NCBI GenBank assembly: GCA_027488845.1
Contig: JAIYBC010000019.1
Coordinates: 1-57,580 of the forward strand
Length of the DNA: 57,580 bases
Origin: Verrucomicrobiales bacterium
GTDB taxonomy: Bacteria; Verrucomicrobiota; Verrucomicrobiia; Limisphaerales; UBA9464
Reading direction: 5' to 3'
The first letter of the stretch is position 1. The number at the start of each line of letters is the position of its first letter. The position numbers and the translations under genes were made by a program. The notes beneath the pieces were generated by a model that saw nothing but the letters and a program-made list of their open reading frames with translations, searched no databases and was not told the origin of the DNA. This document shows, in pieces, positions 1 through 57,580 of this stretch.

Positions 1-282
1 GACATCCGCGCGATGGACGACGTGACCGGCGTCGTGCGGAGCCAGACGGTGCCTACGGAGCCGCCGGCAATCCGTCTGCCGGCACCGGGTGCGGATGGAA
101 GCCTGACCTTGGAAGTGACTGCTGGAGTCGGGCAGCAGGTGGTCGTGGAAACGACGACCGACCTGAGGTCATGGAGCGAAGCCCAACGGGTGACAGGGCA
201 GGGCGGCGGCTCGCCCGTGCGAGTCACCATCACCCCCCAACCTGGCGTCGAAGCCCGCTTCTGGCGAGTTCGGGGGCTTTGA
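1..282 (+). CDS. C-terminal end of a secreted protein (5' end outside window)
   Basis: The reading frame is open from the first base and stops at 280-282, so this is the tail of a gene that begins left of the window. The visible 93 residues end with a module of the pattern 'VVVETTTDLRSW...FWRVRGL'. The same pattern closes the next gene and two others here (ending RFYRLRL and RFFRLRL). Such modules are common at the C-termini of secreted verrucomicrobial proteins and may act in sorting or surface attachment, which is inference. Its function cannot be told from this fragment. The next gene starts 29 bases downstream on the same strand, so the two may be co-transcribed. Confidence 0.75.
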   Translation, partial: DIRAMDDVTGVVRSQTVPTEPPAIRLPAPGADGSLTLEVTAGVGQQVVVETTTDLRSWSEAQRVTGQGGGSPVRVTITPQPGVEARFWRVRGL

Positions 283-311
283 AAACTTTCGATCAGTATT
301 GGGAAAACGTC

Positions 312-3300
312 ATGAAGATCAAATCGATCAACCATCTGGTGGCAACCCTTGTCGCCCTAATCGCGATCCTCTGGACCGCGCCGGCGAAGGCGGTGCCGGT
401 GAACTTTGGCAACCAGATGTTCGGAACCGAACGCCTGGTCCAAGGGCTCGACGGCCTGCCACTGGCAGGGACCAACTGGCAGGCGCAACTGTATCGGGAC
501 ACGGGGAGTGGACTGATCTTGGTACCTGGGGTCGGCACTGGACGATTTCCAGCGCCGACATTTTTTGGGCCAGGCTTTTGGGCAGGTGGGGTTCGGGAGT
601 TGGTGGGCGTGGCGCCGAACGAGGTGGTCCAACTGGAGGTTCGGGTCTGGGACGCGTCCCTGTACGGCACCTTCGAGGCCGCCGCATCAGCAGGCGGAAT
701 CACGGGCACCTCGGGACTCTTCGACTACGTCTACACCGGATCACAGCCGGCCGTCCCTTCCGATTCCTGGATGCGGAACCTTCCGACGATCCGACTACAG
801 CCGCCATTGGTCGGGCTACCGCTGTTACGACGAATCACACATAACGTTGCCTTGGAAGGGGGCCCTCTGACCGTGACGCCAGAGGTTTCGGGCGGAGTGC
901 AGCCGTTTCGTTTTCTTTGGCAATTGCCGGATGGAAGACAACAGACGAATCGGATTTTGGAGTTGGGCGGTGCTGGGCTTCGTCCTGGAATCATCGACTT
1001 CAATCTGACGGTGACCGACGCGCTTGGGCGGAAGACGCCCCCCGCTGCCTTCACGATCGAAGTTGCCAACCGACCGCCAGAGATCAGCGCTGTTTCCGTT
1101 GTTGGAACAAGCGAAGGCGAAACAACTCATTTGGGAGCCACCGTCAATTATGCATGGCCATCTTCTGCAGTTCGAGCTTCTTGGATACTGGAGGATGGCA
1201 GATCATTTCCGGGTTTGAATGCCGATTTGCCGTTGCTTCCGCCCGGACGGTACACTGCCTCTCTGAGAGTTGAAGAGTTGGGTCTGGTCAGTATCTACAA
1301 CAACCTGTACAACGCCAATGAGAGAGTCCTCTTTCACCTGGCACGTCAGGAAACCGGTGATGAGGTGATATTCAGTCGTACCAACGAAGTGATCCACGAA
1401 GTGTCGATCAACTATTTTGCTGATTTATCCGCGATGACGGCGCAGGAAAGAGCGAGGGTGGGAGGAAGGTTGAGGTTGTATCTCAATGATGGGCCGACAT
1501 ACCAGAATCTGAAATCTCGACTTCCGGGTACGATGATCTATGAGAGTCCGGTCTTCGGGGTGAACGCTGGTGTTTTTGTGCAGCGATTCAGTGACATTCA
1601 AATCCCGGCACCTGATCGTCTGACTTGGTCTGTAGTGTGGACCAATGTGCCTCAGACCGCTGGACGCAGCGTGGGCCTTGTCTTTGGAAGCACAAATATG
1701 ACGGGCCGTGTTGGTTTCAGTTATGACGACTTCCTTGTCAACGAGGGGACTCGGTGGGGATTCTATCGATTTCCTGGAGGGCAACCGCTGGCGAACTTTT
1801 CAACGCGTGCAACAATGGTTGGAACCAATGTTGTCGGAAGCCTTGTTGAGTTTCCGGTCGAGTTCGAAATCACCAACTCGCCGCCGATCCTGAGAGGCGT
1901 CACGGTTCCGTCGGAACTGGTGGCAGGACAGCCTGGAACCTTTAGGGCAGCGGCCTCCGACCTTGGAGAAAGCCCAGTCCGGTATCGGTGGGAGTTCGGG
2001 GACAGCCAGTTCGCAGAGGGTGCGGAAACAACGCACACCTACGCGACCACAGGAAACTTCGTCGGTCGCCTGAGGGTTTCCGATGCTTTCGGAGGTGAAG
2101 TTGTCCACGACTTCACGATAACGGTGGCAGCCGACTTCAGGCCGATGGTCTTCACCGCCACGCCGCCCATTGAGGCGGTTCAGGACCGTGACTATGCGGG
2201 AGACGTGGCGGTCGCTCCCCCTGGAGTTGGGCAGTCGATTGTGCTGCGTCCTGTCACTTTGCCTTCGTGGCTCCAGTGGACGACCCTGAACCCGACCATG
2301 GGTCGTTTGTCGGGGCGCCCATCGAACGCGGACGTCGGCACCCATGATGTCGTGATTGAATCCACCGACGGCATCACCACGGAAAGGCTTTCGGTCCGGA
2401 TTGTCGTCGCCGACGTCAACGACGCCCCGGCGATCCGTGCTCCGGCTTCGATTGTTTTCAAAGGGAGAGAGGGATCCGACGATGTTCCCGTTTCCATTTC
2501 CGATCCGGATCCGGCTGACAGGCTGGTCATCAGCGTCGTTTCTGGCGATCCAACGAAGCTGTCGGACGAGCGGATCCGGGTCGAAGGCACGGGAACGAAT
2601 CGGAGCTTCCGAATCCTGCCGGTGGAAGGTGAAGGAAGGAGCGTTCCGGTTCACCTGAGCGTGAGCGATGGGGAGTTGACCGCACGTGCCACCGTTGAGG
2701 TGACCATCCTCCCGACCCAGACATTCACCGTCGGGATCGTCACCAACCGTGGGGGGACAGTCAGCCTCAGTCCGGTGGCGGAGCGATATGAGGAGGGATT
2801 CCGACTTCAGGCAACGGCCGTACCCAACCCCGGTTGGGAGCTGCGCATGTGGACCGGACTTCCTGGCGGATCGATGGCGGCCACCAACTTGGAACAGGTT
2901 TGGACCGTGACTGCGGACTCCTTGATTGGAGGAGTCTTCGCCGATGTCACACCTCCTGTGATCCAATGGGATGGCCCGATGTCGGATTTGAGCGAAACCG
3001 AGACCGTGGTCGTTTCCGGATCGGTCATGGACAACGACCGGATCACCCTCGCGCAACTCCTTCGGCCGGGAATGCCCGCGATGCCGCTGAACCTCGTGGA
3101 TGGTCGATTCACAGTCGAGGGGGTCCGGCTCGCCCTTGGTGTCAATCCGTTCACGTTGGTCGCCGCGGATGATTCCGGCAACACCACGACCAACCGGATG
3201 TCCCTGGTTTGGCAGCCTGGAAGCGTTTTGGCGGTCGGGGACGCGCCGGATACGCGGGAAGGGCAGTTGGTGAACTTCCCGGTGCGAATCAACAACGCCT

Positions 3301-4604
3301 CGTCCATTTCGGGCATGAGCTTCAATCTCCGATTCGAAGACTACGTCGACTTCCTCGGCGAGCCATCCTTTGAGCCTTCCGGCCTTCTGCCAGGGGCACT
3401 CATCACGGTGAACACCAACCAGCCGGGTGTCGTGCGAGTCACGGTGGCTCTGGCGGGGCAAAGCCTTCCGCCGGGCCGAACCCATGTTGGAAACCTCAAG
3501 CTCAGGGTTCGAAGCCTACTGTCCCCAATCGGCCTTCAGGCCTTTGTCGATCCGGAGCTCCTCGAGGTCTCGAATGAGCTCGGTGATCCGGTTCCGGGAG
3601 TCGAGGGAGTTGCCGGCCAGGTTCGCCTCAAGCCGCGTCGCCTGACCGCCGACCTCAATGGCAACAACCGCCTCGACATCGGTGACGCAACGCTCCTTCA
3701 GAGGCTCGCCGTGAACCTGGATCCGAGACGCAGCTGGGACACGGCGCTGAACGACCTGAACCGCAACGGCAGCATCGATTCGGGCGACGTGGTCCGGTTG
3801 ATGCGGGTCGTCGTCGGTTTGGATCCGCAACCTGTTTCCCGCACCGCGGGTGCGGAGTGGCCGCTTGCCCGCTCAGCGCGGCGCGGGGGCGCCAAGATCG
3901 GATGGCTGGAGATGGATCCGGAGAACGTTTCGCTTGAGCGTGGACAGGTCGTCGAAGTCGGCATCCGCATCAAGTCCGTTCCACCGAGGCTTCGCGGCAT
4001 CCGGTTCACCTTGGCCTATCCAACGGAGTACGTCGGCTTGATCGGAAGCGACAGCTACGAAGCGGGTACGGCGTTGCCTCCGGGATCCAATCCATACTGG
4101 AACAACCAACCGCTGGAAGGGCGGCTGCAGTTCGGGCTGAGTGCGGAAACCAACTGGCCGGTCACGAGCGGCGTGCTGGCCCGGTTCCGTTTCTACGTTT
4201 CGCAATCGCTCCCCGCGAACTGGCGCGGACAGATTGGGCTGGTGGATTCCGAGTTCACCTACAACGGCTTCGAGGTCGAGGAAGCGGTTGTGGATCCGGT
4301 CAGCGCCGATCTTGGCGAAGAAATCCTCGTTCCCTATGTCAGCAGGTTCCGGATCAACGACGGCGGCGGCATCCAACTGAACCTCGCCGCGAAGATGGGA
4401 TCGACGCTTGTTGTCGAATCGACCGCCGATCTCGGCTTGGGGGCGGTGGGATGGCAACCGGTGGGCACCCTGGTCCACACCGGGCAGCCCTTCTATCTGG
4501 CGCCGACCAATTCCATCGGTGGGTCGCCGCATCGGTTCTATCGCCTACGCGGAAACGTTCCGGCGTTGCTGCCGCCAGGGGATCCGATCCCGAACGGAAG
4601 GTGA
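312..4604 (+). CDS. Large secreted multidomain protein: PKD, cadherin/Ig-like, cohesin-like and dockerin-like modules
   Basis: A 1430-residue protein with a signal peptide (KIKSINHLVATLVALIAIL, cleavage near APAKA). From N to C I see a beta-rich region, a PKD-like repeat (about 172-253), a clearer PKD domain with WEFGD (about 523-605), a putative-Ig/cadherin-like stretch (about 612-790), a cohesin-like domain (about 971-1070), a type I dockerin-like pair of Ca-binding loops (DLNGNNRLDIGD and DLNRNGSIDSGD, about 1109-1176), a second cohesin-like domain (about 1194-1296) and the C-terminal 'VESTADL...HRFYRLRG' module. It is probably an exported adhesin or polysaccharide-associated scaffold. ATG 312 is chosen because it directly precedes the signal peptide; an upstream extension would overlap the previous gene. 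A strong terminator follows. Confidence 0.85.
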   Translation: MKIKSINHLVATLVALIAILWTAPAKAVPVNFGNQMFGTERLVQGLDGLPLAGTNWQAQLYRDTGSGLILVPGVGTGRFPAPTFFGPGFWAGGVRELVGVAPNEVVQLEVRVWDASLYGTFEAAASAGGITGTSGLFDYVYTGSQPAVPSDSWMRNLPTIRLQPPLVGLPLLRRITHNVALEGGPLTVTPEVSGGVQPFRFLWQLPDGRQQTNRILELGGAGLRPGIIDFNLTVTDALGRKTPPAAFTIEVANRPPEISAVSVVGTSEGETTHLGATVNYAWPSSAVRASWILEDGRSFPGLNADLPLLPPGRYTASLRVEELGLVSIYNNLYNANERVLFHLARQETGDEVIFSRTNEVIHEVSINYFADLSAMTAQERARVGGRLRLYLNDGPTYQNLKSRLPGTMIYESPVFGVNAGVFVQRFSDIQIPAPDRLTWSVVWTNVPQTAGRSVGLVFGSTNMTGRVGFSYDDFLVNEGTRWGFYRFPGGQPLANFSTRATMVGTNVVGSLVEFPVEFEITNSPPILRGVTVPSELVAGQPGTFRAAASDLGESPVRYRWEFGDSQFAEGAETTHTYATTGNFVGRLRVSDAFGGEVVHDFTITVAADFRPMVFTATPPIEAVQDRDYAGDVAVAPPGVGQSIVLRPVTLPSWLQWTTLNPTMGRLSGRPSNADVGTHDVVIESTDGITTERLSVRIVVADVNDAPAIRAPASIVFKGREGSDDVPVSISDPDPADRLVISVVSGDPTKLSDERIRVEGTGTNRSFRILPVEGEGRSVPVHLSVSDGELTARATVEVTILPTQTFTVGIVTNRGGTVSLSPVAERYEEGFRLQATAVPNPGWELRMWTGLPGGSMAATNLEQVWTVTADSLIGGVFADVTPPVIQWDGPMSDLSETETVVVSGSVMDNDRITLAQLLRPGMPAMPLNLVDGRFTVEGVRLALGVNPFTLVAADDSGNTTTNRMSLVWQPGSVLAVGDAPDTREGQLVNFPVRINNASSISGMSFNLRFEDYVDFLGEPSFEPSGLLPGALITVNTNQPGVVRVTVALAGQSLPPGRTHVGNLKLRVRSLLSPIGLQAFVDPELLEVSNELGDPVPGVEGVAGQVRLKPRRLTADLNGNNRLDIGDATLLQRLAVNLDPRRSWDTALNDLNRNGSIDSGDVVRLMRVVVGLDPQPVSRTAGAEWPLARSARRGGAKIGWLEMDPENVSLERGQVVEVGIRIKSVPPRLRGIRFTLAYPTEYVGLIGSDSYEAGTALPPGSNPYWNNQPLEGRLQFGLSAETNWPVTSGVLARFRFYVSQSLPANWRGQIGLVDSEFTYNGFEVEEAVVDPVSADLGEEILVPYVSRFRINDGGGIQLNLAAKMGSTLVVESTADLGLGAVGWQPVGTLVHTGQPFYLAPTNSIGGSPHRFYRLRGNVPALLPPGDPIPNGR

Positions 4605-4983
4605 GGCTTCGCAGCTGACGACCGGCATGATCCGCGTCGTGGCGGTTGCGAAACCCCTTTCCCGGAAAAAGGGAGTCCGCCAAGCGCCCAAAGGGGTTGG
4701 AACGAAAGCGTTCCAACCCCTTTTTGGTCCCAGCCACTCCGCACGGACATTCAACCAATCTCGGCCAACCCATCCACCTGTAGGATTGGGAGTGCCAGAG
4801 GCTCGGTTTCTCCTGCTTGATGGGGAGTCGACGGAGTGGATCGAGAGCAAATGCGAAAATGGACCACGACTCCGATTTGTTTTGCGGCGCCTTGGCTCGC
4901 CGTTGGCCAACGTTCCGGAAACTCGGCTGGAATCTCGTGGAGTTTTCTGGAAACGCCGTGGGTTTCCCCAATCTACGGGTTTC
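4605..4983. other. Intergenic region without a gene
   Basis: Holds the terminator at 4690-4724. The remaining bases show no supported coding frame, tRNA or clear repeat. It separates the secreted-protein genes from the convergent XRE-type gene. Confidence 0.6.
4690..4724 (+). terminator. Rho-independent terminator
   Basis: Perfect 15-bp stem (aaaggggttggaacg at 4690-4704 with its complement at 4709-4723), a 4-base loop and a T-run. It ends the large secreted-protein gene. The A-run on the other side means it could also work leftward. Confidence 0.88.
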
Positions 4984-5655
4984 TCACCTGGATTGAGGCG
5001 ATGAGTCCGGGATGAGCGTGGACCATTCCCCAGATTCCTGGCGTGGATCGGCTTGCGGTTTGGCTTCGGGAAAGAGCTTCTTCAGGGCGCCGATCGCCTT
5101 GAGGAGGCGCTCTTCGTCTTCGGGTTTCTGGGCAGCGGCCACCACGCCCCGGGCGATGTCCAGAAAATGGGATTTCAGGCGCAGGAAAGCCTGGTGGCGC
5201 GCCCTCTTCTGCAGTTGCCGGGCTTGGGGCTTTTCTGTGTCAGTGACTTCGAATGGACCGTAGGCCAGCAGGTCGCTGGGCCCGGGGCAGCAACTTCGGT
5301 TGTAGTGTGGGCCCAATCGACGCCCTCCCATTCCCATTTGGCTGGGAAGGCGGACCACCTCGGGTGTCTTCGCGTTGCGCCATGCTTCCCACCGGTCGAC
5401 CTCCCGTGCGCTGAAGGGATGGCCATCGGCGGTGTGAATGGGGCCGTGATGCGTTCCACCAAGCCAACCGGGGCAGATGCCGGTGGCTTCGAAGATCTTC
5501 CAAACCTGCCGGGCCGGAAGCGACCGCTCCTGACGCTCCCACTTCTCGATGGTGACGGCGCTGACTTCGATGCGCCGGGCAAGCTTCTCCCGGCTCAGCT
5601 CGGCCGACTTCCGGAACTCGACGAGGCGGTGGGTGAGTTGATTGGGACGGGACAT
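4984..5655 (-). CDS. XRE-family helix-turn-helix protein
   Basis: A 223-residue protein. The N-terminal about 65 residues form a Cro/C1-type HTH (RLVEFRKSAELSREKLARRIEVSAVTIEKWE); the rest is a lower-complexity region with a Lys/Glu-rich helical tail. Family members bind operator DNA and often regulate mobile elements. It is transcribed divergently from the Phd/YefM-like gene with 81 bases between them, room for a shared promoter. With the integrase downstream it probably regulates a small integrated island (inference). ATG 5655 is chosen because the HTH starts shortly after it; two upstream in-frame codons are possible but add no recognisable domain. Confidence 0.72.
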   Translation of the reverse strand: MSRPNQLTHRLVEFRKSAELSREKLARRIEVSAVTIEKWERQERSLPARQVWKIFEATGICPGWLGGTHHGPIHTADGHPFSAREVDRWEAWRNAKTPEVVRLPSQMGMGGRRLGPHYNRSCCPGPSDLLAYGPFEVTDTEKPQARQLQKRARHQAFLRLKSHFLDIARGVVAAAQKPEDEERLLKAIGALKKLFPEAKPQADPRQESGEWSTLIPDSSPQSR

Positions 5656-5736
5656 GCGCGATTCAATACCTGTGTATGGAATGAGGGTACGCAAACGCTT
5701 TGGCTGAGTCACTCTGCTGCTTTTAGGAATGGGGCC

Positions 5737-6198
5737 ATGGTTACGAACGTTCCAAGGGTCCTGATTCCTCGCCGCCTGAGCGCCTGCGATGCCCGCCGCC
5801 ATTGGGTCCGGCTGCTCGCGGAGACGGCGGACTCTGGATCGCCGCTTGAGATCACCCGCCGCGGCCAGCGCAGTGTCTTCCTGGTGCCGGCCAATGAGTT
5901 TGAACGGCGACTCCTGGGGCGAGATCCCTGGCCCAACCTGCGAGGGAGGCTGCCCTTTGCCGGGTTTCAACCCAATGGACTGGTGCCGGGAGTCCGGCAT
6001 CGATGGACGCATTCCAGCTCGGCATGGATTCGGGACCACTTCGCCTCGTTCCTGGCCGACGTCGATCTGTCTCCGGAGCCGATGCTCGTCACCCGACGCG
6101 GAAAGTCCGGCCTGTTGCTGCTCTCCAAACCGACGTTTGAAGGACACTGGAACCCGAGCGTTCTCCCGGCAGAGGTGACTGCCCCGGCGGTTGGCTGA
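5737..6198 (+). CDS. Tandem Phd/YefM antitoxin-like protein
   Basis: A 153-residue protein with two copies of the Phd/YefM N-terminal signature: an Ala/Arg/Trp-containing helix, then 'PLEITRRGQRSVFLV' (about residues 35-55), and again 'PMLVTRRGKSGLLLL' (about 115-135). In this family the fold dimerises on DNA, and here two units appear fused. No adjacent toxin (Doc, YoeB or PIN) is visible; the next gene is an HTH protein. It may be an orphan antitoxin or a repurposed DNA-binding regulator. ATG 5737 is the first start in this frame before the first repeat. Family assignment is moderate because it rests on motif shape only. Confidence 0.6.
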   Translation: MVTNVPRVLIPRRLSACDARRHWVRLLAETADSGSPLEITRRGQRSVFLVPANEFERRLLGRDPWPNLRGRLPFAGFQPNGLVPGVRHRWTHSSSAWIRDHFASFLADVDLSPEPMLVTRRGKSGLLLLSKPTFEGHWNPSVLPAEVTAPAVG

Positions 6199-6242
6199 AA
6201 TGGACTTCTTCAACCGAATGCCCCCCGAAATCCCATCACCCA

Positions 6243-6608
6243 ATGAAATCGAACGCCGTGAATCGAGGAGGACTCCCGGCGAGCTCTCCGTTCATCGAAC
6301 TCACCTGGGCCCAATTGACGGAGCGAGTCCGTGTCGAGCTACGTCTCCAGCGCCCGTGGGACTTTCCGGCGAGCGATGCAAAGACTTCGCCGCAGCCTGA
6401 AGAGGTCTGGGTTGGCAAGGCGGCCATCTCCCGCCGGTTCGGGGTTTCGGTCCGAACGATCGAAAGCTGGATGCGCCAGGGGATGCCGCATTCCCGTCCC
6501 AGTCCACGGATGGTCCGCTTCTGGCCCAAACGGTGCGACGAGTGGTACCGTGAGCAGTTCCTCAACGCGGGGCGGCCTTCCAACTACCGGCCGCGGAGCC
6601 GGCGATGA
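6243..6608 (+). CDS. Helix-turn-helix (HTH_17/excisionase-like) DNA-binding protein
   Basis: A 121-residue protein. Residues about 55-105 (VGKAAISRRFGVSVRTIESWMRQGMP...VRFWPKRCDEWY) match the MerR-like winged helix used by excisionases and phage regulators: helix, turn, recognition helix, then the wing with an Arg/Phe strand and a terminal Trp. It lies convergent to the tyrosine recombinase and would be a natural recombination directionality factor for it (inference). It starts 44 bases after the tandem Phd/YefM-like gene and is probably co-transcribed with it. Confidence 0.7.
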   Translation: MKSNAVNRGGLPASSPFIELTWAQLTERVRVELRLQRPWDFPASDAKTSPQPEEVWVGKAAISRRFGVSVRTIESWMRQGMPHSRPSPRMVRFWPKRCDEWYREQFLNAGRPSNYRPRSRR

Positions 6609-6633
6609 GACGATCGGCTTCTCATCGCCCCGG

Positions 6634-7905
6634 TCATGTACCCGGCGTGGCTGGTGGCGTGGTCGTTCGGGGCAGGATGGCGAAGTAGGCGCGGGCGTCG
6701 GACTCGGTAGCCAGTCCCCGGTAGGCGGTGTCGATGACCTGAGGGCTGTTGCCCGACTCGAGGGACACGCGGGCGACATCCCCGGTCAGGGCCACCTTGT
6801 AGGTGATGCAGGAGTGTCGGGCTCCATTGGCCAAACGCCGGACTCCGGCGGTGGCGCAGGCCTGTGTGACCTGTTGGTAGAACTGTTTGTCGGTACTGTC
6901 CCAGAGTGGCTGGTTCGGTGAAGCGTCGTGGAACCGGGCCTCCTTCAGCCAAACGAGGAGATTGGCGGGAATGGGGGTGAGGCGACGTGAGCGGGTCTTG
7001 GTGCGGGTACCGCCGAGGGCCAGGTGTCCTGAGTCGAACTGGAAATCCGAGCGCTTGAGGCGGACCAGCTCAGCCGAGCGGACGCCAGCGAACAGCGCCA
7101 CGGCCAGCGGGGCCTTGGCAGCGGGCTCGATGGCTTCCAGGAGCCGTGCTGTCTCGTCCGGAGTCCAGAAGAGAACGTCTTCGGTCTTTCGTGTCCGCGG
7201 ACGGTCCAGATCGGTGGCCGGGTTGGTGGAAAGGTACCCGCGGCGCCGCCAGTGCTCGAAGAATCCACCGACGACCGTGGCGAAGTTCCGTTTGGAGATG
7301 GCCGAGAGGGGTTGCCCGTCCTGCTTCCGCAAGCCGTCGATCCAGGTTTGGAGCTGGCTGGTGGTCAGCTCGTGGAGTTGCCGTCCAGGGTGGTCGTGGA
7401 GCAGCCGTCCAAGGCGAGCGCGGACATCCGTCAAGTGACGCTCCGAGGCCCCACGCTCGCGCAGGGTGGCGAAGTACCTGTCGGCGGCTGTGGCCAAGGA
7501 CAGGCGTTCCATCGCGACGGGATGGAGTCGAGCGTGCTCGGTGGCGGCCTCGATGATCCGATGGGGGCCGACCAAGCGGGCGGCTTTGACGAAGATGTCG
7601 ACTGCGGACTCGAGGGCGATGTCGAGTCCCTCGAGCAGTTCACGGGCTCGGATGAGCGTGGCGGCGTCCTTGAAGTCGACGGCACCGGCGGCGGTTTCCT
7701 GGCGGCTGAGGCTCAGGGCGAGGCGCTGGGCTTCGGCTAGGGCCTGTTCGTAGCTGGGAAAGCGCTGGCGCCGACGTTTTCCGGTGAGGAGGTCGGCGAC
7801 GATGAACGACTCGTATTTGGCGTCCGCATCCACGCGGTTGCGGTAGATGGTGACGGAGACGTTCCCGACCTGAACTCGGTGCGGGAAGCGCTTTGGGAGG
7901 GCCAT
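6634..7905 (-). CDS. Tyrosine recombinase/integrase
   Basis: A 423-residue site-specific recombinase. An N-terminal SAM-like core-binding domain (about 165-250) precedes the catalytic domain with the first Arg in GVRSAELVRLK (about 290), a second Arg in NGARHS (about 370) and the presumed nucleophile Tyr in DTAYRGL (about 400). Two positions that are His in XerC/XerD are Asn here (NGARH and SGNS), as I recall for other verrucomicrobial integrases. It is encoded next to a tRNA 3' fragment and tRNA-Thr, the usual place for an integrase beside its att site. It is not a XerC/XerD orthologue by length or residues. ATG 7905 is preferred over upstream starts because the protein begins MALPKRFPHRV there. 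Confidence 0.87.
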   Translation of the reverse strand: MALPKRFPHRVQVGNVSVTIYRNRVDADAKYESFIVADLLTGKRRRQRFPSYEQALAEAQRLALSLSRQETAAGAVDFKDAATLIRARELLEGLDIALESAVDIFVKAARLVGPHRIIEAATEHARLHPVAMERLSLATAADRYFATLRERGASERHLTDVRARLGRLLHDHPGRQLHELTTSQLQTWIDGLRKQDGQPLSAISKRNFATVVGGFFEHWRRRGYLSTNPATDLDRPRTRKTEDVLFWTPDETARLLEAIEPAAKAPLAVALFAGVRSAELVRLKRSDFQFDSGHLALGGTRTKTRSRRLTPIPANLLVWLKEARFHDASPNQPLWDSTDKQFYQQVTQACATAGVRRLANGARHSCITYKVALTGDVARVSLESGNSPQVIDTAYRGLATESDARAYFAILPRTTTPPATPGT

Positions 7906-8021
7906 GATCGAGTGGGATCCAAGACCGGCTCGGTCGCCGATCCCGCGCCCGAGTGTCCCAAAAGTGTCCCAAAAAACCACGAGAGAAAACCGTTGGGAAA
8001 GCCAGAAAGTCCTTAAAACGT

Positions 8022-8042
8022 TGGTCTGGAGGGACTTGAACT
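8022..8042 (-). other. tRNA 3'-end fragment (possible att site or tRNA relic)
   Basis: Read on the minus strand these 21 bases end TCAAGTCCCTCCAGACCA, the layout of a T-loop 3' side, T-stem, acceptor 3' strand and CCA. The acceptor half does not match tRNA-Thr, whose CCA begins right beside it, so it is not a copy of that gene's end. It lies between the integrase and tRNA-Thr, where an attachment-site remnant is expected. A degenerate tandem tRNA is the alternative. Confidence 0.45.
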
Positions 8043-8116
8043 GGAGCCGGTGGTCGGGATTGAACCGACGACCTACGGTTTACGAAACCGTTGCTCTGCC
8101 ACTGAGCTACACCGGC
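8042..8116 (-). tRNA. tRNA-Thr (anticodon CGT)
   Basis: On the minus strand the sequence begins GCCGGTG, pairs with CACCGGC at the 3' end, and carries encoded CCA. The D-arm (GCTCAGTGGCAGAGC), anticodon arm ACGGTTTCGTAAACCGT (anticodon CGT) and T-arm (GTCGGTTCAATCCCGAC) are all intact. Length is 75 bases including CCA. Confidence 0.95.
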
Positions 8117-8325
8117 GGATCCATGGAAACGCCCGGAGGGGCGCTGGATGCGGGCGTGTTAGTAGTGGCGCACTCCCTCCCGGGCAAGTCCCAAGTTTCC
8201 CACACGCACTTTTCATGGAAGCGCTCACCAGACCACGGATGCATGCCCTTGGGATCGCCACCGTGAATTCACCCGAAAGCAGGGCTTGAATTCCCCGTCG
8301 GTCTTGCGGAACGTCTCCCCGGTTC

Positions 8326-8400
8326 GCGGGCGTAGCTCAGCGGTAGAGTACTAGTCTTCCAAACTAGTTGTCACGGGTTCGAATCCCGTCGCCCGCTCCA
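8326..8400 (+). tRNA. tRNA-Gly (anticodon TCC)
   Basis: Starts GCGGGCG, pairing with CGCCCGC at the 3' end, followed by TCCA. D-arm GCTCAGCGGTAGAGT, anticodon arm ACTAGTCTTCCAAACTAGT (anticodon TCC) and T-arm CGGGTTCGAATCCCG are intact. Confidence 0.95.
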
Positions 8401-8587
8401 CTTTTCTTCCTCTTCACCGTTCCCTTTGCTCGGTTCTCCTTGGGGCGTCCTGCCTCTAGGGAAGCATGGGATCCCGCGCGGCATTGTCGGCGCTGCCGCC
8501 CAAGCCACGTCCTACGGCCAGCGCCGAAGTGGGGAAGTTCCGCAGGCTTGCGCCCGCGGCTATGTGCAAACGGCCACCAGCGAACGG

Positions 8588-9871
8588 CTAAGCGGAGGCA
8601 GTGGCGGTAGCGGTGCGACGACGACGCGAGGTCCAGCGCCGGAGTCCCAAGCCACCCAGGAAGGCGATTGCAGCCCAGGTGCCGGGTTCGGGCAGGGCCG
8701 CGTAGTTGACGTCCCAGCCGATGGTATCGAGGACGATGAGGTCGTTGAGTCCGATGTCGATCCGTTGTCCCGGAGCCAAAGAGGGCAGCATGGCGCCCGG
8801 GTAGTAGCCCAAGGCCGCCTGGTTCAGCCAATGGCTGGCCTGGTCGCCCGAGCCGGTGTCGACGCCGGTGGAAGTGGGCACCTCGGGATTCGAGCCCAGG
8901 AACGAGCTGATCGAATCGTTCACCGTCGCCTGCGAAGGATCGAGGTTCCGGGGCATGGAACCGAATTGCGAAAGGTTCGACGGGTTGGAGCCATTGGCCG
9001 AGAACCGGAAGAGGTCCCACGGCGTGGTCCACGCGATCGCGGGTCCGCCGCCGCCGCCTTGCACGGAATCGACGTAATCCATCTCGGAGATGAATCCCAA
9101 GGCATGGCCGATCTCGTGGAGGGCCACGCCCTCGAAGTCGAAGAGGCCGGGGTCGATGCCGTCCGTCCGGTCGAAGTCGAAGCCGAAGTCGGAGCTGAAG
9201 GTGATGCTCGCGTGCGAGCCGCCGGGCAGCAGTCCGGTGAGGTCGAATCCCATCGCCGCCAGATTGGCCGCGGTCGCGTACATCGTGGGCTCGGTGGTCC
9301 AGCCGCCGGTCGAGGGCAGCGTGACGCCATAGGTCGCGGCGGTGGGCAGCGCCGCGGTGAGCGCGGCGAAAGGGCCCGTGCCGTTGTCCAGGACCATCTG
9401 GTTCCGGATCACGTCGAACCCGGTGTTCAGCGTGACCGAGCTGGCCTGGCCCAGGATCCCCGGCCCGAGCGGGGCGAGGTTGGCGCTGATGGTGATCTGG
9501 ACGGGGTCGGCGAGGAACTGTTCCCACTGGTCGGCCGCGCGGTTGAACGCGGCGAGCGCCACGGAGTTCCCGGCCAAGGTGCCACCGGCGCTGATCTGGA
9601 TCGCGGATCCGGCGCTGGTCAGCGCGGAGGCCCCCCCGCGGGAGTCGGAACCCTGAAACGGCGTGGTGGCCAAGGAGCTGACATTCAAGGACCCACGGTC
9701 ACCCTGCCGTGCCAACGCGGTCGACATGGACACGGCCGCGAAGACCGCAAGGGCGAACCTACGGGAGGCCTCGGAGCGTGCCTGCGCCACGGGCGGGGTT
9801 CCGGATGGGACGAAGCGGGTCGAATTCAACCCCGCCAAAACGCCATTGGATCGCCGACGTTGCAAGGCCAA
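8588..9871 (-). CDS. PEP-CTERM-sorted zinc-metalloprotease-like protein (NF038122-like)
   Basis: A 427-residue exported protein. A signal-like hydrophobic stretch (RRFALAVFAAVSMSTALA) lies about 37-55 residues in, so translation may begin somewhat later than the ATG given. The zinc-binding motif HEIGHALGF lies near residue 250, typical of metzincin-like and NF038122-type proteins. The C-terminus is a classic PEP-CTERM signal: LPEPGTW, a hydrophobic helix, then RRWTSRRRR. In such systems exosortase removes the tail and the protein goes to the cell surface or matrix. No exosortase gene is in the window. Proteolytic activity is inferred from the HExxH motif only. Confidence 0.85.
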   Translation of the reverse strand: MALQRRRSNGVLAGLNSTRFVPSGTPPVAQARSEASRRFALAVFAAVSMSTALARQGDRGSLNVSSLATTPFQGSDSRGGASALTSAGSAIQISAGGTLAGNSVALAAFNRAADQWEQFLADPVQITISANLAPLGPGILGQASSVTLNTGFDVIRNQMVLDNGTGPFAALTAALPTAATYGVTLPSTGGWTTEPTMYATAANLAAMGFDLTGLLPGGSHASITFSSDFGFDFDRTDGIDPGLFDFEGVALHEIGHALGFISEMDYVDSVQGGGGGPAIAWTTPWDLFRFSANGSNPSNLSQFGSMPRNLDPSQATVNDSISSFLGSNPEVPTSTGVDTGSGDQASHWLNQAALGYYPGAMLPSLAPGQRIDIGLNDLIVLDTIGWDVNYAALPEPGTWAAIAFLGGLGLRRWTSRRRRTATATASA

Positions 9872-9913
9872 TCCAGTCGGTCCCTTGCCTCGCTGCCGGG
9901 ACCGGTCGCCCGC

Positions 9914-10396
9914 CTACTCGTTCCCTTCGGGGAAACGGAAGCGGACATCGGTGAACCTTGTTCCGCGGATCTCGATCTCCGGGATGCGCCCGCTGAACTT
10001 GGCGGCGTTGCGGACCCAGTCGGCCTTGGACTCGAACTGGCTGGAGTCGCCGACCTTCTCGCCGGTGGCGGCGTTGGCCACCGCGGCGAGCCCGAGCGAT
10101 TGCTTCCCGTTTTCGAGTTCCGCCTCCAGGGCAACGGAAGCGGCTGCGATGCGCACGAAGTTCTCCATGTGCGCATCCAACACGAAGCAGGTGAGTGTGC
10201 CGGTGGCGGCGTCACGGACGAACTCGAGGTGGAAGGCCTCGTTGCCCAGGACCACCGCGGTGCCGCCGTGCGGCGCGCGATGCTCGTGCTTGTGGGCAGG
10301 ACCATGGTCATGTCCGGCATGCTCATCCTTGCCCGGACCGCATCCGTGGAACAACGGGATCAAGGCCAACAACAGGATTCGGGAAGGTCGGTTCAT
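9914..10396 (-). CDS. Lipoprotein with His-rich (GHDHGPAHKHEH) metal-binding N-terminus
   Basis: A 160-residue protein with a lipoprotein signal (ILLLALIPLFHGC, Cys about residue 19) followed by a His/Asp-rich run that could bind Zn, Cu or Ni. The remainder is a small beta-rich domain without a family I recognise. It begins 4 bases after the stop of the upstream minus-strand gene and is likely in one transcription unit with it. A role in periplasmic metal buffering is inference from the His-rich segment. Confidence 0.78.
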   Translation of the reverse strand: MNRPSRILLLALIPLFHGCGPGKDEHAGHDHGPAHKHEHRAPHGGTAVVLGNEAFHLEFVRDAATGTLTCFVLDAHMENFVRIAAASVALEAELENGKQSLGLAAVANAATGEKVGDSSQFESKADWVRNAAKFSGRIPEIEIRGTRFTDVRFRFPEGNE

Positions 10397-10400
10397 CGGT

Positions 10401-11447
10401 CTAGAGCAGCTGGAGCCTGAGCCGATAGAAGCGTGCGGTCGGCGCCGCGGAAAGAGTTTCCCTCATCCACAACGCCGTCGATGTGGGGTTCAACGCGAAC
10501 CTCGGTTCGGAAAGCCAAGGACCGGCCGGGGAAGGGGCGGATTCCAGGGTCGCCGTCACTGCTGCGGTCCGTGTCGCCATGACCGGAAACCGAAGTTCGA
10601 CCGCCCCGTTATCCCCGTTCGAAACCGCCAGTCTGGCAGAAGCGGAAGCGGACCTGGGATCGGTGCCGGCGAGGAACTCCTCGAGATTCGAAGCGCCATC
10701 GGAGTCCGCGTCGCCCTGCGGGAGGTCGAGCCAGCGGTCCGGATCCTCGGGAAATGTGGCGCGGATCCAATCGGCCCAAGGTGAAGGGGGCAGGGGAAGA
10801 ACCTCGAACCGGATGCGCTGCGGCAGGCTGACCACATTGGTGCCGGAGGCGCTGTGGATCCCACGGACTTCGAAGGAGACATCGTGAACGCCATTGGCGG
10901 TGAACCCGAAGTTGTAGTGGTCATGCCCGCCGACCAGCGGCTGGACGCGGTCCAAGGCGCCGATTCCGTCCCTGGAGTTCATCGCCATCTGGATCCCACC
11001 GAAGCCGTCCGACTGCCAGAGGAAGAAGTTCCCGGGGCCCTCCACCGAGAGCAGCCGTATCTCCATCCGGTTTTCGAAGAGATCCCGGGGCAGGTCCTGG
11101 GCGGAGAAGCCGAGGTAGGGCAGGTTGGGATCGGGGCTTTGTGGCAGGACCCAAAGATCGCCTCCAACCGGACCAAAAACCTCGAAGCCGTCCGGTATGG
11201 TCAATCGGGCCGACTCCGCGACCACCACCACGCTGTTCGAAGGCGAGTGGACCACTCCGGCCTCCTCCTCATTGAGAGCCAAGGAGAGGCTGCCGGTCCC
11301 CGGAGGGGTGTCCGCGGTCCAGGTGACCTGGACATCGACGTGGCCGCGGAGAATCCGCGTGGGCGGTTCCGCGGCGAGCAGGGAAGCCACGCCGGCGGCG
11401 ACCAGGTTTGCGATGAGGAACAAACGGTTCATCCGAGAGGGGCTCAT
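10401..11447 (-). CDS. Secreted choice-of-anchor-M-like surface protein
   Basis: A 348-residue protein with signal peptide ([20 protein letters not shown]). The central part (HVDVQVTW...[12 protein letters not shown]...[24 protein letters not shown]) matches the pattern of the 'surface-anchored / choice-of-anchor M' domain seen in actinobacterial and PVC proteins. It is followed by a Ca-binding-like [19 protein letters not shown] stretch and a C-terminal '[10 protein letters not shown]' module. The start overlaps the stop of the pseudopilin-like gene as ATGA, suggesting translational coupling; the ATG 15 bases downstream at 11432 is an alternative. Its ligand is unknown. Confidence 0.75.
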
Positions 11448-12160
11448 TCCGGTGGACGGGCGATGTCCTCGCCGCGATCGACCCGCGCCTTGAGCAGCGC
11501 GGCCGATGGGGAGGTGACATGGCCGCAGACCATCAGCTGGTTGGCGCGGCCGGTGTCGTGGCGGCTCGATTTGGCTCCGGACGCATGGCGGTCGGGCTGG
11601 ATGTCGGCGAGAACCGCGTTCCATCCGCCCGTCGCCCATGTCCTCGAGTGGGTGTGGTCGGCCGAAATGCTGAAATCCTTGGCATCGGCGATCTCGTACA
11701 GCGAGACGGTGTCGACCGGATTCCTGAGCTGGTCGATGCGGCGGTAGGATTCGAGGACGTTTCCGAAAGGGCTCAACCGATCGACGGCGAGGTATTCGTT
11801 CGGGATGTAGCTGGAGGCGGAGTTGGTGACACGCGGGACACGGAACGGATCGGCGGGACAGGCCCGGATGGCGTCGACGTTGCCGACGTAGGGGCGGAGG
11901 GTGAGGATCCAGGAGCGATTGGTATCCGACGTTCCATGTGTCGTCTCGACGAACAGGCCGCGGTTGTCGTCGGCATACATCTGGATTCCGAGTCCGATCT
12001 GATGGAGCCCCGAAGAGCAGGCCGCCTGTCGGGCCTTGGTCTTGGCAGAGGCCAACGCCGGCAACAGCAAGCCCGCCAGCACGGCGATGATGGCGATCAC
12101 CACCAGGAGCTCGATCAGGGTAAAGCCGCGGGAGGCGTTGGACTTTGGGTACCTCTTCAA
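11444..12160 (-). CDS. Prepilin-type N-terminal (pseudopilin, DUF1559-like) protein
   Basis: A 238-residue protein whose N-terminus is a textbook type IV prepilin signal: [27 protein letters not shown], with cleavage before Phe by prepilin peptidase. The rest ([19 protein letters not shown]) is the verrucomicrobial/planctomycetal type II secretion G-like or DUF1559-like pattern. I choose the TTG start because AAGGAAG lies five bases upstream and no ATG fits; longer starts would run through the palindrome. The palindrome at 12171-12191 sits directly upstream and would place this gene under LacI-type control. It couples to the downstream surface protein through a 4-base overlap. Confidence 0.78.
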
Positions 12161-12170
12161 ATCAACTTCC

Positions 12171-12191
12171 TTCTGCAAATCGTTTGCAGAA
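12171..12191. promoter_or_regulatory. LacI/GalR-family operator candidate
   Basis: Perfect palindrome: TTCTGCAAA, three central bases, TTTGCAGAA. LacI/GalR-family operators are palindromes with an A/T-rich core around a CG step (compare the PurR site). It lies 10 bases upstream of the pseudopilin-like start and 126 bases upstream of the divergent LacI-family gene, so it could serve for control and autoregulation. Confidence 0.65.
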
Positions 12192-12317
12192 ACTAGAGCC
12201 GAGGTCTTGAGGGAGGCAAACGGAAAGCAGGCGAAAGCGGTGGGGATTGTTTGGACAGAGAGCTTGCGGTTGCCGGGTGTGTGGGCGTTGATGGGGCGAA
12301 CGCAGGACAATCGGACC

Positions 12318-13346
12318 ATGGTACGACTGAAGGACATCGCGGAGAAGGCCGGGGTTTCGGTGATGACGGTTTCCAAGGCCTTGCGCGACAAGCCGGATCT
12401 GGCCGGCTCGACGAAGGTTCGCATCCGCGCCCTGGCGGAGCAGATGGGCTACGTTCCCGACGCCTCGGCGAGCGGCCTCCGGAACCGGAAGACCCGTCTC
12501 TTGGGTTTGGTGATTCCCGCCCCGACCGACCCGGTCTACTCCCGTGTCATGCTGGCCTTGGAAGGTCACGCCCACGAGTTGGGATACGACCTCCTGCTGG
12601 CGCATTCGCTGGGCAAGGCCGAACGCGAGGATGTGGTCATCCGGAGGTTGATGTCGCGTCGGGTGGACGGCCTTTTCGTGGCTCCGGTCTATCGGATGTC
12701 CAAGACGGCGGCGATCTATGAAGACCTGCGGAAGCAGGGATTGCCGGTAGTCCTCCTCGGGCACGGCGCGCCGTTCTGCGAGGGATTCATCAACGTCGAG
12801 ACCGACGACATCGCCGCGTCCGAGTCCGTGACCCGGCACCTGTTCGAGTTGGGACACCGTCGCATCGCGTTCTTCGCCGGCCCGATGAATTCCCCTTGGG
12901 CCTTGGAGCGGTTGGAAGGATACCGGAGGGCGCATCGGGACGCCGGGATCCCGATGGATGACCAGTTGGTGTTCAACGCGGGTTCCACGGTCGAGGAAGG
13001 GGCCTCGGCCGCATTGCAGTTCATCCAGGAGAATCCCGGTGCCACGGCCCTGCAGGCGGCGAACGACCTCGTCGCCATCGGAGCGGCGGACGCGCTGCTG
13101 AACCAGGGAGTCCGGATTCCCAAGGACCTGAGCGTCGCGGGTTTCGGCAACGTCTTGGTGAGCGAGTTCTTCCGCGTTCCCCTGACCACGGTCCGCCAGC
13201 CCAAACTCCGGCTGGGTGCCGTGGCCATGGAACTCATGCAGAAGCTCATCGCCGGCGAACCGGCGAAGTCCGCACGACTGCCGGCGGAGCTGACCATCCG
13301 CGCCAGCACCGGACCGGTCCCCGTGCCGGCCGCCACCGCGGCCTGA
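12318..13346 (+). CDS. LacI-family transcriptional regulator
   Basis: A 342-residue regulator. The N-terminal LacI HTH ([23 protein letters not shown]) occupies residues 1-55, then the hinge helix ([11 protein letters not shown]) and a periplasmic-binding-protein-like effector domain (from [18 protein letters not shown] to the C-terminus, with [23 protein letters not shown] and the family's DLSVAGFGN). The effector, usually a sugar or nucleoside, cannot be read from sequence. It is divergent from the pseudopilin-like/surface-protein operon with a matching palindrome between them. ATG 12318 places the HTH at the N-terminus, as normal for the family. Confidence 0.92.
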
Positions 13347-13419
13347 CAGCCGGCCTGGGCCCAGGCCCACGGCCGAATGCAGTTGCCGATTTCCCGGAGC
13401 GGTGGGGAGGATTTCCCCC

Positions 13420-14556
13420 ATGCCCCTTCTCCGTGTCGCCCGACTCGCATTGGCCAGCCTGATGGCCACCACGGCGGCATGCGCTGCCGAGCATCCCGTG
13501 GCCCGGTTGGGAACCCGCATGCCGGACTTCGAGTTGCCCGGGGTCGACGGCAGGATCCACCGATCCGCGGAATTTGCCGACAAGCGTCTCCTTGCCGTGG
13601 TCTTCACCTGCAACCACTGCCCCACGGCACAGGCCTATGAGGAGCGCATACGGATCCTCGCCGAAGACTACGCGTCCAAGGGCGTGGCCGTCGTGGCCGT
13701 CTCGCCGAACAGTCCCGCCGCGGTGCGCTTGGATGAATTGGGTTACACCGATGTCGGCGACACGCTGGAGGACATGAAGGTCCGGGCACGTCAGATCCGT
13801 TGGACCCTTCCCTATCTCTATGACGGCGACACCGGGGCGTTCTCGTTGGCGCTCGGGCCGCAGGCGACGCCCCATGTCTTCATCTTCGACGCGGAGCGTC
13901 GGCTCCGCTACCAGGGCCGGATCGACGACTCGGAGCGTGAGGACCTGGTGAAGAGCCGCGACGCGCGGAACGCCTTGGACGCGCTGCTCCGGGGTGAAGC
14001 CCCGGCGGTCACGGAGACCAAGGTGTTCGGCTGCTCCACGAAGTGGGCGGACAAGTCGGAAGGCAACGTGCGTTGGCGGGAGAAGGTCGCCGCGGAACCG
14101 GTCACACTGGAATCCGCCGGGGCCGACGCGTTGAAGGCGCTTCGCGAGAACAAGAGCGGGAAGGTGCGGATGATCCAGGTCTGGGCCACCTGGTGTGGAC
14201 CCTGCGTGTCGGAGTTCGACGAGGTGGTGGAGACGAACCTCCGGTTCCGCCATCGGGACTTCGAGATGGTCACCGTGGCGGCCCAGTTCCCGGACGAAAG
14301 GGACGAGGTGCTGCGGTTCCTGAAGAAGAAGAAGGCCTCGGGCCGGAACCTTCTCTTCGAAGGCAGCGACAAGTACCGCCTGATCGAGGCCCTGGATCCG
14401 GAATGGCAAGGGCCCTTGCCACACACCCTCGTCGTGGACGCGGAAGGCAAGGTGGTCTATCGGCAGACCGAGGAGATCGACTTCGTCGCCCTGCGCCGGG
14501 CCATCGTGAAGGCCTTGAACCGGGTCAAGCCTTGGCCGGGAATGTCGTCGCAGTAG
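13420..14556 (+). CDS. Exported double-thioredoxin-fold redox protein (AhpC/TSA-like plus TlpA-like)
   Basis: A 378-residue protein with a signal peptide (PLLRVARLALASLMATTAACAA). The first domain (about 30-190) is a peroxiredoxin/SCO-like thioredoxin fold with CNHC at 64-67. The second (about 225-375) is TlpA/ResA-like with WATWCGPC, the CxxC being at about 259-262. Family members carry out thiol-disulphide chemistry outside the cytoplasm; a fusion of two redox centres in one chain could relay electrons (inference). ATG 13420 is preceded by GGGGAGG at a good distance, better than the GTG 18 bases upstream. Confidence 0.83.
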   Translation: MPLLRVARLALASLMATTAACAAEHPVARLGTRMPDFELPGVDGRIHRSAEFADKRLLAVVFTCNHCPTAQAYEERIRILAEDYASKGVAVVAVSPNSPAAVRLDELGYTDVGDTLEDMKVRARQIRWTLPYLYDGDTGAFSLALGPQATPHVFIFDAERRLRYQGRIDDSEREDLVKSRDARNALDALLRGEAPAVTETKVFGCSTKWADKSEGNVRWREKVAAEPVTLESAGADALKALRENKSGKVRMIQVWATWCGPCVSEFDEVVETNLRFRHRDFEMVTVAAQFPDERDEVLRFLKKKKASGRNLLFEGSDKYRLIEALDPEWQGPLPHTLVVDAEGKVVYRQTEEIDFVALRRAIVKALNRVKPWPGMSSQ

Positions 14557-14586
14557 TTCGGCGAAGCCCTGCCCGGAGGCCGGGAA

Positions 14587-15462
14587 TCAATTCCGGAAGC
14601 CGCGCGCCTTGAGCCAAGCCAGCAGGTCCAGGGCCCAGGGATGTGGGTCCGCGAACGCGGGAGGCTTGGATCCGAGCCCAATGCCGTGCTGCTTGCCTTC
14701 GTAGAGGTGCAACTCGAATGCGACCTTGTCCCGGCGGCAGGCAAGGGCGAACTGGATCGAGTTCTCGATGGGAACCGCGCCGTCGTCACGGAGCGACCAA
14801 AGGAACGTGGGCGGCGTCGAGGCGTTCACCCGCTTCTCGTTGGAGAGGTCCTCGACCAGCTCCGGGGACGGATTCTCCCCGAGCAAGTTCCTCTTCGAAC
14901 CGGCATGGGTGAACTCGCCCATGGTGACGACGGGATAGCAGAGGATGCCGAGATCCGGACGGCTGCTGACCCGATCCACGGGATCGGTGGCGTCCGGGGA
15001 ACCGGCGTCGTGGTGGGTGAGGAGCGTGGACGCGAGGTGCCCTCCGGCGCTGCTGCCCATGATGCCGATGCGGGCCGGGTCGACCTTCAGCTCCGAGGCA
15101 TGGCCACGGACCCATCGGACCGCGCGCGCCGCGTCGAACAGCATCGCCGGGTGGCGATAGCCGGCGGAGCCGAGACGGTAGCGGAGCACGAAGCAGCGGA
15201 TGCCCTCGCGATTGAGGAAGAGTGCGTAGTCGCGGCCCTCGTGCTGGGCCAGTCCGCCGTAGCCGCCGCCCGGCAGGATCACCATCGCCGGGGCGTTCGT
15301 CGCACCGTTGTCCGACGGAAAGGCGGTCAACGTGGGCACGTCGGTCTCGGCCTGCCCGCGGGCCAGCGGCACCTGGCCGGTGGGCCAGAGGGGAATCGGG
15401 GTCTGCGCGGCCGCGACGTCGGAGAGGATCATCATGACGGTTGCCAGGAGAAGGGGACGCAT
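14587..15462 (-). CDS. Secreted alpha/beta hydrolase (BD-FAE/acetyl-xylan-esterase-like)
   Basis: A 291-residue protein with signal peptide (RPLLLATVMMILSDVAAAQ). Oxyanion-hole motif LPGGGYGGLA, nucleophile elbow GSSAGG (Ser about residue 135), and the C-terminal His in EGKQHGIG indicate an esterase/lipase fold typical of exported acetylxylan or feruloyl esterases. The natural substrate is probably an acylated polysaccharide, inferred from the family. GGAG nine bases before ATG 15462 supports this start over the ATG 15 bases upstream. It is convergent with the preceding redox-protein gene. Confidence 0.85.
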   Translation of the reverse strand: MRPLLLATVMMILSDVAAAQTPIPLWPTGQVPLARGQAETDVPTLTAFPSDNGATNAPAMVILPGGGYGGLAQHEGRDYALFLNREGIRCFVLRYRLGSAGYRHPAMLFDAARAVRWVRGHASELKVDPARIGIMGSSAGGHLASTLLTHHDAGSPDATDPVDRVSSRPDLGILCYPVVTMGEFTHAGSKRNLLGENPSPELVEDLSNEKRVNASTPPTFLWSLRDDGAVPIENSIQFALACRRDKVAFELHLYEGKQHGIGLGSKPPAFADPHPWALDLLAWLKARGFRN

Positions 15463-15622
15463 CGGCAAAGTCTCCATGCGGACGGGGTGGAGGAAAGCAG
15501 GAAGCTTGTGCGCCGGGGTCGTCGGTCGTTCGGCCCCGAGCCATTCGCAAGCGGTCCCGCTTCCTGCGCCGCGAAGTCGTGCGGAGGTTGGCGCCATCGG
15601 GACCCGATGGCATGCTGCCGGG

Positions 15623-15889
15623 GTGACTTCGCTGGAATCCGAGATCCTCCGTGAATTGGTCCGACTGGACGAGACGGTCGCCGACATGGCCGCCGGACGG
15701 GCGGGAAGCGTGCTGCCGGTGACCCGCAGGCTCGATGAGCTCGCGCGGTTGTTGCCGGCGGAGGCGAATCCCCAGTTGGTCCACTACCTGAGGAAGCACA
15801 GCTACGGGAAGGCGCGGCTCTTCCTGGAGGGGAATGGGGAAGGGGAACCGACGGCGCCTGGAGGACATTGCGAAGGACCGCGCGGATGA
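15623..15889 (+). CDS. Small conserved-looking protein upstream of mnmE
   Basis: An 88-residue, mostly helical, charged protein (SLESEILRELVRLDETVADMAAG...). It uses a GTG start and its stop overlaps the ATG of mnmE as ATGA, so the two are translationally coupled. I do not recognise a family. The length and helical make-up suggest a small soluble cytoplasmic protein. The coupling suggests a link to tRNA modification or simply shared expression. Confidence 0.72.
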   Translation: MTSLESEILRELVRLDETVADMAAGRAGSVLPVTRRLDELARLLPAEANPQLVHYLRKHSYGKARLFLEGNGEGEPTAPGGHCEGPRG

Positions 15890-17253
15890 ATCCGACGGAC
15901 ACCATCGCCGCGGTGGCCACGCCACCCGGCTCGGGAGGCATCGCGTTGATCCGCGTCAGCGGTCCGGATGCGGTGGCGGTGGCAGACCGATGCTTCCGGT
16001 CGCGAACGGGTGCCATGGGCGTCCTTTCGCGGATCCAGGAACGCCATGCGACCGTCGGTGGATTCTTTCGTGGCGAGACGTTGCTCGACGAGGTGATGGC
16101 CACGGTCTTCCGAGGGCCGCGTTCATTCACCGGGGAAGACACGGTGGAGGTGGCGTGCCACGGCGGGGTGCTGGTGACGCGGCTGGTCTTGGAGGCGTTG
16201 CTGCAGAACGGAGGAAGGGCCGCTAAGCCGGGTGAGTTCACCCTGAGGGCCTACCTGAACGGACGCCTCGACCTCTCCCAGGCCGAGTCGGTCGCCGAGG
16301 TCATCCATGCACGGACCGAAAGGGCGTTGGCCTGTGCACAGAGACAACTGCAAGGCGGCCTGACCCGAAGCGTGGCGACGCTGAGAGGCTCGCTGCTGGA
16401 GGTTTTGGCGCATGTCGAGGCGCACATCGACTTCCCGGACGAGGACATCGCTCCCGATACGGCGGAGGCGTTGACGAGGCGGTTGAATGGAATCCGCGAG
16501 TCGATCGCCCGAATGGTCCGAACCGCGCGGGAAGGGGAAGTCCTGCGCCAAGGGGCCCGGGTGGCCATCGTGGGCCTGCCCAACGTCGGGAAGTCGTCGC
16601 TGCTCAACCGCCTGCTCGGCCTCGATCGCTCGATCGTGTCACCAATTCCCGGGACCACCCGTGACACGGTCGAAGCCGTGGCGTCCATCCGGGGATTGCC
16701 GGTGTTGTTCATCGACACCGCGGGACAGCGTGAGACACACGATCCCATCGAAAAGGAAGGCATCCGACGCGGACGCGAGGCGGCGGTGACCGCCGAGTTG
16801 GTTCTCCACGTGGTGGATGGATCGGCTGCGGCCTCGTCCGTCGAAGTGGAACGGGAACTGGGACGGGATCTCGCCGGAGTCCCGACGATCCTGGTGGCGA
16901 ACAAGAGCGACGTGGAAGGCGCCCGGGTTCCGAACGGGGCGGTGGCGATCAGCTGCAAGACCGGCCGGGGCCTGGATCAGTTGGGCGCCGCCATCGAGGC
17001 CGCTCTTCTGGGGGAAGCCGATGCGGCGGTATCCGAAGGCGACGTACCGATCGCGAGCCGACACCGGATTTCGCTGGATCGTTCCGCGGAATCCATCGGG
17101 AGGGCCGTCGATGGACTGGGATCGGGATTGGGATTGGATCTGGTCGCGTTGGAACTGCGGGAAGCGCTCCAGGCGGTCGGGGAGGTGGTGGGGGAAGCCA
17201 CGACGGACGATTTGCTGGACACCATCTTCAGCCGGTTCTGCCTCGGGAAATGA
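15886..17253 (+). CDS. mnmE: tRNA modification GTPase MnmE (TrmE)
   Basis: A 455-residue protein of normal family length. With MnmG it forms the enzyme installing (carboxymethyl)aminomethyl groups at C5 of U34 in tRNAs. Seen: N-terminal TrmE fold (TIAAVATPPGSGGIALIRVSG...PGEFTLRAYLNGRLDL), the helical domain, the G domain with P-loop GLPNVGKSS (about 230), switch region PGTTRDTVEA, DTAG, NKSD, and the C-terminal hallmark CLGK whose Cys is conserved. No mnmG is in the window. It is coupled to the small upstream gene. Confidence 0.96.
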   Translation: MNPTDTIAAVATPPGSGGIALIRVSGPDAVAVADRCFRSRTGAMGVLSRIQERHATVGGFFRGETLLDEVMATVFRGPRSFTGEDTVEVACHGGVLVTRLVLEALLQNGGRAAKPGEFTLRAYLNGRLDLSQAESVAEVIHARTERALACAQRQLQGGLTRSVATLRGSLLEVLAHVEAHIDFPDEDIAPDTAEALTRRLNGIRESIARMVRTAREGEVLRQGARVAIVGLPNVGKSSLLNRLLGLDRSIVSPIPGTTRDTVEAVASIRGLPVLFIDTAGQRETHDPIEKEGIRRGREAAVTAELVLHVVDGSAAASSVEVERELGRDLAGVPTILVANKSDVEGARVPNGAVAISCKTGRGLDQLGAAIEAALLGEADAAVSEGDVPIASRHRISLDRSAESIGRAVDGLGSGLGLDLVALELREALQAVGEVVGEATTDDLLDTIFSRFCLGK

Positions 17254-17411
17254 GTGTTTCGGATGAACGGACAAAATCCGTGTCCGACACCGCAACCCGG
17301 GGAGGGGTTGGAAGCGGCGGATGTGGAGACTGGTCGTTGCCACCCCAAGCCGACCACCGCAGGCGGAATGATGCCGGCGGGGCGACTCCGGGGGACTAGG
17401 AAAGGAATCCG

Positions 17412-17660
17412 ATGCAAACCGACCTCCACCATCCGCTGGTTCTTGAGTTTCCCGAGCTGAGGGAAGCGATCCATCACCTGAAGACCGCGAACAACCACTT
17501 CCGCCGGCTGTTTGACGAGTACCATGAAGTCGACCGCCAAGTCGTCCGAATCGAGGAAGGCATCGAGCCGGCATCCGATGCCCGGACGGAGGAGGTCAAG
17601 CATCGGCGTCTTCGCTTGAAGGACGAGCTCTACGCGATGCTCCAGAAGGCGGCACACTGA
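17412..17660 (+). CDS. DUF465/YdcH-like small protein
   Basis: An 82-residue, strongly helical protein (HHPLVLEFPELREAIHHLKTANNHFRRLFDEYHEVDRQVVRIEEG...RRLRLKDELYAML). The pattern of His/Leu heptads, 'FxxLxxxYhevdxxi' and 'LKxxRLxLKDEL' is that of the DUF465/YdcH family, of unknown molecular function. Members are about 70-80 residues long, which fits. It stands alone between mnmE and prs on the same strand. Confidence 0.85.
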   Translation: MQTDLHHPLVLEFPELREAIHHLKTANNHFRRLFDEYHEVDRQVVRIEEGIEPASDARTEEVKHRRLRLKDELYAMLQKAAH

Positions 17661-17902
17661 TTTGGGGATCCGTTGGGTGTCGCCCAAGAGCCGTCCTGGG
17701 ATCGGCCCAATGGGAACGGCCGCCGACCCCGCCTCCGGGAGGGCGCCCGGACGGCGGCGGACCGTCAGTCCAATGGCGGCGAGGATGTTCCGGGACGTTC
17801 CGGTGACGATGGGGGAGAAACCGCTTGCCCGTCCGGCCGGTGTTGCCCAGCCTGCTGCCGTCAAACCCGCCGGAGACGGTGGGTTTTCCATTTCGCCCAA
17901 AC

Positions 17903-18835
17903 GTGAAAGTCTTTGCAGGCAATTCCAACCCGAAGCTCGCGCAGTCGATCTGCGAGTCCATCGGGATCTCCCTGGGCAAGTCCACGGTGAAGCCGTTCCC
18001 GAACGGTGAGACCTTCGTCAAGATCGACGAGAACGTCCGCGGAACCGACGTCTTCGTTGTCCAGTCGACCAGCCCGCCCGCGAACCAGCACCTGATGGAG
18101 ATGTTCATCATGATCGATGCGCTCCGTCGGGCGAGTGCGTCGCGGATCACGGCGGTGCTGCCGTTCTACGGGTACGCCCGCCAGGATCGGAAGGACCAGC
18201 CGCGGGTACCGATCACGGCGAAGCTGGTGGCGAACCTGATCGTCGCAGCCGGGGCGAACCGTGTCCTGACCATGGATCTGCACGCACAACAGATCCAAGG
18301 GTTCTTCGACATCCCGGTGGACCACCTCTATGCCGCGCCGGTGTTGTTCGACCACATCAAGCGGCAGAACACCCAGAACATGGTCGTGGTGAGCCCGGAC
18401 CTGGGTGGCCTCAAGATGGCGGCGGCGTATTCCCAGACCTTGGGATCCGAGCTGGCGATCGTGGCCAAACGTCGGAAGAGCCCCACCGAAACCGAGGCGA
18501 TCTCCGTGATCGGGGACATCGAAGGGAAAAACGTCCTGCTGGTCGACGACCTGACCGAGACCGCCGGCACGCTCGTGAACGCCGCTTCGCTGCTCAAGAG
18601 CCGGGGTGCCCAGCGCATTCAGGCCTGTGTCTCGCACGCCTTGCTGAACGACCTTGGTATCGAAAGATTGCGAAAATCGGCCATTGACGAGTTGATCACA
18701 ACCGATACTGTCGCGCGCTCCGCGATCGAGGGTGTTCGGATAACGACGCTTTCGGTGGCGGGCTTGTTGGGTGAGGCGATCAAGCGGATTCACAGCAATT
18801 CCTCGGTTACCTCCCTGTTCGAGTTCAAGGGCTGA
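17903..18835 (+). CDS. prs: Ribose-phosphate pyrophosphokinase
   Basis: Makes PRPP from ribose 5-phosphate and ATP for nucleotide, His and Trp synthesis. The 310-residue length is normal. Seen: VFAGNSNPKLA at the N-terminus, the FPNGETFVKIDENVRG stretch, FYGYARQDRKDQPR (flexible loop), DLHAQQIQGFFDIPVDHLYA, the KRR loop (AKRRKSPTE) and the PRPP-binding VLLVDDLTETAGT. GTG 17903 gives the usual start 'MKVFAGNSN'; another GTG at 17879 would add eight residues. It is upstream of rplY and pth, a common bacterial order. Confidence 0.94.
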   Translation: MKVFAGNSNPKLAQSICESIGISLGKSTVKPFPNGETFVKIDENVRGTDVFVVQSTSPPANQHLMEMFIMIDALRRASASRITAVLPFYGYARQDRKDQPRVPITAKLVANLIVAAGANRVLTMDLHAQQIQGFFDIPVDHLYAAPVLFDHIKRQNTQNMVVVSPDLGGLKMAAAYSQTLGSELAIVAKRRKSPTETEAISVIGDIEGKNVLLVDDLTETAGTLVNAASLLKSRGAQRIQACVSHALLNDLGIERLRKSAIDELITTDTVARSAIEGVRITTLSVAGLLGEAIKRIHSNSSVTSLFEFKG

Positions 18836-18881
18836 CATCCGCGCCGATCCCGGTGTGGGTCCGGCAGATACGACTTTAGAA

Positions 18882-19568
18882 ATGAAATCGCTGAAACTGA
18901 GCGCGTTCCCGCGCACGAGCCTCCGTCGCAAGGGCTCCAAAGCCGTCCGCGCCGCCGGACGCATCCCCGCCAACATCTACGGCAAGACCGCCGCCCCGCA
19001 GAATCTCGAGGTCGATTCGATCGCGTTCAAGGAGTTGGTCCATACGGCCCACTCCGAGATCATCCTCGTCGACCTCTCGGTCGCCGGTGATGCCCGCGCC
19101 GAGCGTCTCGTCCTGATCCAGGACGTGCAGCACCACCCGCTCACCGGGAGTGTCCTCCATGTCGACTTCCATGAGGTCCAGCCCACCGAGAAGGTGACCA
19201 TCAAGGTGCCTGTCGAGGCGGTTGGCGAGCCCGTCGGAGTGAAGAGCGGTGGCGGAACCTTGGAGCACGTCCTCCTCAAGCTCCGCATCCGCGCACTGCC
19301 GAAGGACCTTCCCGAACAGATCAACGTCGACGTTTCCAGCCTCGAGGTGGGCAAGTCGATCCACATCGGCGACATCAAGGCTCCCGAGGGCGTTGAGATC
19401 TTGGGCGACAAGCACATCACGGTGCTCGCGGTCGCCGCCCCGTTGACCGAGGCGCCGGCGGCTGCCGATGCCACGGCCGCTGCGGGTGCCGAAGCCAAGC
19501 AGCCCGAGATGATCAAGGAGAAGAAGGAAGAGGCGCCGGCCGCGAAGGCCGCGGACAAGAAGAAGTGA
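18882..19568 (+). CDS. rplY: 50S ribosomal protein L25/general stress protein Ctc
   Basis: A 228-residue long-type L25 (Ctc/TL5). It binds 5S rRNA in the central protuberance. The N-terminal L25 domain has KGSKAVRAAGRIPANIYGK and QDVQHHPLTGSVLHVDFHEV; the C-terminal TL5 domain follows (VPVEAVGEPVGVKSGGGTLEHVLLKLRIRALPKDLPEQINVDVSSLEVGKSIHI). An Ala/Glu/Lys-rich tail closes it. It lies between prs and pth. Confidence 0.94.
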   Translation: MKSLKLSAFPRTSLRRKGSKAVRAAGRIPANIYGKTAAPQNLEVDSIAFKELVHTAHSEIILVDLSVAGDARAERLVLIQDVQHHPLTGSVLHVDFHEVQPTEKVTIKVPVEAVGEPVGVKSGGGTLEHVLLKLRIRALPKDLPEQINVDVSSLEVGKSIHIGDIKAPEGVEILGDKHITVLAVAAPLTEAPAAADATAAAGAEAKQPEMIKEKKEEAPAAKAADKKK

Positions 19569-19612
19569 TTCCAAGGGTGTCGGACCCAACCCGACGGTCT
19601 TGATCTCCGGAC

Positions 19613-20197
19613 ATGGACGGACCGTTTTTGGTGGTTGGGCTCGGCAATCCCGGTGCGCGTTACCGCAACACCCGGCACAATGCCGGCGCGCTGTTGGTCG
19701 AGCGAATCGCTTCGACCCACGGTCAGGGGTGGCGGAACGAGTCCAAGTTCTTTTCAGAGCTCGCCGAGCTTCGGATCGGCGGCAAGAAGGTCCTGCTGTG
19801 CAAGCCGCAGACCTTCATGAATCTCAGCGGGGAAGCTGTGGTCGCCGTGAGCCGGTTCTACCGGATCGACGAAGGCAGCATCCTGGTCGGGGTTGACGAC
19901 GCCGATCTTCCGGTGGGGACGCTTCGATTGAAGCCCTCTGGGGGATCGGGTGGGCACCACGGCTTGGATTCCATCGCCGAACACCTGGGGAGCCGATCGT
20001 TCCCAAGGTTGAGGCTGGGAATCGCAAGGCCAGCCGCTTCGGTCAGGGATATCGCCGGGCATGTGCTCGGCGAGTTTTCGGGCGACGAACGCGCGCACTT
20101 TGAGCGTGTGCTCCAACGGGCCGAGAGCCAGGTGGAGACGACGGTTCGAGATGGTTTGCAGAAGGCGATGAATTTATACAACGGAGAGGTCGAATAG
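19613..20197 (+). CDS. pth: Peptidyl-tRNA hydrolase
   Basis: A 194-residue enzyme that releases tRNA from dropped-off peptidyl-tRNAs. Family motifs are intact: VVGLGNPGARYRNTRHNAGALLVE (catalytic His in TRHNAG, about residue 23), KPQTFMNLSGEAV, DDADLPVGTLRLKPSGGSGGHHGLDSI and LRLGIARP. It sits 44 bases after rplY and 22 bases before rpsF and is probably in one operon with them. Confidence 0.96.
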   Translation: MDGPFLVVGLGNPGARYRNTRHNAGALLVERIASTHGQGWRNESKFFSELAELRIGGKKVLLCKPQTFMNLSGEAVVAVSRFYRIDEGSILVGVDDADLPVGTLRLKPSGGSGGHHGLDSIAEHLGSRSFPRLRLGIARPAASVRDIAGHVLGEFSGDERAHFERVLQRAESQVETTVRDGLQKAMNLYNGEVE

Positions 20198-20219
20198 GCC
20201 CTCCAAGAAAAGGAAACGA

Positions 20220-20528
20220 GTGAAGCGATACGAAGGACTGTTTATTTTGGATCTGGCAGGCAAGGAAGACGGCCTCAAGGAGGTTGTCGACAAGGTCTCG
20301 GCAGACATCACCAGCGCTGGCGGCAAGGTAGAGACGGTCCAGAAGATGGATCGTAAGCCGTTCGCCCGCATGTCGGCCTCCGGCCATTCCGCCGGCCACT
20401 ACGTGAACGTCATTTTCGAAGCCAAGGCCGGTGCCGTTGCCGACCTCTCGGCGAAGTTCAAGCTGTCCGATGAAGTGATCCGCGTGATCTTCACGGAGGC
20501 GCCGAAGATCGCTGCCCCGGTTTCCTGA
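20220..20528 (+). CDS. rpsF: 30S ribosomal protein S6
   Basis: A 102-residue S6 with the expected 'KRYEGLFILDLAGKED' start, a ferredoxin-like alternation, and 'GHYVNVIFEAK...LKLSDEVIRVIF' (here FKLSDEVIRVIF) at the end. It uses a GTG start behind AAAAGGAAA. It heads the rpsF-ssb-rplI run; the usual S18 gene is not among its neighbours. Confidence 0.93.
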   Translation: MKRYEGLFILDLAGKEDGLKEVVDKVSADITSAGGKVETVQKMDRKPFARMSASGHSAGHYVNVIFEAKAGAVADLSAKFKLSDEVIRVIFTEAPKIAAPVS

Positions 20529-20547
20529 AATTGTCGAGGACGAGTCC

Positions 20548-21024
20548 ATGGCCAGCTTCAACAAGGTCATCTTGGCCGGAAACCTCACCAGGGATCCGGA
20601 ATTGCGGTACACCCCAAAGGGTACCGCGATCGCCAAGTTGGCGCTGGCGGTGAACCGCCGTTGGACCGGCGAGGACGGGCAGCAGCGGGAAGAGGTCACC
20701 TACGTCGACATCGACGCCTTCGGCAAGCAGGCGGAGACCATTTCCCAGTATCTCAAAAAGGGCGGAGCAATCCTTGTTGAAGGGCGTTTACGCCTGGATC
20801 AATGGGACGACAAGCAGACGGGGCAGAAGCGCTCCCGTTTGGGTGTCGTCCTCGAGGGGTTCACCTTCCTTGGCACCGGCCGCACGGAAGGGGGCGCCGC
20901 CCCGTCTTCCGGTGGAGCCCCGGCACCCCGGCCCCAAGGCCGTCCGCAGCCGCCAGCCCGTTCGGAATCGCCCGCCCCGGAGACGGATGGTCCGCCTCCC
21001 GAAGACGACGATGTTCCATTTTAA
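20548..21024 (+). CDS. ssb: Single-stranded DNA-binding protein
   Basis: A 158-residue SSB. The OB fold is complete (FNKVILAGNLTRDPELRYTPKGTAIAKLALAVNRRW...EVTYVDIDAFGKQAETISQYLKKGGAILVEGRLRLDQWDDK), followed by a Pro/Gly/Ala-rich linker and the acidic tip PPEDDDVPF that binds partner proteins. It follows rpsF by 19 bases in the standard order. Confidence 0.96.
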   Translation: MASFNKVILAGNLTRDPELRYTPKGTAIAKLALAVNRRWTGEDGQQREEVTYVDIDAFGKQAETISQYLKKGGAILVEGRLRLDQWDDKQTGQKRSRLGVVLEGFTFLGTGRTEGGAAPSSGGAPAPRPQGRPQPPARSESPAPETDGPPPEDDDVPF

Positions 21025-21053
21025 GGTCCGTTCAAACCCTACATTCTTTTCCC

Positions 21054-21620
21054 ATGCCAAAGACTGAAGTCATTCTGATTCACAATGTGGTCGGCCTCGG
21101 TGGCGAGTCCGATCAGGTCAAGGTCGCCACGGGTTATGCCCGGAACTTCCTGATCCCCCATGGCCTCGCGATTCCGCTGTCCCATGGCAACAAGCGCCGG
21201 CTCGAGGTTCTGCGCCAGCGTCGCGCCGAGCGTGAGACCAAGGACCTGAATGCCATGGCCGAGTTGGGCAAGAGCCTGAGCAAGGTGACCTTGACCATCA
21301 CCATGAAGACCGGTGACGACGGCAAGATGTTCGGCAGCGTGACCGCTGGAACGATCGCCGACGCGCTCAAGACCCAGCTCGAGGTCTCCCTCGACAAGAA
21401 GAAGATCCATCTCGAGAAGGCGATCCATGCCTTGGGCGAGTACGAGGTCGCCCTCAACCTCCATCCTGAGGTGAAGTCGGCCTTCAAGCTGGTGGTCAAG
21501 AGCGCCAACCCGCTGCCCGAGGTCCCCGCGGCCCCGGCTGCCGAGGCGCCGAAGACCGAGAAGCGTTCCCGCTTCGGCCGCAAGCCGGCCGCGGACGCGC
21601 CCGCCGAGAAGAACGCCTGA
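21054..21620 (+). CDS. rplI: 50S ribosomal protein L9
   Basis: A 188-residue L9. The N-terminal rRNA-binding domain (EVILIHNVVGLGGESDQVKVATGYARNFLIPHGLAIPLS) is followed by the long connecting helix and the C-terminal domain (GKMFGSVTAGTIADAL...KKIHLEKAIHALGEYEVALNLHPEV). A Pro/Ala/Lys tail of about 40 residues extends beyond the usual 150-residue length. It directly follows ssb, with no rpsR between. Confidence 0.95.
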   Translation: MPKTEVILIHNVVGLGGESDQVKVATGYARNFLIPHGLAIPLSHGNKRRLEVLRQRRAERETKDLNAMAELGKSLSKVTLTITMKTGDDGKMFGSVTAGTIADALKTQLEVSLDKKKIHLEKAIHALGEYEVALNLHPEVKSAFKLVVKSANPLPEVPAAPAAEAPKTEKRSRFGRKPAADAPAEKNA

Positions 21621-21648
21621 ACCAAGGCTGATTTCTTCAACATCGCCA

Positions 21649-21683
21649 AAAGGCGGATGGAGTCCTCGACTCCTTCCGCCTTT
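21649..21683 (+). terminator. Rho-independent terminator after rplI
   Basis: Stem AAAGGCGGATGGAGT with near-perfect complement ACTCCTTCCGCCTTT (one mismatch/wobble), a short loop and a T-rich tail. It closes the ribosomal operon. Confidence 0.82.
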
Positions 21684-22102
21684 GTCTTTGTCTGGTTGGT
21701 TGGATTGAAGACGAGGTGAGCCGTACCTCCCACCGGCAAAACCCGCCGCCGGATCTCGACCGGGAATCCGCGACGCAGGTGAACTTCGACTGGGGATTCA
21801 AACGAAGTCCAAATTCCGGTCTTCACCGGACATGGGAACCGAGGCCTCGACGGAAAGTGATCCTCAGGACAGGGCAACATCCCTGAATGGGTCTTCGCCC
21901 GATCCTCCCTGACTCCGCAGCCAACTCCTGTCCAAGGGCGGCGACTCGGCCATTGCGATCGAGGCCAGCCACGGAATCCGTCCGAGAGAAGGAGGCTTCG
22001 TTCGCGCCAAAGTCCGATTCGTGGTCTTCAAGTCTCCGTGGCCAAAACTCCCTCCCCCGGAATCCCTCGGGCTTGGCGCCCGAGGTTTCGCGATGGGAAC
22101 GG
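21684..22102. other. Intergenic region without a gene
   Basis: About 420 bases between the convergent rplI and ftsH genes. Open frames here have no family-like features and seem to be chance frames in GC-rich DNA. I see no RNA gene or repeat. Confidence 0.55.
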
Positions 22103-24106
22103 TCAGGCGGCAGCGGGAGCCGGGTTTCCGAAACCGGGGAGCTTCGGCGGGACCGGCTTGGCGACTTCAGGCAAAGGCGTCACCGCCTGAGCACCCGAGG
22201 GCGGCTCGATCTGCCCCGGATTGACCGGGGGAGGTGTGAAGGATCCGGTCCTCACGATTTCTTCCACCTGGCCACCTTCAAGGGTTTCGTATTCGAGAAG
22301 CGCCTTGGCGACCGCCTCCACCTTGTCGCGCTGTCCGATGATGATCTCCTGGGCCGTGCGATACCCTTCATCGATGATCCTCTTGACCTCGGCATCGATG
22401 CGCTGGGCGGTCTCCTCGCTGTATTCCTTCGAACGCATCATGTCGCGGCCCAGGAACACGTATTCCTGCGATTCACCGTAGAGAACCATGCCAAGCTTCT
22501 CGCTCATGCCCCAGTGCATGACCATGGCCTTGGCCATCGACGTGGCCTGCTGGATGTCGCCCGAAGCTCCGCTTGAGACGTCTTCGGTGACCAACTCCTC
22601 TGCAATCCGTCCCGCCATGGTGACGGCGATCAGGTCGAGGAGTTCCTTTCTCCTGCGGTTGTGGATGTCCTCCTTGGGCAGGTACATCGTGGCCCCAAGG
22701 GCCTGTCCGCGCGGGATGATGGTGACCTTGTGTAGTGGGTGCGTGTGCTTGAGCACGACGTTGACCACGGCGTGACCGGCCTCGTGCCACGCCGTTCCCT
22801 TCTTCTCCTCCTCGGACATGGCCATGCTCCGGCGCTCGCGTCCCCAGCGGACCTTGTCGCGGGCCTCTTCGAGTTCGGTCATGCCGATCGACTTCTTGCC
22901 CGTCCGGGCGGCGAGCAAGGCCGCCTCGTTGAGCAGATTGGCCAACTCCGCACCGGAGAACCCCGGAGTGCCACGGGCGATCACCGAAAGGTCGACAGAC
23001 CCGTCCAGCTTCACGTTCTTGGCGTGCACCTTCAGGATCGCCTCGCGACCGCGGACATCCGGGAGGTTGACCGTCACCTGGCGGTCGAAACGGCCGGGGC
23101 GGAGCAGGGCGGGGTCCAGGACATCGGGCCGGTTGGTGGCCGCGATGATGATGATGCCCTCCTGGGTGTCGAAACCGTCCATCTCCACGAGCAGGGCGTT
23201 GAGCGTCTGTTCGCGTTCGTCGTTGCCGCCGCCCAGACCGTGGCCGCGACTGCGTCCCACGGCGTCGATCTCGTCGATGAAGATCAAGCAAGGCGTGTTT
23301 TTGCGGGCCTGCTCGAACATGTCCCGGACTCGGCTGGCGCCGACGCCCACGAACATTTCCACGAAATCCGAACCGCTGATGCTGAAGAAGCTCGCGTCGG
23401 CCTCGCCTGCAATCGCCTTGGCCAAGAGCGTCTTGCCGGTTCCCGGCGGTCCGATCATCAGCACGCCCTTGGGAATGCGGCCACCCAGCTTCTGGAACTT
23501 CTTGGGGTCCCGGAGGAACTCCACCAGTTCCGCGACCTCGTCCTTGGCCTCCTCGACACCGGCCACATCCTTGAAGGTCGTCTTGTTGCGATCCTTGGTG
23601 AGCAGTCGGGCCTTGGACTTCCCAAAGCTCAGGGCTCCCTTGCCGGCGGCCTTGATCTGACGGAGGAAGAACACCCAGATCAGCACGCCGATCAGGAGGA
23701 AAGGCAGGAAGTTGAACAGGATCGCAGCCCACTGAGCCGAGCGTTCCACGGTCTTGAATCCCTTGCCGAAGACCAGACGGTCGGTCGTCGCCTCGGTGAT
23801 CGGCATCTCCAGTCGGAAGTTCACGACATTGGAAGGACCCGTCGCGTAGGAACCCCGGACGGTGCGGAGATATTGCTGCGGGTTGAACTCGATGACGCCG
23901 TCCCGGACGAGGTTGGAGCTCACCAACTGCTCGAAGAACGTCGAGGTGATGACCTTTTCCTCGGTACGACGCCCCGGGCGGGTCCAATAGAACAAAGCGA
24001 TACCCAGAAGAACCAATGCCGGCCAGATGAGCCAATTCTGGGTTGGCACCCTCGAATCGCCCGGCCGATTGCTGCGGTTGCCGTTGGAAGGATGCTCGTC
24101 GGACAT
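22103..24106 (-). CDS. ftsH: ATP-dependent zinc metalloprotease FtsH
   Basis: A 667-residue membrane AAA+ protease that degrades misfolded membrane proteins and regulators. Two membrane segments flank a periplasmic domain ([16 protein letters not shown] near residue 27 and [20 protein letters not shown] near 130). AAA+ Walker A GPPGTGKT (about 220), Walker [36 protein letters not shown], and zinc site HEAGH (about 440) are intact. A Pro-rich tail ends it. It lies 47 bases after tilS on the same strand, a neighbourhood common in bacteria (tilS-ftsH). Confidence 0.97.
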
Positions 24107-24153
24107 TTGTTTGTGATTCAAAACTATCAGCACTGGCACACCCGCGCAAACAT

Positions 24154-25482
24154 TCAGTCCCCAACGCTTAGCCGAATCAACAGGATGCGCCGGGTCGAGT
24201 CGGTGAGCTTGAAGGGTTCGGCCGGGGGGAATCCTTCCACCCAGGCGATCCGACCATCGGCCGCCTCCAACACCAGACGCATCCCGCGTTCCGCCATGGG
24301 CACCTTCCGGTTGATGAACAGCCGCTTCAGCCGACCTGGACGGTCCATGCCCATCGGTTGGTAGAGATCTCCCGATCGACGATGCCTCAGAACGGCCCGG
24401 TCGCCCAACCGATCCGCATCGAACTGTTCCACCCCGGTCGTGGACTTCTGCCGGCGTCGGACAAGACGCCATTCGAGTCGCCCACCGGGAACGGCCTGCG
24501 CGCCTTTGCGTTCCACGGCCAAGGGCAGGGGACCCTCCAGGCAAGCGCGAAGCGGCCTTCCTGCCTTGGCCTTGGCTGAGACCTTTCCGGTCGACTCGAT
24601 GGAAGCCCGCTTCCGGCGCATCTCCTCCAACACCTCGAAACCGACATCCTGTCCGACCGCCCACAGTTCCTGCCGCAGCACGATCCTCTGAAGGGCCACC
24701 GGGAGCCGGTCGAAGCGGCTGCGCCGTCCACCCCGCCGCCAACGTTCCGCCTGACGGTTCAGATGCTCGGATTCCCCGGCGGCGATGATCGCCATCCGAC
24801 CCAGGACCCGAGGCAGCGCCGGGGAGATCTCCCGCATGAGGAAAGGCAGGATGCGGTGACGGATCCGGTTCCTCGGGATGGACAGATCGCGGTTGGACGC
24901 GTCCTCCCGGAACCGGATCGACTCCGTCTCCGCGAACTCCTTCAGCTCGGAGCGCGTGAATCCAAGGAACGGCCGCAGCAACCGGATGCGCGGATCCGCA
25001 GGCGACGGAGACTCGGGGCGCATCCCGCCGAGCCCATCGGCACCGGCGCCGCGGAAGATCCGGAGCAGGATCAGTTCGGCCTGGTCGTCGGCGTGGTGTG
25101 CGAGGGCTACCCGATCGGATCCGGCAATCGAAGCCGCTTCACACAGGAATCGATGCCGAAGACGGCGCGCCTTCATCTCGATGGATTCCCCAGACGCCGC
25201 ATCGATGTCGCCGATCCGGATCCGGGCGCCGTGGTGTGCCATCCCCAGCCGAAGGCAGGTCCGCTCGACAAGCTGGGCATCCAGTTCGGCGGCTCCGCCG
25301 CGCAAGCCGTGGTTCAGGTGGGCCGCGGTCAGTTGGAGACCGAAGTCCGGTGCCAAACTCGCGAGTGCATGGAGCAGCACCATCGAGTCGAGGCCGCCGG
25401 AGACGCCGACCAGCAGCGGACCGGGTTTCAGCGACAACTCCTCCCCAAGGATGACGCGCAGGCGCCGGAGGAAGTGGTCCAT
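24154..25482 (-). CDS. tilS: tRNA(Ile)-lysidine synthase
   Basis: A 442-residue PP-loop ATPase that converts C34 of tRNA-Ile2 to lysidine so that it reads AUA. The N-terminal PP-loop SGGLDSM (residues 28-34) is intact, with the family's HLNHGLRG and ALAHHADDQAE motifs. The central part is the TilS substrate domain and the C-terminal part (LYQPMGM...LKRLFINRKVPMAER) is the TilS C-terminal domain. It is divergent from lptD with 107 bases between, and upstream of ftsH. Confidence 0.95.
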   Translation of the reverse strand: MDHFLRRLRVILGEELSLKPGPLLVGVSGGLDSMVLLHALASLAPDFGLQLTAAHLNHGLRGGAAELDAQLVERTCLRLGMAHHGARIRIGDIDAASGESIEMKARRLRHRFLCEAASIAGSDRVALAHHADDQAELILLRIFRGAGADGLGGMRPESPSPADPRIRLLRPFLGFTRSELKEFAETESIRFREDASNRDLSIPRNRIRHRILPFLMREISPALPRVLGRMAIIAAGESEHLNRQAERWRRGGRRSRFDRLPVALQRIVLRQELWAVGQDVGFEVLEEMRRKRASIESTGKVSAKAKAGRPLRACLEGPLPLAVERKGAQAVPGGRLEWRLVRRRQKSTTGVEQFDADRLGDRAVLRHRRSGDLYQPMGMDRPGRLKRLFINRKVPMAERGMRLVLEAADGRIAWVEGFPPAEPFKLTDSTRRILLIRLSVGD

Positions 25483-25589
25483 GTGGAATGGGTATACTCC
25501 CGAGGCCGGCTTGCCGAGGCGGAAGCGTTTGGGCGCGCGCTCGTTGGTTGCCCCGACGACGGGATACGACTTAGGCTCGGCCTCCAGCG

Positions 25590-27794
25590 ATGAATTCGAG
25601 CCGCACCCGCGCGTTGACCCTTTGTACCCTTGCCGTCCTTGGGGCAACCGCGGGCGAAGTCGCTCCCAATGCGCCGGACTCCGGCATCGTGGTCCAGTCC
25701 CGTGACGGGATGAGCGAGGTCGAGGTCTCCACGGACGCCTCGACGGCGACGGCGCGCAACGGCGTGGTCATCCGGTGGATGGGCAGCACGCTTTCGGCGA
25801 AGACCGTGGCGATCGACAACGAGTCCGGCAGCGTCCAGGCGACCGGGGACGTCGTGATCGACTACGTCGACGAACTGGGGACGCCGCAGCGATGGAAGGG
25901 CTCGGAGGTCCAGTATGACTTCCGCCGTCGACGTGTGGTGGCGAGCGGATTCCGGATGGGTCGGCCACCCTTCTTCGTGGCCGGCAAGAAGGCCGAGGTG
26001 TCTGCCGAAGGCGGCCAGCAGAACGCCAGCGAGGTGGTGCTGACGACCGACGACGTCGCCGAGCCCGGATACCGAATCCGCGCCAAGTCGCTGACGATCC
26101 AGCCCGACAAGACCCTCGTCGCGGAGAATGCCGTCCTCTACGTCGGCAAGGTGCCGATGATGTACTTCCCGAAGTACACACGGACCGCGGACCGTCATCC
26201 CAACTTCTGGACTGCGACCCCCGGCTACCGGAGCCTCTATGGACCGTTCGTCCTCGGCAGCTACCACTGGGAGGTGCGGACCAACGTCACCGCGGCGCTG
26301 GACCTCGATCTGCGCCAGCGGCGCGGCGTGGGCGGCGGTCCCCAGGTCGCCTATGACCTCGGCAACCTGGGGCAGGGCGGGGGACGCTTCTATTACCTCC
26401 ACGACGACGCGCCCGAACTCAGCGCACTCAACGGACCGATCGATCCGGACCGCTATCGCTTCGACTTCCGGCACAGCGTCACCAACGACTCGGGTTTCGA
26501 GTTCAAGGGCATCCTCCGCGGCCAGAGCGACTCGATGGTCTGGAGGGATTTCTTCGAACGCGAGTACCGCAAGGATCCCCAGCCGAAGACCTTCGCCGAA
26601 GTGTCCAAGTCCTGGTCCGACTGGAGCCTCGACCTCTTGGCCCAGCCGCAGGTCAACGACTTCTTCCGGACCGTGGAACGGCTCCCGGACGTCCGGCTGA
26701 AAGGATTCCGACAGGCCATCGGCGTCACGCCCGTGTTCTACGAGTCCGAAAGTTCCCTGGCCTACCTGCGCTATCGGGATGCCTTTCCCGGCGGAACCAA
26801 CTTCGCCGCGTTCCGAGCGGACAGCTACCATCAGATCCTCGCTCCGCAGACCTATCTCGGCTGGCTCAATGTCACGCCGAGGGCAGGGGGACGGTTCACC
26901 CATTACGGCGATGTCGAGGGCGACCCTGCCCTCTCTGGCGGGCGGGACCGCTGGGTGCTGAACACAGGTGTGGACGTCGGCACGAAGGCCTCGAGGATCT
27001 GGCCTTCGATCTCCAACCGGGCGTTGGACCTGGAGGGGGTCCGGCACATCGTCGAGCCGACCGTCAGCTACGTCTACGTGCCACGGCCAGACCAGACACC
27101 GGTCGAGTTGCCGCAGTTCGATCGCGAGCTGATCACGCCCCGACTCCTGCCGATCCACTTCCCGGACTATTCGCAGATCGATTCGGTGGACTCGCAGAAC
27201 ACCCTCCGGCTGGGACTGCGGAACAAGGTCCAGACCAAACGCGGTGGCGAGGTGCAGAACCTGGTCAACTGGTCGGTCATGACCGACTGGCGCCTGCGGC
27301 CGAGGGTCGGACAAACCACCTTTGCCGACATCTATTCGGACCTCGATTTTTCTCCGCGACGCTGGATCACGCTGACCTCGGAAACCCGGTTCGACATCGA
27401 CACCCGGGAGTTCCGCGAGTCGAACCATCGGCTGACACTGACTCCCAACGAATGGGTGGACTGGTCCTTCGGGCACCGGTACCTCCGCGACGACTTCGGA
27501 ACCTACGGCATCGGCAACAACGTCTTCTTCAGCAGCCTCTTCGTGAAGTTCAACGAGAACTGGGGAGCCCGCGCCGTCCATCAGTTCGAATCGCGGGACG
27601 GAGTGCTCGAGGAACAGCAGTACCAGATCTACCGCGACCTGCGGAGCTGGACCGCGGCATTGGGAGTGCGGCTGCGCGACAACCGTGGAGCACCCTCCGA
27701 CTGGACGATTGGAGTGACATTCTCCCTGAAGGCGTTCCCGCGGTTCGGGCTGGGGGAGGACCGGAGCAATCCGAACCTGCTTCTGGGAATGTAG
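25590..27794 (+). CDS. lptD: LPS-assembly protein LptD (OstA)
   Basis: A 734-residue outer-membrane beta-barrel protein that, with LptE, inserts LPS into the outer leaflet. It has a signal peptide (ALTLCTLAVLGATAGE), an N-terminal OstA/LptA-like beta-jellyroll (about 30-190, with VQATGDVVIDYVD and LVAENAVLYVGKVPMMYFPKY) and a C-terminal barrel of many amphipathic strands. The FPKY...RTADRHPNFW stretch is typical of the plug-to-barrel region. The stop is 56 bases from the left dif-like site of the prophage. It shows the host is a diderm. Confidence 0.88.
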   Translation: MNSSRTRALTLCTLAVLGATAGEVAPNAPDSGIVVQSRDGMSEVEVSTDASTATARNGVVIRWMGSTLSAKTVAIDNESGSVQATGDVVIDYVDELGTPQRWKGSEVQYDFRRRRVVASGFRMGRPPFFVAGKKAEVSAEGGQQNASEVVLTTDDVAEPGYRIRAKSLTIQPDKTLVAENAVLYVGKVPMMYFPKYTRTADRHPNFWTATPGYRSLYGPFVLGSYHWEVRTNVTAALDLDLRQRRGVGGGPQVAYDLGNLGQGGGRFYYLHDDAPELSALNGPIDPDRYRFDFRHSVTNDSGFEFKGILRGQSDSMVWRDFFEREYRKDPQPKTFAEVSKSWSDWSLDLLAQPQVNDFFRTVERLPDVRLKGFRQAIGVTPVFYESESSLAYLRYRDAFPGGTNFAAFRADSYHQILAPQTYLGWLNVTPRAGGRFTHYGDVEGDPALSGGRDRWVLNTGVDVGTKASRIWPSISNRALDLEGVRHIVEPTVSYVYVPRPDQTPVELPQFDRELITPRLLPIHFPDYSQIDSVDSQNTLRLGLRNKVQTKRGGEVQNLVNWSVMTDWRLRPRVGQTTFADIYSDLDFSPRRWITLTSETRFDIDTREFRESNHRLTLTPNEWVDWSFGHRYLRDDFGTYGIGNNVFFSSLFVKFNENWGARAVHQFESRDGVLEEQQYQIYRDLRSWTAALGVRLRDNRGAPSDWTIGVTFSLKAFPRFGLGEDRSNPNLLLGM

Positions 27795-27850
27795 TCCCGA
27801 GGAAGCGGCGACCATCAGGCATCCACGGCCGATAAGTCCGCTCCAAAAGA

Positions 27851-27878
27851 AGTGAATATAACTATTATTGTGCGACCA
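27851..27878 (-). other. Left attachment site: full dif-like XerCD site
   Basis: Read on the minus strand, this 28-bp AT-rich site has a XerC-like arm (TGGTCGCACAA), a 6-base centre TAATAG and a XerD-like arm (TTATATTCACT). Against E. coli dif I count 7/11, and 8/11 matches in the two arms. A 15-bp core (ctattattgtgcgac, 27862-27876) recurs exactly at 38776-38790. The XerD-like arm lies on the host (lptD) side. Confidence 0.72.
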
Positions 27879-27879
27879 T

Positions 27880-27947
27880 CCTATGGGGGCCGGGTAGCTC
27901 CCGGCACCGCCGCATAGGTTGTCGGGCCGGCCCCCGGGTTTCCGGGG
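27880..27947. other. Nested hairpins next to the left attachment site
   Basis: An outer stem CCTATG/CATAGG (27880-27885 with 27913-27918) encloses GCCGGG/CCCGGC (27889-27894 with 27900-27905). A second hairpin CCCCGG/CCGGGG follows at 27932-27947. It precedes the first phage gene by about 50 bases and may be a folded leader, an origin or a regulatory structure. Confidence 0.45.
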
Positions 27948-27995
27948 TGTCCGGCAGACGGCCGAGGTGAGGCGGAATGCCACCGACAGCCGAAC

Positions 27996-28448
27996 ATGAA
28001 GACGCTCCAGACGCATTTCCGCGTCTCCGTCAGCCCTGCTTTCCAAGGGCTCGACACCCCTCAACGCCACCCCTCCGAAGCCGTAGGCTTCAGAGTCGCC
28101 GCCCAGCTCCGCCGTGAGCTGGAACGCTGCATCGACGCCGCCACGAGCTGCCAGCCGGCAAGCCTGACGGCCAACATGGATCGACTCGCATCCATCCGGG
28201 CAGCCGCCGAGACCATCCTGCCCCTTGTTCCCGAGGGTCAGCGTCTCCGCAGCGACCGAAATCTGGTCCACCCGCTGACGCTCGCCGACTGGATCGAGGC
28301 CGCACGCATCACCGGCATTGCGCACCGCTCGCCGCACTGGGCGCCGATCGGCTGTGACCGACTCGACCACATCGAGGCGAAGTTGGATTCCCTCGCCGCC
28401 CTGATTTGCAAGCTGGGGGTGAACCTGAAGGACGGAGGTGCCCTGTGA
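27996..28448 (+). CDS. Phage early protein of unknown function
   Basis: A 150-residue, mainly helical protein (FRVAAQLRRELERCIDAATSC... ending DHIEAKLDSLAALICKLGVNLKDGG). No family is recognised. It is the first gene of the rightward early operon; its stop overlaps the GTG of the next gene (GTGA). No Shine-Dalgarno sequence is evident near ATG 27996, but GAGGTGAGGCGGA lies about 20 bases upstream. A role in replication or control is guessed from position only. Confidence 0.6.
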   Translation: MKTLQTHFRVSVSPAFQGLDTPQRHPSEAVGFRVAAQLRRELERCIDAATSCQPASLTANMDRLASIRAAAETILPLVPEGQRLRSDRNLVHPLTLADWIEAARITGIAHRSPHWAPIGCDRLDHIEAKLDSLAALICKLGVNLKDGGAL

Positions 28449-28690
28449 ACTGCCTTTCCCTCCTCACTGTGTGCCAGCTCCACGCTCGGACGCTGCACGA
28501 CCTCCGGAAACTCCACGAGGTGGTCACATTCCCGGGAGAACAGCTTCCGCTGGGATCCGATGAACGGATGGACTTTGAAATTGCGTGGCGCCTTCGGACG
28601 AAGGCTGCCGCCGAGACCCTCGCCGAGTGGGACCGACGCCTTCCTCTGATGCGCGAAGCGGTCGACATCGTGAAGGGAGGCCGCCCTTGA
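28445..28690 (+). CDS. Phage early protein of unknown function
   Basis: An 81-residue protein starting at a GTG that overlaps the preceding stop (GTGA) with GGAGG nine bases upstream. It begins with a hydrophobic/helical stretch (NCLSLLTVCQLHARTLHDLRKLHEVV) and ends with VDIVKGGRP. That tail is also the ribosome-binding region of the next gene and is echoed in the following protein's tail (LNIVKGGRQ). No family recognised. Confidence 0.62.
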   Translation: MNCLSLLTVCQLHARTLHDLRKLHEVVTFPGEQLPLGSDERMDFEIAWRLRTKAAAETLAEWDRRLPLMREAVDIVKGGRP

Positions 28691-29043
28691 ACCTTCTTTC
28701 CGAAATCCTCGGATGGACCGTCATCGGACTTCTCGGCGCGGTGTTGGAACTGACCTACCGGAATTTCCGCCTTCGGTGCTGCCTTCAGGATGCCCGGCAA
28801 GAGTTGGTGTCCTGCTACAACGTCCTTCCCGGGGTCGAAATGGTCACGGAATCAGAACTCCCGAAGGACATCCTTTCGGGGACTGTATCCGACAGCGTCC
28901 ACGCGACGATTTCATCCCTTCAGCAACAGTTGAACGCTGACCGGGCTGAACTCGGCCGCACAGTGAGGGAACGCAACGATTTCTATCGTGAGTTGAGCGA
29001 AGCTAGGAGATTGCTCAACATCGTGAAGGGAGGCCGCCAGTGA
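28687..29043 (+). CDS. Phage membrane-anchored coiled-coil protein
   Basis: A 118-residue protein with a TTG start overlapping the preceding stop (TTGA), behind a strong AAGGGAGG. The N-terminus is a membrane segment (LLSEILGWTVIGLLGAVLELTY); residues about 70-110 form a charged coiled coil (ISSLQQQLNADRAELGRTVRERNDFYRELSEARRLLN). The layout, one N-terminal span and a cytoplasmic or periplasmic coiled coil, resembles spanin or scaffold-type small phage proteins, but no family is recognised. Confidence 0.62.
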   Translation: MNLLSEILGWTVIGLLGAVLELTYRNFRLRCCLQDARQELVSCYNVLPGVEMVTESELPKDILSGTVSDSVHATISSLQQQLNADRAELGRTVRERNDFYRELSEARRLLNIVKGGRQ

Positions 29044-29234
29044 CCTCCGAATGGATCGTCCACGTGGGCTGGTTTGCCCCCGGCTCCGGATTCCTCCACC
29101 GCCAGATCCTGCGGGTGAAAGCCCCGACGGAGATGGAAGCCCGGCGCGAGGCCTACCGGAAGCACCGCGACACCCGCGCACCATTCCACGCCTACCAGAC
29201 AGCCGTGGTAATCCCGGCACAGGAGGCTCCATGA
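29040..29234 (+). CDS. Small phage early protein
   Basis: A 64-residue protein (EWIVHVGWFAPGSGFLHRQILRVKAPTEMEARREAYRKHRD...) with a GTGA overlap to the previous gene and ATGA overlap to the next. The central 'VKAPTEMEARREAYRKHRD' looks like the end of a beta-alpha unit seen in many small phage proteins. Function unknown. Confidence 0.6.
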   Translation: MTSEWIVHVGWFAPGSGFLHRQILRVKAPTEMEARREAYRKHRDTRAPFHAYQTAVVIPAQEAP

Positions 29235-29455
29235 AGCAGTTTGAGTTCGATCTTCGGCCGGACTGGATGAGTTGCCGTCACGAGTTTTGCTTCGACTCTC
29301 GCGCCTACGTTCCGGCCGGTGTCGTTTGCTCCGAGTGCGGGGCTCTCATTCTCCAATGGATTCCCCAGCCTCCTTCGGAGCTGGGATACCTATCGGCCGA
29401 CTGGAACTGGAAACTTCAGGGCAATGCCTGGACGACAAAGGAACTCCATGGCTAA
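29231..29455 (+). CDS. Small phage protein with zinc-ribbon-like Cys/His pattern
   Basis: A 74-residue protein with SCRHEFCFD near residue 14-22 and VCSECGALI near residue 35-43, a spacing like a C-x-H/C-x(n)-C-x2-C zinc-binding ribbon. Zinc binding is inferred. AGGAGG directly precedes the ATG, which overlaps the upstream stop as ATGA. Its 3' end overlaps the helicase start by 8 bases. Confidence 0.62.
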   Translation: MKQFEFDLRPDWMSCRHEFCFDSRAYVPAGVVCSECGALILQWIPQPPSELGYLSADWNWKLQGNAWTTKELHG

Positions 29456-30734
29456 GCCTGAACCGAAGAAGCTGCCGCCGATCTACTACGATGCCGGCAC
29501 CGGTGGCAGCACTTACTGGTTCACCATGCCAGACGGCGCCATCGTGCGCCTCGGGTTGGCGGACTTGCAGCGTTGGATGATGCACCACGAGGTCGACACG
29601 ACCGCCCCGCGCGGGGAGCTGTCGCCCTTCGACAAGATCATCCTCCATGCCCAGCGCACCCAGCGCGTGGACTACGCCGGCCCGCTCGCCGGACACCGCA
29701 AGGGCCTGTTCGTGACCTCCGGAGGTCAGCAGGTCCTCGTCACGCGGGAATCGACCGCCTACGCGGCGCCTCAGAAGCTGGGCAAGTTCCCGTTCTGGTC
29801 GGGCTTCCTGAAGGCGCTGTTGAAGGACAAGGAGCAACTGGACGCCGTGATGGACTGGTGGGCCTGCGGACTCCGTCGCCTGATGAAGGGGGAATTCGGC
29901 CCCGGGCAAGCGCTGGTCCTGACCGGTCCTCCAGGCTGCGGGAAAAGCCTGCTCCAACACCTGACTACCGAGATCTTCGGCGGCAGGAAGGCGGACCCGT
30001 TCCGCTACATGACCGGAGCGACCGCCTTCAACGGCGACCTCGCCGAAGCCGAGCATCTGATGATCGAGGACAAGAGTTCCTCGACCGACATCCGGAGCCG
30101 CCGGGAGTTCGGCGCTCGTCTGAAGGAGCTGGTGGTCAATCGCGACATCAGCATCCACCGGAAGGGAGCGCAGGCGATCACCCTTCACACGTTCCGCCGC
30201 GTCACCGTCACCATCAACGACGAGGTGGAGAACCTGAACATTCTTCCGCCGCTCGATGCGTCCATCCTGGACAAGCTGACCCTGCTGAAGTGCCACGACG
30301 CCACGGCGGCGCTGAAGAAGACCGAGCCCGAGACGTGGAAGGCGTTCGTCTCCGAGCTGCCGGCGGTCCGGGCCTTCCTCATGCGCCGGGAGATCCCGAA
30401 GGACCGGGCCTGCCCCCGGATGGGAGTGAAGGCGTTCCACAACGGGGAGATTCTCGCGGCCGCGTCCACACTCGAGCCCCAGAACCGACTTCTGGCGCTC
30501 ATCGACCAAGTCATCCCTCGGGATGAACTGCACCCGGCCGGGATCTTCACGGCCGAGGAATTGGAAATGCGCCTCCGTAAGAGCCCGTTCGGATTCGCGG
30601 TCGAGCGTCTGTTGTCCTTTAGCAGCGCGTGCGGGGTGTACCTCGGTCGCATCGCCAACGAGAAGCCCCAGAGGGTCGAGAAGCGCGTGAGGAACGGTCA
30701 GACCCGCTGGTACATCCGGCCGGCCGAGGAATAG
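29448..30734 (+). CDS. Phage SF3/DUF5906-type replicative helicase
   Basis: A 428-residue P-loop ATPase. Walker A is GPPGCGKS (about 161-168), Walker B HLMIEDK (about 202-208), then RSRREFGARLKELVVNRDISIHRKGAQ and the sensor/motif C region RVTVTINDEVENL. This order matches SF3-like helicases and the DUF5906 primase-helicase family. The N-terminal 120 residues show no primase active-site motif, so a host primase or polymerase would be needed. It ends the early operon and a terminator follows 27 bases after its stop. ATG 29448 overlaps the preceding gene by 8 bases. Confidence 0.82.
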   Translation: MAKPEPKKLPPIYYDAGTGGSTYWFTMPDGAIVRLGLADLQRWMMHHEVDTTAPRGELSPFDKIILHAQRTQRVDYAGPLAGHRKGLFVTSGGQQVLVTRESTAYAAPQKLGKFPFWSGFLKALLKDKEQLDAVMDWWACGLRRLMKGEFGPGQALVLTGPPGCGKSLLQHLTTEIFGGRKADPFRYMTGATAFNGDLAEAEHLMIEDKSSSTDIRSRREFGARLKELVVNRDISIHRKGAQAITLHTFRRVTVTINDEVENLNILPPLDASILDKLTLLKCHDATAALKKTEPETWKAFVSELPAVRAFLMRREIPKDRACPRMGVKAFHNGEILAAASTLEPQNRLLALIDQVIPRDELHPAGIFTAEELEMRLRKSPFGFAVERLLSFSSACGVYLGRIANEKPQRVEKRVRNGQTRWYIRPAEE

Positions 30735-30760
30735 CCCCCCACCCCCTCCACCTGCAAAGA

Positions 30761-30785
30761 AGCCCCGAGGTATCCCCTCGGGGCT
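30761..30785 (+). terminator. Rho-independent terminator after the phage helicase
   Basis: Perfect 10-bp stem (agccccgagg with cctcggggct), loop tatcc, then TTCCTTTTCC. It separates the early operon from the lone secreted-protein gene downstream. Confidence 0.9.
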
Positions 30786-30818
30786 TTCCTTTTCCCGGGC
30801 CAGAGCTATCCCGGGGAC

Positions 30819-31337
30819 GTGAACCGCACCGCTGCCGCTCTACTACTCGCCGCCCTGCCCTGCTCCGCTGACCGCATCATCGAGCTTTTCTCGAAAGACG
30901 GTGTAAGGCCACGGCATGAAGTGCCCGAGGGAAAGCTGGTTACGATCATCGGCCGCAGTTACGAGCAGTCGACAGACAACAGCGGACCGGGAGCCAACAT
31001 TCAGGTGGTGATGATCCGGAACGGAAGCCGATTCACCAACCAATGGAGTTCGTTTGAATCCATAGGAAACACCGTTGCAGGACCGGCGGAGTTGACGTTT
31101 CGGATGTCCATCGAGATTCCGCGCCTGACCAACTCACCCGCGTTTTGCCTTTTGCGCGAATGGGAGCCGACGCCGACGCCGGCAGAAACGACGCCAGTGG
31201 TTCCGGCCGGATCCGGGGCTGTCCTGACCCTCGAAACGTCCTCCGACCTCACAGCGTGGCAGCCTGCGCTTGGGACCAACCTTCCCGCCGTGGGAACCAA
31301 CCGCTTCTTTAGGCTCCGTCTGGAACCGGCGCGGTGA
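30819..31337 (+). CDS. Phage-borne secreted protein with verrucomicrobial C-terminal module
   Basis: A 172-residue protein with a signal peptide (NRTAAALLLAALPCSAD) from a GTG start. The middle is beta-rich. The C-terminus 'LTLETSSDLTAW...NRFFRLRLEPAR' repeats the module that ends three host secreted proteins in this window. It is alone on the + strand between the early operon terminator and the leftward structural operon, and its last 29 bases overlap tail-to-tail the 77-residue gene. This could be cargo acquired from the host, or a virus protein shown on the infected cell. Upstream GTG choice is moderate, as no strong ribosome site is visible. Confidence 0.65.
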   Translation: MNRTAAALLLAALPCSADRIIELFSKDGVRPRHEVPEGKLVTIIGRSYEQSTDNSGPGANIQVVMIRNGSRFTNQWSSFESIGNTVAGPAELTFRMSIEIPRLTNSPAFCLLREWEPTPTPAETTPVVPAGSGAVLTLETSSDLTAWQPALGTNLPAVGTNRFFRLRLEPAR

Positions 31338-31542
31338 GAGCCCGGGCAAGGGCTTCCTGCATCTTCGGAGAGGGGGCCAACCGGTACTTGGCGCACAGGT
31401 CGGCGGCGCGAATAGCCAACTCCGACCTAGGGCATCTGTCAGCCTCGTCAATCGCCACGAATTCCGGGGCTTCCTGCGTGCCGACAAATGCGCCGACGAC
31501 GTTTCCGGCGTCGTCTTCAGCAATGGTTAGAATCGTCTTCAT
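31309..31542 (-). CDS. Last gene of phage structural operon, unknown function
   Basis: A 77-residue soluble-looking protein (KTILTIAEDDAGNVVGAFVGTQEAPEFVAIDEADRCPRSELAIRAADLCAKY...). It starts in an ATGA overlap with the preceding gene and is the final gene of the leftward run, overlapping tail-to-tail the secreted-protein gene. No family recognised. Confidence 0.62.
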   Translation of the reverse strand: MKTILTIAEDDAGNVVGAFVGTQEAPEFVAIDEADRCPRSELAIRAADLCAKYRLAPSPKMQEALARALTAPVPDGA

Positions 31543-31982
31543 TCCACAAGGCAGTATCGAAGTTCGTATTCGATCGAATCGGCAGTGTCGTGCTCGACGG
31601 AAATCACAAAGCTCGGTCCCAAAACGGACGCATTGCAGATCAGCGCTGCGGAGGTAGATCCACCCGGGTAGATTTCAATGGTTCTGGTTGATGCGGTAGT
31701 TAGAGACGACGAATCCAGATGCGCTGTATTCTGTCCGATGCTGCACCCTGTCGTGCAGCGAATCTTCACACCGCCCGCTGTGATTGTGTAAATCCTGAGA
31801 GTTACGATTATTCCCTTATAACCCGGATTTGTAAGGACAGCGGTTGATGTGTTCGCGGTCCGAAAGGCTCGGGCCAATGCGGTAACCTCGTTGTACGAAC
31901 GCTTGAAAAGCGCGCGCTTTTGAACCTCCAAAATGGAATCTTCCTGCTGAGGAAAAGCGGTTGGTGGGATGTAATTACTCAT
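31539..31982 (-). CDS. Phage beta-rich protein, AT-richer than its neighbours
   Basis: A 147-residue protein. A short N-terminal helix is followed by about 100 residues of beta-prone sequence (VLTNPGYKGIIVTLRIYTITAGGVKIRCTTGCSIGQ...TRTIEIYPGGSTSAALICNASVLGPSFVISVEHDT). The DNA is visibly AT-richer than flanking genes. This shape, with small polar residues and paired strands, suits a spike or minor capsid protein. The stop couples as ATGA to the next gene. Confidence 0.65.
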   Translation of the reverse strand: MSNYIPPTAFPQQEDSILEVQKRALFKRSYNEVTALARAFRTANTSTAVLTNPGYKGIIVTLRIYTITAGGVKIRCTTGCSIGQNTAHLDSSSLTTASTRTIEIYPGGSTSAALICNASVLGPSFVISVEHDTADSIEYELRYCLVE

Positions 31983-31985
31983 GCG

Positions 31986-32306
31986 TCAGGGAGAAGGGAT
32001 GAAAGGATTATCGGCAACCACAATGGAACCATCTCCACCGGTAACTGTGACTCGTCCGTCCGACCAAACCATTCGGTTGTAGTTGTTGTTTCCCCAGATC
32101 CCAACGACGTGAGGCTTCGCGGCTTCACTCAGCGCTTGGGCCAAGGCCTGCGTTCCCTTGCTGTCCTCGATCCGGGATCCGATTTGACCGATGACCGCAC
32201 CCTGGGGGATGGCGTCGGACTTTTCCGCCGACGGCTTGCGCGACCGGAAGAACCAGACGCCGCCGAACACGGCGCCGATTAGGAGCCAGATCCAAGAAGC
32301 TTTCAC
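31986..32306 (-). CDS. Phage membrane-anchored protein
   Basis: A 106-residue protein with an N-terminal membrane segment (KASWIWLLIGAVFGGVWFF) followed by RSRK and an exposed domain ending in Gly/Asn-rich beta strands (WGNNNYNRMVWSDGRVTVTGGDGSIVVADNP). It starts at a GTG overlapping the lipoprotein's stop (GTGA). Probably a virion membrane or cell-envelope protein; no family recognised. Confidence 0.66.
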   Translation of the reverse strand: MKASWIWLLIGAVFGGVWFFRSRKPSAEKSDAIPQGAVIGQIGSRIEDSKGTQALAQALSEAAKPHVVGIWGNNNYNRMVWSDGRVTVTGGDGSIVVADNPFIPSP

Positions 32307-32602
32307 CGGATCTTCCCGAGGATGGAGTCGAGAGCCTTCAAGGCCTCGACAAGGTTGGTTCCCCCGCCCTGCTGTTCCAGACCATCGGTGCCGATGGACT
32401 GTGTCTTGCCGTTCGACAGCTTTTGCCGTTCCACGGTGGACGTGGCAGGCCACACCGCGAAGGTGCGCGCCGAGGTTTCGGAGATGGTGACGGTGCCGTT
32501 GGTGCCTTTGGTCTCCGTTCGGATGGTTGGCCGGTTGTAGGCGCAGCCAGAGACCAGAAGCAGGGAGACGGCAACGAGGATGAGAACGAGGGGAGAGGTC
32601 AC
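32303..32602 (-). CDS. Phage lipoprotein
   Basis: A 99-residue protein with a lipoprotein signal: hydrophobic LVLILVAVSLLLVSGC, with lipobox LVSGC (Cys about residue 19). The mature part is short and polar (YNRPTIRTETKGTNGTVTISETSARTF...) with a helical end (NLVEALKALDSIL). Lipoproteins in phage genomes often act as outer-membrane spanins, but it could also be an exclusion or receptor-blocking protein. It begins at GTG overlapping the previous stop. Confidence 0.72.
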   Translation of the reverse strand: MTSPLVLILVAVSLLLVSGCAYNRPTIRTETKGTNGTVTISETSARTFAVWPATSTVERQKLSNGKTQSIGTDGLEQQGGGTNLVEALKALDSILGKIR

Positions 32603-32811
32603 GATATGAGTTCGGTGAGTTTGTGAGCGGTGCCGCCGGCAATGCCGCCGGCGCCGACGATGAACGCGGCCAGCTTCAACCACGCACCGCGGAGCTTTTC
32701 CAGTTCACCCTCGATGCGCTCGATGCGCTCGGTGTTGGCAGACTGGCGCTCCTCGATCCGGATCAATCGGTCTCGGATGTCGCGGATCATCTGTTCTTCG
32801 GTGTCGGTCAT
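32599..32811 (-). CDS. Small coiled-coil/one-span membrane protein (holin-like candidate)
   Basis: A 70-residue protein: a charged coiled coil (EEQMIRDIRDRLIRIEERQSANTERIERIEGELEKLRGAW) followed by one membrane segment (LKLAAFIVGAGGIAGGTAHKL). This is the same layout as many small phage membrane proteins next to lysis genes. ATGA overlap precedes it and GTGA overlap follows. Holin function is a guess. Confidence 0.68.
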   Translation of the reverse strand: MTDTEEQMIRDIRDRLIRIEERQSANTERIERIEGELEKLRGAWLKLAAFIVGAGGIAGGTAHKLTELIS

Positions 32812-33227
32812 CGGCGGGTTTTCTTCAGGATCCAGAGTGCGAGAAGGACAAGGAGTCCTCCGGGGATGGCGAGGCCAAGAAAGACGCGGAGCCCCATGAA
32901 GCGCTCCGGCACAACGGCGTTGGCGATTCGGTTGAACGGACGAAGGACGCCAGACCACCAGCTCGGCGGTGCCACCGACAACTCGGGGTTGGCGGGAGTC
33001 TCCGGTACCCGATAGGGAGTTTCGGACGGACCTACAATCGGACCGGTTTCCAAGACGGTGGACGCCTCTGGGGACACAGGCAGACCGAACGGACCAAACA
33101 GCACGGGAGCCGGAGGATTGGTTGGGTTGGTCTCAACCTCGCAGCGGCCGGGAAACGCGAAGCCGCCGCGCAGGCAGTATTCCTGCCCGCCGATGGTCAC
33201 ATCGCTTCCTGACTTGGAGACGTTCAC
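32808..33227 (-). CDS. Tail-anchored phage membrane protein
   Basis: A 139-residue protein. The N-terminal part contains GGQEYCLRGGFAFPGRCEVETN, two Cys that may pair, then a Pro-rich linker, an amphipathic stretch (WWSGVLRPFNRIANAVVP) and a C-terminal membrane segment (LRVFLGLAIPGGLLVLLALWIL) with KKTRR tail. One of five consecutive proteins here with a C-terminal span. GTG start overlaps the previous stop. Confidence 0.7.
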   Translation of the reverse strand: MNVSKSGSDVTIGGQEYCLRGGFAFPGRCEVETNPTNPPAPVLFGPFGLPVSPEASTVLETGPIVGPSETPYRVPETPANPELSVAPPSWWSGVLRPFNRIANAVVPERFMGLRVFLGLAIPGGLLVLLALWILKKTRR

Positions 33228-33649
33228 GCCGTGAGCTTTCGACGAATCCAGACGCCGCCGCCGAGGTACCAGAACAGCGCTCCCAGCCCGCCGACCCACA
33301 CCCACCAAGGCAGAGCATCCCAAATGAACTTCAGCGGCCAATTGATGCCGCTCCGAATGGTCCCGGTGACGTTGTCGTACCCACTGGAAAACCCTTCGTT
33401 GAAATCGGAGTTAATTTGCTCCTCAACGGTGCCGTAGTCGGCCGCCGCTTCGTTTACAGCCGCCTGACTCAGCCAACGGTCGGCCGCCGCCTGCCCCTGC
33501 TGAGACTGAATGCGTGCGTAGGTCGACTGATTGAGCTGCCCGCGCTGCGCGTCCAGAGCGTCGGACTGCGCTTGCAGCTCTTCCTGCGACATCCCGTTGG
33601 AGCCGATCCAATCCCGGGGATCCCACCACGATTTCGGACGCATATTCAC
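33224..33649 (-). CDS. Tail-anchored phage membrane protein
   Basis: A 141-residue protein: Trp-rich N-terminus (KSWWDPRDWIGSNG), a long Gln/Ala helical region (EELQAQSDALDAQRGQLNQSTYARIQSQQGQAAADRWLSQ) and a C-terminal membrane segment (PWWVWVGGLGALFWYLGGGVWI) ending RRKLTA. The GTG start overlaps the previous stop; an ATG two codons on is an alternative. Probably a virion membrane protein. Confidence 0.7.
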   Translation of the reverse strand: MNMRPKSWWDPRDWIGSNGMSQEELQAQSDALDAQRGQLNQSTYARIQSQQGQAAADRWLSQAAVNEAAADYGTVEEQINSDFNEGFSSGYDNVTGTIRSGINWPLKFIWDALPWWVWVGGLGALFWYLGGGVWIRRKLTA

Positions 33650-33933
33650 TTTCGGCCTTTCGTCACGTACCACAGCGCACCGATGAGCCCGAGGCCGCCG
33701 GCAACCCACCAGACCCACATGGGGACGGAGCTGGAGGAATCACCGGACTCCGCGTCGAGGCTGGAGCCGCCTACGGCAACGTTGTTGAAGATGCTTCCCC
33801 GGTAGCCGCTGCCGCGCTGGGCCGCCGACGACGACGCGTCCGAATTGGCCGCGAGGCTGGTCTGGTCGGACAACGACAGGTTGGGAATTCCCATGACCTT
33901 CGCCGGGTCAAAGATGGTGTTGAAGGCTTTCAC
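33646..33933 (-). CDS. Tail-anchored phage membrane protein
   Basis: A 95-residue protein starting at a GTG in a GTGA overlap. A Ser/Ala/Asn-rich ectodomain (SLSDQTSLAANSDASSSAAQRGSGYRGS) precedes a C-terminal membrane segment (PMWVWWVAGGLGLIGALWYVT) with KGRK tail. Likely virion membrane protein. Confidence 0.7.
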   Translation of the reverse strand: MKAFNTIFDPAKVMGIPNLSLSDQTSLAANSDASSSAAQRGSGYRGSIFNNVAVGGSSLDAESGDSSSSVPMWVWWVAGGLGLIGALWYVTKGRK

Positions 33934-34220
33934 TTGTTGGAGCGAAGGGCCACGAGAGCGGCAATGACGAGAGCACCGAGGACGACGGCGGGAAGGAGCT
34001 TGTCGAACCACGCACCAGAGCCCGAGGAATCAGCCAGGGTGACGGTGGTGTTGCCCGTGTCGCCTTGGACTTGGCTGTTGCTGGTCGTGCTGTTGAAGGA
34101 GTCCGTGTACTGCTGCTGGTTCGTCACGACCGACGAAGAGCGGTCGCCGTAGTCCAACAGCTTCGCGACCGGGAACGGGCGAACCTCGGAAAGGTTGGTG
34201 CTGAGGGAATCGGCGGTCAT
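33930..34220 (-). CDS. Tail-anchored phage membrane protein
   Basis: A 96-residue protein with a polar, Ser/Thr/Asn/Gln-rich ectodomain (SVVTNQQQYTDSFNSTTSNSQVQGDTGNTT) and a C-terminal membrane segment (LLPAVVLGALVIAALVAL) ending RSNK. ATGA overlap with the preceding gene. Likely virion membrane protein. Confidence 0.7.
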   Translation of the reverse strand: MTADSLSTNLSEVRPFPVAKLLDYGDRSSSVVTNQQQYTDSFNSTTSNSQVQGDTGNTTVTLADSSGSGAWFDKLLPAVVLGALVIAALVALRSNK

Positions 34221-34822
34221 GGCGTGATGGAGGAATGGCAGCCGAGAGCGTAGACGCGTCCGGCCCAGTTCAGATCCGGAGTGGTGCCGTAATTGTCGTG
34301 AGACACTTCAAGGAAGACGGTGTCCGCGAGCTGGGTCACAGGCAGCGGCGCAGAGTAGATCCGCGTCAGTAGATCCTTCGTGAGGCTGGTGCGGATTCGG
34401 CAGTTGAAGACCATCAGGCCCGCCGTGTTGAACAGGCTGCGCGGATTCCAATCGGGCGCAGCGCTGGCGGAGTCGATTTCGACCGTCTCGACGCAATACT
34501 GGGGACCGACCACCTGTTGGGTGGAAATGCCGAACGAATCCGAGGCCGCGAGAATGGACGCCAGATCGAGGTTTCCTTCCTGCGTGGAAACGCTCCAGAC
34601 CTCGCGGCCCTTGTATCGAAGGCCGATCCGCAACTTCTCGTTGTAGTTCACACCGGCGCCCGAGATGCGGCCGAAGTAGATCCGGTGAAACGGAAACGAC
34701 GCCGTCAACGGAAGCTCGATCCGCGTCTTGCCGTAGGGCGTGGCCAGCAACGCCGGATCCGGCGTGTATGGCGTCACCTGTCCGACGGTGACGGACTGGA
34801 CGGTGGAGGTGGGCGCGTTCAC
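34217..34822 (-). CDS. Phage structural protein, possible minor capsid or penton
   Basis: A 201-residue beta-rich protein without membrane segment (PYGKTRIELPLTASFPFHRIYFGRISGAGVNYNEKLRIGLRYKGREVWSVS...). It lies in the capsid cluster, two genes downstream of the candidate major capsid gene, and its strand-rich make-up fits a single-jelly-roll minor capsid or penton protein (inference). GTG 34822 overlaps the previous stop (GTGA). Confidence 0.66.
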   Translation of the reverse strand: MNAPTSTVQSVTVGQVTPYTPDPALLATPYGKTRIELPLTASFPFHRIYFGRISGAGVNYNEKLRIGLRYKGREVWSVSTQEGNLDLASILAASDSFGISTQQVVGPQYCVETVEIDSASAAPDWNPRSLFNTAGLMVFNCRIRTSLTKDLLTRIYSAPLPVTQLADTVFLEVSHDNYGTTPDLNWAGRVYALGCHSSITP

Positions 34823-35079
34823 TTGCGGCGCATCACGAGCATGAGCACGACGACGGCGGCAATTCCTCCGCCGATGAGAATCGGCGTCTGCTGATACCAC
34901 GGCACTGGGGACGCCGTTGGCTGGCGCTGAACCACCGCTTCCTGTTGGCGGGTCATGTTGTCCGCCACGACAATGCCCACATCGCGGGCGAGTCCGAGAA
35001 TGGAGGTTGCCCAGTTCTGCGGGTTGGTGCCCACGTCGGGCGTTCCGGTCGAGGTCTCTTTGGTGCGGGTCTGTTTCAT
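34819..35079 (-). CDS. Tail-anchored phage membrane protein
   Basis: An 86-residue protein: polar N-terminus, amphipathic helix (NWATSILGLARDVGIVVADNM), Gln-rich segment and a C-terminal membrane span (TPILIGGGIAAVVVLMLVM) with RRK. It is the first gene after the hairpin that follows the capsid gene. Its leader is C-rich (CCCCCTCCACCTCCTCCCA) and has no Shine-Dalgarno sequence. Confidence 0.7.
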   Translation of the reverse strand: MKQTRTKETSTGTPDVGTNPQNWATSILGLARDVGIVVADNMTRQQEAVVQRQPTASPVPWYQQTPILIGGGIAAVVVLMLVMRRK

Positions 35080-35091
35080 TGGGAGGAGGTG

Positions 35092-35140
35092 GAGGGGGCC
35101 GGGTCGGCGGCAGCCTCATGGCTACCTCGCCGGCCCCCTC
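35092..35140 (-). terminator. Strong hairpin after the capsid gene (attenuator or RNA-stability element)
   Basis: Perfect 11-bp arms GAGGGGGCCGG (35092-35102) and CCGGCCCCCTC (35130-35140) in the 84-base gap between the capsid gene and the next gene. No T-run follows in the direction of transcription, so it is more likely an attenuator or a 3'-end stabiliser of capsid mRNA than a full terminator. Confidence 0.55.
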
Positions 35141-35163
35141 GGTTGAACCCTGCCGGGTGAGTG

Positions 35164-36258
35164 TCAGACCGCCACGGCCAACAGCTTCAGTTCGTCCAGG
35201 CTGTTGGGAAGGAGACGGTGGGAGGTGATTTCGACCGTGGTCGAGGTGTCCGCCAGATCCGCGAAGGTCAGGCGCAGCTTGTCGCCGGCGAGCACCTTGG
35301 AATCCAGATTGATGGTCGAGTTGACGCTGTACGCGTCCTGACCGTCCTCCTCGGTGAAGAAGTCGAAGAAGGATTCCTGACGGGGCTGCATCGTCGGCAG
35401 CGTGGTCGCGCCGCTGAGGACAGCCGGGAACGGATCCCGGCTGGAATCGTTGGCGGCTTCCTGAAACAGGTCATCGGTCTCTTCCAACTGATCGGTGCCG
35501 TACTTGAGCTGGTACGAACCGGTCGAGGTGAGGGGGAACGTGCCCGCGAAGGTCGTCGTGTCGTAGGCCTGAAGGAGGAAGCCAGTCAGGACGCCGACGG
35601 TGGGGAACTCGTACGTGAAACGGGCCGTGCTCGGCGCGATGACCGTCTGAGACAGTTCCCACGGAAGATACGGGGTCTTCCGGGCCGGGGATCCGGACAC
35701 GATGGGGACTTCGCGGTAGATCGCCTGAACCTTAGCAGCAACGCCAGAGATGGCGCCGGCGCTGAGGAGGTTTCCGGAGGTCTCGAAATCCACCTGAAGG
35801 TACGGGTCGTCGTTCAGGTTCGACTCGTCGAGGGGGATCGAAAGGAAGTTCCCGAACGGCTCCGCAACCTGCGGATGACGCATCGGAATTCGGAAGGTGG
35901 CGGTGTAGGCGGTCGAGACCACAAGGCCGGCCGGCATCGCCTGAAGGGTGTTCCGATCCAGCTTCACGCCCACGTTCGTCAGGAATGAAGCCAGGTTGGC
36001 GCCGGTGAGGTCGATGCAATCGCGATTTCCGGCGCGGTCGTTCACGTGGAACTTGATGCGCTTGATCGCGGCGAGGATGCCGAAGCGCGCGGAAACCTTG
36101 GACGCGGTAGCAGCGCTGGAGTCGGTGGTGAAGTTGACGCGAAGGAGGAGCGATTCCAGACGGCGCGGCTGTCGAGACAGGCGCCACTGGGCGGAGGATC
36201 CGAGGGCAACCGATCCCGAGGACAGATTGATGAACTCCTTTTTCCGGGTGAAGACCAT
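35164..36258 (-). CDS. Candidate double-jelly-roll major capsid protein
   Basis: A 364-residue protein, the largest in the structural operon, with beta-rich sequence in two similar-sized halves. The first half has 'LESLLLRVNF', 'AIKRIKFHVNDRAGNRDCIDLTGANLASFL' and 'YTATFRIPMRHP'; the second has 'GVLTGFLLQAYD', 'GSYQLKYGTDQLEETDDLF' and 'DKLRLTFADLADTSTTVEI'. The length (PRD1 P3 has 395 residues, PM2 P2 269), fold pattern, neighbouring packaging ATPase and membrane proteins support a PRD1/PM2-type capsid. There is no direct homology evidence. A perfect hairpin lies just downstream and the leader is C-rich without Shine-Dalgarno. Confidence 0.72.
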   Translation of the reverse strand: MVFTRKKEFINLSSGSVALGSSAQWRLSRQPRRLESLLLRVNFTTDSSAATASKVSARFGILAAIKRIKFHVNDRAGNRDCIDLTGANLASFLTNVGVKLDRNTLQAMPAGLVVSTAYTATFRIPMRHPQVAEPFGNFLSIPLDESNLNDDPYLQVDFETSGNLLSAGAISGVAAKVQAIYREVPIVSGSPARKTPYLPWELSQTVIAPSTARFTYEFPTVGVLTGFLLQAYDTTTFAGTFPLTSTGSYQLKYGTDQLEETDDLFQEAANDSSRDPFPAVLSGATTLPTMQPRQESFFDFFTEEDGQDAYSVNSTINLDSKVLAGDKLRLTFADLADTSTTVEITSHRLLPNSLDELKLLAVAV

Positions 36259-36289
36259 GGGTGTTGTTTGGAGGGGGTTGCGTTGAGGG

Positions 36290-36412
36290 TTACTTCCCGA
36301 GAAGGGACATCACCTTGGACTTCAGCTTCGGGTAGAACTCGATGACGACGATGGTCGTCAGGACGGACATCCAGAAGCCTTTGGACATCAGGACGGATTT
36401 GATGGCGTTCAT
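36290..36412 (-). CDS. 40-residue phage membrane protein
   Basis: ATG to TAA gives a 40-residue peptide with a Lys start, one membrane segment (GFWMSVLTTIVVIEFY) and a Lys-rich end (PKLKSKVMSLLGK). It sits 31 bases upstream of the capsid gene. Small membrane peptides beside the capsid gene are a feature of PRD1-like phages. Supported by composition and tight spacing only. Confidence 0.62.
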   Translation of the reverse strand: MNAIKSVLMSKGFWMSVLTTIVVIEFYPKLKSKVMSLLGK

Positions 36413-36448
36413 TCGTGGAATCGGCGTTTTGCTTTCGCGGTTTTCACG

Positions 36449-36546
36449 TCACCACGGAATCCGGTTTTGCATCAGTCCCGCCATCAGGGCCGGAATCGGT
36501 GCCAGCGGCACCTTCAGCCACGGACACAGGCCCCGCGCTTTGTTCT
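36449..36546 (-). CDS. Possible small hydrophobic phage ORF overlapping the ATPase end
   Basis: In the -1 frame relative to the ATPase, the stretch encoding ...NKARGLCPWLKVPLAPIPAL and on to ...QNRIPW (stop 36449-36451) is hydrophobic. By hand count about 80% of its codons end in G or C, like the real genes nearby. No ATG or GTG heads it; CTG is the only candidate. It may be a separate tiny gene or a frameshifted extension of the ATPase. The left end is approximate. Confidence 0.35.
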
Positions 36547-37119
36547 GCAGACGAACCGGAATTGCGGCAGCCGTCGGACCTCCTCGACATCGAACCCAAA
36601 CCCCCTCGGGAACTCCAAGGCGGTGTCGTCGGTCATCTGGAAACAGACGACTTCCGTCAATTGGAGCCGCACCCGGTTGTTGAGGAGGTTCGGGGATTGC
36701 CCGATGAAGATGGAATCGAGGCCACGACGACGCCCACGCCAGACGAGGGACGACAGCTCGGGCGGGATTTTGTGCCCGTCGATGTGCTCTTGTAGCTCGT
36801 CGACCATGAAGAGCTTTCTCCCGGGAATCCTTTGGGAAAGCTCGAACGCGTACCGGGTGAAAAAGGCAAACCCTTGGTCCGGGGTTTCAAACTCCGTGAA
36901 CGGTTCGAAGCACACCCAGCCGGTTCCGATTTCCCGGTCGAGGTCGGCGAAGGTTCGGCAGATCGGAAGCCCCAGCCGATGGGCGAATTCCTCCTCCGGG
37001 TCAAAGATGAACCGCACCTTGGCCGGCAGGTTGGCCAGCACCTTCAATGCGAAGGTGGTCTTGCCCGATCCGGATCCGCCGAAGATTCCAAGCCGGTATG
37101 CCGGATGGTCAATTTGCAC
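36514..37119 (-). CDS. Phage packaging ATPase (A32/FtsK-HerA superfamily)
   Basis: A 201-residue P-loop ATPase. Walker A GGSGSGKT is at 14-21, Walker B KLFMVDE near 104, and a later RGRRRGLDSIFIGQSP stretch and VVCFQMTDD match the pattern of HerA/FtsK-like viral genome-packaging ATPases (PRD1 P9 type, about 200-230 residues). No membrane segment is present, unlike the Zot/pI proteins of filamentous phages. GTG 37119 is chosen because AAGGAG precedes it; it overlaps the upstream stop by 11 bases. Confidence 0.82.
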   Translation of the reverse strand: MQIDHPAYRLGIFGGSGSGKTTFALKVLANLPAKVRFIFDPEEEFAHRLGLPICRTFADLDREIGTGWVCFEPFTEFETPDQGFAFFTRYAFELSQRIPGRKLFMVDELQEHIDGHKIPPELSSLVWRGRRRGLDSIFIGQSPNLLNNRVRLQLTEVVCFQMTDDTALEFPRGFGFDVEEVRRLPQFRFVCRTKRGACVRG

Positions 37120-37411
37120 CGGGTGTCTCCTTTTTGAAGGTGGCGCACGCGGTGTGAACTCCAAGGAACCATGTCCCAAGAATCGCAACGGCGCATCCCG
37201 TTGGGGAAATCTCCGGATCCATGCCGTGCTCGGCGAGGACGTGCGGGGCCAGCTCGCCGAGAATGTCGCGCATCTCCGGAGACAGAGCCGCCCCTTCGAT
37301 CACAGGGGCCGCCACGGACTGGTCAACACCGGCAGCAATGGCCGCCGCCTTGACCTTGTTTCGGCCGTACTGGTCGGCCAAGCCGGCTCCAGCCCTTGCA
37401 ATCTTCGCCAC
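37109..37411 (-). CDS. Phage protein with late hydrophobic segment
   Basis: A 100-residue protein from GTG (TTG three bases upstream is an alternative): Ala-rich helices (KIARAGAGLADQYGRNKVKAAAIAAGVDQSVAAP) then a hydrophobic stretch (PTGCAVAILGTWFLGVHTACATF) and KKETPGAN. The same frame stays open to an ATG at 37705, giving 198 residues, but that added part is Pro-rich and by hand count only about 45% of its codons end in G or C, so I think it is a shadow of the overlapping gene 37300-37731. The stop overlaps the ATPase start by 11 bases. Confidence 0.55.
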   Translation of the reverse strand: MAKIARAGAGLADQYGRNKVKAAAIAAGVDQSVAAPVIEGAALSPEMRDILGELAPHVLAEHGMDPEISPTGCAVAILGTWFLGVHTACATFKKETPGAN

Positions 37412-37731
37412 CAAGCCAGGAGGAAGAGAAGGACGAGGTGCCCGAGGAGGTTCGCCCGGATTTCCGGCCACCGGTTCCCGAGCAGGATTCTTCCCGTCCG
37501 ATCCAGCAGCTTTGCTGTAGCGACCATGAATTGGGGGCCGCCCCGGTCCGCGAGGCGGCGCCCCATCGCCTGAAGGACGGGATCCGGAGACGCCCGCAGC
37601 TGCGATTGCAGCAGCTCCGACAGGAGGGATTGAAGGACTTGGGTCTGCTTTCGCTGGTCCCGGATCCGACGACGGAGGCAGCGCCAATTCTGGAATCGTT
37701 TCCATGCGTCAAGGAAGGTTCCAGAGTTCAT
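37300..37731 (-). CDS. Phage helical membrane-associated protein
   Basis: A 143-residue protein, Arg/Leu/Gln-rich and helical (NSGTFLDAWKRFQNWRCLRRRIRDQRKQTQVLQSLLSELLQSQ), with a hydrophobic segment (RANLLGHLVLLFLLAWW). By hand count about 76% of its codons end in G or C against about 45% in the overlapping frame 37414-37705, which is why I prefer this frame. It overlaps the previous gene by 23 bases and the next by about 110 bases. Function unknown. Confidence 0.55.
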   Translation of the reverse strand: MNSGTFLDAWKRFQNWRCLRRRIRDQRKQTQVLQSLLSELLQSQLRASPDPVLQAMGRRLADRGGPQFMVATAKLLDRTGRILLGNRWPEIRANLLGHLVLLFLLAWWRRLQGLEPAWPTSTAETRSRRRPLLPVLTSPWRPL

Positions 37732-37936
37732 CAAAGACGGACCGGGCAAGACCCGGTGCGGAGGTGGTCGGAGCTTCCGACGGAGCCGAGGCCGGCGCGG
37801 ACGGTGCCGCTGGGGCCTTCGGTCGTGACGCCTTGGCTTTACGGCCTACGTCCTCGGGCTTGTTCGGCCCCTTTGCGGCTGCGGGCGCCTCTGGGGGAGG
37901 CACGGCGGGATTCTTGGGATCGGTTTTTTCGCTCAC
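37709..37936 (-). CDS. Phage Pro/Ala-rich small protein
   Basis: A 75-residue protein (SEKTDPKNPAVPPPEAPAAAKGPNKPEDVGRKAKASRPKAP... ending SVFDELWNLP) from a GTG start. Low-complexity, disordered-looking with a short helical end. Codons are GC-ending. Its 5' part overlaps the 3' part of the RHH gene by 98 bases in another frame. Possibly a scaffold or linker protein. Confidence 0.5.
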   Translation of the reverse strand: MSEKTDPKNPAVPPPEAPAAAKGPNKPEDVGRKAKASRPKAPAAPSAPASAPSEAPTTSAPGLARSVFDELWNLP

Positions 37937-38183
37937 GCCGTGAGCCTTGCCCGTCGGCTGTGCGCCCGTCGCGGCCGCGCTCGGGGTCGATTCTGCCGCG
38001 AACCCATTCCATGCGCTCCTCGGTCTGACGCGCGATGATTGGAAGGCCGATCTGGACCAGCTCGCGCATGATCTGCGCTTCGGTGGTCCCAGAGATGGAA
38101 CAGATTTCCCGGATTCTTCGGCCCCAAGGGGCGGGAATGCGGATCGTGAACTTTTCCCAGATGGTTTTTTCGAGTGGCTTCAT
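37839..38183 (-). CDS. Ribbon-helix-helix DNA-binding regulator of the phage
   Basis: A 114-residue protein. Residues about 8-50 (WEKFTIRIPAPWGRRIREICSISGTTEAQIMRELVQIGLPII) form a ribbon-helix-helix: the beta strand TIRIP, then two helices. The Arg-rich tail overlaps the next gene in another frame, and may be less constrained. It is the first gene of the leftward operon, so it is a natural repressor or activator of it. Leader is C-rich without Shine-Dalgarno (CCCCACCCCTGCC before ATG). Confidence 0.7.
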   Translation of the reverse strand: MKPLEKTIWEKFTIRIPAPWGRRIREICSISGTTEAQIMRELVQIGLPIIARQTEERMEWVRGRIDPERGRDGRTADGQGSRRERKNRSQESRRASPRGARSRKGAEQARGRRP

Positions 38184-38764
38184 GGCAGGGGTGGGGCTTC
38201 GCCCCGGGACGTTGGAGCGGTTTTTCGCTTTGGACTCGGCTGGTGGGGCGGGGGGCGCGGGGGGCGGGGAGGCCGAAAAAGGAAACGCCCCGGTCGGAGC
38301 TGAGGGCTTCAGTAGTCCAACCGGGGCGAATCACCATCCGAGGCCGTAGGGCGCTCGGGGTCGCACCGCTGCGTTGCCCCTATCCTCCCTGACGGCGAGA
38401 TGAATTTGGACGCCCTGCCCTGACCGCGCAACGGGGAGTCGACTTTCAAAACACCCCCCCACCCCCCCCACCCCTCTACCTCCGGAAATGCGATTTTCCC
38501 TAGGTGAGGGGGTGGGGGGGTATTTCTACGTTTATCGCAGGAGAGAGGAGAGATAGGGAGGGGTGGGAAATTTTTTTCTACGCCGGTTTCCTCCCCCGCG
38601 CCCCCACCTTCCAAACGCGCCCCGATCACCAGCCGAGCACAAAGCGCTAAACCGTTGTTCCCCAGTTGTTCACGGCCGCAGGCCGCACCCTTCACAGGGG
38701 CATGGGGAAAACCGGTGAACAGCCGGTGAACAAGTCTCCCCAGAAGGGTGGGAGCCTCCGAAAG
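38184..38764. other. Phage non-coding control region with G/C-tract hairpins
   Basis: About 580 bases with no credible gene. It holds C7-A-C8-A-C4 (38454-38474) facing GGGGG-T-GGGGGGG (38508-38520) as a near-perfect inverted repeat with about 22 bases between, then purine-rich AGGGAGGGGTGGG with TTTCCTCCCCC opposite. It probably contains the leftward promoter and possibly the replication origin. One 128-codon minus-strand frame here is judged spurious. Confidence 0.55.
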
Positions 38765-38792
38765 GAATCGAATATCTATTATTGTGCGACAG
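38765..38792 (-). other. Right attachment site: dif-like with degenerate XerD arm
   Basis: The exact core ctattattgtgcgac is at 38776-38790. On the minus strand the XerC-like arm (CTGTCGCACAA) and centre TAATAG are kept, but the XerD-like arm, on the phage side, is degenerate (ATATTCGATTC; 4/11 matches to E. coli dif). This is the arrangement expected from a phage attP with a poor XerD arm. Confidence 0.68.
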
Positions 38793-38938
38793 CTGTGGGC
38801 GCGCAGCTGAAGCTCGGAGAACTGAGGGCTCGATCGATCCTAAACGGTTTGTCCTGAACCGCTTCCGCACCATTCGACACCGATGTCGGTATCCGCCGTC
38901 GATGCCCCCGTTGTTGCGTGCACTCGTCCAAACCCACC

Positions 38939-41539
38939 TCAAGGGATCCGCAGCAACTCCGTCTGGGTCCACGAGTCCTCGCGCTTGGACTCCTTGCCGC
39001 GGATCGACTGGACGGTCTCCAATTTGACCGGCGCCGAGCCATGACCCCATTCCCGGCGGATGTAGGTCAGGACGTCCGCGATCTGCTGGTCGTCGAGCGC
39101 CTCGGCCAAGGCCGGCATGTTCAGCTCGTACTTCACGCCCTTGACCATGATGGCGTCCCGAACCCCGTGGAGGACGATCCGGACGAGGCGCTGTTCGGAA
39201 CCCAGGGACCACTCCGAGTCGACGAGCGGCGGCGCCAATCCCTCTTGTCCGCGGCCATGGGGTTGATGGCAAGCTCCGCAGAGTGTCGGGTAGATCTCCT
39301 TGCCGCGGTTGAAACTCTCCAACTCCGCGCCGGCGAGCGGCTGGACCGCGGCCACGGCCGGCTCATCTGCCGAAACGGCCTTGCCCGGCCATGTGAAAAG
39401 TTTCCCCAAACGCTGCACCCGTTGGACCACGGCGGGGTCGTCGAACCGGGCGAGGTCCTTCATCGCGATGGGCTCCGAGGCCAGAGTCAACGGCCGAAAC
39501 CGGGCGGCCGCACCCTTGGCGTCCGGCACCAAACCCAGGAAACCGTCCAGGATCGCCAGCATCTGCCAGTCCACCGAGACCCGCCGTCCGGCGAGCTTCA
39601 GGGTGGCGGCAATCGATTCGGCGTCGCCGGCATTGGCGATGCATCGGACGAGCCCGGACACCAACGGGGCGTGGTCCTTTCGGGAAGCCCCACAAAGCGG
39701 GTCGGAGACGAGCAGTTGGAGGAACGGGAGTTCCCTGCCCTTCAATCCGCTGATCGCCGCATCGAAGCGCAACCGTGACGGTGGGCCGTTCATCAGCAGG
39801 ACCTTCATCACCGCCTCCGCGGATTCGCCGCCGACGTCGCCCAAGGTCAGGAGGAATTGGGCATGGGAGGCCTCTCGGACGAATCCGGCGCGGTGGAGCA
39901 GGGTTTCGGTCGCCGCCTTCCGCTCGTCGCCCGGAGGCAACGATCCGTACACCCTCAATGCGGCCGTGCGCACCCGGTTGTCGGGATCCTCCAACGCCCG
40001 GGCGAAATGGGTCGCCTTCAATGCACCCAGGCCCTCGAGGGTCCACAGCGCATGCAGGCGGCCGAAGGCGGAAGCCGTTGCCGAACCCAGCACGCCGGCC
40101 ATCGCCACCTCGGTACCGGGCTCACGCTTCTCCACGAGCAACCGTTGGGCGGTGTCCCGCCAGAACCCGTTCGGACTGGAAAGCCGTGACTGGAGTTCGG
40201 CCAATCCCGGACGCGGTGACAGTGCATCCTTCCGCGCCACTGCTCGGCCCGAATGCACGATGCGATAGATGCGGCCCAGATCCGCAGGCGCCTGGAGCTG
40301 CCGCGACTCGATCTGCTTCCGCAGGTAGCTCGTCAGGTAGATGCGATGCTGGATCAACCCACGGGCCATGTCGGCGATGTACAGGGTCCCGTCGGGTCCG
40401 TTCTGCAGGGCCACCGGACGGAATCGCTCGTCGGTGGAGGTCAGGAACTCCGATTCCGGATGGGCGTTGGTGGCCTTGAGCACGCCGTCCTCGTCCACGA
40501 TGCGGTTGCGTCGGATGAGGTTGGCGCTCGGCTCGCACAGGAAGACGTCTCCGACGAACTCGGCCGGGAACTGGTCGCCGCGATAGACCAACGGACTGCA
40601 GGCGGCGGTGAACTGGGCCAACCGGCCGTCGCGGTTCAGGGTGTTCGGTTGGTACCCCCGATTGACGCCAGGCGTGACACGGCCCGGCCAGACCTTCTGG
40701 CTGTCGGCCAACTGCGCATTGATCCCAAACGGCGTCTTGAGGTTGGGGTTCCGGATCAACTGGGCCGCCGGCAGCAGGTCCGCGCGGATCTGGTCGGAGT
40801 TGGAGTTGAAGTAGAGCCGACCGTCGTCGTCCTGGCTGATTCCCCATTGTCCCCGGAACGGTGTCTCCGTACGGATCCAGTTGGTCGGACTGCCTCCGAG
40901 GTGTCGGTACCGGAGCGTGTGATTCGCGGAATAGACCCAGTTGTCCAAGGCCCGCAGAAGGCCGTTGCTCGCATGCTCCGGATTCGATTTCGCCCCGAGG
41001 GCCGGATCGTTCTGCGAAGCGTAGTCGGTGAACACCAGCACCTTCTCCTCGGCCTTGCCGTCGCCGTCGGCGTCCCGGAGGAACCAGACCCTCGGCGGTT
41101 CCGCGACGAGGGCGCCGTCCTGGAAGAGCATCAGTGAGCGCGGCATCACCAATCCCTCGGCGAACACGGTCCGCTGGTCCATGCGTCCGTCGCCGTCGCG
41201 GTCGTCGAGGATCACGACGCTTCCGTTGGGTTCGGATTCCCCGCCCCCATCCGGCGTCCGCATGTAGCCCGACATCTCGACCACCCAAAGCCGGCCCCGC
41301 GGATCGAATTGCATCGCCACCGGGGTCCGCACGAGAGGCTCCGCCGCCACGACTTCCGCGGTGAAGCCCGGCGGAAGACGGAAGGATTGGATCTGCTGTT
41401 CCGGCGTCAGCACCGGCGCCGGCGGAATGAGCGCGGCCGGCACGACTTCCGATTGGGTTTCCCCTGCCTTGTCCCCGTTCTGGGCACGGACCGCAAGGGG
41501 TGTCAGCAACGCCGCGGCGATGAGTATGGATCGGAGCAT
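38939..41539 (-). CDS. PVC-type membrane-bound dehydrogenase fused to cytochrome c
   Basis: An 866-residue exported protein: signal peptide (RSILIAAALLTPLAVRA), an N-terminal beta-propeller 'membrane-bound dehydrogenase' domain (FRLPPGFTAEVVAAEPLVRTPVAMQFDPRGRLWVVEMSGY... with Ca-binding DDRDGDGRMD and DADGDGKAE loops), HEAT-like repeats in the middle, and a C-terminal cytochrome c domain with heme motif CGACH (about residue 753). In the PVC group such proteins oxidise sugars or alcohols at the cell surface; the substrate is not known. It lies 149 bases right of the prophage. Confidence 0.92.
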   Translation of the reverse strand: MLRSILIAAALLTPLAVRAQNGDKAGETQSEVVPAALIPPAPVLTPEQQIQSFRLPPGFTAEVVAAEPLVRTPVAMQFDPRGRLWVVEMSGYMRTPDGGGESEPNGSVVILDDRDGDGRMDQRTVFAEGLVMPRSLMLFQDGALVAEPPRVWFLRDADGDGKAEEKVLVFTDYASQNDPALGAKSNPEHASNGLLRALDNWVYSANHTLRYRHLGGSPTNWIRTETPFRGQWGISQDDDGRLYFNSNSDQIRADLLPAAQLIRNPNLKTPFGINAQLADSQKVWPGRVTPGVNRGYQPNTLNRDGRLAQFTAACSPLVYRGDQFPAEFVGDVFLCEPSANLIRRNRIVDEDGVLKATNAHPESEFLTSTDERFRPVALQNGPDGTLYIADMARGLIQHRIYLTSYLRKQIESRQLQAPADLGRIYRIVHSGRAVARKDALSPRPGLAELQSRLSSPNGFWRDTAQRLLVEKREPGTEVAMAGVLGSATASAFGRLHALWTLEGLGALKATHFARALEDPDNRVRTAALRVYGSLPPGDERKAATETLLHRAGFVREASHAQFLLTLGDVGGESAEAVMKVLLMNGPPSRLRFDAAISGLKGRELPFLQLLVSDPLCGASRKDHAPLVSGLVRCIANAGDAESIAATLKLAGRRVSVDWQMLAILDGFLGLVPDAKGAAARFRPLTLASEPIAMKDLARFDDPAVVQRVQRLGKLFTWPGKAVSADEPAVAAVQPLAGAELESFNRGKEIYPTLCGACHQPHGRGQEGLAPPLVDSEWSLGSEQRLVRIVLHGVRDAIMVKGVKYELNMPALAEALDDQQIADVLTYIRREWGHGSAPVKLETVQSIRGKESKREDSWTQTELLRIP

Positions 41540-41713
41540 GTCGGGCTGGAGGCACGCTGCGTGGCGGCACGGTGCCGAGGACGCAGTGGTGACGCGGGAA
41601 AGGATACGGTCGAACCGTGGCAAGCCAAGCGGCAACCCGGATGAAGCGGGTCGGAAGTCCACCTGTTGGCGCCGCTCTTGCCAGCAGGTGGTCCGGGCTG
41701 GCTTCCTTGTCGC

Positions 41714-42022
41714 ATGAATTCGTGGTGGGATGCCGCCGAGGCCTCAAGCCTTTCGCCCGGAAGTTGCCGCACGGTGGAAATCAACGGCCGGCGCATTGCG
41801 CTGGCGCACACCCCGGAGGGCTTCTTCGCGGTGGACGACGCCTGCCCCCATCGCGGCGGCGCGCTGGGTGCCGGCTTCCTCGACGGGACGACGCTGCATT
41901 GTCCGCTCCACGGCTGGGGCTTCGACATCCGCGATGGCGCCTGCCAGCCCCGTCCCGAGAAGCCGGTCCGAACCTACCCCACACGAACCGAAGACGGTCG
42001 TGTCTGGATCCGGATCGACTGA
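41714..42022 (+). CDS. Rieske [2Fe-2S] protein (NirD-like small ferredoxin)
   Basis: A 102-residue single-domain Rieske protein. The two cluster-binding boxes CPHRGG (about residue 46) and CPLHGW (about 61) are intact, giving Cys-x-His and Cys-x2-His. Size and VDDACPHRGGAL...GTTLHCPLHGWGFD fit a soluble NirD- or BphF-type electron-transfer protein. ATG 41714 gives the usual short N-terminus. The partner enzyme is not visible nearby. Confidence 0.9.
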   Translation: MNSWWDAAEASSLSPGSCRTVEINGRRIALAHTPEGFFAVDDACPHRGGALGAGFLDGTTLHCPLHGWGFDIRDGACQPRPEKPVRTYPTRTEDGRVWIRID

Positions 42023-42030
42023 CGCCCTCC

Positions 42031-43263
42031 ATGTCGGCGCCCAGTCCCAAGTCCCATGAAGCGGCCGCCGGTCCGCTCCGGGTCCTCAACCTCTGCACCC
42101 AGTTCGTGGGACTCGGCGGCGTCGAGTCCGTCGTCCGCGACCATCATCGCAACGACGCCGCCCACGGTCTGGATTCGCGCTTCTGCGTGTTCTGGGAGCC
42201 GCCCCATCCCGGGTGGGACCACGCCCGGTTCCTCGACTTCTCCGATGCGCTCACCATCCGCGCGGCGCGTCGGCGGTTTCGCGAAGGCATCGCCGGATTC
42301 GATCCGCAGCTGGTGGTGTGGCACACCGTCTGGGGTTGGCCCTATTTCGACGACCTCGCCGGAGCCTCCGCGGCCCGCGTGCTCTTCCTCCACAGTGACA
42401 CGCCCGGCCTCGAGGCGCAGTTGGCCACGCGTGCCTGGTGGGCGGACGGATTCGCCTGCGTCAACGACCGCCTGGTCCAGCGCGTCCGCGACGCGCGGCC
42501 CGACATCGCGCCGGACCGGATCCATCGTGTCCATTACCCCGTGGACCCGCCGGTTCCCCTGCCCTCCTCCGATCGGGAAGTCGGCGATCCCATGGTGATC
42601 GGCTTCTGCGGACGTCTCGACTTCGAACAGAAGCGCGTGGACCGCATCCCGGAGCTGGTGGAACAGCTCGGCCGCTCCGGGATCCGGTTCCGGATGGAGT
42701 TCCTCGGCGACGGACCCAAACGCGGATGGCTTCAGGAACGTTTCACCGATTCCAGCCGGTTCGTCTTCCATGGCCGGAAATCCGGCCGGGAATACTGGGA
42801 GACGCTGTCCTCGTGGGACGCGCTGTTCTTCGTCAGCGACTACGAAGGGACGCCGATCGCGCTCCTGGAGGCGATGACCTGCGGCGTGGTGCCGATTCAT
42901 CCGGGGATCGGCAGCGGCGGCGACCAGTATTCGGCACAGGTCGACCCGACGTTGGTCTATCCGGCTGGCGACATCGCCACGCTGGCCTCGAGGTTGGTCC
43001 AACTTTCCCGGGATGGCGGATCGATCCGGAAGCTGCGGGCCCGTTCCGCGGAAGTGGTCGCCGGCCATGCCGCTCACCGTTACCGGGAAGCGATGGCCGG
43101 GTTCCAACGCCGCATCACCCATCTGCCCAGGCTCGACAAGCGACCCCTCACCGGCAGGCCGTTTCCGACCGACTGGCTGTCCTTCGGCGCCATCCGCCGG
43201 CTCATGGACTGGAAGCGACGCCGGGGACAACCGGTTTCCGCAGCTCCACCATCACCCCGGTGA
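42031..43263 (+). CDS. Glycosyltransferase family 4-like protein
   Basis: A 410-residue GT-B protein. The N-terminal acceptor domain starts LRVLNLCTQFVGLGGVESVVRDHH and the C-terminal nucleotide-sugar domain has [34 protein letters not shown] and the family's EGTPIALLEAMTCGVVPIHP motif (catalytic Glu pattern E-x7-E). It probably adds sugars to a surface polysaccharide. It follows the Rieske gene by 8 bases and its end overlaps by 62 bases the convergent methyltransferase gene. Confidence 0.88.
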   Translation: MSAPSPKSHEAAAGPLRVLNLCTQFVGLGGVESVVRDHHRNDAAHGLDSRFCVFWEPPHPGWDHARFLDFSDALTIRAARRRFREGIAGFDPQLVVWHTVWGWPYFDDLAGASAARVLFLHSDTPGLEAQLATRAWWADGFACVNDRLVQRVRDARPDIAPDRIHRVHYPVDPPVPLPSSDREVGDPMVIGFCGRLDFEQKRVDRIPELVEQLGRSGIRFRMEFLGDGPKRGWLQERFTDSSRFVFHGRKSGREYWETLSSWDALFFVSDYEGTPIALLEAMTCGVVPIHPGIGSGGDQYSAQVDPTLVYPAGDIATLASRLVQLSRDGGSIRKLRARSAEVVAGHAAHRYREAMAGFQRRITHLPRLDKRPLTGRPFPTDWLSFGAIRRLMDWKRRRGQPVSAAPPSPR

Positions 43264-44017
43264 AGACCGGCGTGCGGTGTTCGGCGGGAACCTCGGACAT
43301 GTTGCGGAACGCACCTCCGATCCAGTTGAAAAGCGGCTGGGCCAGAATCCGGTAGAGGTTCCGGATCACAGCAAGGAATCGGTGGACCCAGGGACGGTCC
43401 GGTTGCTGGAGTTCGGCGACGAGGTAGTGCAACAGATGGATCGAGCCGCGCGGCCCGGCCACCAACTTGGAGGCGCGCGTCACCTCGAATCCGGCCCGAA
43501 CCGCCGCCGCGGCCAAGCCGACCGCGGTCCAGCGGTGGAAATCGAACGGGCACCCGTGCTCGATGTAGAGCCCGTGGGTGGTCACCAGCATCGTGCCGCC
43601 GGGACGCAACACCCGGAACGCCTCGCACAGGTAGCGGTGCGGGTCCGGGACGTGTTCCAGGACCTGGGTGGAAAGGACGACATCGAAGGTCGCGTCTCCC
43701 GCCGGCACCGAACCGTCCGCCGCCAACGGCAGCGTCACCCGCGGTCCGGGCGTGATGTCCGCCGCCTCGTAGCAGGTCACTTCGGGAAAGAGCGCCCGGT
43801 AGGGGGAACCTCCGCTGCCATAGTCGAGCAGGCGTCCGCGTGCCGAGGCGGCGAAGCGCCGGATGACGCGAAGCAGGTCCCGGAAGATGAGGTGGTCGAG
43901 GTCCGACAACGGCGGGTTCAGCCGACGGTCCAGGTAGCCGTCGGCGTTGAGGATCTCGGACAGCGCCAACCCCGCGGGCGCCCCGACGTCAGGCTTCGGG
44001 CTTTCGGTAGTGGGCAT
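43202..44017 (-). CDS. SAM-dependent methyltransferase
   Basis: A 271-residue class I methyltransferase. SAM-binding motif I is LLDYGSGGSPYRALFP, motif II lies near TFDVVLSTQVLEHVPDP and motif III in FRVLRPGGTMLVTTHG. Methyltransferase_11-like. It overlaps by 29 bases the next minus-strand methyltransferase and tail-overlaps the glycosyltransferase, so all three may decorate the same surface glycan. The substrate is unknown. Confidence 0.87.
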   Translation of the reverse strand: MPTTESPKPDVGAPAGLALSEILNADGYLDRRLNPPLSDLDHLIFRDLLRVIRRFAASARGRLLDYGSGGSPYRALFPEVTCYEAADITPGPRVTLPLAADGSVPAGDATFDVVLSTQVLEHVPDPHRYLCEAFRVLRPGGTMLVTTHGLYIEHGCPFDFHRWTAVGLAAAAVRAGFEVTRASKLVAGPRGSIHLLHYLVAELQQPDRPWVHRFLAVIRNLYRILAQPLFNWIGGAFRNMSEVPAEHRTPVFTGVMVELRKPVVPGVASSP

Positions 44018-44990
44018 GGAGGCTGTTCCCAAGCTGCAGGTAGAGCCGGCACAGGCCGGCCCGGTAGAGGAAGGTCGCCAAGGCGGGCCAGAGGCGACCC
44101 GGCGGAGAGGAGCGGCGGCCGATGCGTTGCTCCAATTCACCCTGGGTCCTCAGGGTGCCGCCGATCTGGACTCCCCGAAGGGCGTCGGCGCACAGCGTCA
44201 CCACCTCGAGCCCGGCCCGTTCGCCCAGACGCCGGAGGTCGCTCCGACGCCAGCGGCTCAGGTGGTGGGGCGGCCATTGTCGCGGCTCGAGCTGGAACCA
44301 CCGGTAGATGCCCTCGTCGTTGGGCACCGCGATCGCCAAGTGTCCGCCCGGACGGACCAGACGAGCCGCATCGCGAAGGAATGCCGCGGGATCGGCCAGG
44401 TGCTCGAGCACCTCGAATGCGGTGACCAGGTCGAAGCGGCTGGTCGGCTGCGATGCCGCGAACGCCTCGGCGGTTCCGGACATCACGTCGTGTCCGCGGG
44501 CCCGGGCGGCGGCCACGGCCTGGTCGTTGAGGTCGAGTCCATGGGTCTGGAGCCCCGCTTCCCGCGCCCGGTCCAGAAACCGGCCCGCGCCGCATCCGAG
44601 ATCCATCACCGTCCGTGCGCCGGTCCGCTTCGCGAGGTCCAACGCCAGGAAGAACGACGGGCTGTCGTCCGGGTAGTAGCATTCCAACTGGTCCTGCAGG
44701 TCCCGGTAGAAGGCCGCGTTCCCGGGAAGCACGGGATCGAAGAACTGGAAACCGCACGCACGGCAGCGGAGGTGATGCACCTTCCCCGCCCCACGGAACG
44801 ACTCGCAGGCCGCCGCCGTCAGACGGACACCCATGTGCTCGTGGAGCTGGACGAGTTCCGCCGGGCTCAGACTGTCGACGCGCTCGGAGTCGGTGCCAGC
44901 GCAGATCGGGCATGCCGGGGATGGATCCATCAGAGGCGACGAGGGAACCAAGCCCGCCTCGCGGAAGTCAACGACGCCGGATTCAGACAT
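43989..44990 (-). CDS. SAM-dependent methyltransferase with zinc-ribbon-like N-terminus
   Basis: A 333-residue protein. The N-terminal about 90 residues carry CPICAG and a later CRACGFQFFDP, a C-x2-C plus C-x2-C layout like the zinc-binding head of C-methyltransferases acting on sugars. The methyltransferase core has VMDLGCGAGRFLDRAREAG (motif I), FDLVTAFEVLEHLADP and ARLVRPGGHLAIAVPN. It overlaps the Opp permease stop by 8 bases and so belongs to the same minus-strand operon. Confidence 0.87.
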   Translation of the reverse strand: MSESGVVDFREAGLVPSSPLMDPSPACPICAGTDSERVDSLSPAELVQLHEHMGVRLTAAACESFRGAGKVHHLRCRACGFQFFDPVLPGNAAFYRDLQDQLECYYPDDSPSFFLALDLAKRTGARTVMDLGCGAGRFLDRAREAGLQTHGLDLNDQAVAAARARGHDVMSGTAEAFAASQPTSRFDLVTAFEVLEHLADPAAFLRDAARLVRPGGHLAIAVPNDEGIYRWFQLEPRQWPPHHLSRWRRSDLRRLGERAGLEVVTLCADALRGVQIGGTLRTQGELEQRIGRRSSPPGRLWPALATFLYRAGLCRLYLQLGNSLHAHYRKPEA

Positions 44991-45897
44991 CCCGGTCCCT
45001 CGGTTCGAACGCCTCTCGGAGCGCGTCACCCACACGCCCAAGCGCCCACAGGATCCCGGCGAGCGCCCCGGCCGGAAACACGAGCAGCCACAGCCGCATC
45101 CGCACCGGATTCAGCTGCGATGCGCCGTCTGCGATCAACGTCCCCAAACTGGCCTGCGGCGGCCGGATGCCGAGTCCCAACACGCTCAGGAACGACTCCT
45201 GGAGCATCACCGCGGGAACCGTGAGGGTGAGGTAGACGAGGATGATGCCCGACAGGTTGGGCAGGAGGTGGAGGAACAGGATCCTTCCGGCGCCGGCGCC
45301 GAGGGCCCGGCTGGCGAGGATGAAGGGACGTTCCTTGAGGCTCAGCACCTGGCCCCGAACGATCCGCGCCATGGTCAGCCAGGAAATTCCGCCGAGGCAC
45401 AGGACCAGAAGGATCAACCGCGCCTGGTCGGGCGAATCCGGGAACACACGTTGGAGCCGCGAGGCCACGGCGGATTCGAAGAAGTTCAGTACGAGAAGGA
45501 CCAGCACCACCGAGGGCAGCGCGTAGAGCAGGTCCACGATCCGCATCATCCAGGCGTCTACCTTCCCTCCGAAATAGCCGGCGACCAGGCCCCAGCCGAC
45601 ACCGATGCCGAGGCTGACCGCCGCACCCGCCGCGCCCACCAGGATCGAGATCCTCGTCGCCACGGCGATCCGGACCAGCAGGTCGCGCCCATGCAGATCC
45701 GAGCCCAGCGGATGCCTCGGGCTCGGCGGGGAGAACACCTCGGCGTCCGTCGCGTCGGGAGCGAACGGCGAGAACGCCGGGAAGACCAACGCGAACAGGA
45801 GTGCGGACAGAAGGAGCCCGAACGCCACGGCGGTGGTGCGGTCCCCGCGGAAGGGACGCGTCCAAGAGACCAGGAGTTGGAGGACCCGTTCAAGCAT
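44983..45897 (-). CDS. oppC: Oligopeptide ABC transporter permease (OppC-like)
   Basis: A 304-residue inner-membrane permease. Hydrophobic segments plus the N-terminal Opp domain (PDATDAEVFSPPSPRHPLGSDLHGRDLLVRIAVATRISILVG) and the EAA-loop region (VRGQVLSLKERPFILASRALGAGAGRILFLHLLPN) are typical. It follows OppB with an 8-base overlap. No OppD/OppF ATPase gene is adjacent in this window. Confidence 0.92.
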   Translation of the reverse strand: MLERVLQLLVSWTRPFRGDRTTAVAFGLLLSALLFALVFPAFSPFAPDATDAEVFSPPSPRHPLGSDLHGRDLLVRIAVATRISILVGAAGAAVSLGIGVGWGLVAGYFGGKVDAWMMRIVDLLYALPSVVLVLLVLNFFESAVASRLQRVFPDSPDQARLILLVLCLGGISWLTMARIVRGQVLSLKERPFILASRALGAGAGRILFLHLLPNLSGIILVYLTLTVPAVMLQESFLSVLGLGIRPPQASLGTLIADGASQLNPVRMRLWLLVFPAGALAGILWALGRVGDALREAFEPRDRDV

Positions 45898-46807
45898 GGC
45901 GCACGCGGGGATCGAGGCTGCGCAACGCGAGGTCCGAAGCGAGGTTGAGTCCCTGGAGCAGCACCGAGTAGAGGACCGCCAGGGCGATCATCATGGGATA
46001 GTCCCGGTTCAGGAAGCTGTTCACGAAGAACACGCCGGTGCCCGGGATCTGGAAGAGGTTCTCCACGATGAACGAGCCCGTCAGGAGATCGGCGAGCATC
46101 GGGCCGGCGTAGGCGGCGACCGGCAGCAATGAACCGCGCAGGGCATGGCGCCGCACGATCGCCCCGGGCGAAAGGCCCTTGGCCCGGGCGGTGCGGACGA
46201 ACGGACTCCGGAGCACGTCCGTCATCCCTTCCCGGGTCAACCGCGAGACACGTGCCGCGAAGTAGAGTCCCAACGCGAGCACAGGCAGGATGCAATTCTC
46301 CCAGGAGCCCCACAGCGCCGGCGGAAGCCAGGCCAACTGCAGTCCGAAGACCAACACCAGGACCGGGCCGAGGATGAACGACGGGATGCAGATGCCGACG
46401 ACGGCCAACATCGAGGCGAGGCGGTCCGGCCACAGCCCCCTGCGGAGCGCCCCCCAAGCGCCCACGGGGATCCCGATTCCGAAAGCCACACCGCCCGCGA
46501 GCAGGCCGAGGACGGCCGATACCGGCAGCGATTGCGCGAGGATGTCGTTCACCGTGTGGTTCCGATACTTCAACGACGGACCGAAGTCGCCGACGACCCA
46601 TCCACCCAGACAGCGCAGGTACTGCCGGTGGAGCGGTTCGTCCAGGTGGTACTTCGCCCGGAGCGCCGCCTCGACTTCGGCCGACGCCGGCGCGCGGTCG
46701 CGGTCGAACGGTCCGCCCGGGGTCAGGCGCAGCAGGAAGAATCCGCCGGTCGCCACCAGCCAGGCGATCAACGGCACCAGGGCCAGGCGCTTGAGGATCC
46801 CGTTCAT
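45890..46807 (-). CDS. oppB: Oligopeptide ABC transporter permease (OppB-like)
   Basis: A 305-residue permease. N-terminal membrane segment LALVPLIAWLVATGGFFLLRLTPGGPFDRDR, the Opp LGG-WVVGDFGPSLKYRNHTV region, and the EAA loop (LRSPFVRTARAKGLSPGAIVRRHALRGSLLP) are typical of OppB/DppB. ATGA overlap couples it to OppA. Together they import peptides supplied by OppA. Confidence 0.93.
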   Translation of the reverse strand: MNGILKRLALVPLIAWLVATGGFFLLRLTPGGPFDRDRAPASAEVEAALRAKYHLDEPLHRQYLRCLGGWVVGDFGPSLKYRNHTVNDILAQSLPVSAVLGLLAGGVAFGIGIPVGAWGALRRGLWPDRLASMLAVVGICIPSFILGPVLVLVFGLQLAWLPPALWGSWENCILPVLALGLYFAARVSRLTREGMTDVLRSPFVRTARAKGLSPGAIVRRHALRGSLLPVAAYAGPMLADLLTGSFIVENLFQIPGTGVFFVNSFLNRDYPMMIALAVLYSVLLQGLNLASDLALRSLDPRVRHA

Positions 46808-48471
46808 CGTGGCGGAAGCCTCCGGAGGCTCCACAGGGGATGCTCGTCGATCAGGTTGGCGTGGAATCCTTCCAGCCGATCCGGCCGGTAGGCGCACAGC
46901 CCGACATAGGAATAGAGTCCCGTCACCGGCACCTCCTCCTCGACGAGCAGCACCTCCGCCTGACGCAGCAGGGCCAACCGTGATGCCGGGTCCGCGGCGG
47001 ATCCCGCCGAACGCAGCAGCGCGTCGTATCGGGGTTGGCGCCATCCGGTCCGGTTGTTGCCGCTGTCGGCGAGGAAGCAGTCGAGGAAGGTCAGGGGATC
47101 GTTGTAGTCGCCGATCCACGAGCCCCGGATGAAGTCGTAGCTCTGACGGGACATCTCGGTGAGGTAGGTCTTCCACTCCAACGGACGGAGCTGGATCCGT
47201 ACGCCGAGGTGCGCGAGCAGCTGCGCCTGGATCTCGATGCCGACCTGTTCGTAGAGGCGGGTCCCGACGTTGTAGGTGTATTCGACCCGCGGGAATCCCC
47301 TGCCCTCCGGATACCCGGCCTCGCCGAGCAACAGCCGAGCCTGGGCCACATCGAGACCCAATCCCTCCGGCGGCTCGTAGCCACCCGCCCCGCGGGGCGT
47401 GATCGCGCCGGTGGGGCGCTCGCCCAACCGCGTGATCCGCCGGGTCATGGCCGGCCGATCGAGGGCGAGGGCGAACGCCTTCCGCACCCGCGGATCGTCG
47501 AACGGCTTGCGCCCCGTGTTGAACCGGATGAAGTCGCAGCCGAGGAAGTCGAAGCGGTGGAAGTCGGCCCGCTCAGCCAGATCCGGCCCCAGTTCGCCGG
47601 GGATGATCTTCCGGTCGATGATGAGGTCGACGTCCCCGCGCAGGAAGAGGTTGAGCGCCGTCCCGGCGTTGTCGCCGCTGAGCAGGTCGATGCGTTCCGT
47701 GGCGACCGAGGCGGAGTCCCAATACCGCGGATTGCGGCGCAACCGGAACCGGTCGTTCACCCGCCACTGCATCAGCTGATAGGGCCCGCTGCACGAAAGC
47801 GGTTCGGCCCGGATCCATTGGTCGCCCAAGCGCTCCACCAGATGCCGCGGGATCGGCGCGAAGATCCGGGATGCGGCCAACTCCAGGAAGAACGGCGCGG
47901 GATTCACCAGCCGGACTTCCAACGTGCTCGAATCCAGGGCACCGACGCCGAGCCGTGTGACGTCCTTCTCCTGGCCGGTGACGATGGCCTCGCCGTTTTC
48001 CAGGTGGAAGAACTGGGCCGAATAGTCCGCGGCGGTCGCCGGCATCACGGCCCTCCGCCACGACCAGACGAAATCCTCGGCGGTGATCGTTTCCCCGGTG
48101 GACCAGGCGAGTCCCTGTCGGAGCCGGAAGCGGTAGCGGCGTCCGTCCGGGGAAATCTCCCAAGTCTCCGCGAGACCCGGAATCGCCCGGCCGTCCAAGG
48201 GATTGAACCGGGTCAGACCCTCGAACAACGCCCCGGCAACCCGGCCGTCGGCCTGTCCGGTGAGGATCTGGGGATCGATCGTCTCCGGTTCGGGACCGTT
48301 GTGGACGACGAGGTCGGCCCGCTGCCGTGGACCGCAGGCCACGTGGAGCAACCCTAGGACAAGAAGCAGGAAGGCGACTCGGAAACGGGCCGGAGCGGGA
48401 GACGGTGTGGAAAGAAAAAAGACCCCCGGCACTGGCTCGGGGGTCTTTCGGATGTCTCCGCCGGGGCTCAC
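46804..48471 (-). CDS. oppA: Peptide-binding lipoprotein OppA (SBP_bac_5)
   Basis: A 555-residue protein as drawn from GTG 48471. Periplasmic binder of the SBP_bac_5 family with ETIDPQILTGQADGRVAGALFEGLTRF, the TAEDFVWSWRRAVMP stretch and FDDPRVRKAFALALDRPAM. The hydrophobic stretch FLLLVLGLLHVAC looks like a lipoprotein signal. The secG terminator lies inside the first 20 codons (48418-48448), so the GTG at 48432, in the hairpin loop, is a likely alternative start (542 residues). Confidence 0.85.
   Translation of the reverse strand: MSPGGDIRKTPEPVPGVFFLSTPSPAPARFRVAFLLLVLGLLHVACGPRQRADLVVHNGPEPETIDPQILTGQADGRVAGALFEGLTRFNPLDGRAIPGLAETWEISPDGRRYRFRLRQGLAWSTGETITAEDFVWSWRRAVMPATAADYSAQFFHLENGEAIVTGQEKDVTRLGVGALDSSTLEVRLVNPAPFFLELAASRIFAPIPRHLVERLGDQWIRAEPLSCSGPYQLMQWRVNDRFRLRRNPRYWDSASVATERIDLLSGDNAGTALNLFLRGDVDLIIDRKIIPGELGPDLAERADFHRFDFLGCDFIRFNTGRKPFDDPRVRKAFALALDRPAMTRRITRLGERPTGAITPRGAGGYEPPEGLGLDVAQARLLLGEAGYPEGRGFPRVEYTYNVGTRLYEQVGIEIQAQLLAHLGVRIQLRPLEWKTYLTEMSRQSYDFIRGSWIGDYNDPLTFLDCFLADSGNNRTGWRQPRYDALLRSAGSAADPASRLALLRQAEVLLVEEEVPVTGLYSYVGLCAYRPDRLEGFHANLIDEHPLWSLRRLPPR
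48418..48448 (-). terminator. Rho-independent terminator of secG
   Basis: On the minus strand AAAGACCCCCG pairs with CGGGGGTCTTT (11 bp, 9-base loop), followed by TTTTTTC. It ends secG transcription inside the start region of oppA, which must therefore have its own promoter further on or depend on read-through. Confidence 0.85.
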
Positions 48472-48478
48472 CGGACCG

Positions 48479-48883
48479 TCACTTGGCCGCCGGGAGGTTG
48501 GTGGCGGGAGTGGCGGGCAGGGTCAGCGCCGGGGCGGCCGTGTTCGAGGCGCCCGCTCCGAGCGTCACCGGCGCCGCTGGCGTGGCGGCGGCGGCCTTGG
48601 CCGCGGCGTCCCGCACGCTCTTGGTTCCCGACGCGGCGCTGTTGGCCCGGCTGTTCAGGAACGACAGGAGGATGCACAGACCCAGGAAGATCCCACCCAC
48701 CCACTTGGTGATCTTGGTCAGGGCGTTGCCGCCGCCGGCACCCAGGAGGGTGTCCACCGCGCCCGCTCCGAAGGCCATGCCGAATCCGGCCTCCTTCTTC
48801 GGAAGCTGGATCAGGACAAGCAACGCGAGGAGGAGGCAGGTGATGATGAGGACGAAGCTGAGTAGACCGATGACGATTCCCAT
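48479..48883 (-). CDS. secG: Protein translocase subunit SecG
   Basis: A 134-residue protein with two membrane segments (GLLSFVLIITCLLLALLVLIQ and WVGGIFLGLCILLSFLN) and the family's GFGMAFGAGAVDTLLGAGGGNALTKIT. SecG is an accessory subunit of the SecYEG channel. The Ala/Pro/Thr-rich C-terminal tail is longer than the usual 75-110 residues. It follows tpiA on the same strand, a common bacterial pair. Confidence 0.93.
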   Translation of the reverse strand: MGIVIGLLSFVLIITCLLLALLVLIQLPKKEAGFGMAFGAGAVDTLLGAGGGNALTKITKWVGGIFLGLCILLSFLNSRANSAASGTKSVRDAAAKAAAATPAAPVTLGAGASNTAAPALTLPATPATNLPAAK

Positions 48884-48947
48884 AATGTCGAAAGGGTAAG
48901 TTCGAAAGGATTGGTGGATGCCGAATGCGAGGTGGCCGGAAGGCGCC

Positions 48948-49712
48948 TCAGATGGCGTTGCGGATGATCTCGACGAAGTTCTTGGCCTCGAGGGAGGCGC
49001 CGCCGACGAGGGCGCCGTCGATGTCGGGCTGGCCCAGCAGTTCCCGGGCGTTGGAGCCCTTCACGCTGCCGCCGTACTGGATGCGCACGCGCTTGGCCAC
49101 GGCCTCGCCATGCATCGAGGCGAGCACCTTGCGGATGAACGCGTGGACCTCCTGCGCCTGCGCGCTGGACGCGGTCTTGCCGGTGCCGATGGCCCAGACC
49201 GGCTCGTAGGCCAACACCGTCGCCTCAACCTGCTCCGCGGTGAGCCCGGCCAGGCTGCCTCGCACCTGGGTCTCGACGACCCTCTCGGTGATCCCGGCTT
49301 CGCGCTCGGCCAACGTCTCACCGACACAGACGATCGGGATCAGGTTGTTCGCATGCGCGTTGGCCGCCTTCTTCGCCACCAGGGCGTCGGATTCGTTCTG
49401 GTATTGGCGACGCTCGCTGTGGCCGAGGACGACATAGCGGACCGAGAGTTCCCGGAGCATTCCCGGGGCGATCTCGCCGGTGAAGGCGCCGTAGCCGGCG
49501 TCGCTCAGGTTCTGCGCGCCCAACCGGATGTTGGATTCGAGCACGAGACGCGATACGTCCGAGAGGGCGGTGAACGCAGGGCACACCACCACGTCCACTT
49601 CCTTCACGGTCGATAGATCCCGGATGAGATCCGTCACCAAGGCCACGGCCTCGGTGTTGGTCTTGTTGCTCTTCCAGTTGCCGGCAATGATGAGACGACG
49701 TGCTTTGTCCAT
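48948..49712 (-). CDS. tpiA: Triosephosphate isomerase
   Basis: A 254-residue TIM barrel interconverting dihydroxyacetone phosphate and glyceraldehyde 3-phosphate. Seen: AGNWKSNKT (catalytic Lys), GHSERRQ (His and Ser), AYEPVWAIGTGKTAS (catalytic Glu), YGGSVKGSNARELL and DGALVGGASL. ATG 49712 places the Lys at the normal distance; an ATG five codons upstream is possible. Confidence 0.96.
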   Translation of the reverse strand: MDKARRLIIAGNWKSNKTNTEAVALVTDLIRDLSTVKEVDVVVCPAFTALSDVSRLVLESNIRLGAQNLSDAGYGAFTGEIAPGMLRELSVRYVVLGHSERRQYQNESDALVAKKAANAHANNLIPIVCVGETLAEREAGITERVVETQVRGSLAGLTAEQVEATVLAYEPVWAIGTGKTASSAQAQEVHAFIRKVLASMHGEAVAKRVRIQYGGSVKGSNARELLGQPDIDGALVGGASLEAKNFVEIIRNAI

Positions 49713-49872
49713 GCGAAACAGGCCCATCAGGTTATTCGCTGCCGACAGTGCGTAAAGGGGTTTTGCAGTCGATTTTGGAGCGGCTGCCATGGCCCGGCGG
49801 CCTCCCAATCCGCAGTCGGAGATGCCAACCAACGGCCGGAGCGGACCGCCCGCGCCACCGGCGGCCGGGACT

Positions 49873-51630
49873 TCACCGTCGCGTGGCCGGGTATCGCTGG
49901 GAGCCTCCCACGTAGGTGGACTCGACCCGGATTTCCGCGATCCGCAGGGGCTCGGACGTCCTCGGATCCCTCGACAACACCACGAAGTCGGCGACACGGC
50001 CTTCCGTGATGGTCCCCTTCACCGCCTCCATCCTCTCGGCGAACGCGGAACCCCACGTGAACTCGCGCAGCGCGGTCTCGACCGGGATCTTCTGGGATGC
50101 CCCGTACACCCGGCCGCCGACACTGGTGCGTGTCACCAGGCTTTGCAGTCGCCGCATCGGCTTGCAGGCGCTCACCGGCCAATCCGAATTGCCGGACACC
50201 ACGATGCCGAGTTCCTCGGCGCTGCGGTTCGGATGCATGTACTCCCAACGCCGGGATCCATACTCCTCCATCTTGTCGCCGTGTTCGTAGACGTAGGAAT
50301 GGAGGGCCAGCACCACCCCAAGGTCCTTCGCCCGTCTCAGGAGGGGCCCGGGACAGATGCTGGCATGCTCGATCCGGAATCGCGGATCGGCCTTCGGATG
50401 CTCCTGCAACGCGCTTTCGAACGCATCCAGGACCATGGCGATTTCCCGATCCCCATTTGCATGGATCGCCGGTTGGAGGCCCGCCTTGTGCACCCGGAGC
50501 ACCAAGGCGTCCAGTTCCTCCTGGGTTCGGGCTGGCGGGATCCCGTAGTCGTCGCGGAAGCCCGTGGCCGGGTTCACGCGGTCGTAGGGTTCCGAAACCC
50601 AACAGGTCCGGCCGGACAACGAGTTGCCGTGGACGATCTTGATCCCTCCGAGCCGCACCCATTCGTCGCCGAACCCGGACTCCATGCCCGCCGCCTCGAC
50701 GACATCGAGGTAGGAGGCCTGCATCAGCACTCCGACCCGGCAACCGCGTCCGCGTCGGGAAAGCTCCTGATAGACCCGGAGCGCCTTCGGCGTTCCAGCC
50801 GCGTCCTGCACGCTGGTGATCCCTTCGGCGAGAAACCGATCGAAACAACGTCCATAGGCCTCCACCAACTCCTCCCACGTGGGTTCCGTCGTCTTCGGTC
50901 CGGCCGCCTCGACGAGTCGAAGGGCCGGAGGTTCGCGGAGGATCCCATCCGGCTCCCCTTCCCCGTTCCGTCCGAAGGCGCCCCCCTTCGGATCCGGTGT
51001 CTGACGGGTGATGCGGGCCGCCCTCAGCACGACGCTGTTCACGGCCCATACATGCCCGCTGGAGTGCCGCAGCAGGATGGGATGGTTGGTGGAGACCCGA
51101 TCCAGCAGTTCCCGGGTCGGATGCCCTCCCAACCGGGTGTCCTGGTAATTGAATCCCCGGATCCACGAGCCGGCCGGCGCCGCGGCCGCCTTGGATTTCA
51201 GGACCGCCTGAAGCCTCTCCCGATCCGGCACCCGCTCCGGATCCAGATCGACTTCGCCATGGATGGAATCTTCCGGGAACTCGGGTCGCGGATGCAGATG
51301 GGAGTCGTTGAAGCCCGGAACCACGGTTCGCCCTTCCAAATCCAGCACGCGGGTCGTGGCTCCGCGATCCTTCAGCACCTCGGCGTCCGAACCGACTTGG
51401 GTGAAACGTCCCCGACGGACACTGAACGCACTGGCTGTCGGCCGAGCCGGATCGACGGTGAGGACGACTGCGTTGTGGACGATCAGATCGGGTGCCTCGG
51501 CCCCGAAAGCCGGCGTCCCGGCTCCAAGAACGAAGCCGAGGAACAAGGACGGACACCACCGACCGAGGAGTCGGAATCGGAAGCCCGTTGAAGGAGCGGC
51601 AGTGCCGGATTCGGGAGTGAGGGGGGCCAT
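49873..51630 (-). CDS. Exported amidohydrolase (YtcJ-like, Amidohydro_3)
   Basis: A 585-residue metal-dependent hydrolase with a signal segment (CPSLFLGFVLGAGTPAFGAE). Features: VVPGFNDSHLHP (metal-binding HxH), NYQDTRLGGHPTRELLDRV, LQPAIHANGDREIAMVLDAFE and the terminal TITEGRVADFVVLSRDP. YtcJ-like family members hydrolyse amide bonds in varied substrates; the substrate here is unknown. It is not close enough to neighbours to call an operon. Confidence 0.88.
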   Translation of the reverse strand: MAPLTPESGTAAPSTGFRFRLLGRWCPSLFLGFVLGAGTPAFGAEAPDLIVHNAVVLTVDPARPTASAFSVRRGRFTQVGSDAEVLKDRGATTRVLDLEGRTVVPGFNDSHLHPRPEFPEDSIHGEVDLDPERVPDRERLQAVLKSKAAAAPAGSWIRGFNYQDTRLGGHPTRELLDRVSTNHPILLRHSSGHVWAVNSVVLRAARITRQTPDPKGGAFGRNGEGEPDGILREPPALRLVEAAGPKTTEPTWEELVEAYGRCFDRFLAEGITSVQDAAGTPKALRVYQELSRRGRGCRVGVLMQASYLDVVEAAGMESGFGDEWVRLGGIKIVHGNSLSGRTCWVSEPYDRVNPATGFRDDYGIPPARTQEELDALVLRVHKAGLQPAIHANGDREIAMVLDAFESALQEHPKADPRFRIEHASICPGPLLRRAKDLGVVLALHSYVYEHGDKMEEYGSRRWEYMHPNRSAEELGIVVSGNSDWPVSACKPMRRLQSLVTRTSVGGRVYGASQKIPVETALREFTWGSAFAERMEAVKGTITEGRVADFVVLSRDPRTSEPLRIAEIRVESTYVGGSQRYPATRR

Positions 51631-52073
51631 GTTTGCCGGAGAGGGATCCGTAAAGGCGCAGCGGCGCCCAACGGCCTTCGGGCAAGGTTCAAGGATCTCT
51701 CCAAGGATCGCAGCACGCTTCGGTTACAATCAGGAAAAGCGCGGCGCCTTGGCACCACTTCAGGAAGGAACGGAGCTCGCCGCAGGCGGCACCAGGTGGG
51801 ATGAAGGGCACCCGGCCGGAGCCTTACTTCTCACCGCCTGGGTTTCCGGATCCGAGTCGCGAACCCGGCTTTGGCGCGCCGCCCCTTCGCGAATGGCTCT
51901 GGGTGGGAATCCCGACTTGGCTCACCCATCCGTGGCTTTCCGTGCAAATCCGTGTCTCCAAGGAAAGCGCGAGCGGACTCGCGCACTCCATGACGCTCGC
52001 GTGCATTCCCGGGTGGTGGACTTCGTTGTGCGCAAAACGACGGTCCTTCGGACCACGGACGAAAGAAGCAATC
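51631..52073. other. Intergenic region with a REP-like hairpin
   Basis: About 440 bases. I see no supported gene. It holds a copy (minus strand, near 51955-52005) of a hairpin repeat whose core GCGCGAGTCCGCTCGCGC also occurs in inverted orientation near 56854-56871. A short minus-strand frame here reads like that repeat and is not credible as a gene. Confidence 0.6.
51966..52005 (-). repeat. REP-like palindromic repeat, copy 1
   Basis: On the minus strand the core is GCGCGAG, TCCG, CTCGCGC, preceded by a GTCATGGAGT-like segment. The same unit occurs at 56832-56876 on the plus strand with only a few differences. The hairpin stem is 7 bp, perfect. Confidence 0.65.
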
Positions 52074-54347
52074 TCAGTCGATGTAGACGAACTCATTGAG
52101 GTTCAACAACGCCCGGGCCAGTTCCGCTTCGCTGCGATCCTTCGCCAAGCGCAGCGCAGCCATCAGCTCCGTATTGTCCGGTTGCCTCAATAGGGTCCGC
52201 CGGAACAGTTCCCGAACCCGGGCTTCCTCCGTTCCCGGAACCGTCTCGGCCACCGAGGCCGCCAAGGCCTTCGACGCTTCCTGGATGAACGGCGAGTTCA
52301 GCAGCGTCAGCGCTTGGGGAGCGACGGTCGACTCGTCGCGGCGGGCGCAGGAGGTCGAATTCTCCGGGAGGTCGAAGGTCTCGAGGAACGGCACGCGGAC
52401 CGTCCGCTTCTGGACGAGGAACAGGCTCCGCACCCCCTGCTCCGACTTCGGCGACGGATACCAGCCCTTGGTCCGGGTCTCGTTGTCGTCGAGGAAGGCG
52501 GGATTGGCCTGGAGGATCTCCGCCGGGAGTTCGGGCCACACCGGTGGTCCGCCCGGAGTGGTCCGGAGTTGACCGGAGACGCCGAGGATGGAGTCCCTCA
52601 GCTGCTCCGCCGAAAGCCTCCGCGGGTTCCAACGGGAAAGCAGCCGGTTGCCGGGATCGATCCGGGCCTGTTCGGGATGGACGCGCGAGGACTGACGGTA
52701 GGTCGCGCTGTTCACGATCAACCGGTGCAGGGCCTTCGCGGAACCGCCGGACCTCACGAACTCCGAGGCCAACCAGTCGAGCAATTCCGGATGGCTGGGT
52801 CGCGTGCCGGCGAGGCCGAAGTCGTTGGCGGAGGCGACCAGTCCCGTACCGAAATGCTGCTGCCAGATCCGGTTCACGAACACGCGGGCGGTGAGCGGGT
52901 TCGTCGGTGAGGCAATCCAGTCTGCGAGCGCGAGCCGACGTCCCAGTGTCTTCGGATTGCGCGGACGGCTGGCCGGCGCCGGGTTCGGATCCAAGGCGGA
53001 GATGAATCCGGGTGCGACAGGTTCCCGCTCCGATCGGTGGTTTCCCTGGAACAGGATGCGCGTCACGCGCGGTTGCTCGGGCGCGTCGGTCATCAGGAGG
53101 CCCGATTCCGGCACGGGACGATCCGTGCGCAGTGAGCGGATGCGGGCGTCGATCGAATCCACCAAGGCGACGGCCCAGGGCTCCAACCCCGACTTCAACG
53201 CCTTGTCGCCGGGCTCGATCCGTTTGCGCAACGCCTCGGCCCGTTCCTCGGACACCGACTTCGGATCGGTCTTCCAGCGCTGCCACTCCGCCTGCTCCTC
53301 GGCAGGAAGCTTCCGTAGCCTCGCTGCGACGAGGCGCTGGCGAACGGGTTCCATGACGCCGTTGCGTCGGCGTTCCAGATCGTCGATGCGGCGGTCGATC
53401 TCCTGTTGCTCCTGCTCGATCCGACGGTGCGCCGGTTCGAGGTCCAAGGGACGGTCATCGGCGAAGCGGACCCCTTCGAAGAAGGCCCGCATGCGGTAGT
53501 GGTCGGCCTGGGAGAGCGGGTCGAACTTGTGGTCGTGGCAACGGCAGCACGAGAAGGTCAGCCCCAGGAAGGCGCTGCCGGTGGTCTCGACCAGGTCCGC
53601 CATCAGTTCGGCCCGGCTCCGATCCTGTTCGTTGAAGAGGGACGCCGCGTTGTCGTGCGGTCCCATGCGGAGGTAACCCGTGGCGATCCAGGCGTCCTGT
53701 TCGTCGGCGTTCGACGGAAGTCCCTCCACCAGTTCGTCGCCGGCCAGCTGCTCGCGGATGAAACGGCCGAACGGCAGGTCGCGGTTGAAGCTTCGGACCA
53801 CGTAGTCACGGAACCGCCACGCCCGCGGACGGAACTCGTCCCAGTCGAAGCCGTTGCTGTCGCTGTACCGCACCACGTCCAGCCACAGCCTCGCCTGATG
53901 TTCCCCGTGGCGTGGGGAGGCCAGCAGCCGCTCCACCTGGCGTTCGTAGGCGTCCTCGGACGTATCGGCGAGGAACGCCTCCATCTCGGCGGGCGTGGGC
54001 GGCAGACCGGTCAGGTCGAGGCTGAGCCGACGTAGCAGGGAGCGGCGTCCAGCCTCGGGGGAAGGTTCCAGGGCCGAACCGGCGAGGCGTTCACGGATGA
54101 ATCGGTCGATGGGATTGCGTTCACCGACGGCAGGATCGCGCGGAGGCGGATTCGTGGAAACCGGGCGGAGCGACCAGAGGTCGAGCCGGGTGCCGCCGAA
54201 GATCCGGACGATGGGATTGGAGGGGTCGCTCCAGGCGTCCCCGATCCGCCGTTCCAACGCCGGCTCTGCGCCGAAGCCCATGACCGCGCCAAACGACGCC
54301 ATCGAGATGGCGAGCCGGAGAAGCCTTGGGTTGAGGGCCGGATGCAT
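52074..54347 (-). CDS. DUF1549/DUF1553 planctomycete-type protein
   Basis: A 757-residue exported protein: signal segment (PRLLRLAISMASFGAVMGFGAE), an N-terminal DUF1549 (NPIDRFIRERLAGSALEPSPEAGRRSLLRRLSLDLTGLPPTPAEMEAFLAD...YADVVRYSD-like WLDVVRYSDSNG, then CCRCHDHKFDP) and a C-terminal DUF1553 (LGRRLALADWIASPTNPLTARVFVNRIWQQHFGTGLV...). The CCRCHDHKFDP stretch has a CxxCH heme-like signature. Such genes usually sit next to a DUF1501 gene; none is adjacent here. Confidence 0.92.
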   Translation of the reverse strand: MHPALNPRLLRLAISMASFGAVMGFGAEPALERRIGDAWSDPSNPIVRIFGGTRLDLWSLRPVSTNPPPRDPAVGERNPIDRFIRERLAGSALEPSPEAGRRSLLRRLSLDLTGLPPTPAEMEAFLADTSEDAYERQVERLLASPRHGEHQARLWLDVVRYSDSNGFDWDEFRPRAWRFRDYVVRSFNRDLPFGRFIREQLAGDELVEGLPSNADEQDAWIATGYLRMGPHDNAASLFNEQDRSRAELMADLVETTGSAFLGLTFSCCRCHDHKFDPLSQADHYRMRAFFEGVRFADDRPLDLEPAHRRIEQEQQEIDRRIDDLERRRNGVMEPVRQRLVAARLRKLPAEEQAEWQRWKTDPKSVSEERAEALRKRIEPGDKALKSGLEPWAVALVDSIDARIRSLRTDRPVPESGLLMTDAPEQPRVTRILFQGNHRSEREPVAPGFISALDPNPAPASRPRNPKTLGRRLALADWIASPTNPLTARVFVNRIWQQHFGTGLVASANDFGLAGTRPSHPELLDWLASEFVRSGGSAKALHRLIVNSATYRQSSRVHPEQARIDPGNRLLSRWNPRRLSAEQLRDSILGVSGQLRTTPGGPPVWPELPAEILQANPAFLDDNETRTKGWYPSPKSEQGVRSLFLVQKRTVRVPFLETFDLPENSTSCARRDESTVAPQALTLLNSPFIQEASKALAASVAETVPGTEEARVRELFRRTLLRQPDNTELMAALRLAKDRSEAELARALLNLNEFVYID

Positions 54348-54480
54348 TGGGAACCGCGGCAGGATCCGTCCGGGAGACCGACTGGGCAACCGCCAATGAG
54401 AAGGACCGGAGAGCGTGGAAGGGTCCTTGGAAAAACACTTCGCCCGGACGGCGGTTTCGCTGTTCCATTCCCGCCCTGCG

Positions 54481-55947
54481 ATGTTGCACCGACTGACCAT
54501 TTCCGAGCTCACCGCCCGCATCGAGAAGCGGGAATGCACGTCCCGTGAGGCGACCTTGGCCTGCCTGGACCAGATCCGCCGCGTGGACGGACAGGTCAAG
54601 GCGTTCCTGAGCTACGACGAGGCCGACGCCTTGGCACAGGCGGCCGCGGCCGACGCGTTGGTCCGCGGCGGAGCCATGCTCTCCGCCAAGCCGCTGCTGG
54701 GCGTGCCGATCGCCTTGAAGGACGTGTTGGCGCACAAGGGGCAGCCCCTCAACTGCGCGTCGAAGATCCTGGGCAACTTCATCTCGCCCTACGACGCCAC
54801 CGTGGTGACCAAGCTGAAGGAGGCCGGCGCGGTCGTATTCGGAAGGCTGAACATGGACGAGTTCGCGATGGGCAGTTCGACCGAGAACTCGGCGTTCTTC
54901 ACGACGCTGAACCCATGGGACACCACGCGGATCCCGGGCGGATCGTCCGGCGGTTGCGCCGCGGCGGTGGCCGCGCACGAGGCCTTCGCGACGATCGGCT
55001 CGGACACGGGCGGCTCCATCCGCCAGCCCGCCGCGCTCTGCGGATGCGTGGGCGTGAAGCCGACCTACGGCCGCGTCTCGCGCTTCGGCCTGACCGCCTT
55101 CGCCAGTTCCCTCGACCAGATCGGACCGTTCACCAAGGACGTCACCGACGCGGCCCTGGTGACCCAGGTGCTGAGCGGGCACGACCCGATGGACTCGACC
55201 TCGATGCGGGAGCCGGTGGTCGACTACCGCGCGGGTTTCGGCGGGGACCTGAGGGGCCTCCGCATCGGGCTGCCGAAGGAGTACATGATCGGCGGGCTCG
55301 ATCCCGAGGTGGACGCCTCGGTCCGCCAGGCGGTGGAGCAGCTGCGGAAGCTCGGGGCCGAGATCGTGGAGGTCTCCCTGCCCCACACCGAGTACGCCGC
55401 GGCGACCTACTACATCATCGCGCCGGCTGAAGCATCGGCGAACCTCGCCCGCTTCGACGGCATCCGCTACGGGGCCCGGGTGGACGGCGCGGATCCGTTC
55501 GAGCTGAACAGCCGGACGCGAGGTGACGGCTTCGGTCCGGAGGTGAAGCGGCGCATCATGCTCGGCACCTACGTGCTCAGCAGCGGCTACTACGACGCCT
55601 ATTACATCCGCGCCCAGAAGGTGCGTACCCTGATCCGGAACGACTTCCTCAAGGCCTTCGAACAGGTGGACGTCATCGTCACCCCGACGACCCCATCCGC
55701 CGCGTTCAAGGTGGGCGAGAAATCGGATGACCCGCTGCAGATGTACCTTTGCGACGTGTTCACCATCTCGTGCAACCTCGCCGGCATCTGCGGCATCAGC
55801 ATCCCGTGCGGGTTCACCGCGTCGCCGAAGCTGCCCATCGGCCTCCAGTTGCTCGGCAAGCCGTTCGGAGAATCCACGCTGTTCCGAATCGCCCACGCCT
55901 ACGAGCAGTCCACCGGCTGGCACCGGGAATTCTCACCTCTCGCCTGA
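54481..55947 (+). CDS. gatA: Glutamyl-tRNA(Gln) amidotransferase subunit A
   Basis: A 488-residue amidase that releases ammonia from glutamine for conversion of misacylated Glu-tRNA(Gln). The amidase signature Ser-cisSer-Lys is intact: Lys in PIALKD (about 80) and [11 protein letters not shown] (about 155-165), followed by [32 protein letters not shown]. gatC and gatB are not adjacent in this window. The next gene follows by 17 bases on the same strand. Confidence 0.95.
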
Positions 55948-55964
55948 TCCCCTTCCCCGCACCC

Positions 55965-56699
55965 ATGTCCAACGAGAAAGATCCCTCCACCTCCCCGTCC
56001 ACCGGCTTTCGCGTCTGGGCCGCGGACGACGTCGTCTACGGCCCCGTCGAACTCCCGGTGCTCGTCGACTGGGTGGGCGACGAACGCGTCCTGCGTTCGA
56101 CGTGGATCTTCAGCGAGTCCAGCCAGGCCTGGACCCGCGCCGGCGACGTTCCCGAGCTTCAGGCATTGTTCGGCGCCTCCGAGCCGGCGACGGCGGGTTC
56201 CGCCGATCCGTCCGCGGCAACCCAACTGGTGCCGGGCATCCGGCCCGGATCGTTGCGTCGGGTGAAGATCTTCGCGGCGATGAACGACACCCAGCTGGGT
56301 CGTTTCGCGCAGCTCATGGAGGTCGTGAAGGTGGCGTCGTTCAAGGAGGTCGTGAAACAGGGCGGCCCCGGAGATGCGATGTACGCGGTGCTCGAGGGCG
56401 AGCTGCGGGCGCGCCTGCTCAGCGCGGGACGCGAGACCACGCTGGCCACCTTCCAACCCGGAGACGTCTTCGGTGAGATCACCTTGTTTGACGACGGACC
56501 GCGTTCGGCCGACGTGATCGCCAACGTGGACTCGACGCTCCTCCGGATCTCGTCGGCGCGGTTCGACGAACTCTGCGCGAAGCATCCGGACCTGGCGACG
56601 CCGCTGCTGCTGAGCCTCGGCCGGACGCTCACGGGCCGGATCCGGAATGACAACAAGCGCCTCGGCGAGCTGGTCACCCTGACGCGCGCCAGCCGCTGA
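55965..56699 (+). CDS. Cyclic-nucleotide-binding-domain protein with GYF_2-like head
   Basis: A 244-residue protein. Residues about 15-70 (FRVWAADDVVYGPVELPVLVDWVGDERVLRSTWIFSESSQAWTRA) resemble a GYF_2-type domain. Residues about 105-230 form a cAMP-binding beta-barrel of the Crp type (KIFAAMNDTQLGRFAQLM...GPGDAMYAVLEGELRARL...FQPGDVFGEITLFDDGPRSADVIA). No DNA-binding HTH follows, so it probably modulates a partner protein. It follows gatA closely. Confidence 0.85.
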   Translation: MSNEKDPSTSPSTGFRVWAADDVVYGPVELPVLVDWVGDERVLRSTWIFSESSQAWTRAGDVPELQALFGASEPATAGSADPSAATQLVPGIRPGSLRRVKIFAAMNDTQLGRFAQLMEVVKVASFKEVVKQGGPGDAMYAVLEGELRARLLSAGRETTLATFQPGDVFGEITLFDDGPRSADVIANVDSTLLRISSARFDELCAKHPDLATPLLLSLGRTLTGRIRNDNKRLGELVTLTRASR

Positions 56700-56831
56700 A
56701 GCGGCGCCATCTCCGTCCAGCCCTATCCGCCCGCTCGGGATGGGAAACGTCTTTCGGCGCTGGGTTTCCCTCACCCACGGACGTGTCCCCGGTGGATTCA
56801 CAAAGGGGCTGAGCTTCTGCGGTTGGAGGAA

Positions 56832-56876
56832 GCGCGCACGCGTCATGGAGTGCGCGAGTCCTCTCGCGCTTTTCCC
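56832..56876 (+). repeat. REP-like palindromic repeat, copy 2
   Basis: Core GCGCGAG, TCCT, CTCGCGC, in opposite orientation to the copy at 51966-52005. Perfect 7-bp hairpin stem. Confidence 0.65.
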
Positions 56877-56913
56877 GAGCGGCCAAGAGACGTCCTCAAG
56901 CCGACGCTATAGG

Positions 56914-56977
56914 GACAGAGCCCACCCAATTGGGGACACCTCTCTGACAGAGCCCACCCAATTGGGGACACCTCTCT
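56914..56977 (+). repeat. Perfect tandem duplication of a 32-bp unit
   Basis: Two adjacent identical copies (56914-56945 and 56946-56977) of a unit containing CCCACCCAATTGGGGACACC. The AATTGGGGAC core echoes other sites in this region. Confidence 0.9.
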
Positions 56978-56990
56978 TGGCGCCGAACTT

Positions 56991-57058
56991 CCTTCACCCA
57001 CGGACGTGTCCCCATTCGATTCCTCCTTCACCCACGGACGTGTCCCCATTCGATTCCT
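56991..57058 (+). repeat. Perfect tandem duplication of a 34-bp unit
   Basis: Two adjacent identical copies (56991-57024 and 57025-57058) of a unit containing CACCCACGGACGTGTCCCCA. A third, partly diverged copy is near 56769-56800. Confidence 0.9.
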
Positions 57059-57580
57059 GATGGAAGGTTGAAGGGCTAAAGCCGATAAAGGGACACTTCA
57101 ATTGGCTACCTGTGTTCACCAAGGAGCTCTGCCACTCAATTCAATGCCTCCCAGGCGACAATTCATCCGAAAGCTCTTGGAACGGCACAACTAATCCTTC
57201 GTCTTGGTGCCGCTCCCATCTGTTTGTCATGCCAGAATTCGCCTGCTCCAAGAAGCCGATTGGGGACAAGAGCCGATTGGGGACATGTCCGTAGGCTACC
57301 GAATCAGGAAGATCTGTCTGGGTAGGCGGGTGGGCGTGGTTGGCTCAGGTGACTTACAGGCCGGCTGATCGCCGGCAGCACTGTGTTCGGCGGTTGGGAT
57401 CGTTCGTCAGCGGCGCTTGGCGGCGGTTTTGGAGCCCGCTCGCTTCGATATCGGCGGTATCGGCCAGCAAAGCGGCCGCCGCAGGCGCACCTCTGACGTA
57501 CCCGGGCCGTTGCAGCCCGGTTTCGGTGCGCTTTTGGGAGGTTTCCCTGTCTGCGTCAGGGATCTTCTGTCAGTTCAGGC

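What the first reader, a model, noticed from the sequence alone, without database searches (positions are those of the whole stretch)
35164..36258. Highly divergent candidate major capsid protein
Length, beta-rich halves and position between packaging ATPase and membrane-protein genes point to a double-jelly-roll capsid, but no residue-level motif makes it certain. It may represent a new capsid group.
Basis: inference. Interest (0 to 1): 0.7.

Follow-up and report, generated by a model that had tools for sequence, protein, structure and literature searches.

The report
Tailless-virus capsid in a bacterial provirus
A gene in a Verrucomicrobia-type bacterial chromosome encodes the capsid protein of a tailless virus whose 10.9-kb genome is inserted at a site resembling the chromosome's dimer-resolution site, and it belongs to a divergent group of such proviruses distantly related to tectiviruses.

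Summary
The ORF is real but lies on the minus strand (35164-36258, 364 aa). Profile comparison adds a sequence link: MCPs of actinobacterial tectiviruses (Toil type), probability 96.9 over 282 columns.

The gene sits in a 10.9-kb provirus between direct repeats at 27858 and 38772; two near-identical relatives carry the empty site. The target is dif-like and conserved in part of the host's order. No integrase was found in the element, so host XerC/D most likely integrated it.

Eight other genomes of the order carry relatives: 4 with a tyrosine recombinase beside a tRNA gene, 3 between dif-like sites (two of these with a degenerate second copy), 1 on a contig that may be circular. MCP and packaging ATPase occur in 9 of 9; no PolB was found.

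So: a new, deeply divergent group of tectivirus-related temperate viruses, not a new fold. Double-jelly-roll proviruses at dif are known in Vibrio and Flavobacterium, and Verrucomicrobia/PVC members of other groups are in print; direct comparison with those was not possible.

The parts
27858..27876 (.). attL: 19-bp direct repeat, dif-like site (host XerD-side arm plus core)
   Evidence: repeat D12; only 2 sites within 3 mismatches in the 5.39-Mb genome; empty-site breakpoints; dif pattern in the order
38772..38790 (.). attR: second copy of the repeat, 1 mismatch in 19; outside the core its XerD side departs from the dif consensus
27858..38790 (.). provirus, 10,914 bp from repeat to repeat
   Evidence: flanks are a host LptD-like gene 25590-27794(+) and a dehydrogenase-like gene 38939-41662(-) (coordinates; both names from recall, not searched)
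35164..36258 (-). major capsid protein, double jelly roll, 364 aa
   Evidence: AF2 plus structural comparison; profile match to Toil-type MCPs
36514..37188 (-). A32/FtsK-HerA-type packaging ATPase (TTG start as drawn, true start uncertain)
   Evidence: homolog near the MCP gene in 9 of 9 elements; profile match to PM2 P9 and Toil ATPase
37109..37705 (-). protein before the ATPase, low-complexity N-terminus; possible assembly factor by position
   Evidence: proteins in the same position elsewhere; phmmer links 5 of them, and 2 others separately, but not the window copy
34819..35079 (-). 86-aa protein with C-terminal transmembrane helix
   Evidence: homologs in L010 and L022
34217..34822 (-). 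about 200-aa protein (GTG start overlapping the previous stop), possible minor capsid protein
   Evidence: position only, homology across elements not shown
33930..34220 (-). membrane protein candidate, 'DSFNxT' motif plus C-terminal TM helix
   Evidence: family in 8 of 9 elements; 7 of the 8 aligned
33646..33936 (-). small protein with C-terminal hydrophobic stretch
   Evidence: 4 of 9 elements
33224..33643 (-). 139-aa 'PWWVW' membrane protein
   Evidence: family in 8 of 9 elements; 7 of the 8 aligned
32808..33341 (-). protein with C-terminal TM helix (TTG start as drawn)
32303..32602 (-). small lipoprotein-like protein (LLLVSGC)
   Evidence: 3 of 9 elements
31539..31982 (-). 147-aa beta-sandwich protein, candidate minor virion protein
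   Evidence: 4 of 9 elements; weak AF2 model, non-specific structural matches
29319..30734 (+). DUF5906 / D5-like primase-helicase, replication module on the opposite strand
   Evidence: Pfam PF19263 7.1e-8, PHROG 1156 DNA primase 1.1e-7
27996..28448 (+). 150-aa protein shared with the L023 element

Best explanation
The ORF encodes the major capsid protein of a temperate, tailless double-jelly-roll virus integrated in the chromosome of a Verrucomicrobia-type bacterium. Shown by computation: the double-jelly-roll fold; remote sequence homology to Toil-type tectivirus MCPs; an adjacent packaging-type ATPase; a 10.9-kb element between direct repeats at a dif-like site that is empty in relatives; related elements in 8 other genomes. 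Inferred from known viruses of this fold: the MCP forms trimeric pseudo-hexagonal capsomers of an icosahedral shell, the small one-helix proteins sit in an internal membrane, and the ATPase packs the DNA. Inferred from the att sites and from no integrase having been found: the excised DNA is a circle carrying a dif-like site, which host XerC/XerD recombine with chromosomal dif. Replication probably uses the DUF5906-type helicase rather than protein-primed PolB.
For: Fold: Z 25.6/25.1 to PR772/PRD1 P3 over 308/305 residues; best Foldseek E 1.5e-13. Sequence: MCP profile A2 vs 5 actinobacterial tectivirus MCPs, probability 96.9, score 80.4, 282 columns; 9 leave-one-out runs 95.2-96.8; 40 column-shuffled profiles at most 19.5. 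Against Toil alone score 52.7; 60 shuffles at most 21.0; of 191 ORFs (100 aa or more) of six DJR-virus genomes the Toil MCP ranks first and the next scores 21.5. ATPase profile vs PM2 P9 97.4 and Toil 96.8. MCP and ATPase both in 9 of 9 elements. Integration: repeats; unique in the genome; two relatives with the empty site; dif pattern in 79 of 320 order genomes, reversed-pattern control 0; host XerC/XerD-like recombinases; no recombinase among 21 ORFs of the element scanned with Pfam; the 4 relatives with a recombinase have it beside a tRNA gene. Possible free form: contig L022, 126-bp terminal direct repeat and a dif-like site with 2 mismatches.
Against: The model is only moderately confident (62 residues under pLDDT 50, mostly 267-325). 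Single-sequence comparisons to Toil-type MCPs are weak (0.1-0.8% for 7 members, 32.7% and 42.3% for 2); the link needs the family profile. A2 vs single PRD1, GC1, PM2, FLiP and STIV MCPs gives under 1%. The att repeat is short: an exact 14-bp repeat at a similar distance also flanks the MCP in the window. In G012, 68 bp beside the core do not align. The strict dif pattern is found in only 4 of the 9 element-bearing genomes and 5 of the 19 of the genus; the second sites of L020 and L021 are degenerate and no exact repeat of 13 bp or more was found there. Circularity of L022 rests on the terminal repeat alone. No lysis gene was recognised, so the provirus could be defective. No virion has been seen.
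Confidence: 0.88

Rival explanations
1. The protein is a cellular double-jelly-roll enzyme (DUF2961 / GH172 family), not a capsid protein.
For: These share the fold; Z 11.4-11.9 to 7v1v, 4kq7, 8ah3, 8ic8.
Against: Phage and archaeal-virus MCPs PRD1, STIV and PM2 score higher (Z 19.9-25.6); the gene lies near a packaging-type ATPase gene in 9 of 9 elements, here inside a mobile element with att sites; no Pfam match for any of the 9 members.
Confidence: 0.02
2. It is a PM2-type (Vinavirales) provirus, i.e. one of the 'extremely divergent' Verrucomicrobium prophages already reported in PMC9502842.
For: Same type of host, same ATPase-MCP-membrane-protein order, ATPase profile slightly better with PM2 P9 than with Toil (97.4 vs 96.8); some tailless Vibrio prophages of the order Vinavirales sit at dif.
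Against: MCP profile vs PM2 P2 0.5% against 96.9 for Toil-type MCPs (there a 5-row profile, so the two tests are not equally sensitive); structure Z 19.9 for PM2 vs 25 for PRD1; MCP of 364 aa, PM2 P2 269 aa.
Confidence: 0.12
3. It belongs to the bacterial (PVC) branch of the 'STIV group' of PMC5894146, whose figure legend lists PVC-group members.
For: Structure Z 23.8 to STIV MCP; the legend names PVC bacteria; tyrosine recombinases occur in that group.
Against: Sequence profile vs STIV MCP 0.5%; ATPase match to the STIV Walker-motif ORF weakest of five (72.6). The bacterial members themselves could not be compared.
Confidence: 0.2
4. Integration is by an unrecognised recombinase of the element rather than by host XerC/D.
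For: Most small ORFs of the element have no family; 4 of 9 related elements carry tyrosine recombinases.
Against: No recombinase family among the 21 element ORFs scanned with Pfam; the elements in which none was found are those with dif-like sites; host Xer-like proteins present.
Confidence: 0.1
5. The element is a degenerate remnant that no longer makes particles.
For: No recognised lysin or regulator; the XerD side of attR departs from the dif consensus.
Against: MCP, ATPase and membrane-protein ORFs are intact; none of the 9 MCP frames has an internal stop; one relative may be a circular free genome.
Confidence: 0.2

Closest known systems
Actinobacterial tectiviruses: Rhodococcus phages Toil and P19, Streptomyces phage Forthebois, Microbacterium phages SCoupsA and Bee17
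   Same: Remote, profile-detectable MCP homology (probability 96.9); Toil ATPase profile match 96.8; in Toil the ATPase gene lies shortly before the MCP gene (one small gene between)
   Different: Toil is a linear genome with an annotated DNA polymerase; here integrated DNA, no PolB found, a DUF5906 helicase instead, another host phylum; most single members show no detectable similarity
Enterobacteria phages PRD1/PR772 (Alphatectivirus)
   Same: Closest solved MCP structures (Z 25.6/25.1); P9 ATPase gene shortly before the MCP gene
   Different: No sequence similarity of MCP (0.2%); PRD1 has terminal protein, DNA polymerase and linear DNA
PM2 and other Vinavirales, including Verrucomicrobium prophages of PMC9502842
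   Same: Double-jelly-roll MCP, best ATPase profile match (97.4), gene order
   Different: MCP not detectably similar to PM2 P2, structurally more distant (Z 19.9)
Vibrio NO16-like prophages (PMC9966536) and Flavobacterium phiCjT23-like prophages (PMC9719478)
   Same: dif-like sites at the ends, integration by host XerC/D proposed by the authors (passages)
   Different: Other MCP lineages; phiCjT23 is an ssDNA virus; other hosts

Membership tests
Bamfordvirae-type double-jelly-roll MCP | two stacked jelly rolls | tested here: met
   Z up to 25.6 over 308 residues; model range 1..355
Bamfordvirae-type double-jelly-roll MCP | trimeric capsomer in an icosahedral shell | not testable with these tools
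   no multimer prediction or virion data
Tectiviridae | MCP homologous to tectivirus MCPs | tested here: met
   Toil-type profile 96.9; not detectable against single PRD1 or GC1 sequences
Tectiviridae | P9-type packaging ATPase | tested here: met
   Toil 96.8, GC1 91.7, PRD1 75.8
Tectiviridae | protein-primed family-B DNA polymerase | tested here: not met
   no PolB among the 21 ORFs of the window element given to Pfam; the only ORF of comparable size, 471 aa, is a DUF5906 helicase
Tectiviridae | linear genome with inverted terminal repeats | tested here: not met
   element bounded by direct repeats; none of the 25 inverted-repeat pairs shown (of 34) joins its two ends; state of the free genome not known
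Tectiviridae | internal lipid membrane | not testable with these tools
   several one-helix proteins are compatible
Vinavirales (PM2-like) | PM2-type MCP | tested here: inconclusive
   sequence 0.5%, structure Z 19.9; published Verrucomicrobium MCPs not available
Vinavirales (PM2-like) | P1-like spike/penton protein | not tested
   no P1 comparison made
Turriviridae / STIV group | STIV-type MCP and ATPase | tested here: inconclusive
   MCP sequence 0.5%, ATPase 72.6, structure Z 23.8; bacterial members not available
Finnlakeviridae (FLiP) | no packaging ATPase (as stated in PMC5894146) | tested here: not met
   packaging-type ATPase present
Finnlakeviridae (FLiP) | FLiP-type MCP | tested here: inconclusive
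   sequence 0.1%, structure Z 15.8
Xer-exploiting integrated element (IMEX) | flanked by dif-type sites at the chromosomal dif | tested here: met
   repeats, empty site, conserved pattern; that the site lies at the terminus was not tested
Xer-exploiting integrated element (IMEX) | no own integrase | tested here: met
   no recombinase family among 21 element ORFs scanned with Pfam; window element not in the integrase cluster
Xer-exploiting integrated element (IMEX) | XerC/D-dependent recombination | not testable with these tools
   needs mutants or purified recombinases; host genes present

The most novel reading that the evidence does not exclude
A new family-level (or higher) lineage of temperate tectivirus-related viruses specific to one Verrucomicrobiota order: 10-14-kb, probably circular DNA without protein-primed polymerase, with a shared capsid/ATPase/membrane-protein module but interchangeable integration modules, so that sister capsids alternate between host XerC/D at dif and their own tyrosine recombinases at tRNA genes.
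Probability: 0.5. Interest if true: 0.62.

Novelty: new variant of a known kind. Interest (0 to 1): 0.5.

Why it matters
PRD1, GC1 and Toil tie tectivirus-type capsids to linear genomes with a DNA polymerase gene. Here a remotely homologous capsid module rides on integrated DNA with a helicase-type replication gene in another bacterial phylum, which bears on how structural and replication modules of this virus kingdom were exchanged. The 9-sequence profile is a search handle for proviruses whose MCPs match nothing in Pfam or PHROGs, and the dif target makes some of them findable from the integration site.

Tried and rejected
Single-sequence searches found nothing: IMG/VR with 6 queries (3 MCPs; 3 ATPases), phages by tblastn (2 MCPs; 2 ATPases), plasmids, genome contigs with the MCP. 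Only some of the 9 MCPs and 9 ATPases were so used. PDB by sequence: two chance hits, E 1.5.

Second fold job (147-aa protein, 4 rows): pLDDT 65, pTM 0.59. Best Z 9.4 to a Thermococcus protease entry, picornavirus capsid proteins 7.3-8.5, a phage jelly-roll protein (3j4u) 7.7; in BFVD 51 matches at E 0.001 or better, the best (1.6e-5) an uncharacterised tailed-phage protein. It is a beta sandwich; a penton role is not shown. PRD1 P31 is not listed, which proves nothing.

Cellular DUF2961 enzyme: rejected, lower Z and viral context. FLiP type: rejected, an ATPase is present. The 200-aa protein after the MCP was first thought a conserved penton; phmmer links only L009, L020 and L021 among such proteins, so the claim was dropped. 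An ORF open across the joined ends of L022 was first taken as support for a circle; it runs only 33 bases past the joint and four other frames are open there too, and no exact end-to-end overlap was found, so only the 126-bp repeat counts. Two further clusters (8 and 7 elements) lie antisense over the ATPase gene and were not counted as genes.

Full report
OBSERVATION. The span 35164-36258 carries one ATG-started ORF of 364 aa on the minus strand; the plus strand there is interrupted by a stop. The window is a whole contig of a 5.39-Mb, 69-contig genome. The two named relatives found through the LptD-like protein (98% identical) are metagenome bins, one titled Verrucomicrobiales bacterium (pond), the other Akkermansia muciniphila, so the host is taken as a Verrucomicrobia-type bacterium. 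The window protein has no match in Pfam, PHROGs or NCBIfam, none of its 8 relatives has one in Pfam or PHROGs at E 0.01; by sequence the PDB gave two chance hits at E 1.5; tblastn in the phage and plasmid collections gave nothing.

RELATIVES. A search of 96 related genomes, own included, found 5 with the protein. With a 5-row profile, 9 of 320 genomes of the order, own included. With the 9-row profile, 5 of 384 drawn from the class, all of them already known and of the same order, and 1 of 387 drawn from the phylum, the own. The profile was built from these members, so they match by construction, and only the best candidates of each genome were scored; the counts are lower bounds. All 9 elements have a homologous ATPase gene; in L007 it lies on the other strand from the MCP gene.

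STRUCTURE. AlphaFold2 on the 9-row alignment gave pLDDT 69.7 and pTM 0.78; the segments under 50 are 190-193, 235-239, 267-292 and 303-325. The 50 best Foldseek matches in the PDB (E 1.5e-13 to 1e-11) are capsid proteins of PR772, PRD1, an iridovirus, PBCV-1 and STIV. The VIA realignment gives Z 25.6 (PR772, 308 residues, 3.0 A), 25.1 (PRD1), 23.8 (STIV), 19.9 (PM2), 19.2 (PBCV-1), 15.8 (FLiP) and 11.4-11.9 for cellular DUF2961-type enzymes. The best viral predicted structures are the MCPs of Bacillus phage Wip1 and Gluconobacter phage GC1 at 15% and 14% identity.

SEQUENCE LINK. Profile A2 against single MCPs gives 0.2% PRD1, 0.2% GC1, 0.5% PM2, 0.1% FLiP, 0.5% STIV, but 90.9% for Rhodococcus phage Toil over 279 columns. 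Controls: 60 shuffles of Toil reach score 21.0, and of 191 ORFs of 100 aa or more from the six virus genomes the Toil MCP ranks first (52.7) and the next scores 21.5. Against a profile of five actinobacterial tectivirus MCPs (Toil, the others found and fetched) the probability is 96.9 over 282 columns; dropping each of the 9 rows in turn gives 95.2-96.8; 40 column-shuffled profiles reach 19.5 against 80.4. Single members do not show it: 7 give 0.1-0.8%, two 32.7% and 42.3%. PRD1 alone against that profile gives 6.1%, but one sequence is a weaker query than nine, so I draw no ranking from this. ATPase profile A3: PM2 P9 97.4, Toil 96.8, GC1 91.7, PRD1 75.8, STIV Walker-motif ORF 72.6.

ELEMENT. 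A 19-bp repeat (one mismatch, 15 bp exact) lies at 27858 and 38772, 10,914 bp apart. An exact 14-bp repeat at a similar distance also flanks the MCP, so the repeat alone is weak; the empty site decides. In G012 and G013, 94-96% identical over the flanks, the left alignment ends at window 27876 and 27880 and the right one begins at 38858 and 38770, with one copy of the core between; in G012, 68 bp beside the core do not align. Of 11 loci of the genus compared (18 of 19 genomes have the LptD-like gene), 8 show both flanks within one stretch of about 5 kb and 3 (L032, L033, L039) only the LptD side. Within 3 mismatches the core occurs only at these two places of the genome, and its control nowhere.

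DIF. Reversed, the core region reads GTCGCACAATAATAGTTATATTC, which resembles dif (the E. coli site is recalled). The pattern CGCACAATNNNNNTTATATTNA occurs in 79 of 320 genomes of the order, once in 78 and twice in one (G211), against 0 for the pattern read backwards. It misses many genomes: 5 of the 19 of the genus and 4 of the 9 element carriers have it; G007 and G008 have a variant at the same place. That the site is at the terminus was not tested. The host has XerC/XerD-like recombinases on C63 and C10; the first passes the tyrosine-recombinase subfamily cut-off (NF001399), neither passes the XerC or XerD equivalog cut-off.

INTEGRATION IN RELATIVES (mismatches to the dif consensus over 17 positions). 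Window: 0 at 27853 and 5 at 38767. L023: 5 at 6129 and 0 at 16156, with an exact 15-bp repeat. L021: 5 at 4042 and 0 at 16502. L020: 3 at 2594 and 4 at 14895. For L020 and L021 no exact repeat of 13 bp or more was found at these sites, and hits with 4-5 mismatches also occur elsewhere in the loci, so these two are likely rather than shown; no empty site was sought for the relatives. L022: contig of 14,255 bp with a 126-bp terminal direct repeat and one dif-like site with 2 mismatches; the last five bases lie outside the repeat and no exact end overlap was found, so 'circular' is possible, not certain. L007, L008, L009 and L010 carry phage-integrase-family genes (E 3.9e-7, 5e-7, 1.6e-8 and 1.2e-3, the last below Pfam's cut-off but in one phmmer cluster with the others). 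In all four a tRNA gene lies next to the recombinase: Met, Val, Leu, Val. L007 and L009 have 46-bp and 23-bp flanking repeats that overlap the 3' ends of these tRNA genes; the far ends of L008 and L010 are not resolved. On the MCP tree of 9 rows the two integration modes need 3 changes, of which well-supported branches force 2; shuffled labels need about as many (mean 3.2), that is, the mode is not clustered on the tree. The ATPase tree needs 2 and is mostly unresolved.

OTHER GENES. Clusters across the 9 elements: MCP 9, ATPase 9, two small membrane-protein families 8 each, integrase 4, 147-aa beta protein 4. Replication differs: a DUF5906 helicase in the window, a DnaB-like protein in L007 with a homolog in L010, unassigned in the large proteins scanned from L009, L020, L021, L022 and L023. 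Pfam was run on 21 ORFs of the window element: no PolB, recombinase or lysin.

PRIOR ART. PMC5894146 (abstract, sections 9, 10, 12, 13, 14 and a term search read) defines six DJR groups, and its STIV-group legend lists PVC bacteria. PMC9502842 (section 16 part 1 and passages) reports eight 'extremely divergent' Verrucomicrobium prophages in Vinavirales. PMC9966536, PMC11630473 and PMC9719478 (passages) report DJR prophages at dif in Vibrio and Flavobacterium; PMC11630473 leaves open whether host recombinases are used there. PMC8812541 (passages) describes the cellular DJR homologs. PMC3025954 (passages) predicted dif in three of three Verrucomicrobia. In the listings (12 to 20 papers shown each) I saw no title on tectivirus-like dif-integrated proviruses of Verrucomicrobia; the library lacks most subscription papers. 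I could not compare with the PVC or Verrucomicrobium sequences of the two key papers, so novelty of the lineage is probable, not shown.

The circularity of L022 was weakened.

VERDICT. The kind is known. The capsid lineage, its replication gene and its dif-type integration in this host are a new variant as far as could be checked.

Noticed in passing
window 6808-7164 (-), near tRNA genes 8042-8400: Phage_integrase-family match (E 4.7e-6) about 21 kb from the provirus, close to two tRNA genes; perhaps another element.
   Followed up: no
L082 (G000:C11:250632-251234): Host genome encodes an integron integrase above the curated cut-off (TIGR02249, 430 bits against 265).
   Followed up: no
L022 1-14255: Possibly circular 14.1-kb relative; between ATPase and MCP it has an opposite-strand ORF (10611-11147) that looks by eye like a PIN-domain protein.
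   Followed up: partly
L007 8706-8954; L010 8463-8984: Small genes resembling by eye toxin-antitoxin parts inside the elements.
   Followed up: no
L023 6719-8074 (-): 451-aa protein with TDTGTT repeats and a Pentapeptide_2 match (6.1e-8); possible fibre or spike.
   Followed up: no
L009, L020, L021: Two protein families after the MCP are shared by these three and not by the window element.
   Followed up: no
L078 (CAMASJ010000021.1): Bin titled Akkermansia muciniphila holds an LptD-like protein 98% identical to this host's; the title may be a wrong label.
   Followed up: no
G211:C63 and G211:C141: The only genome of 320 with two strict dif-pattern sites; could hold another dif-integrated element.
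   Followed up: no
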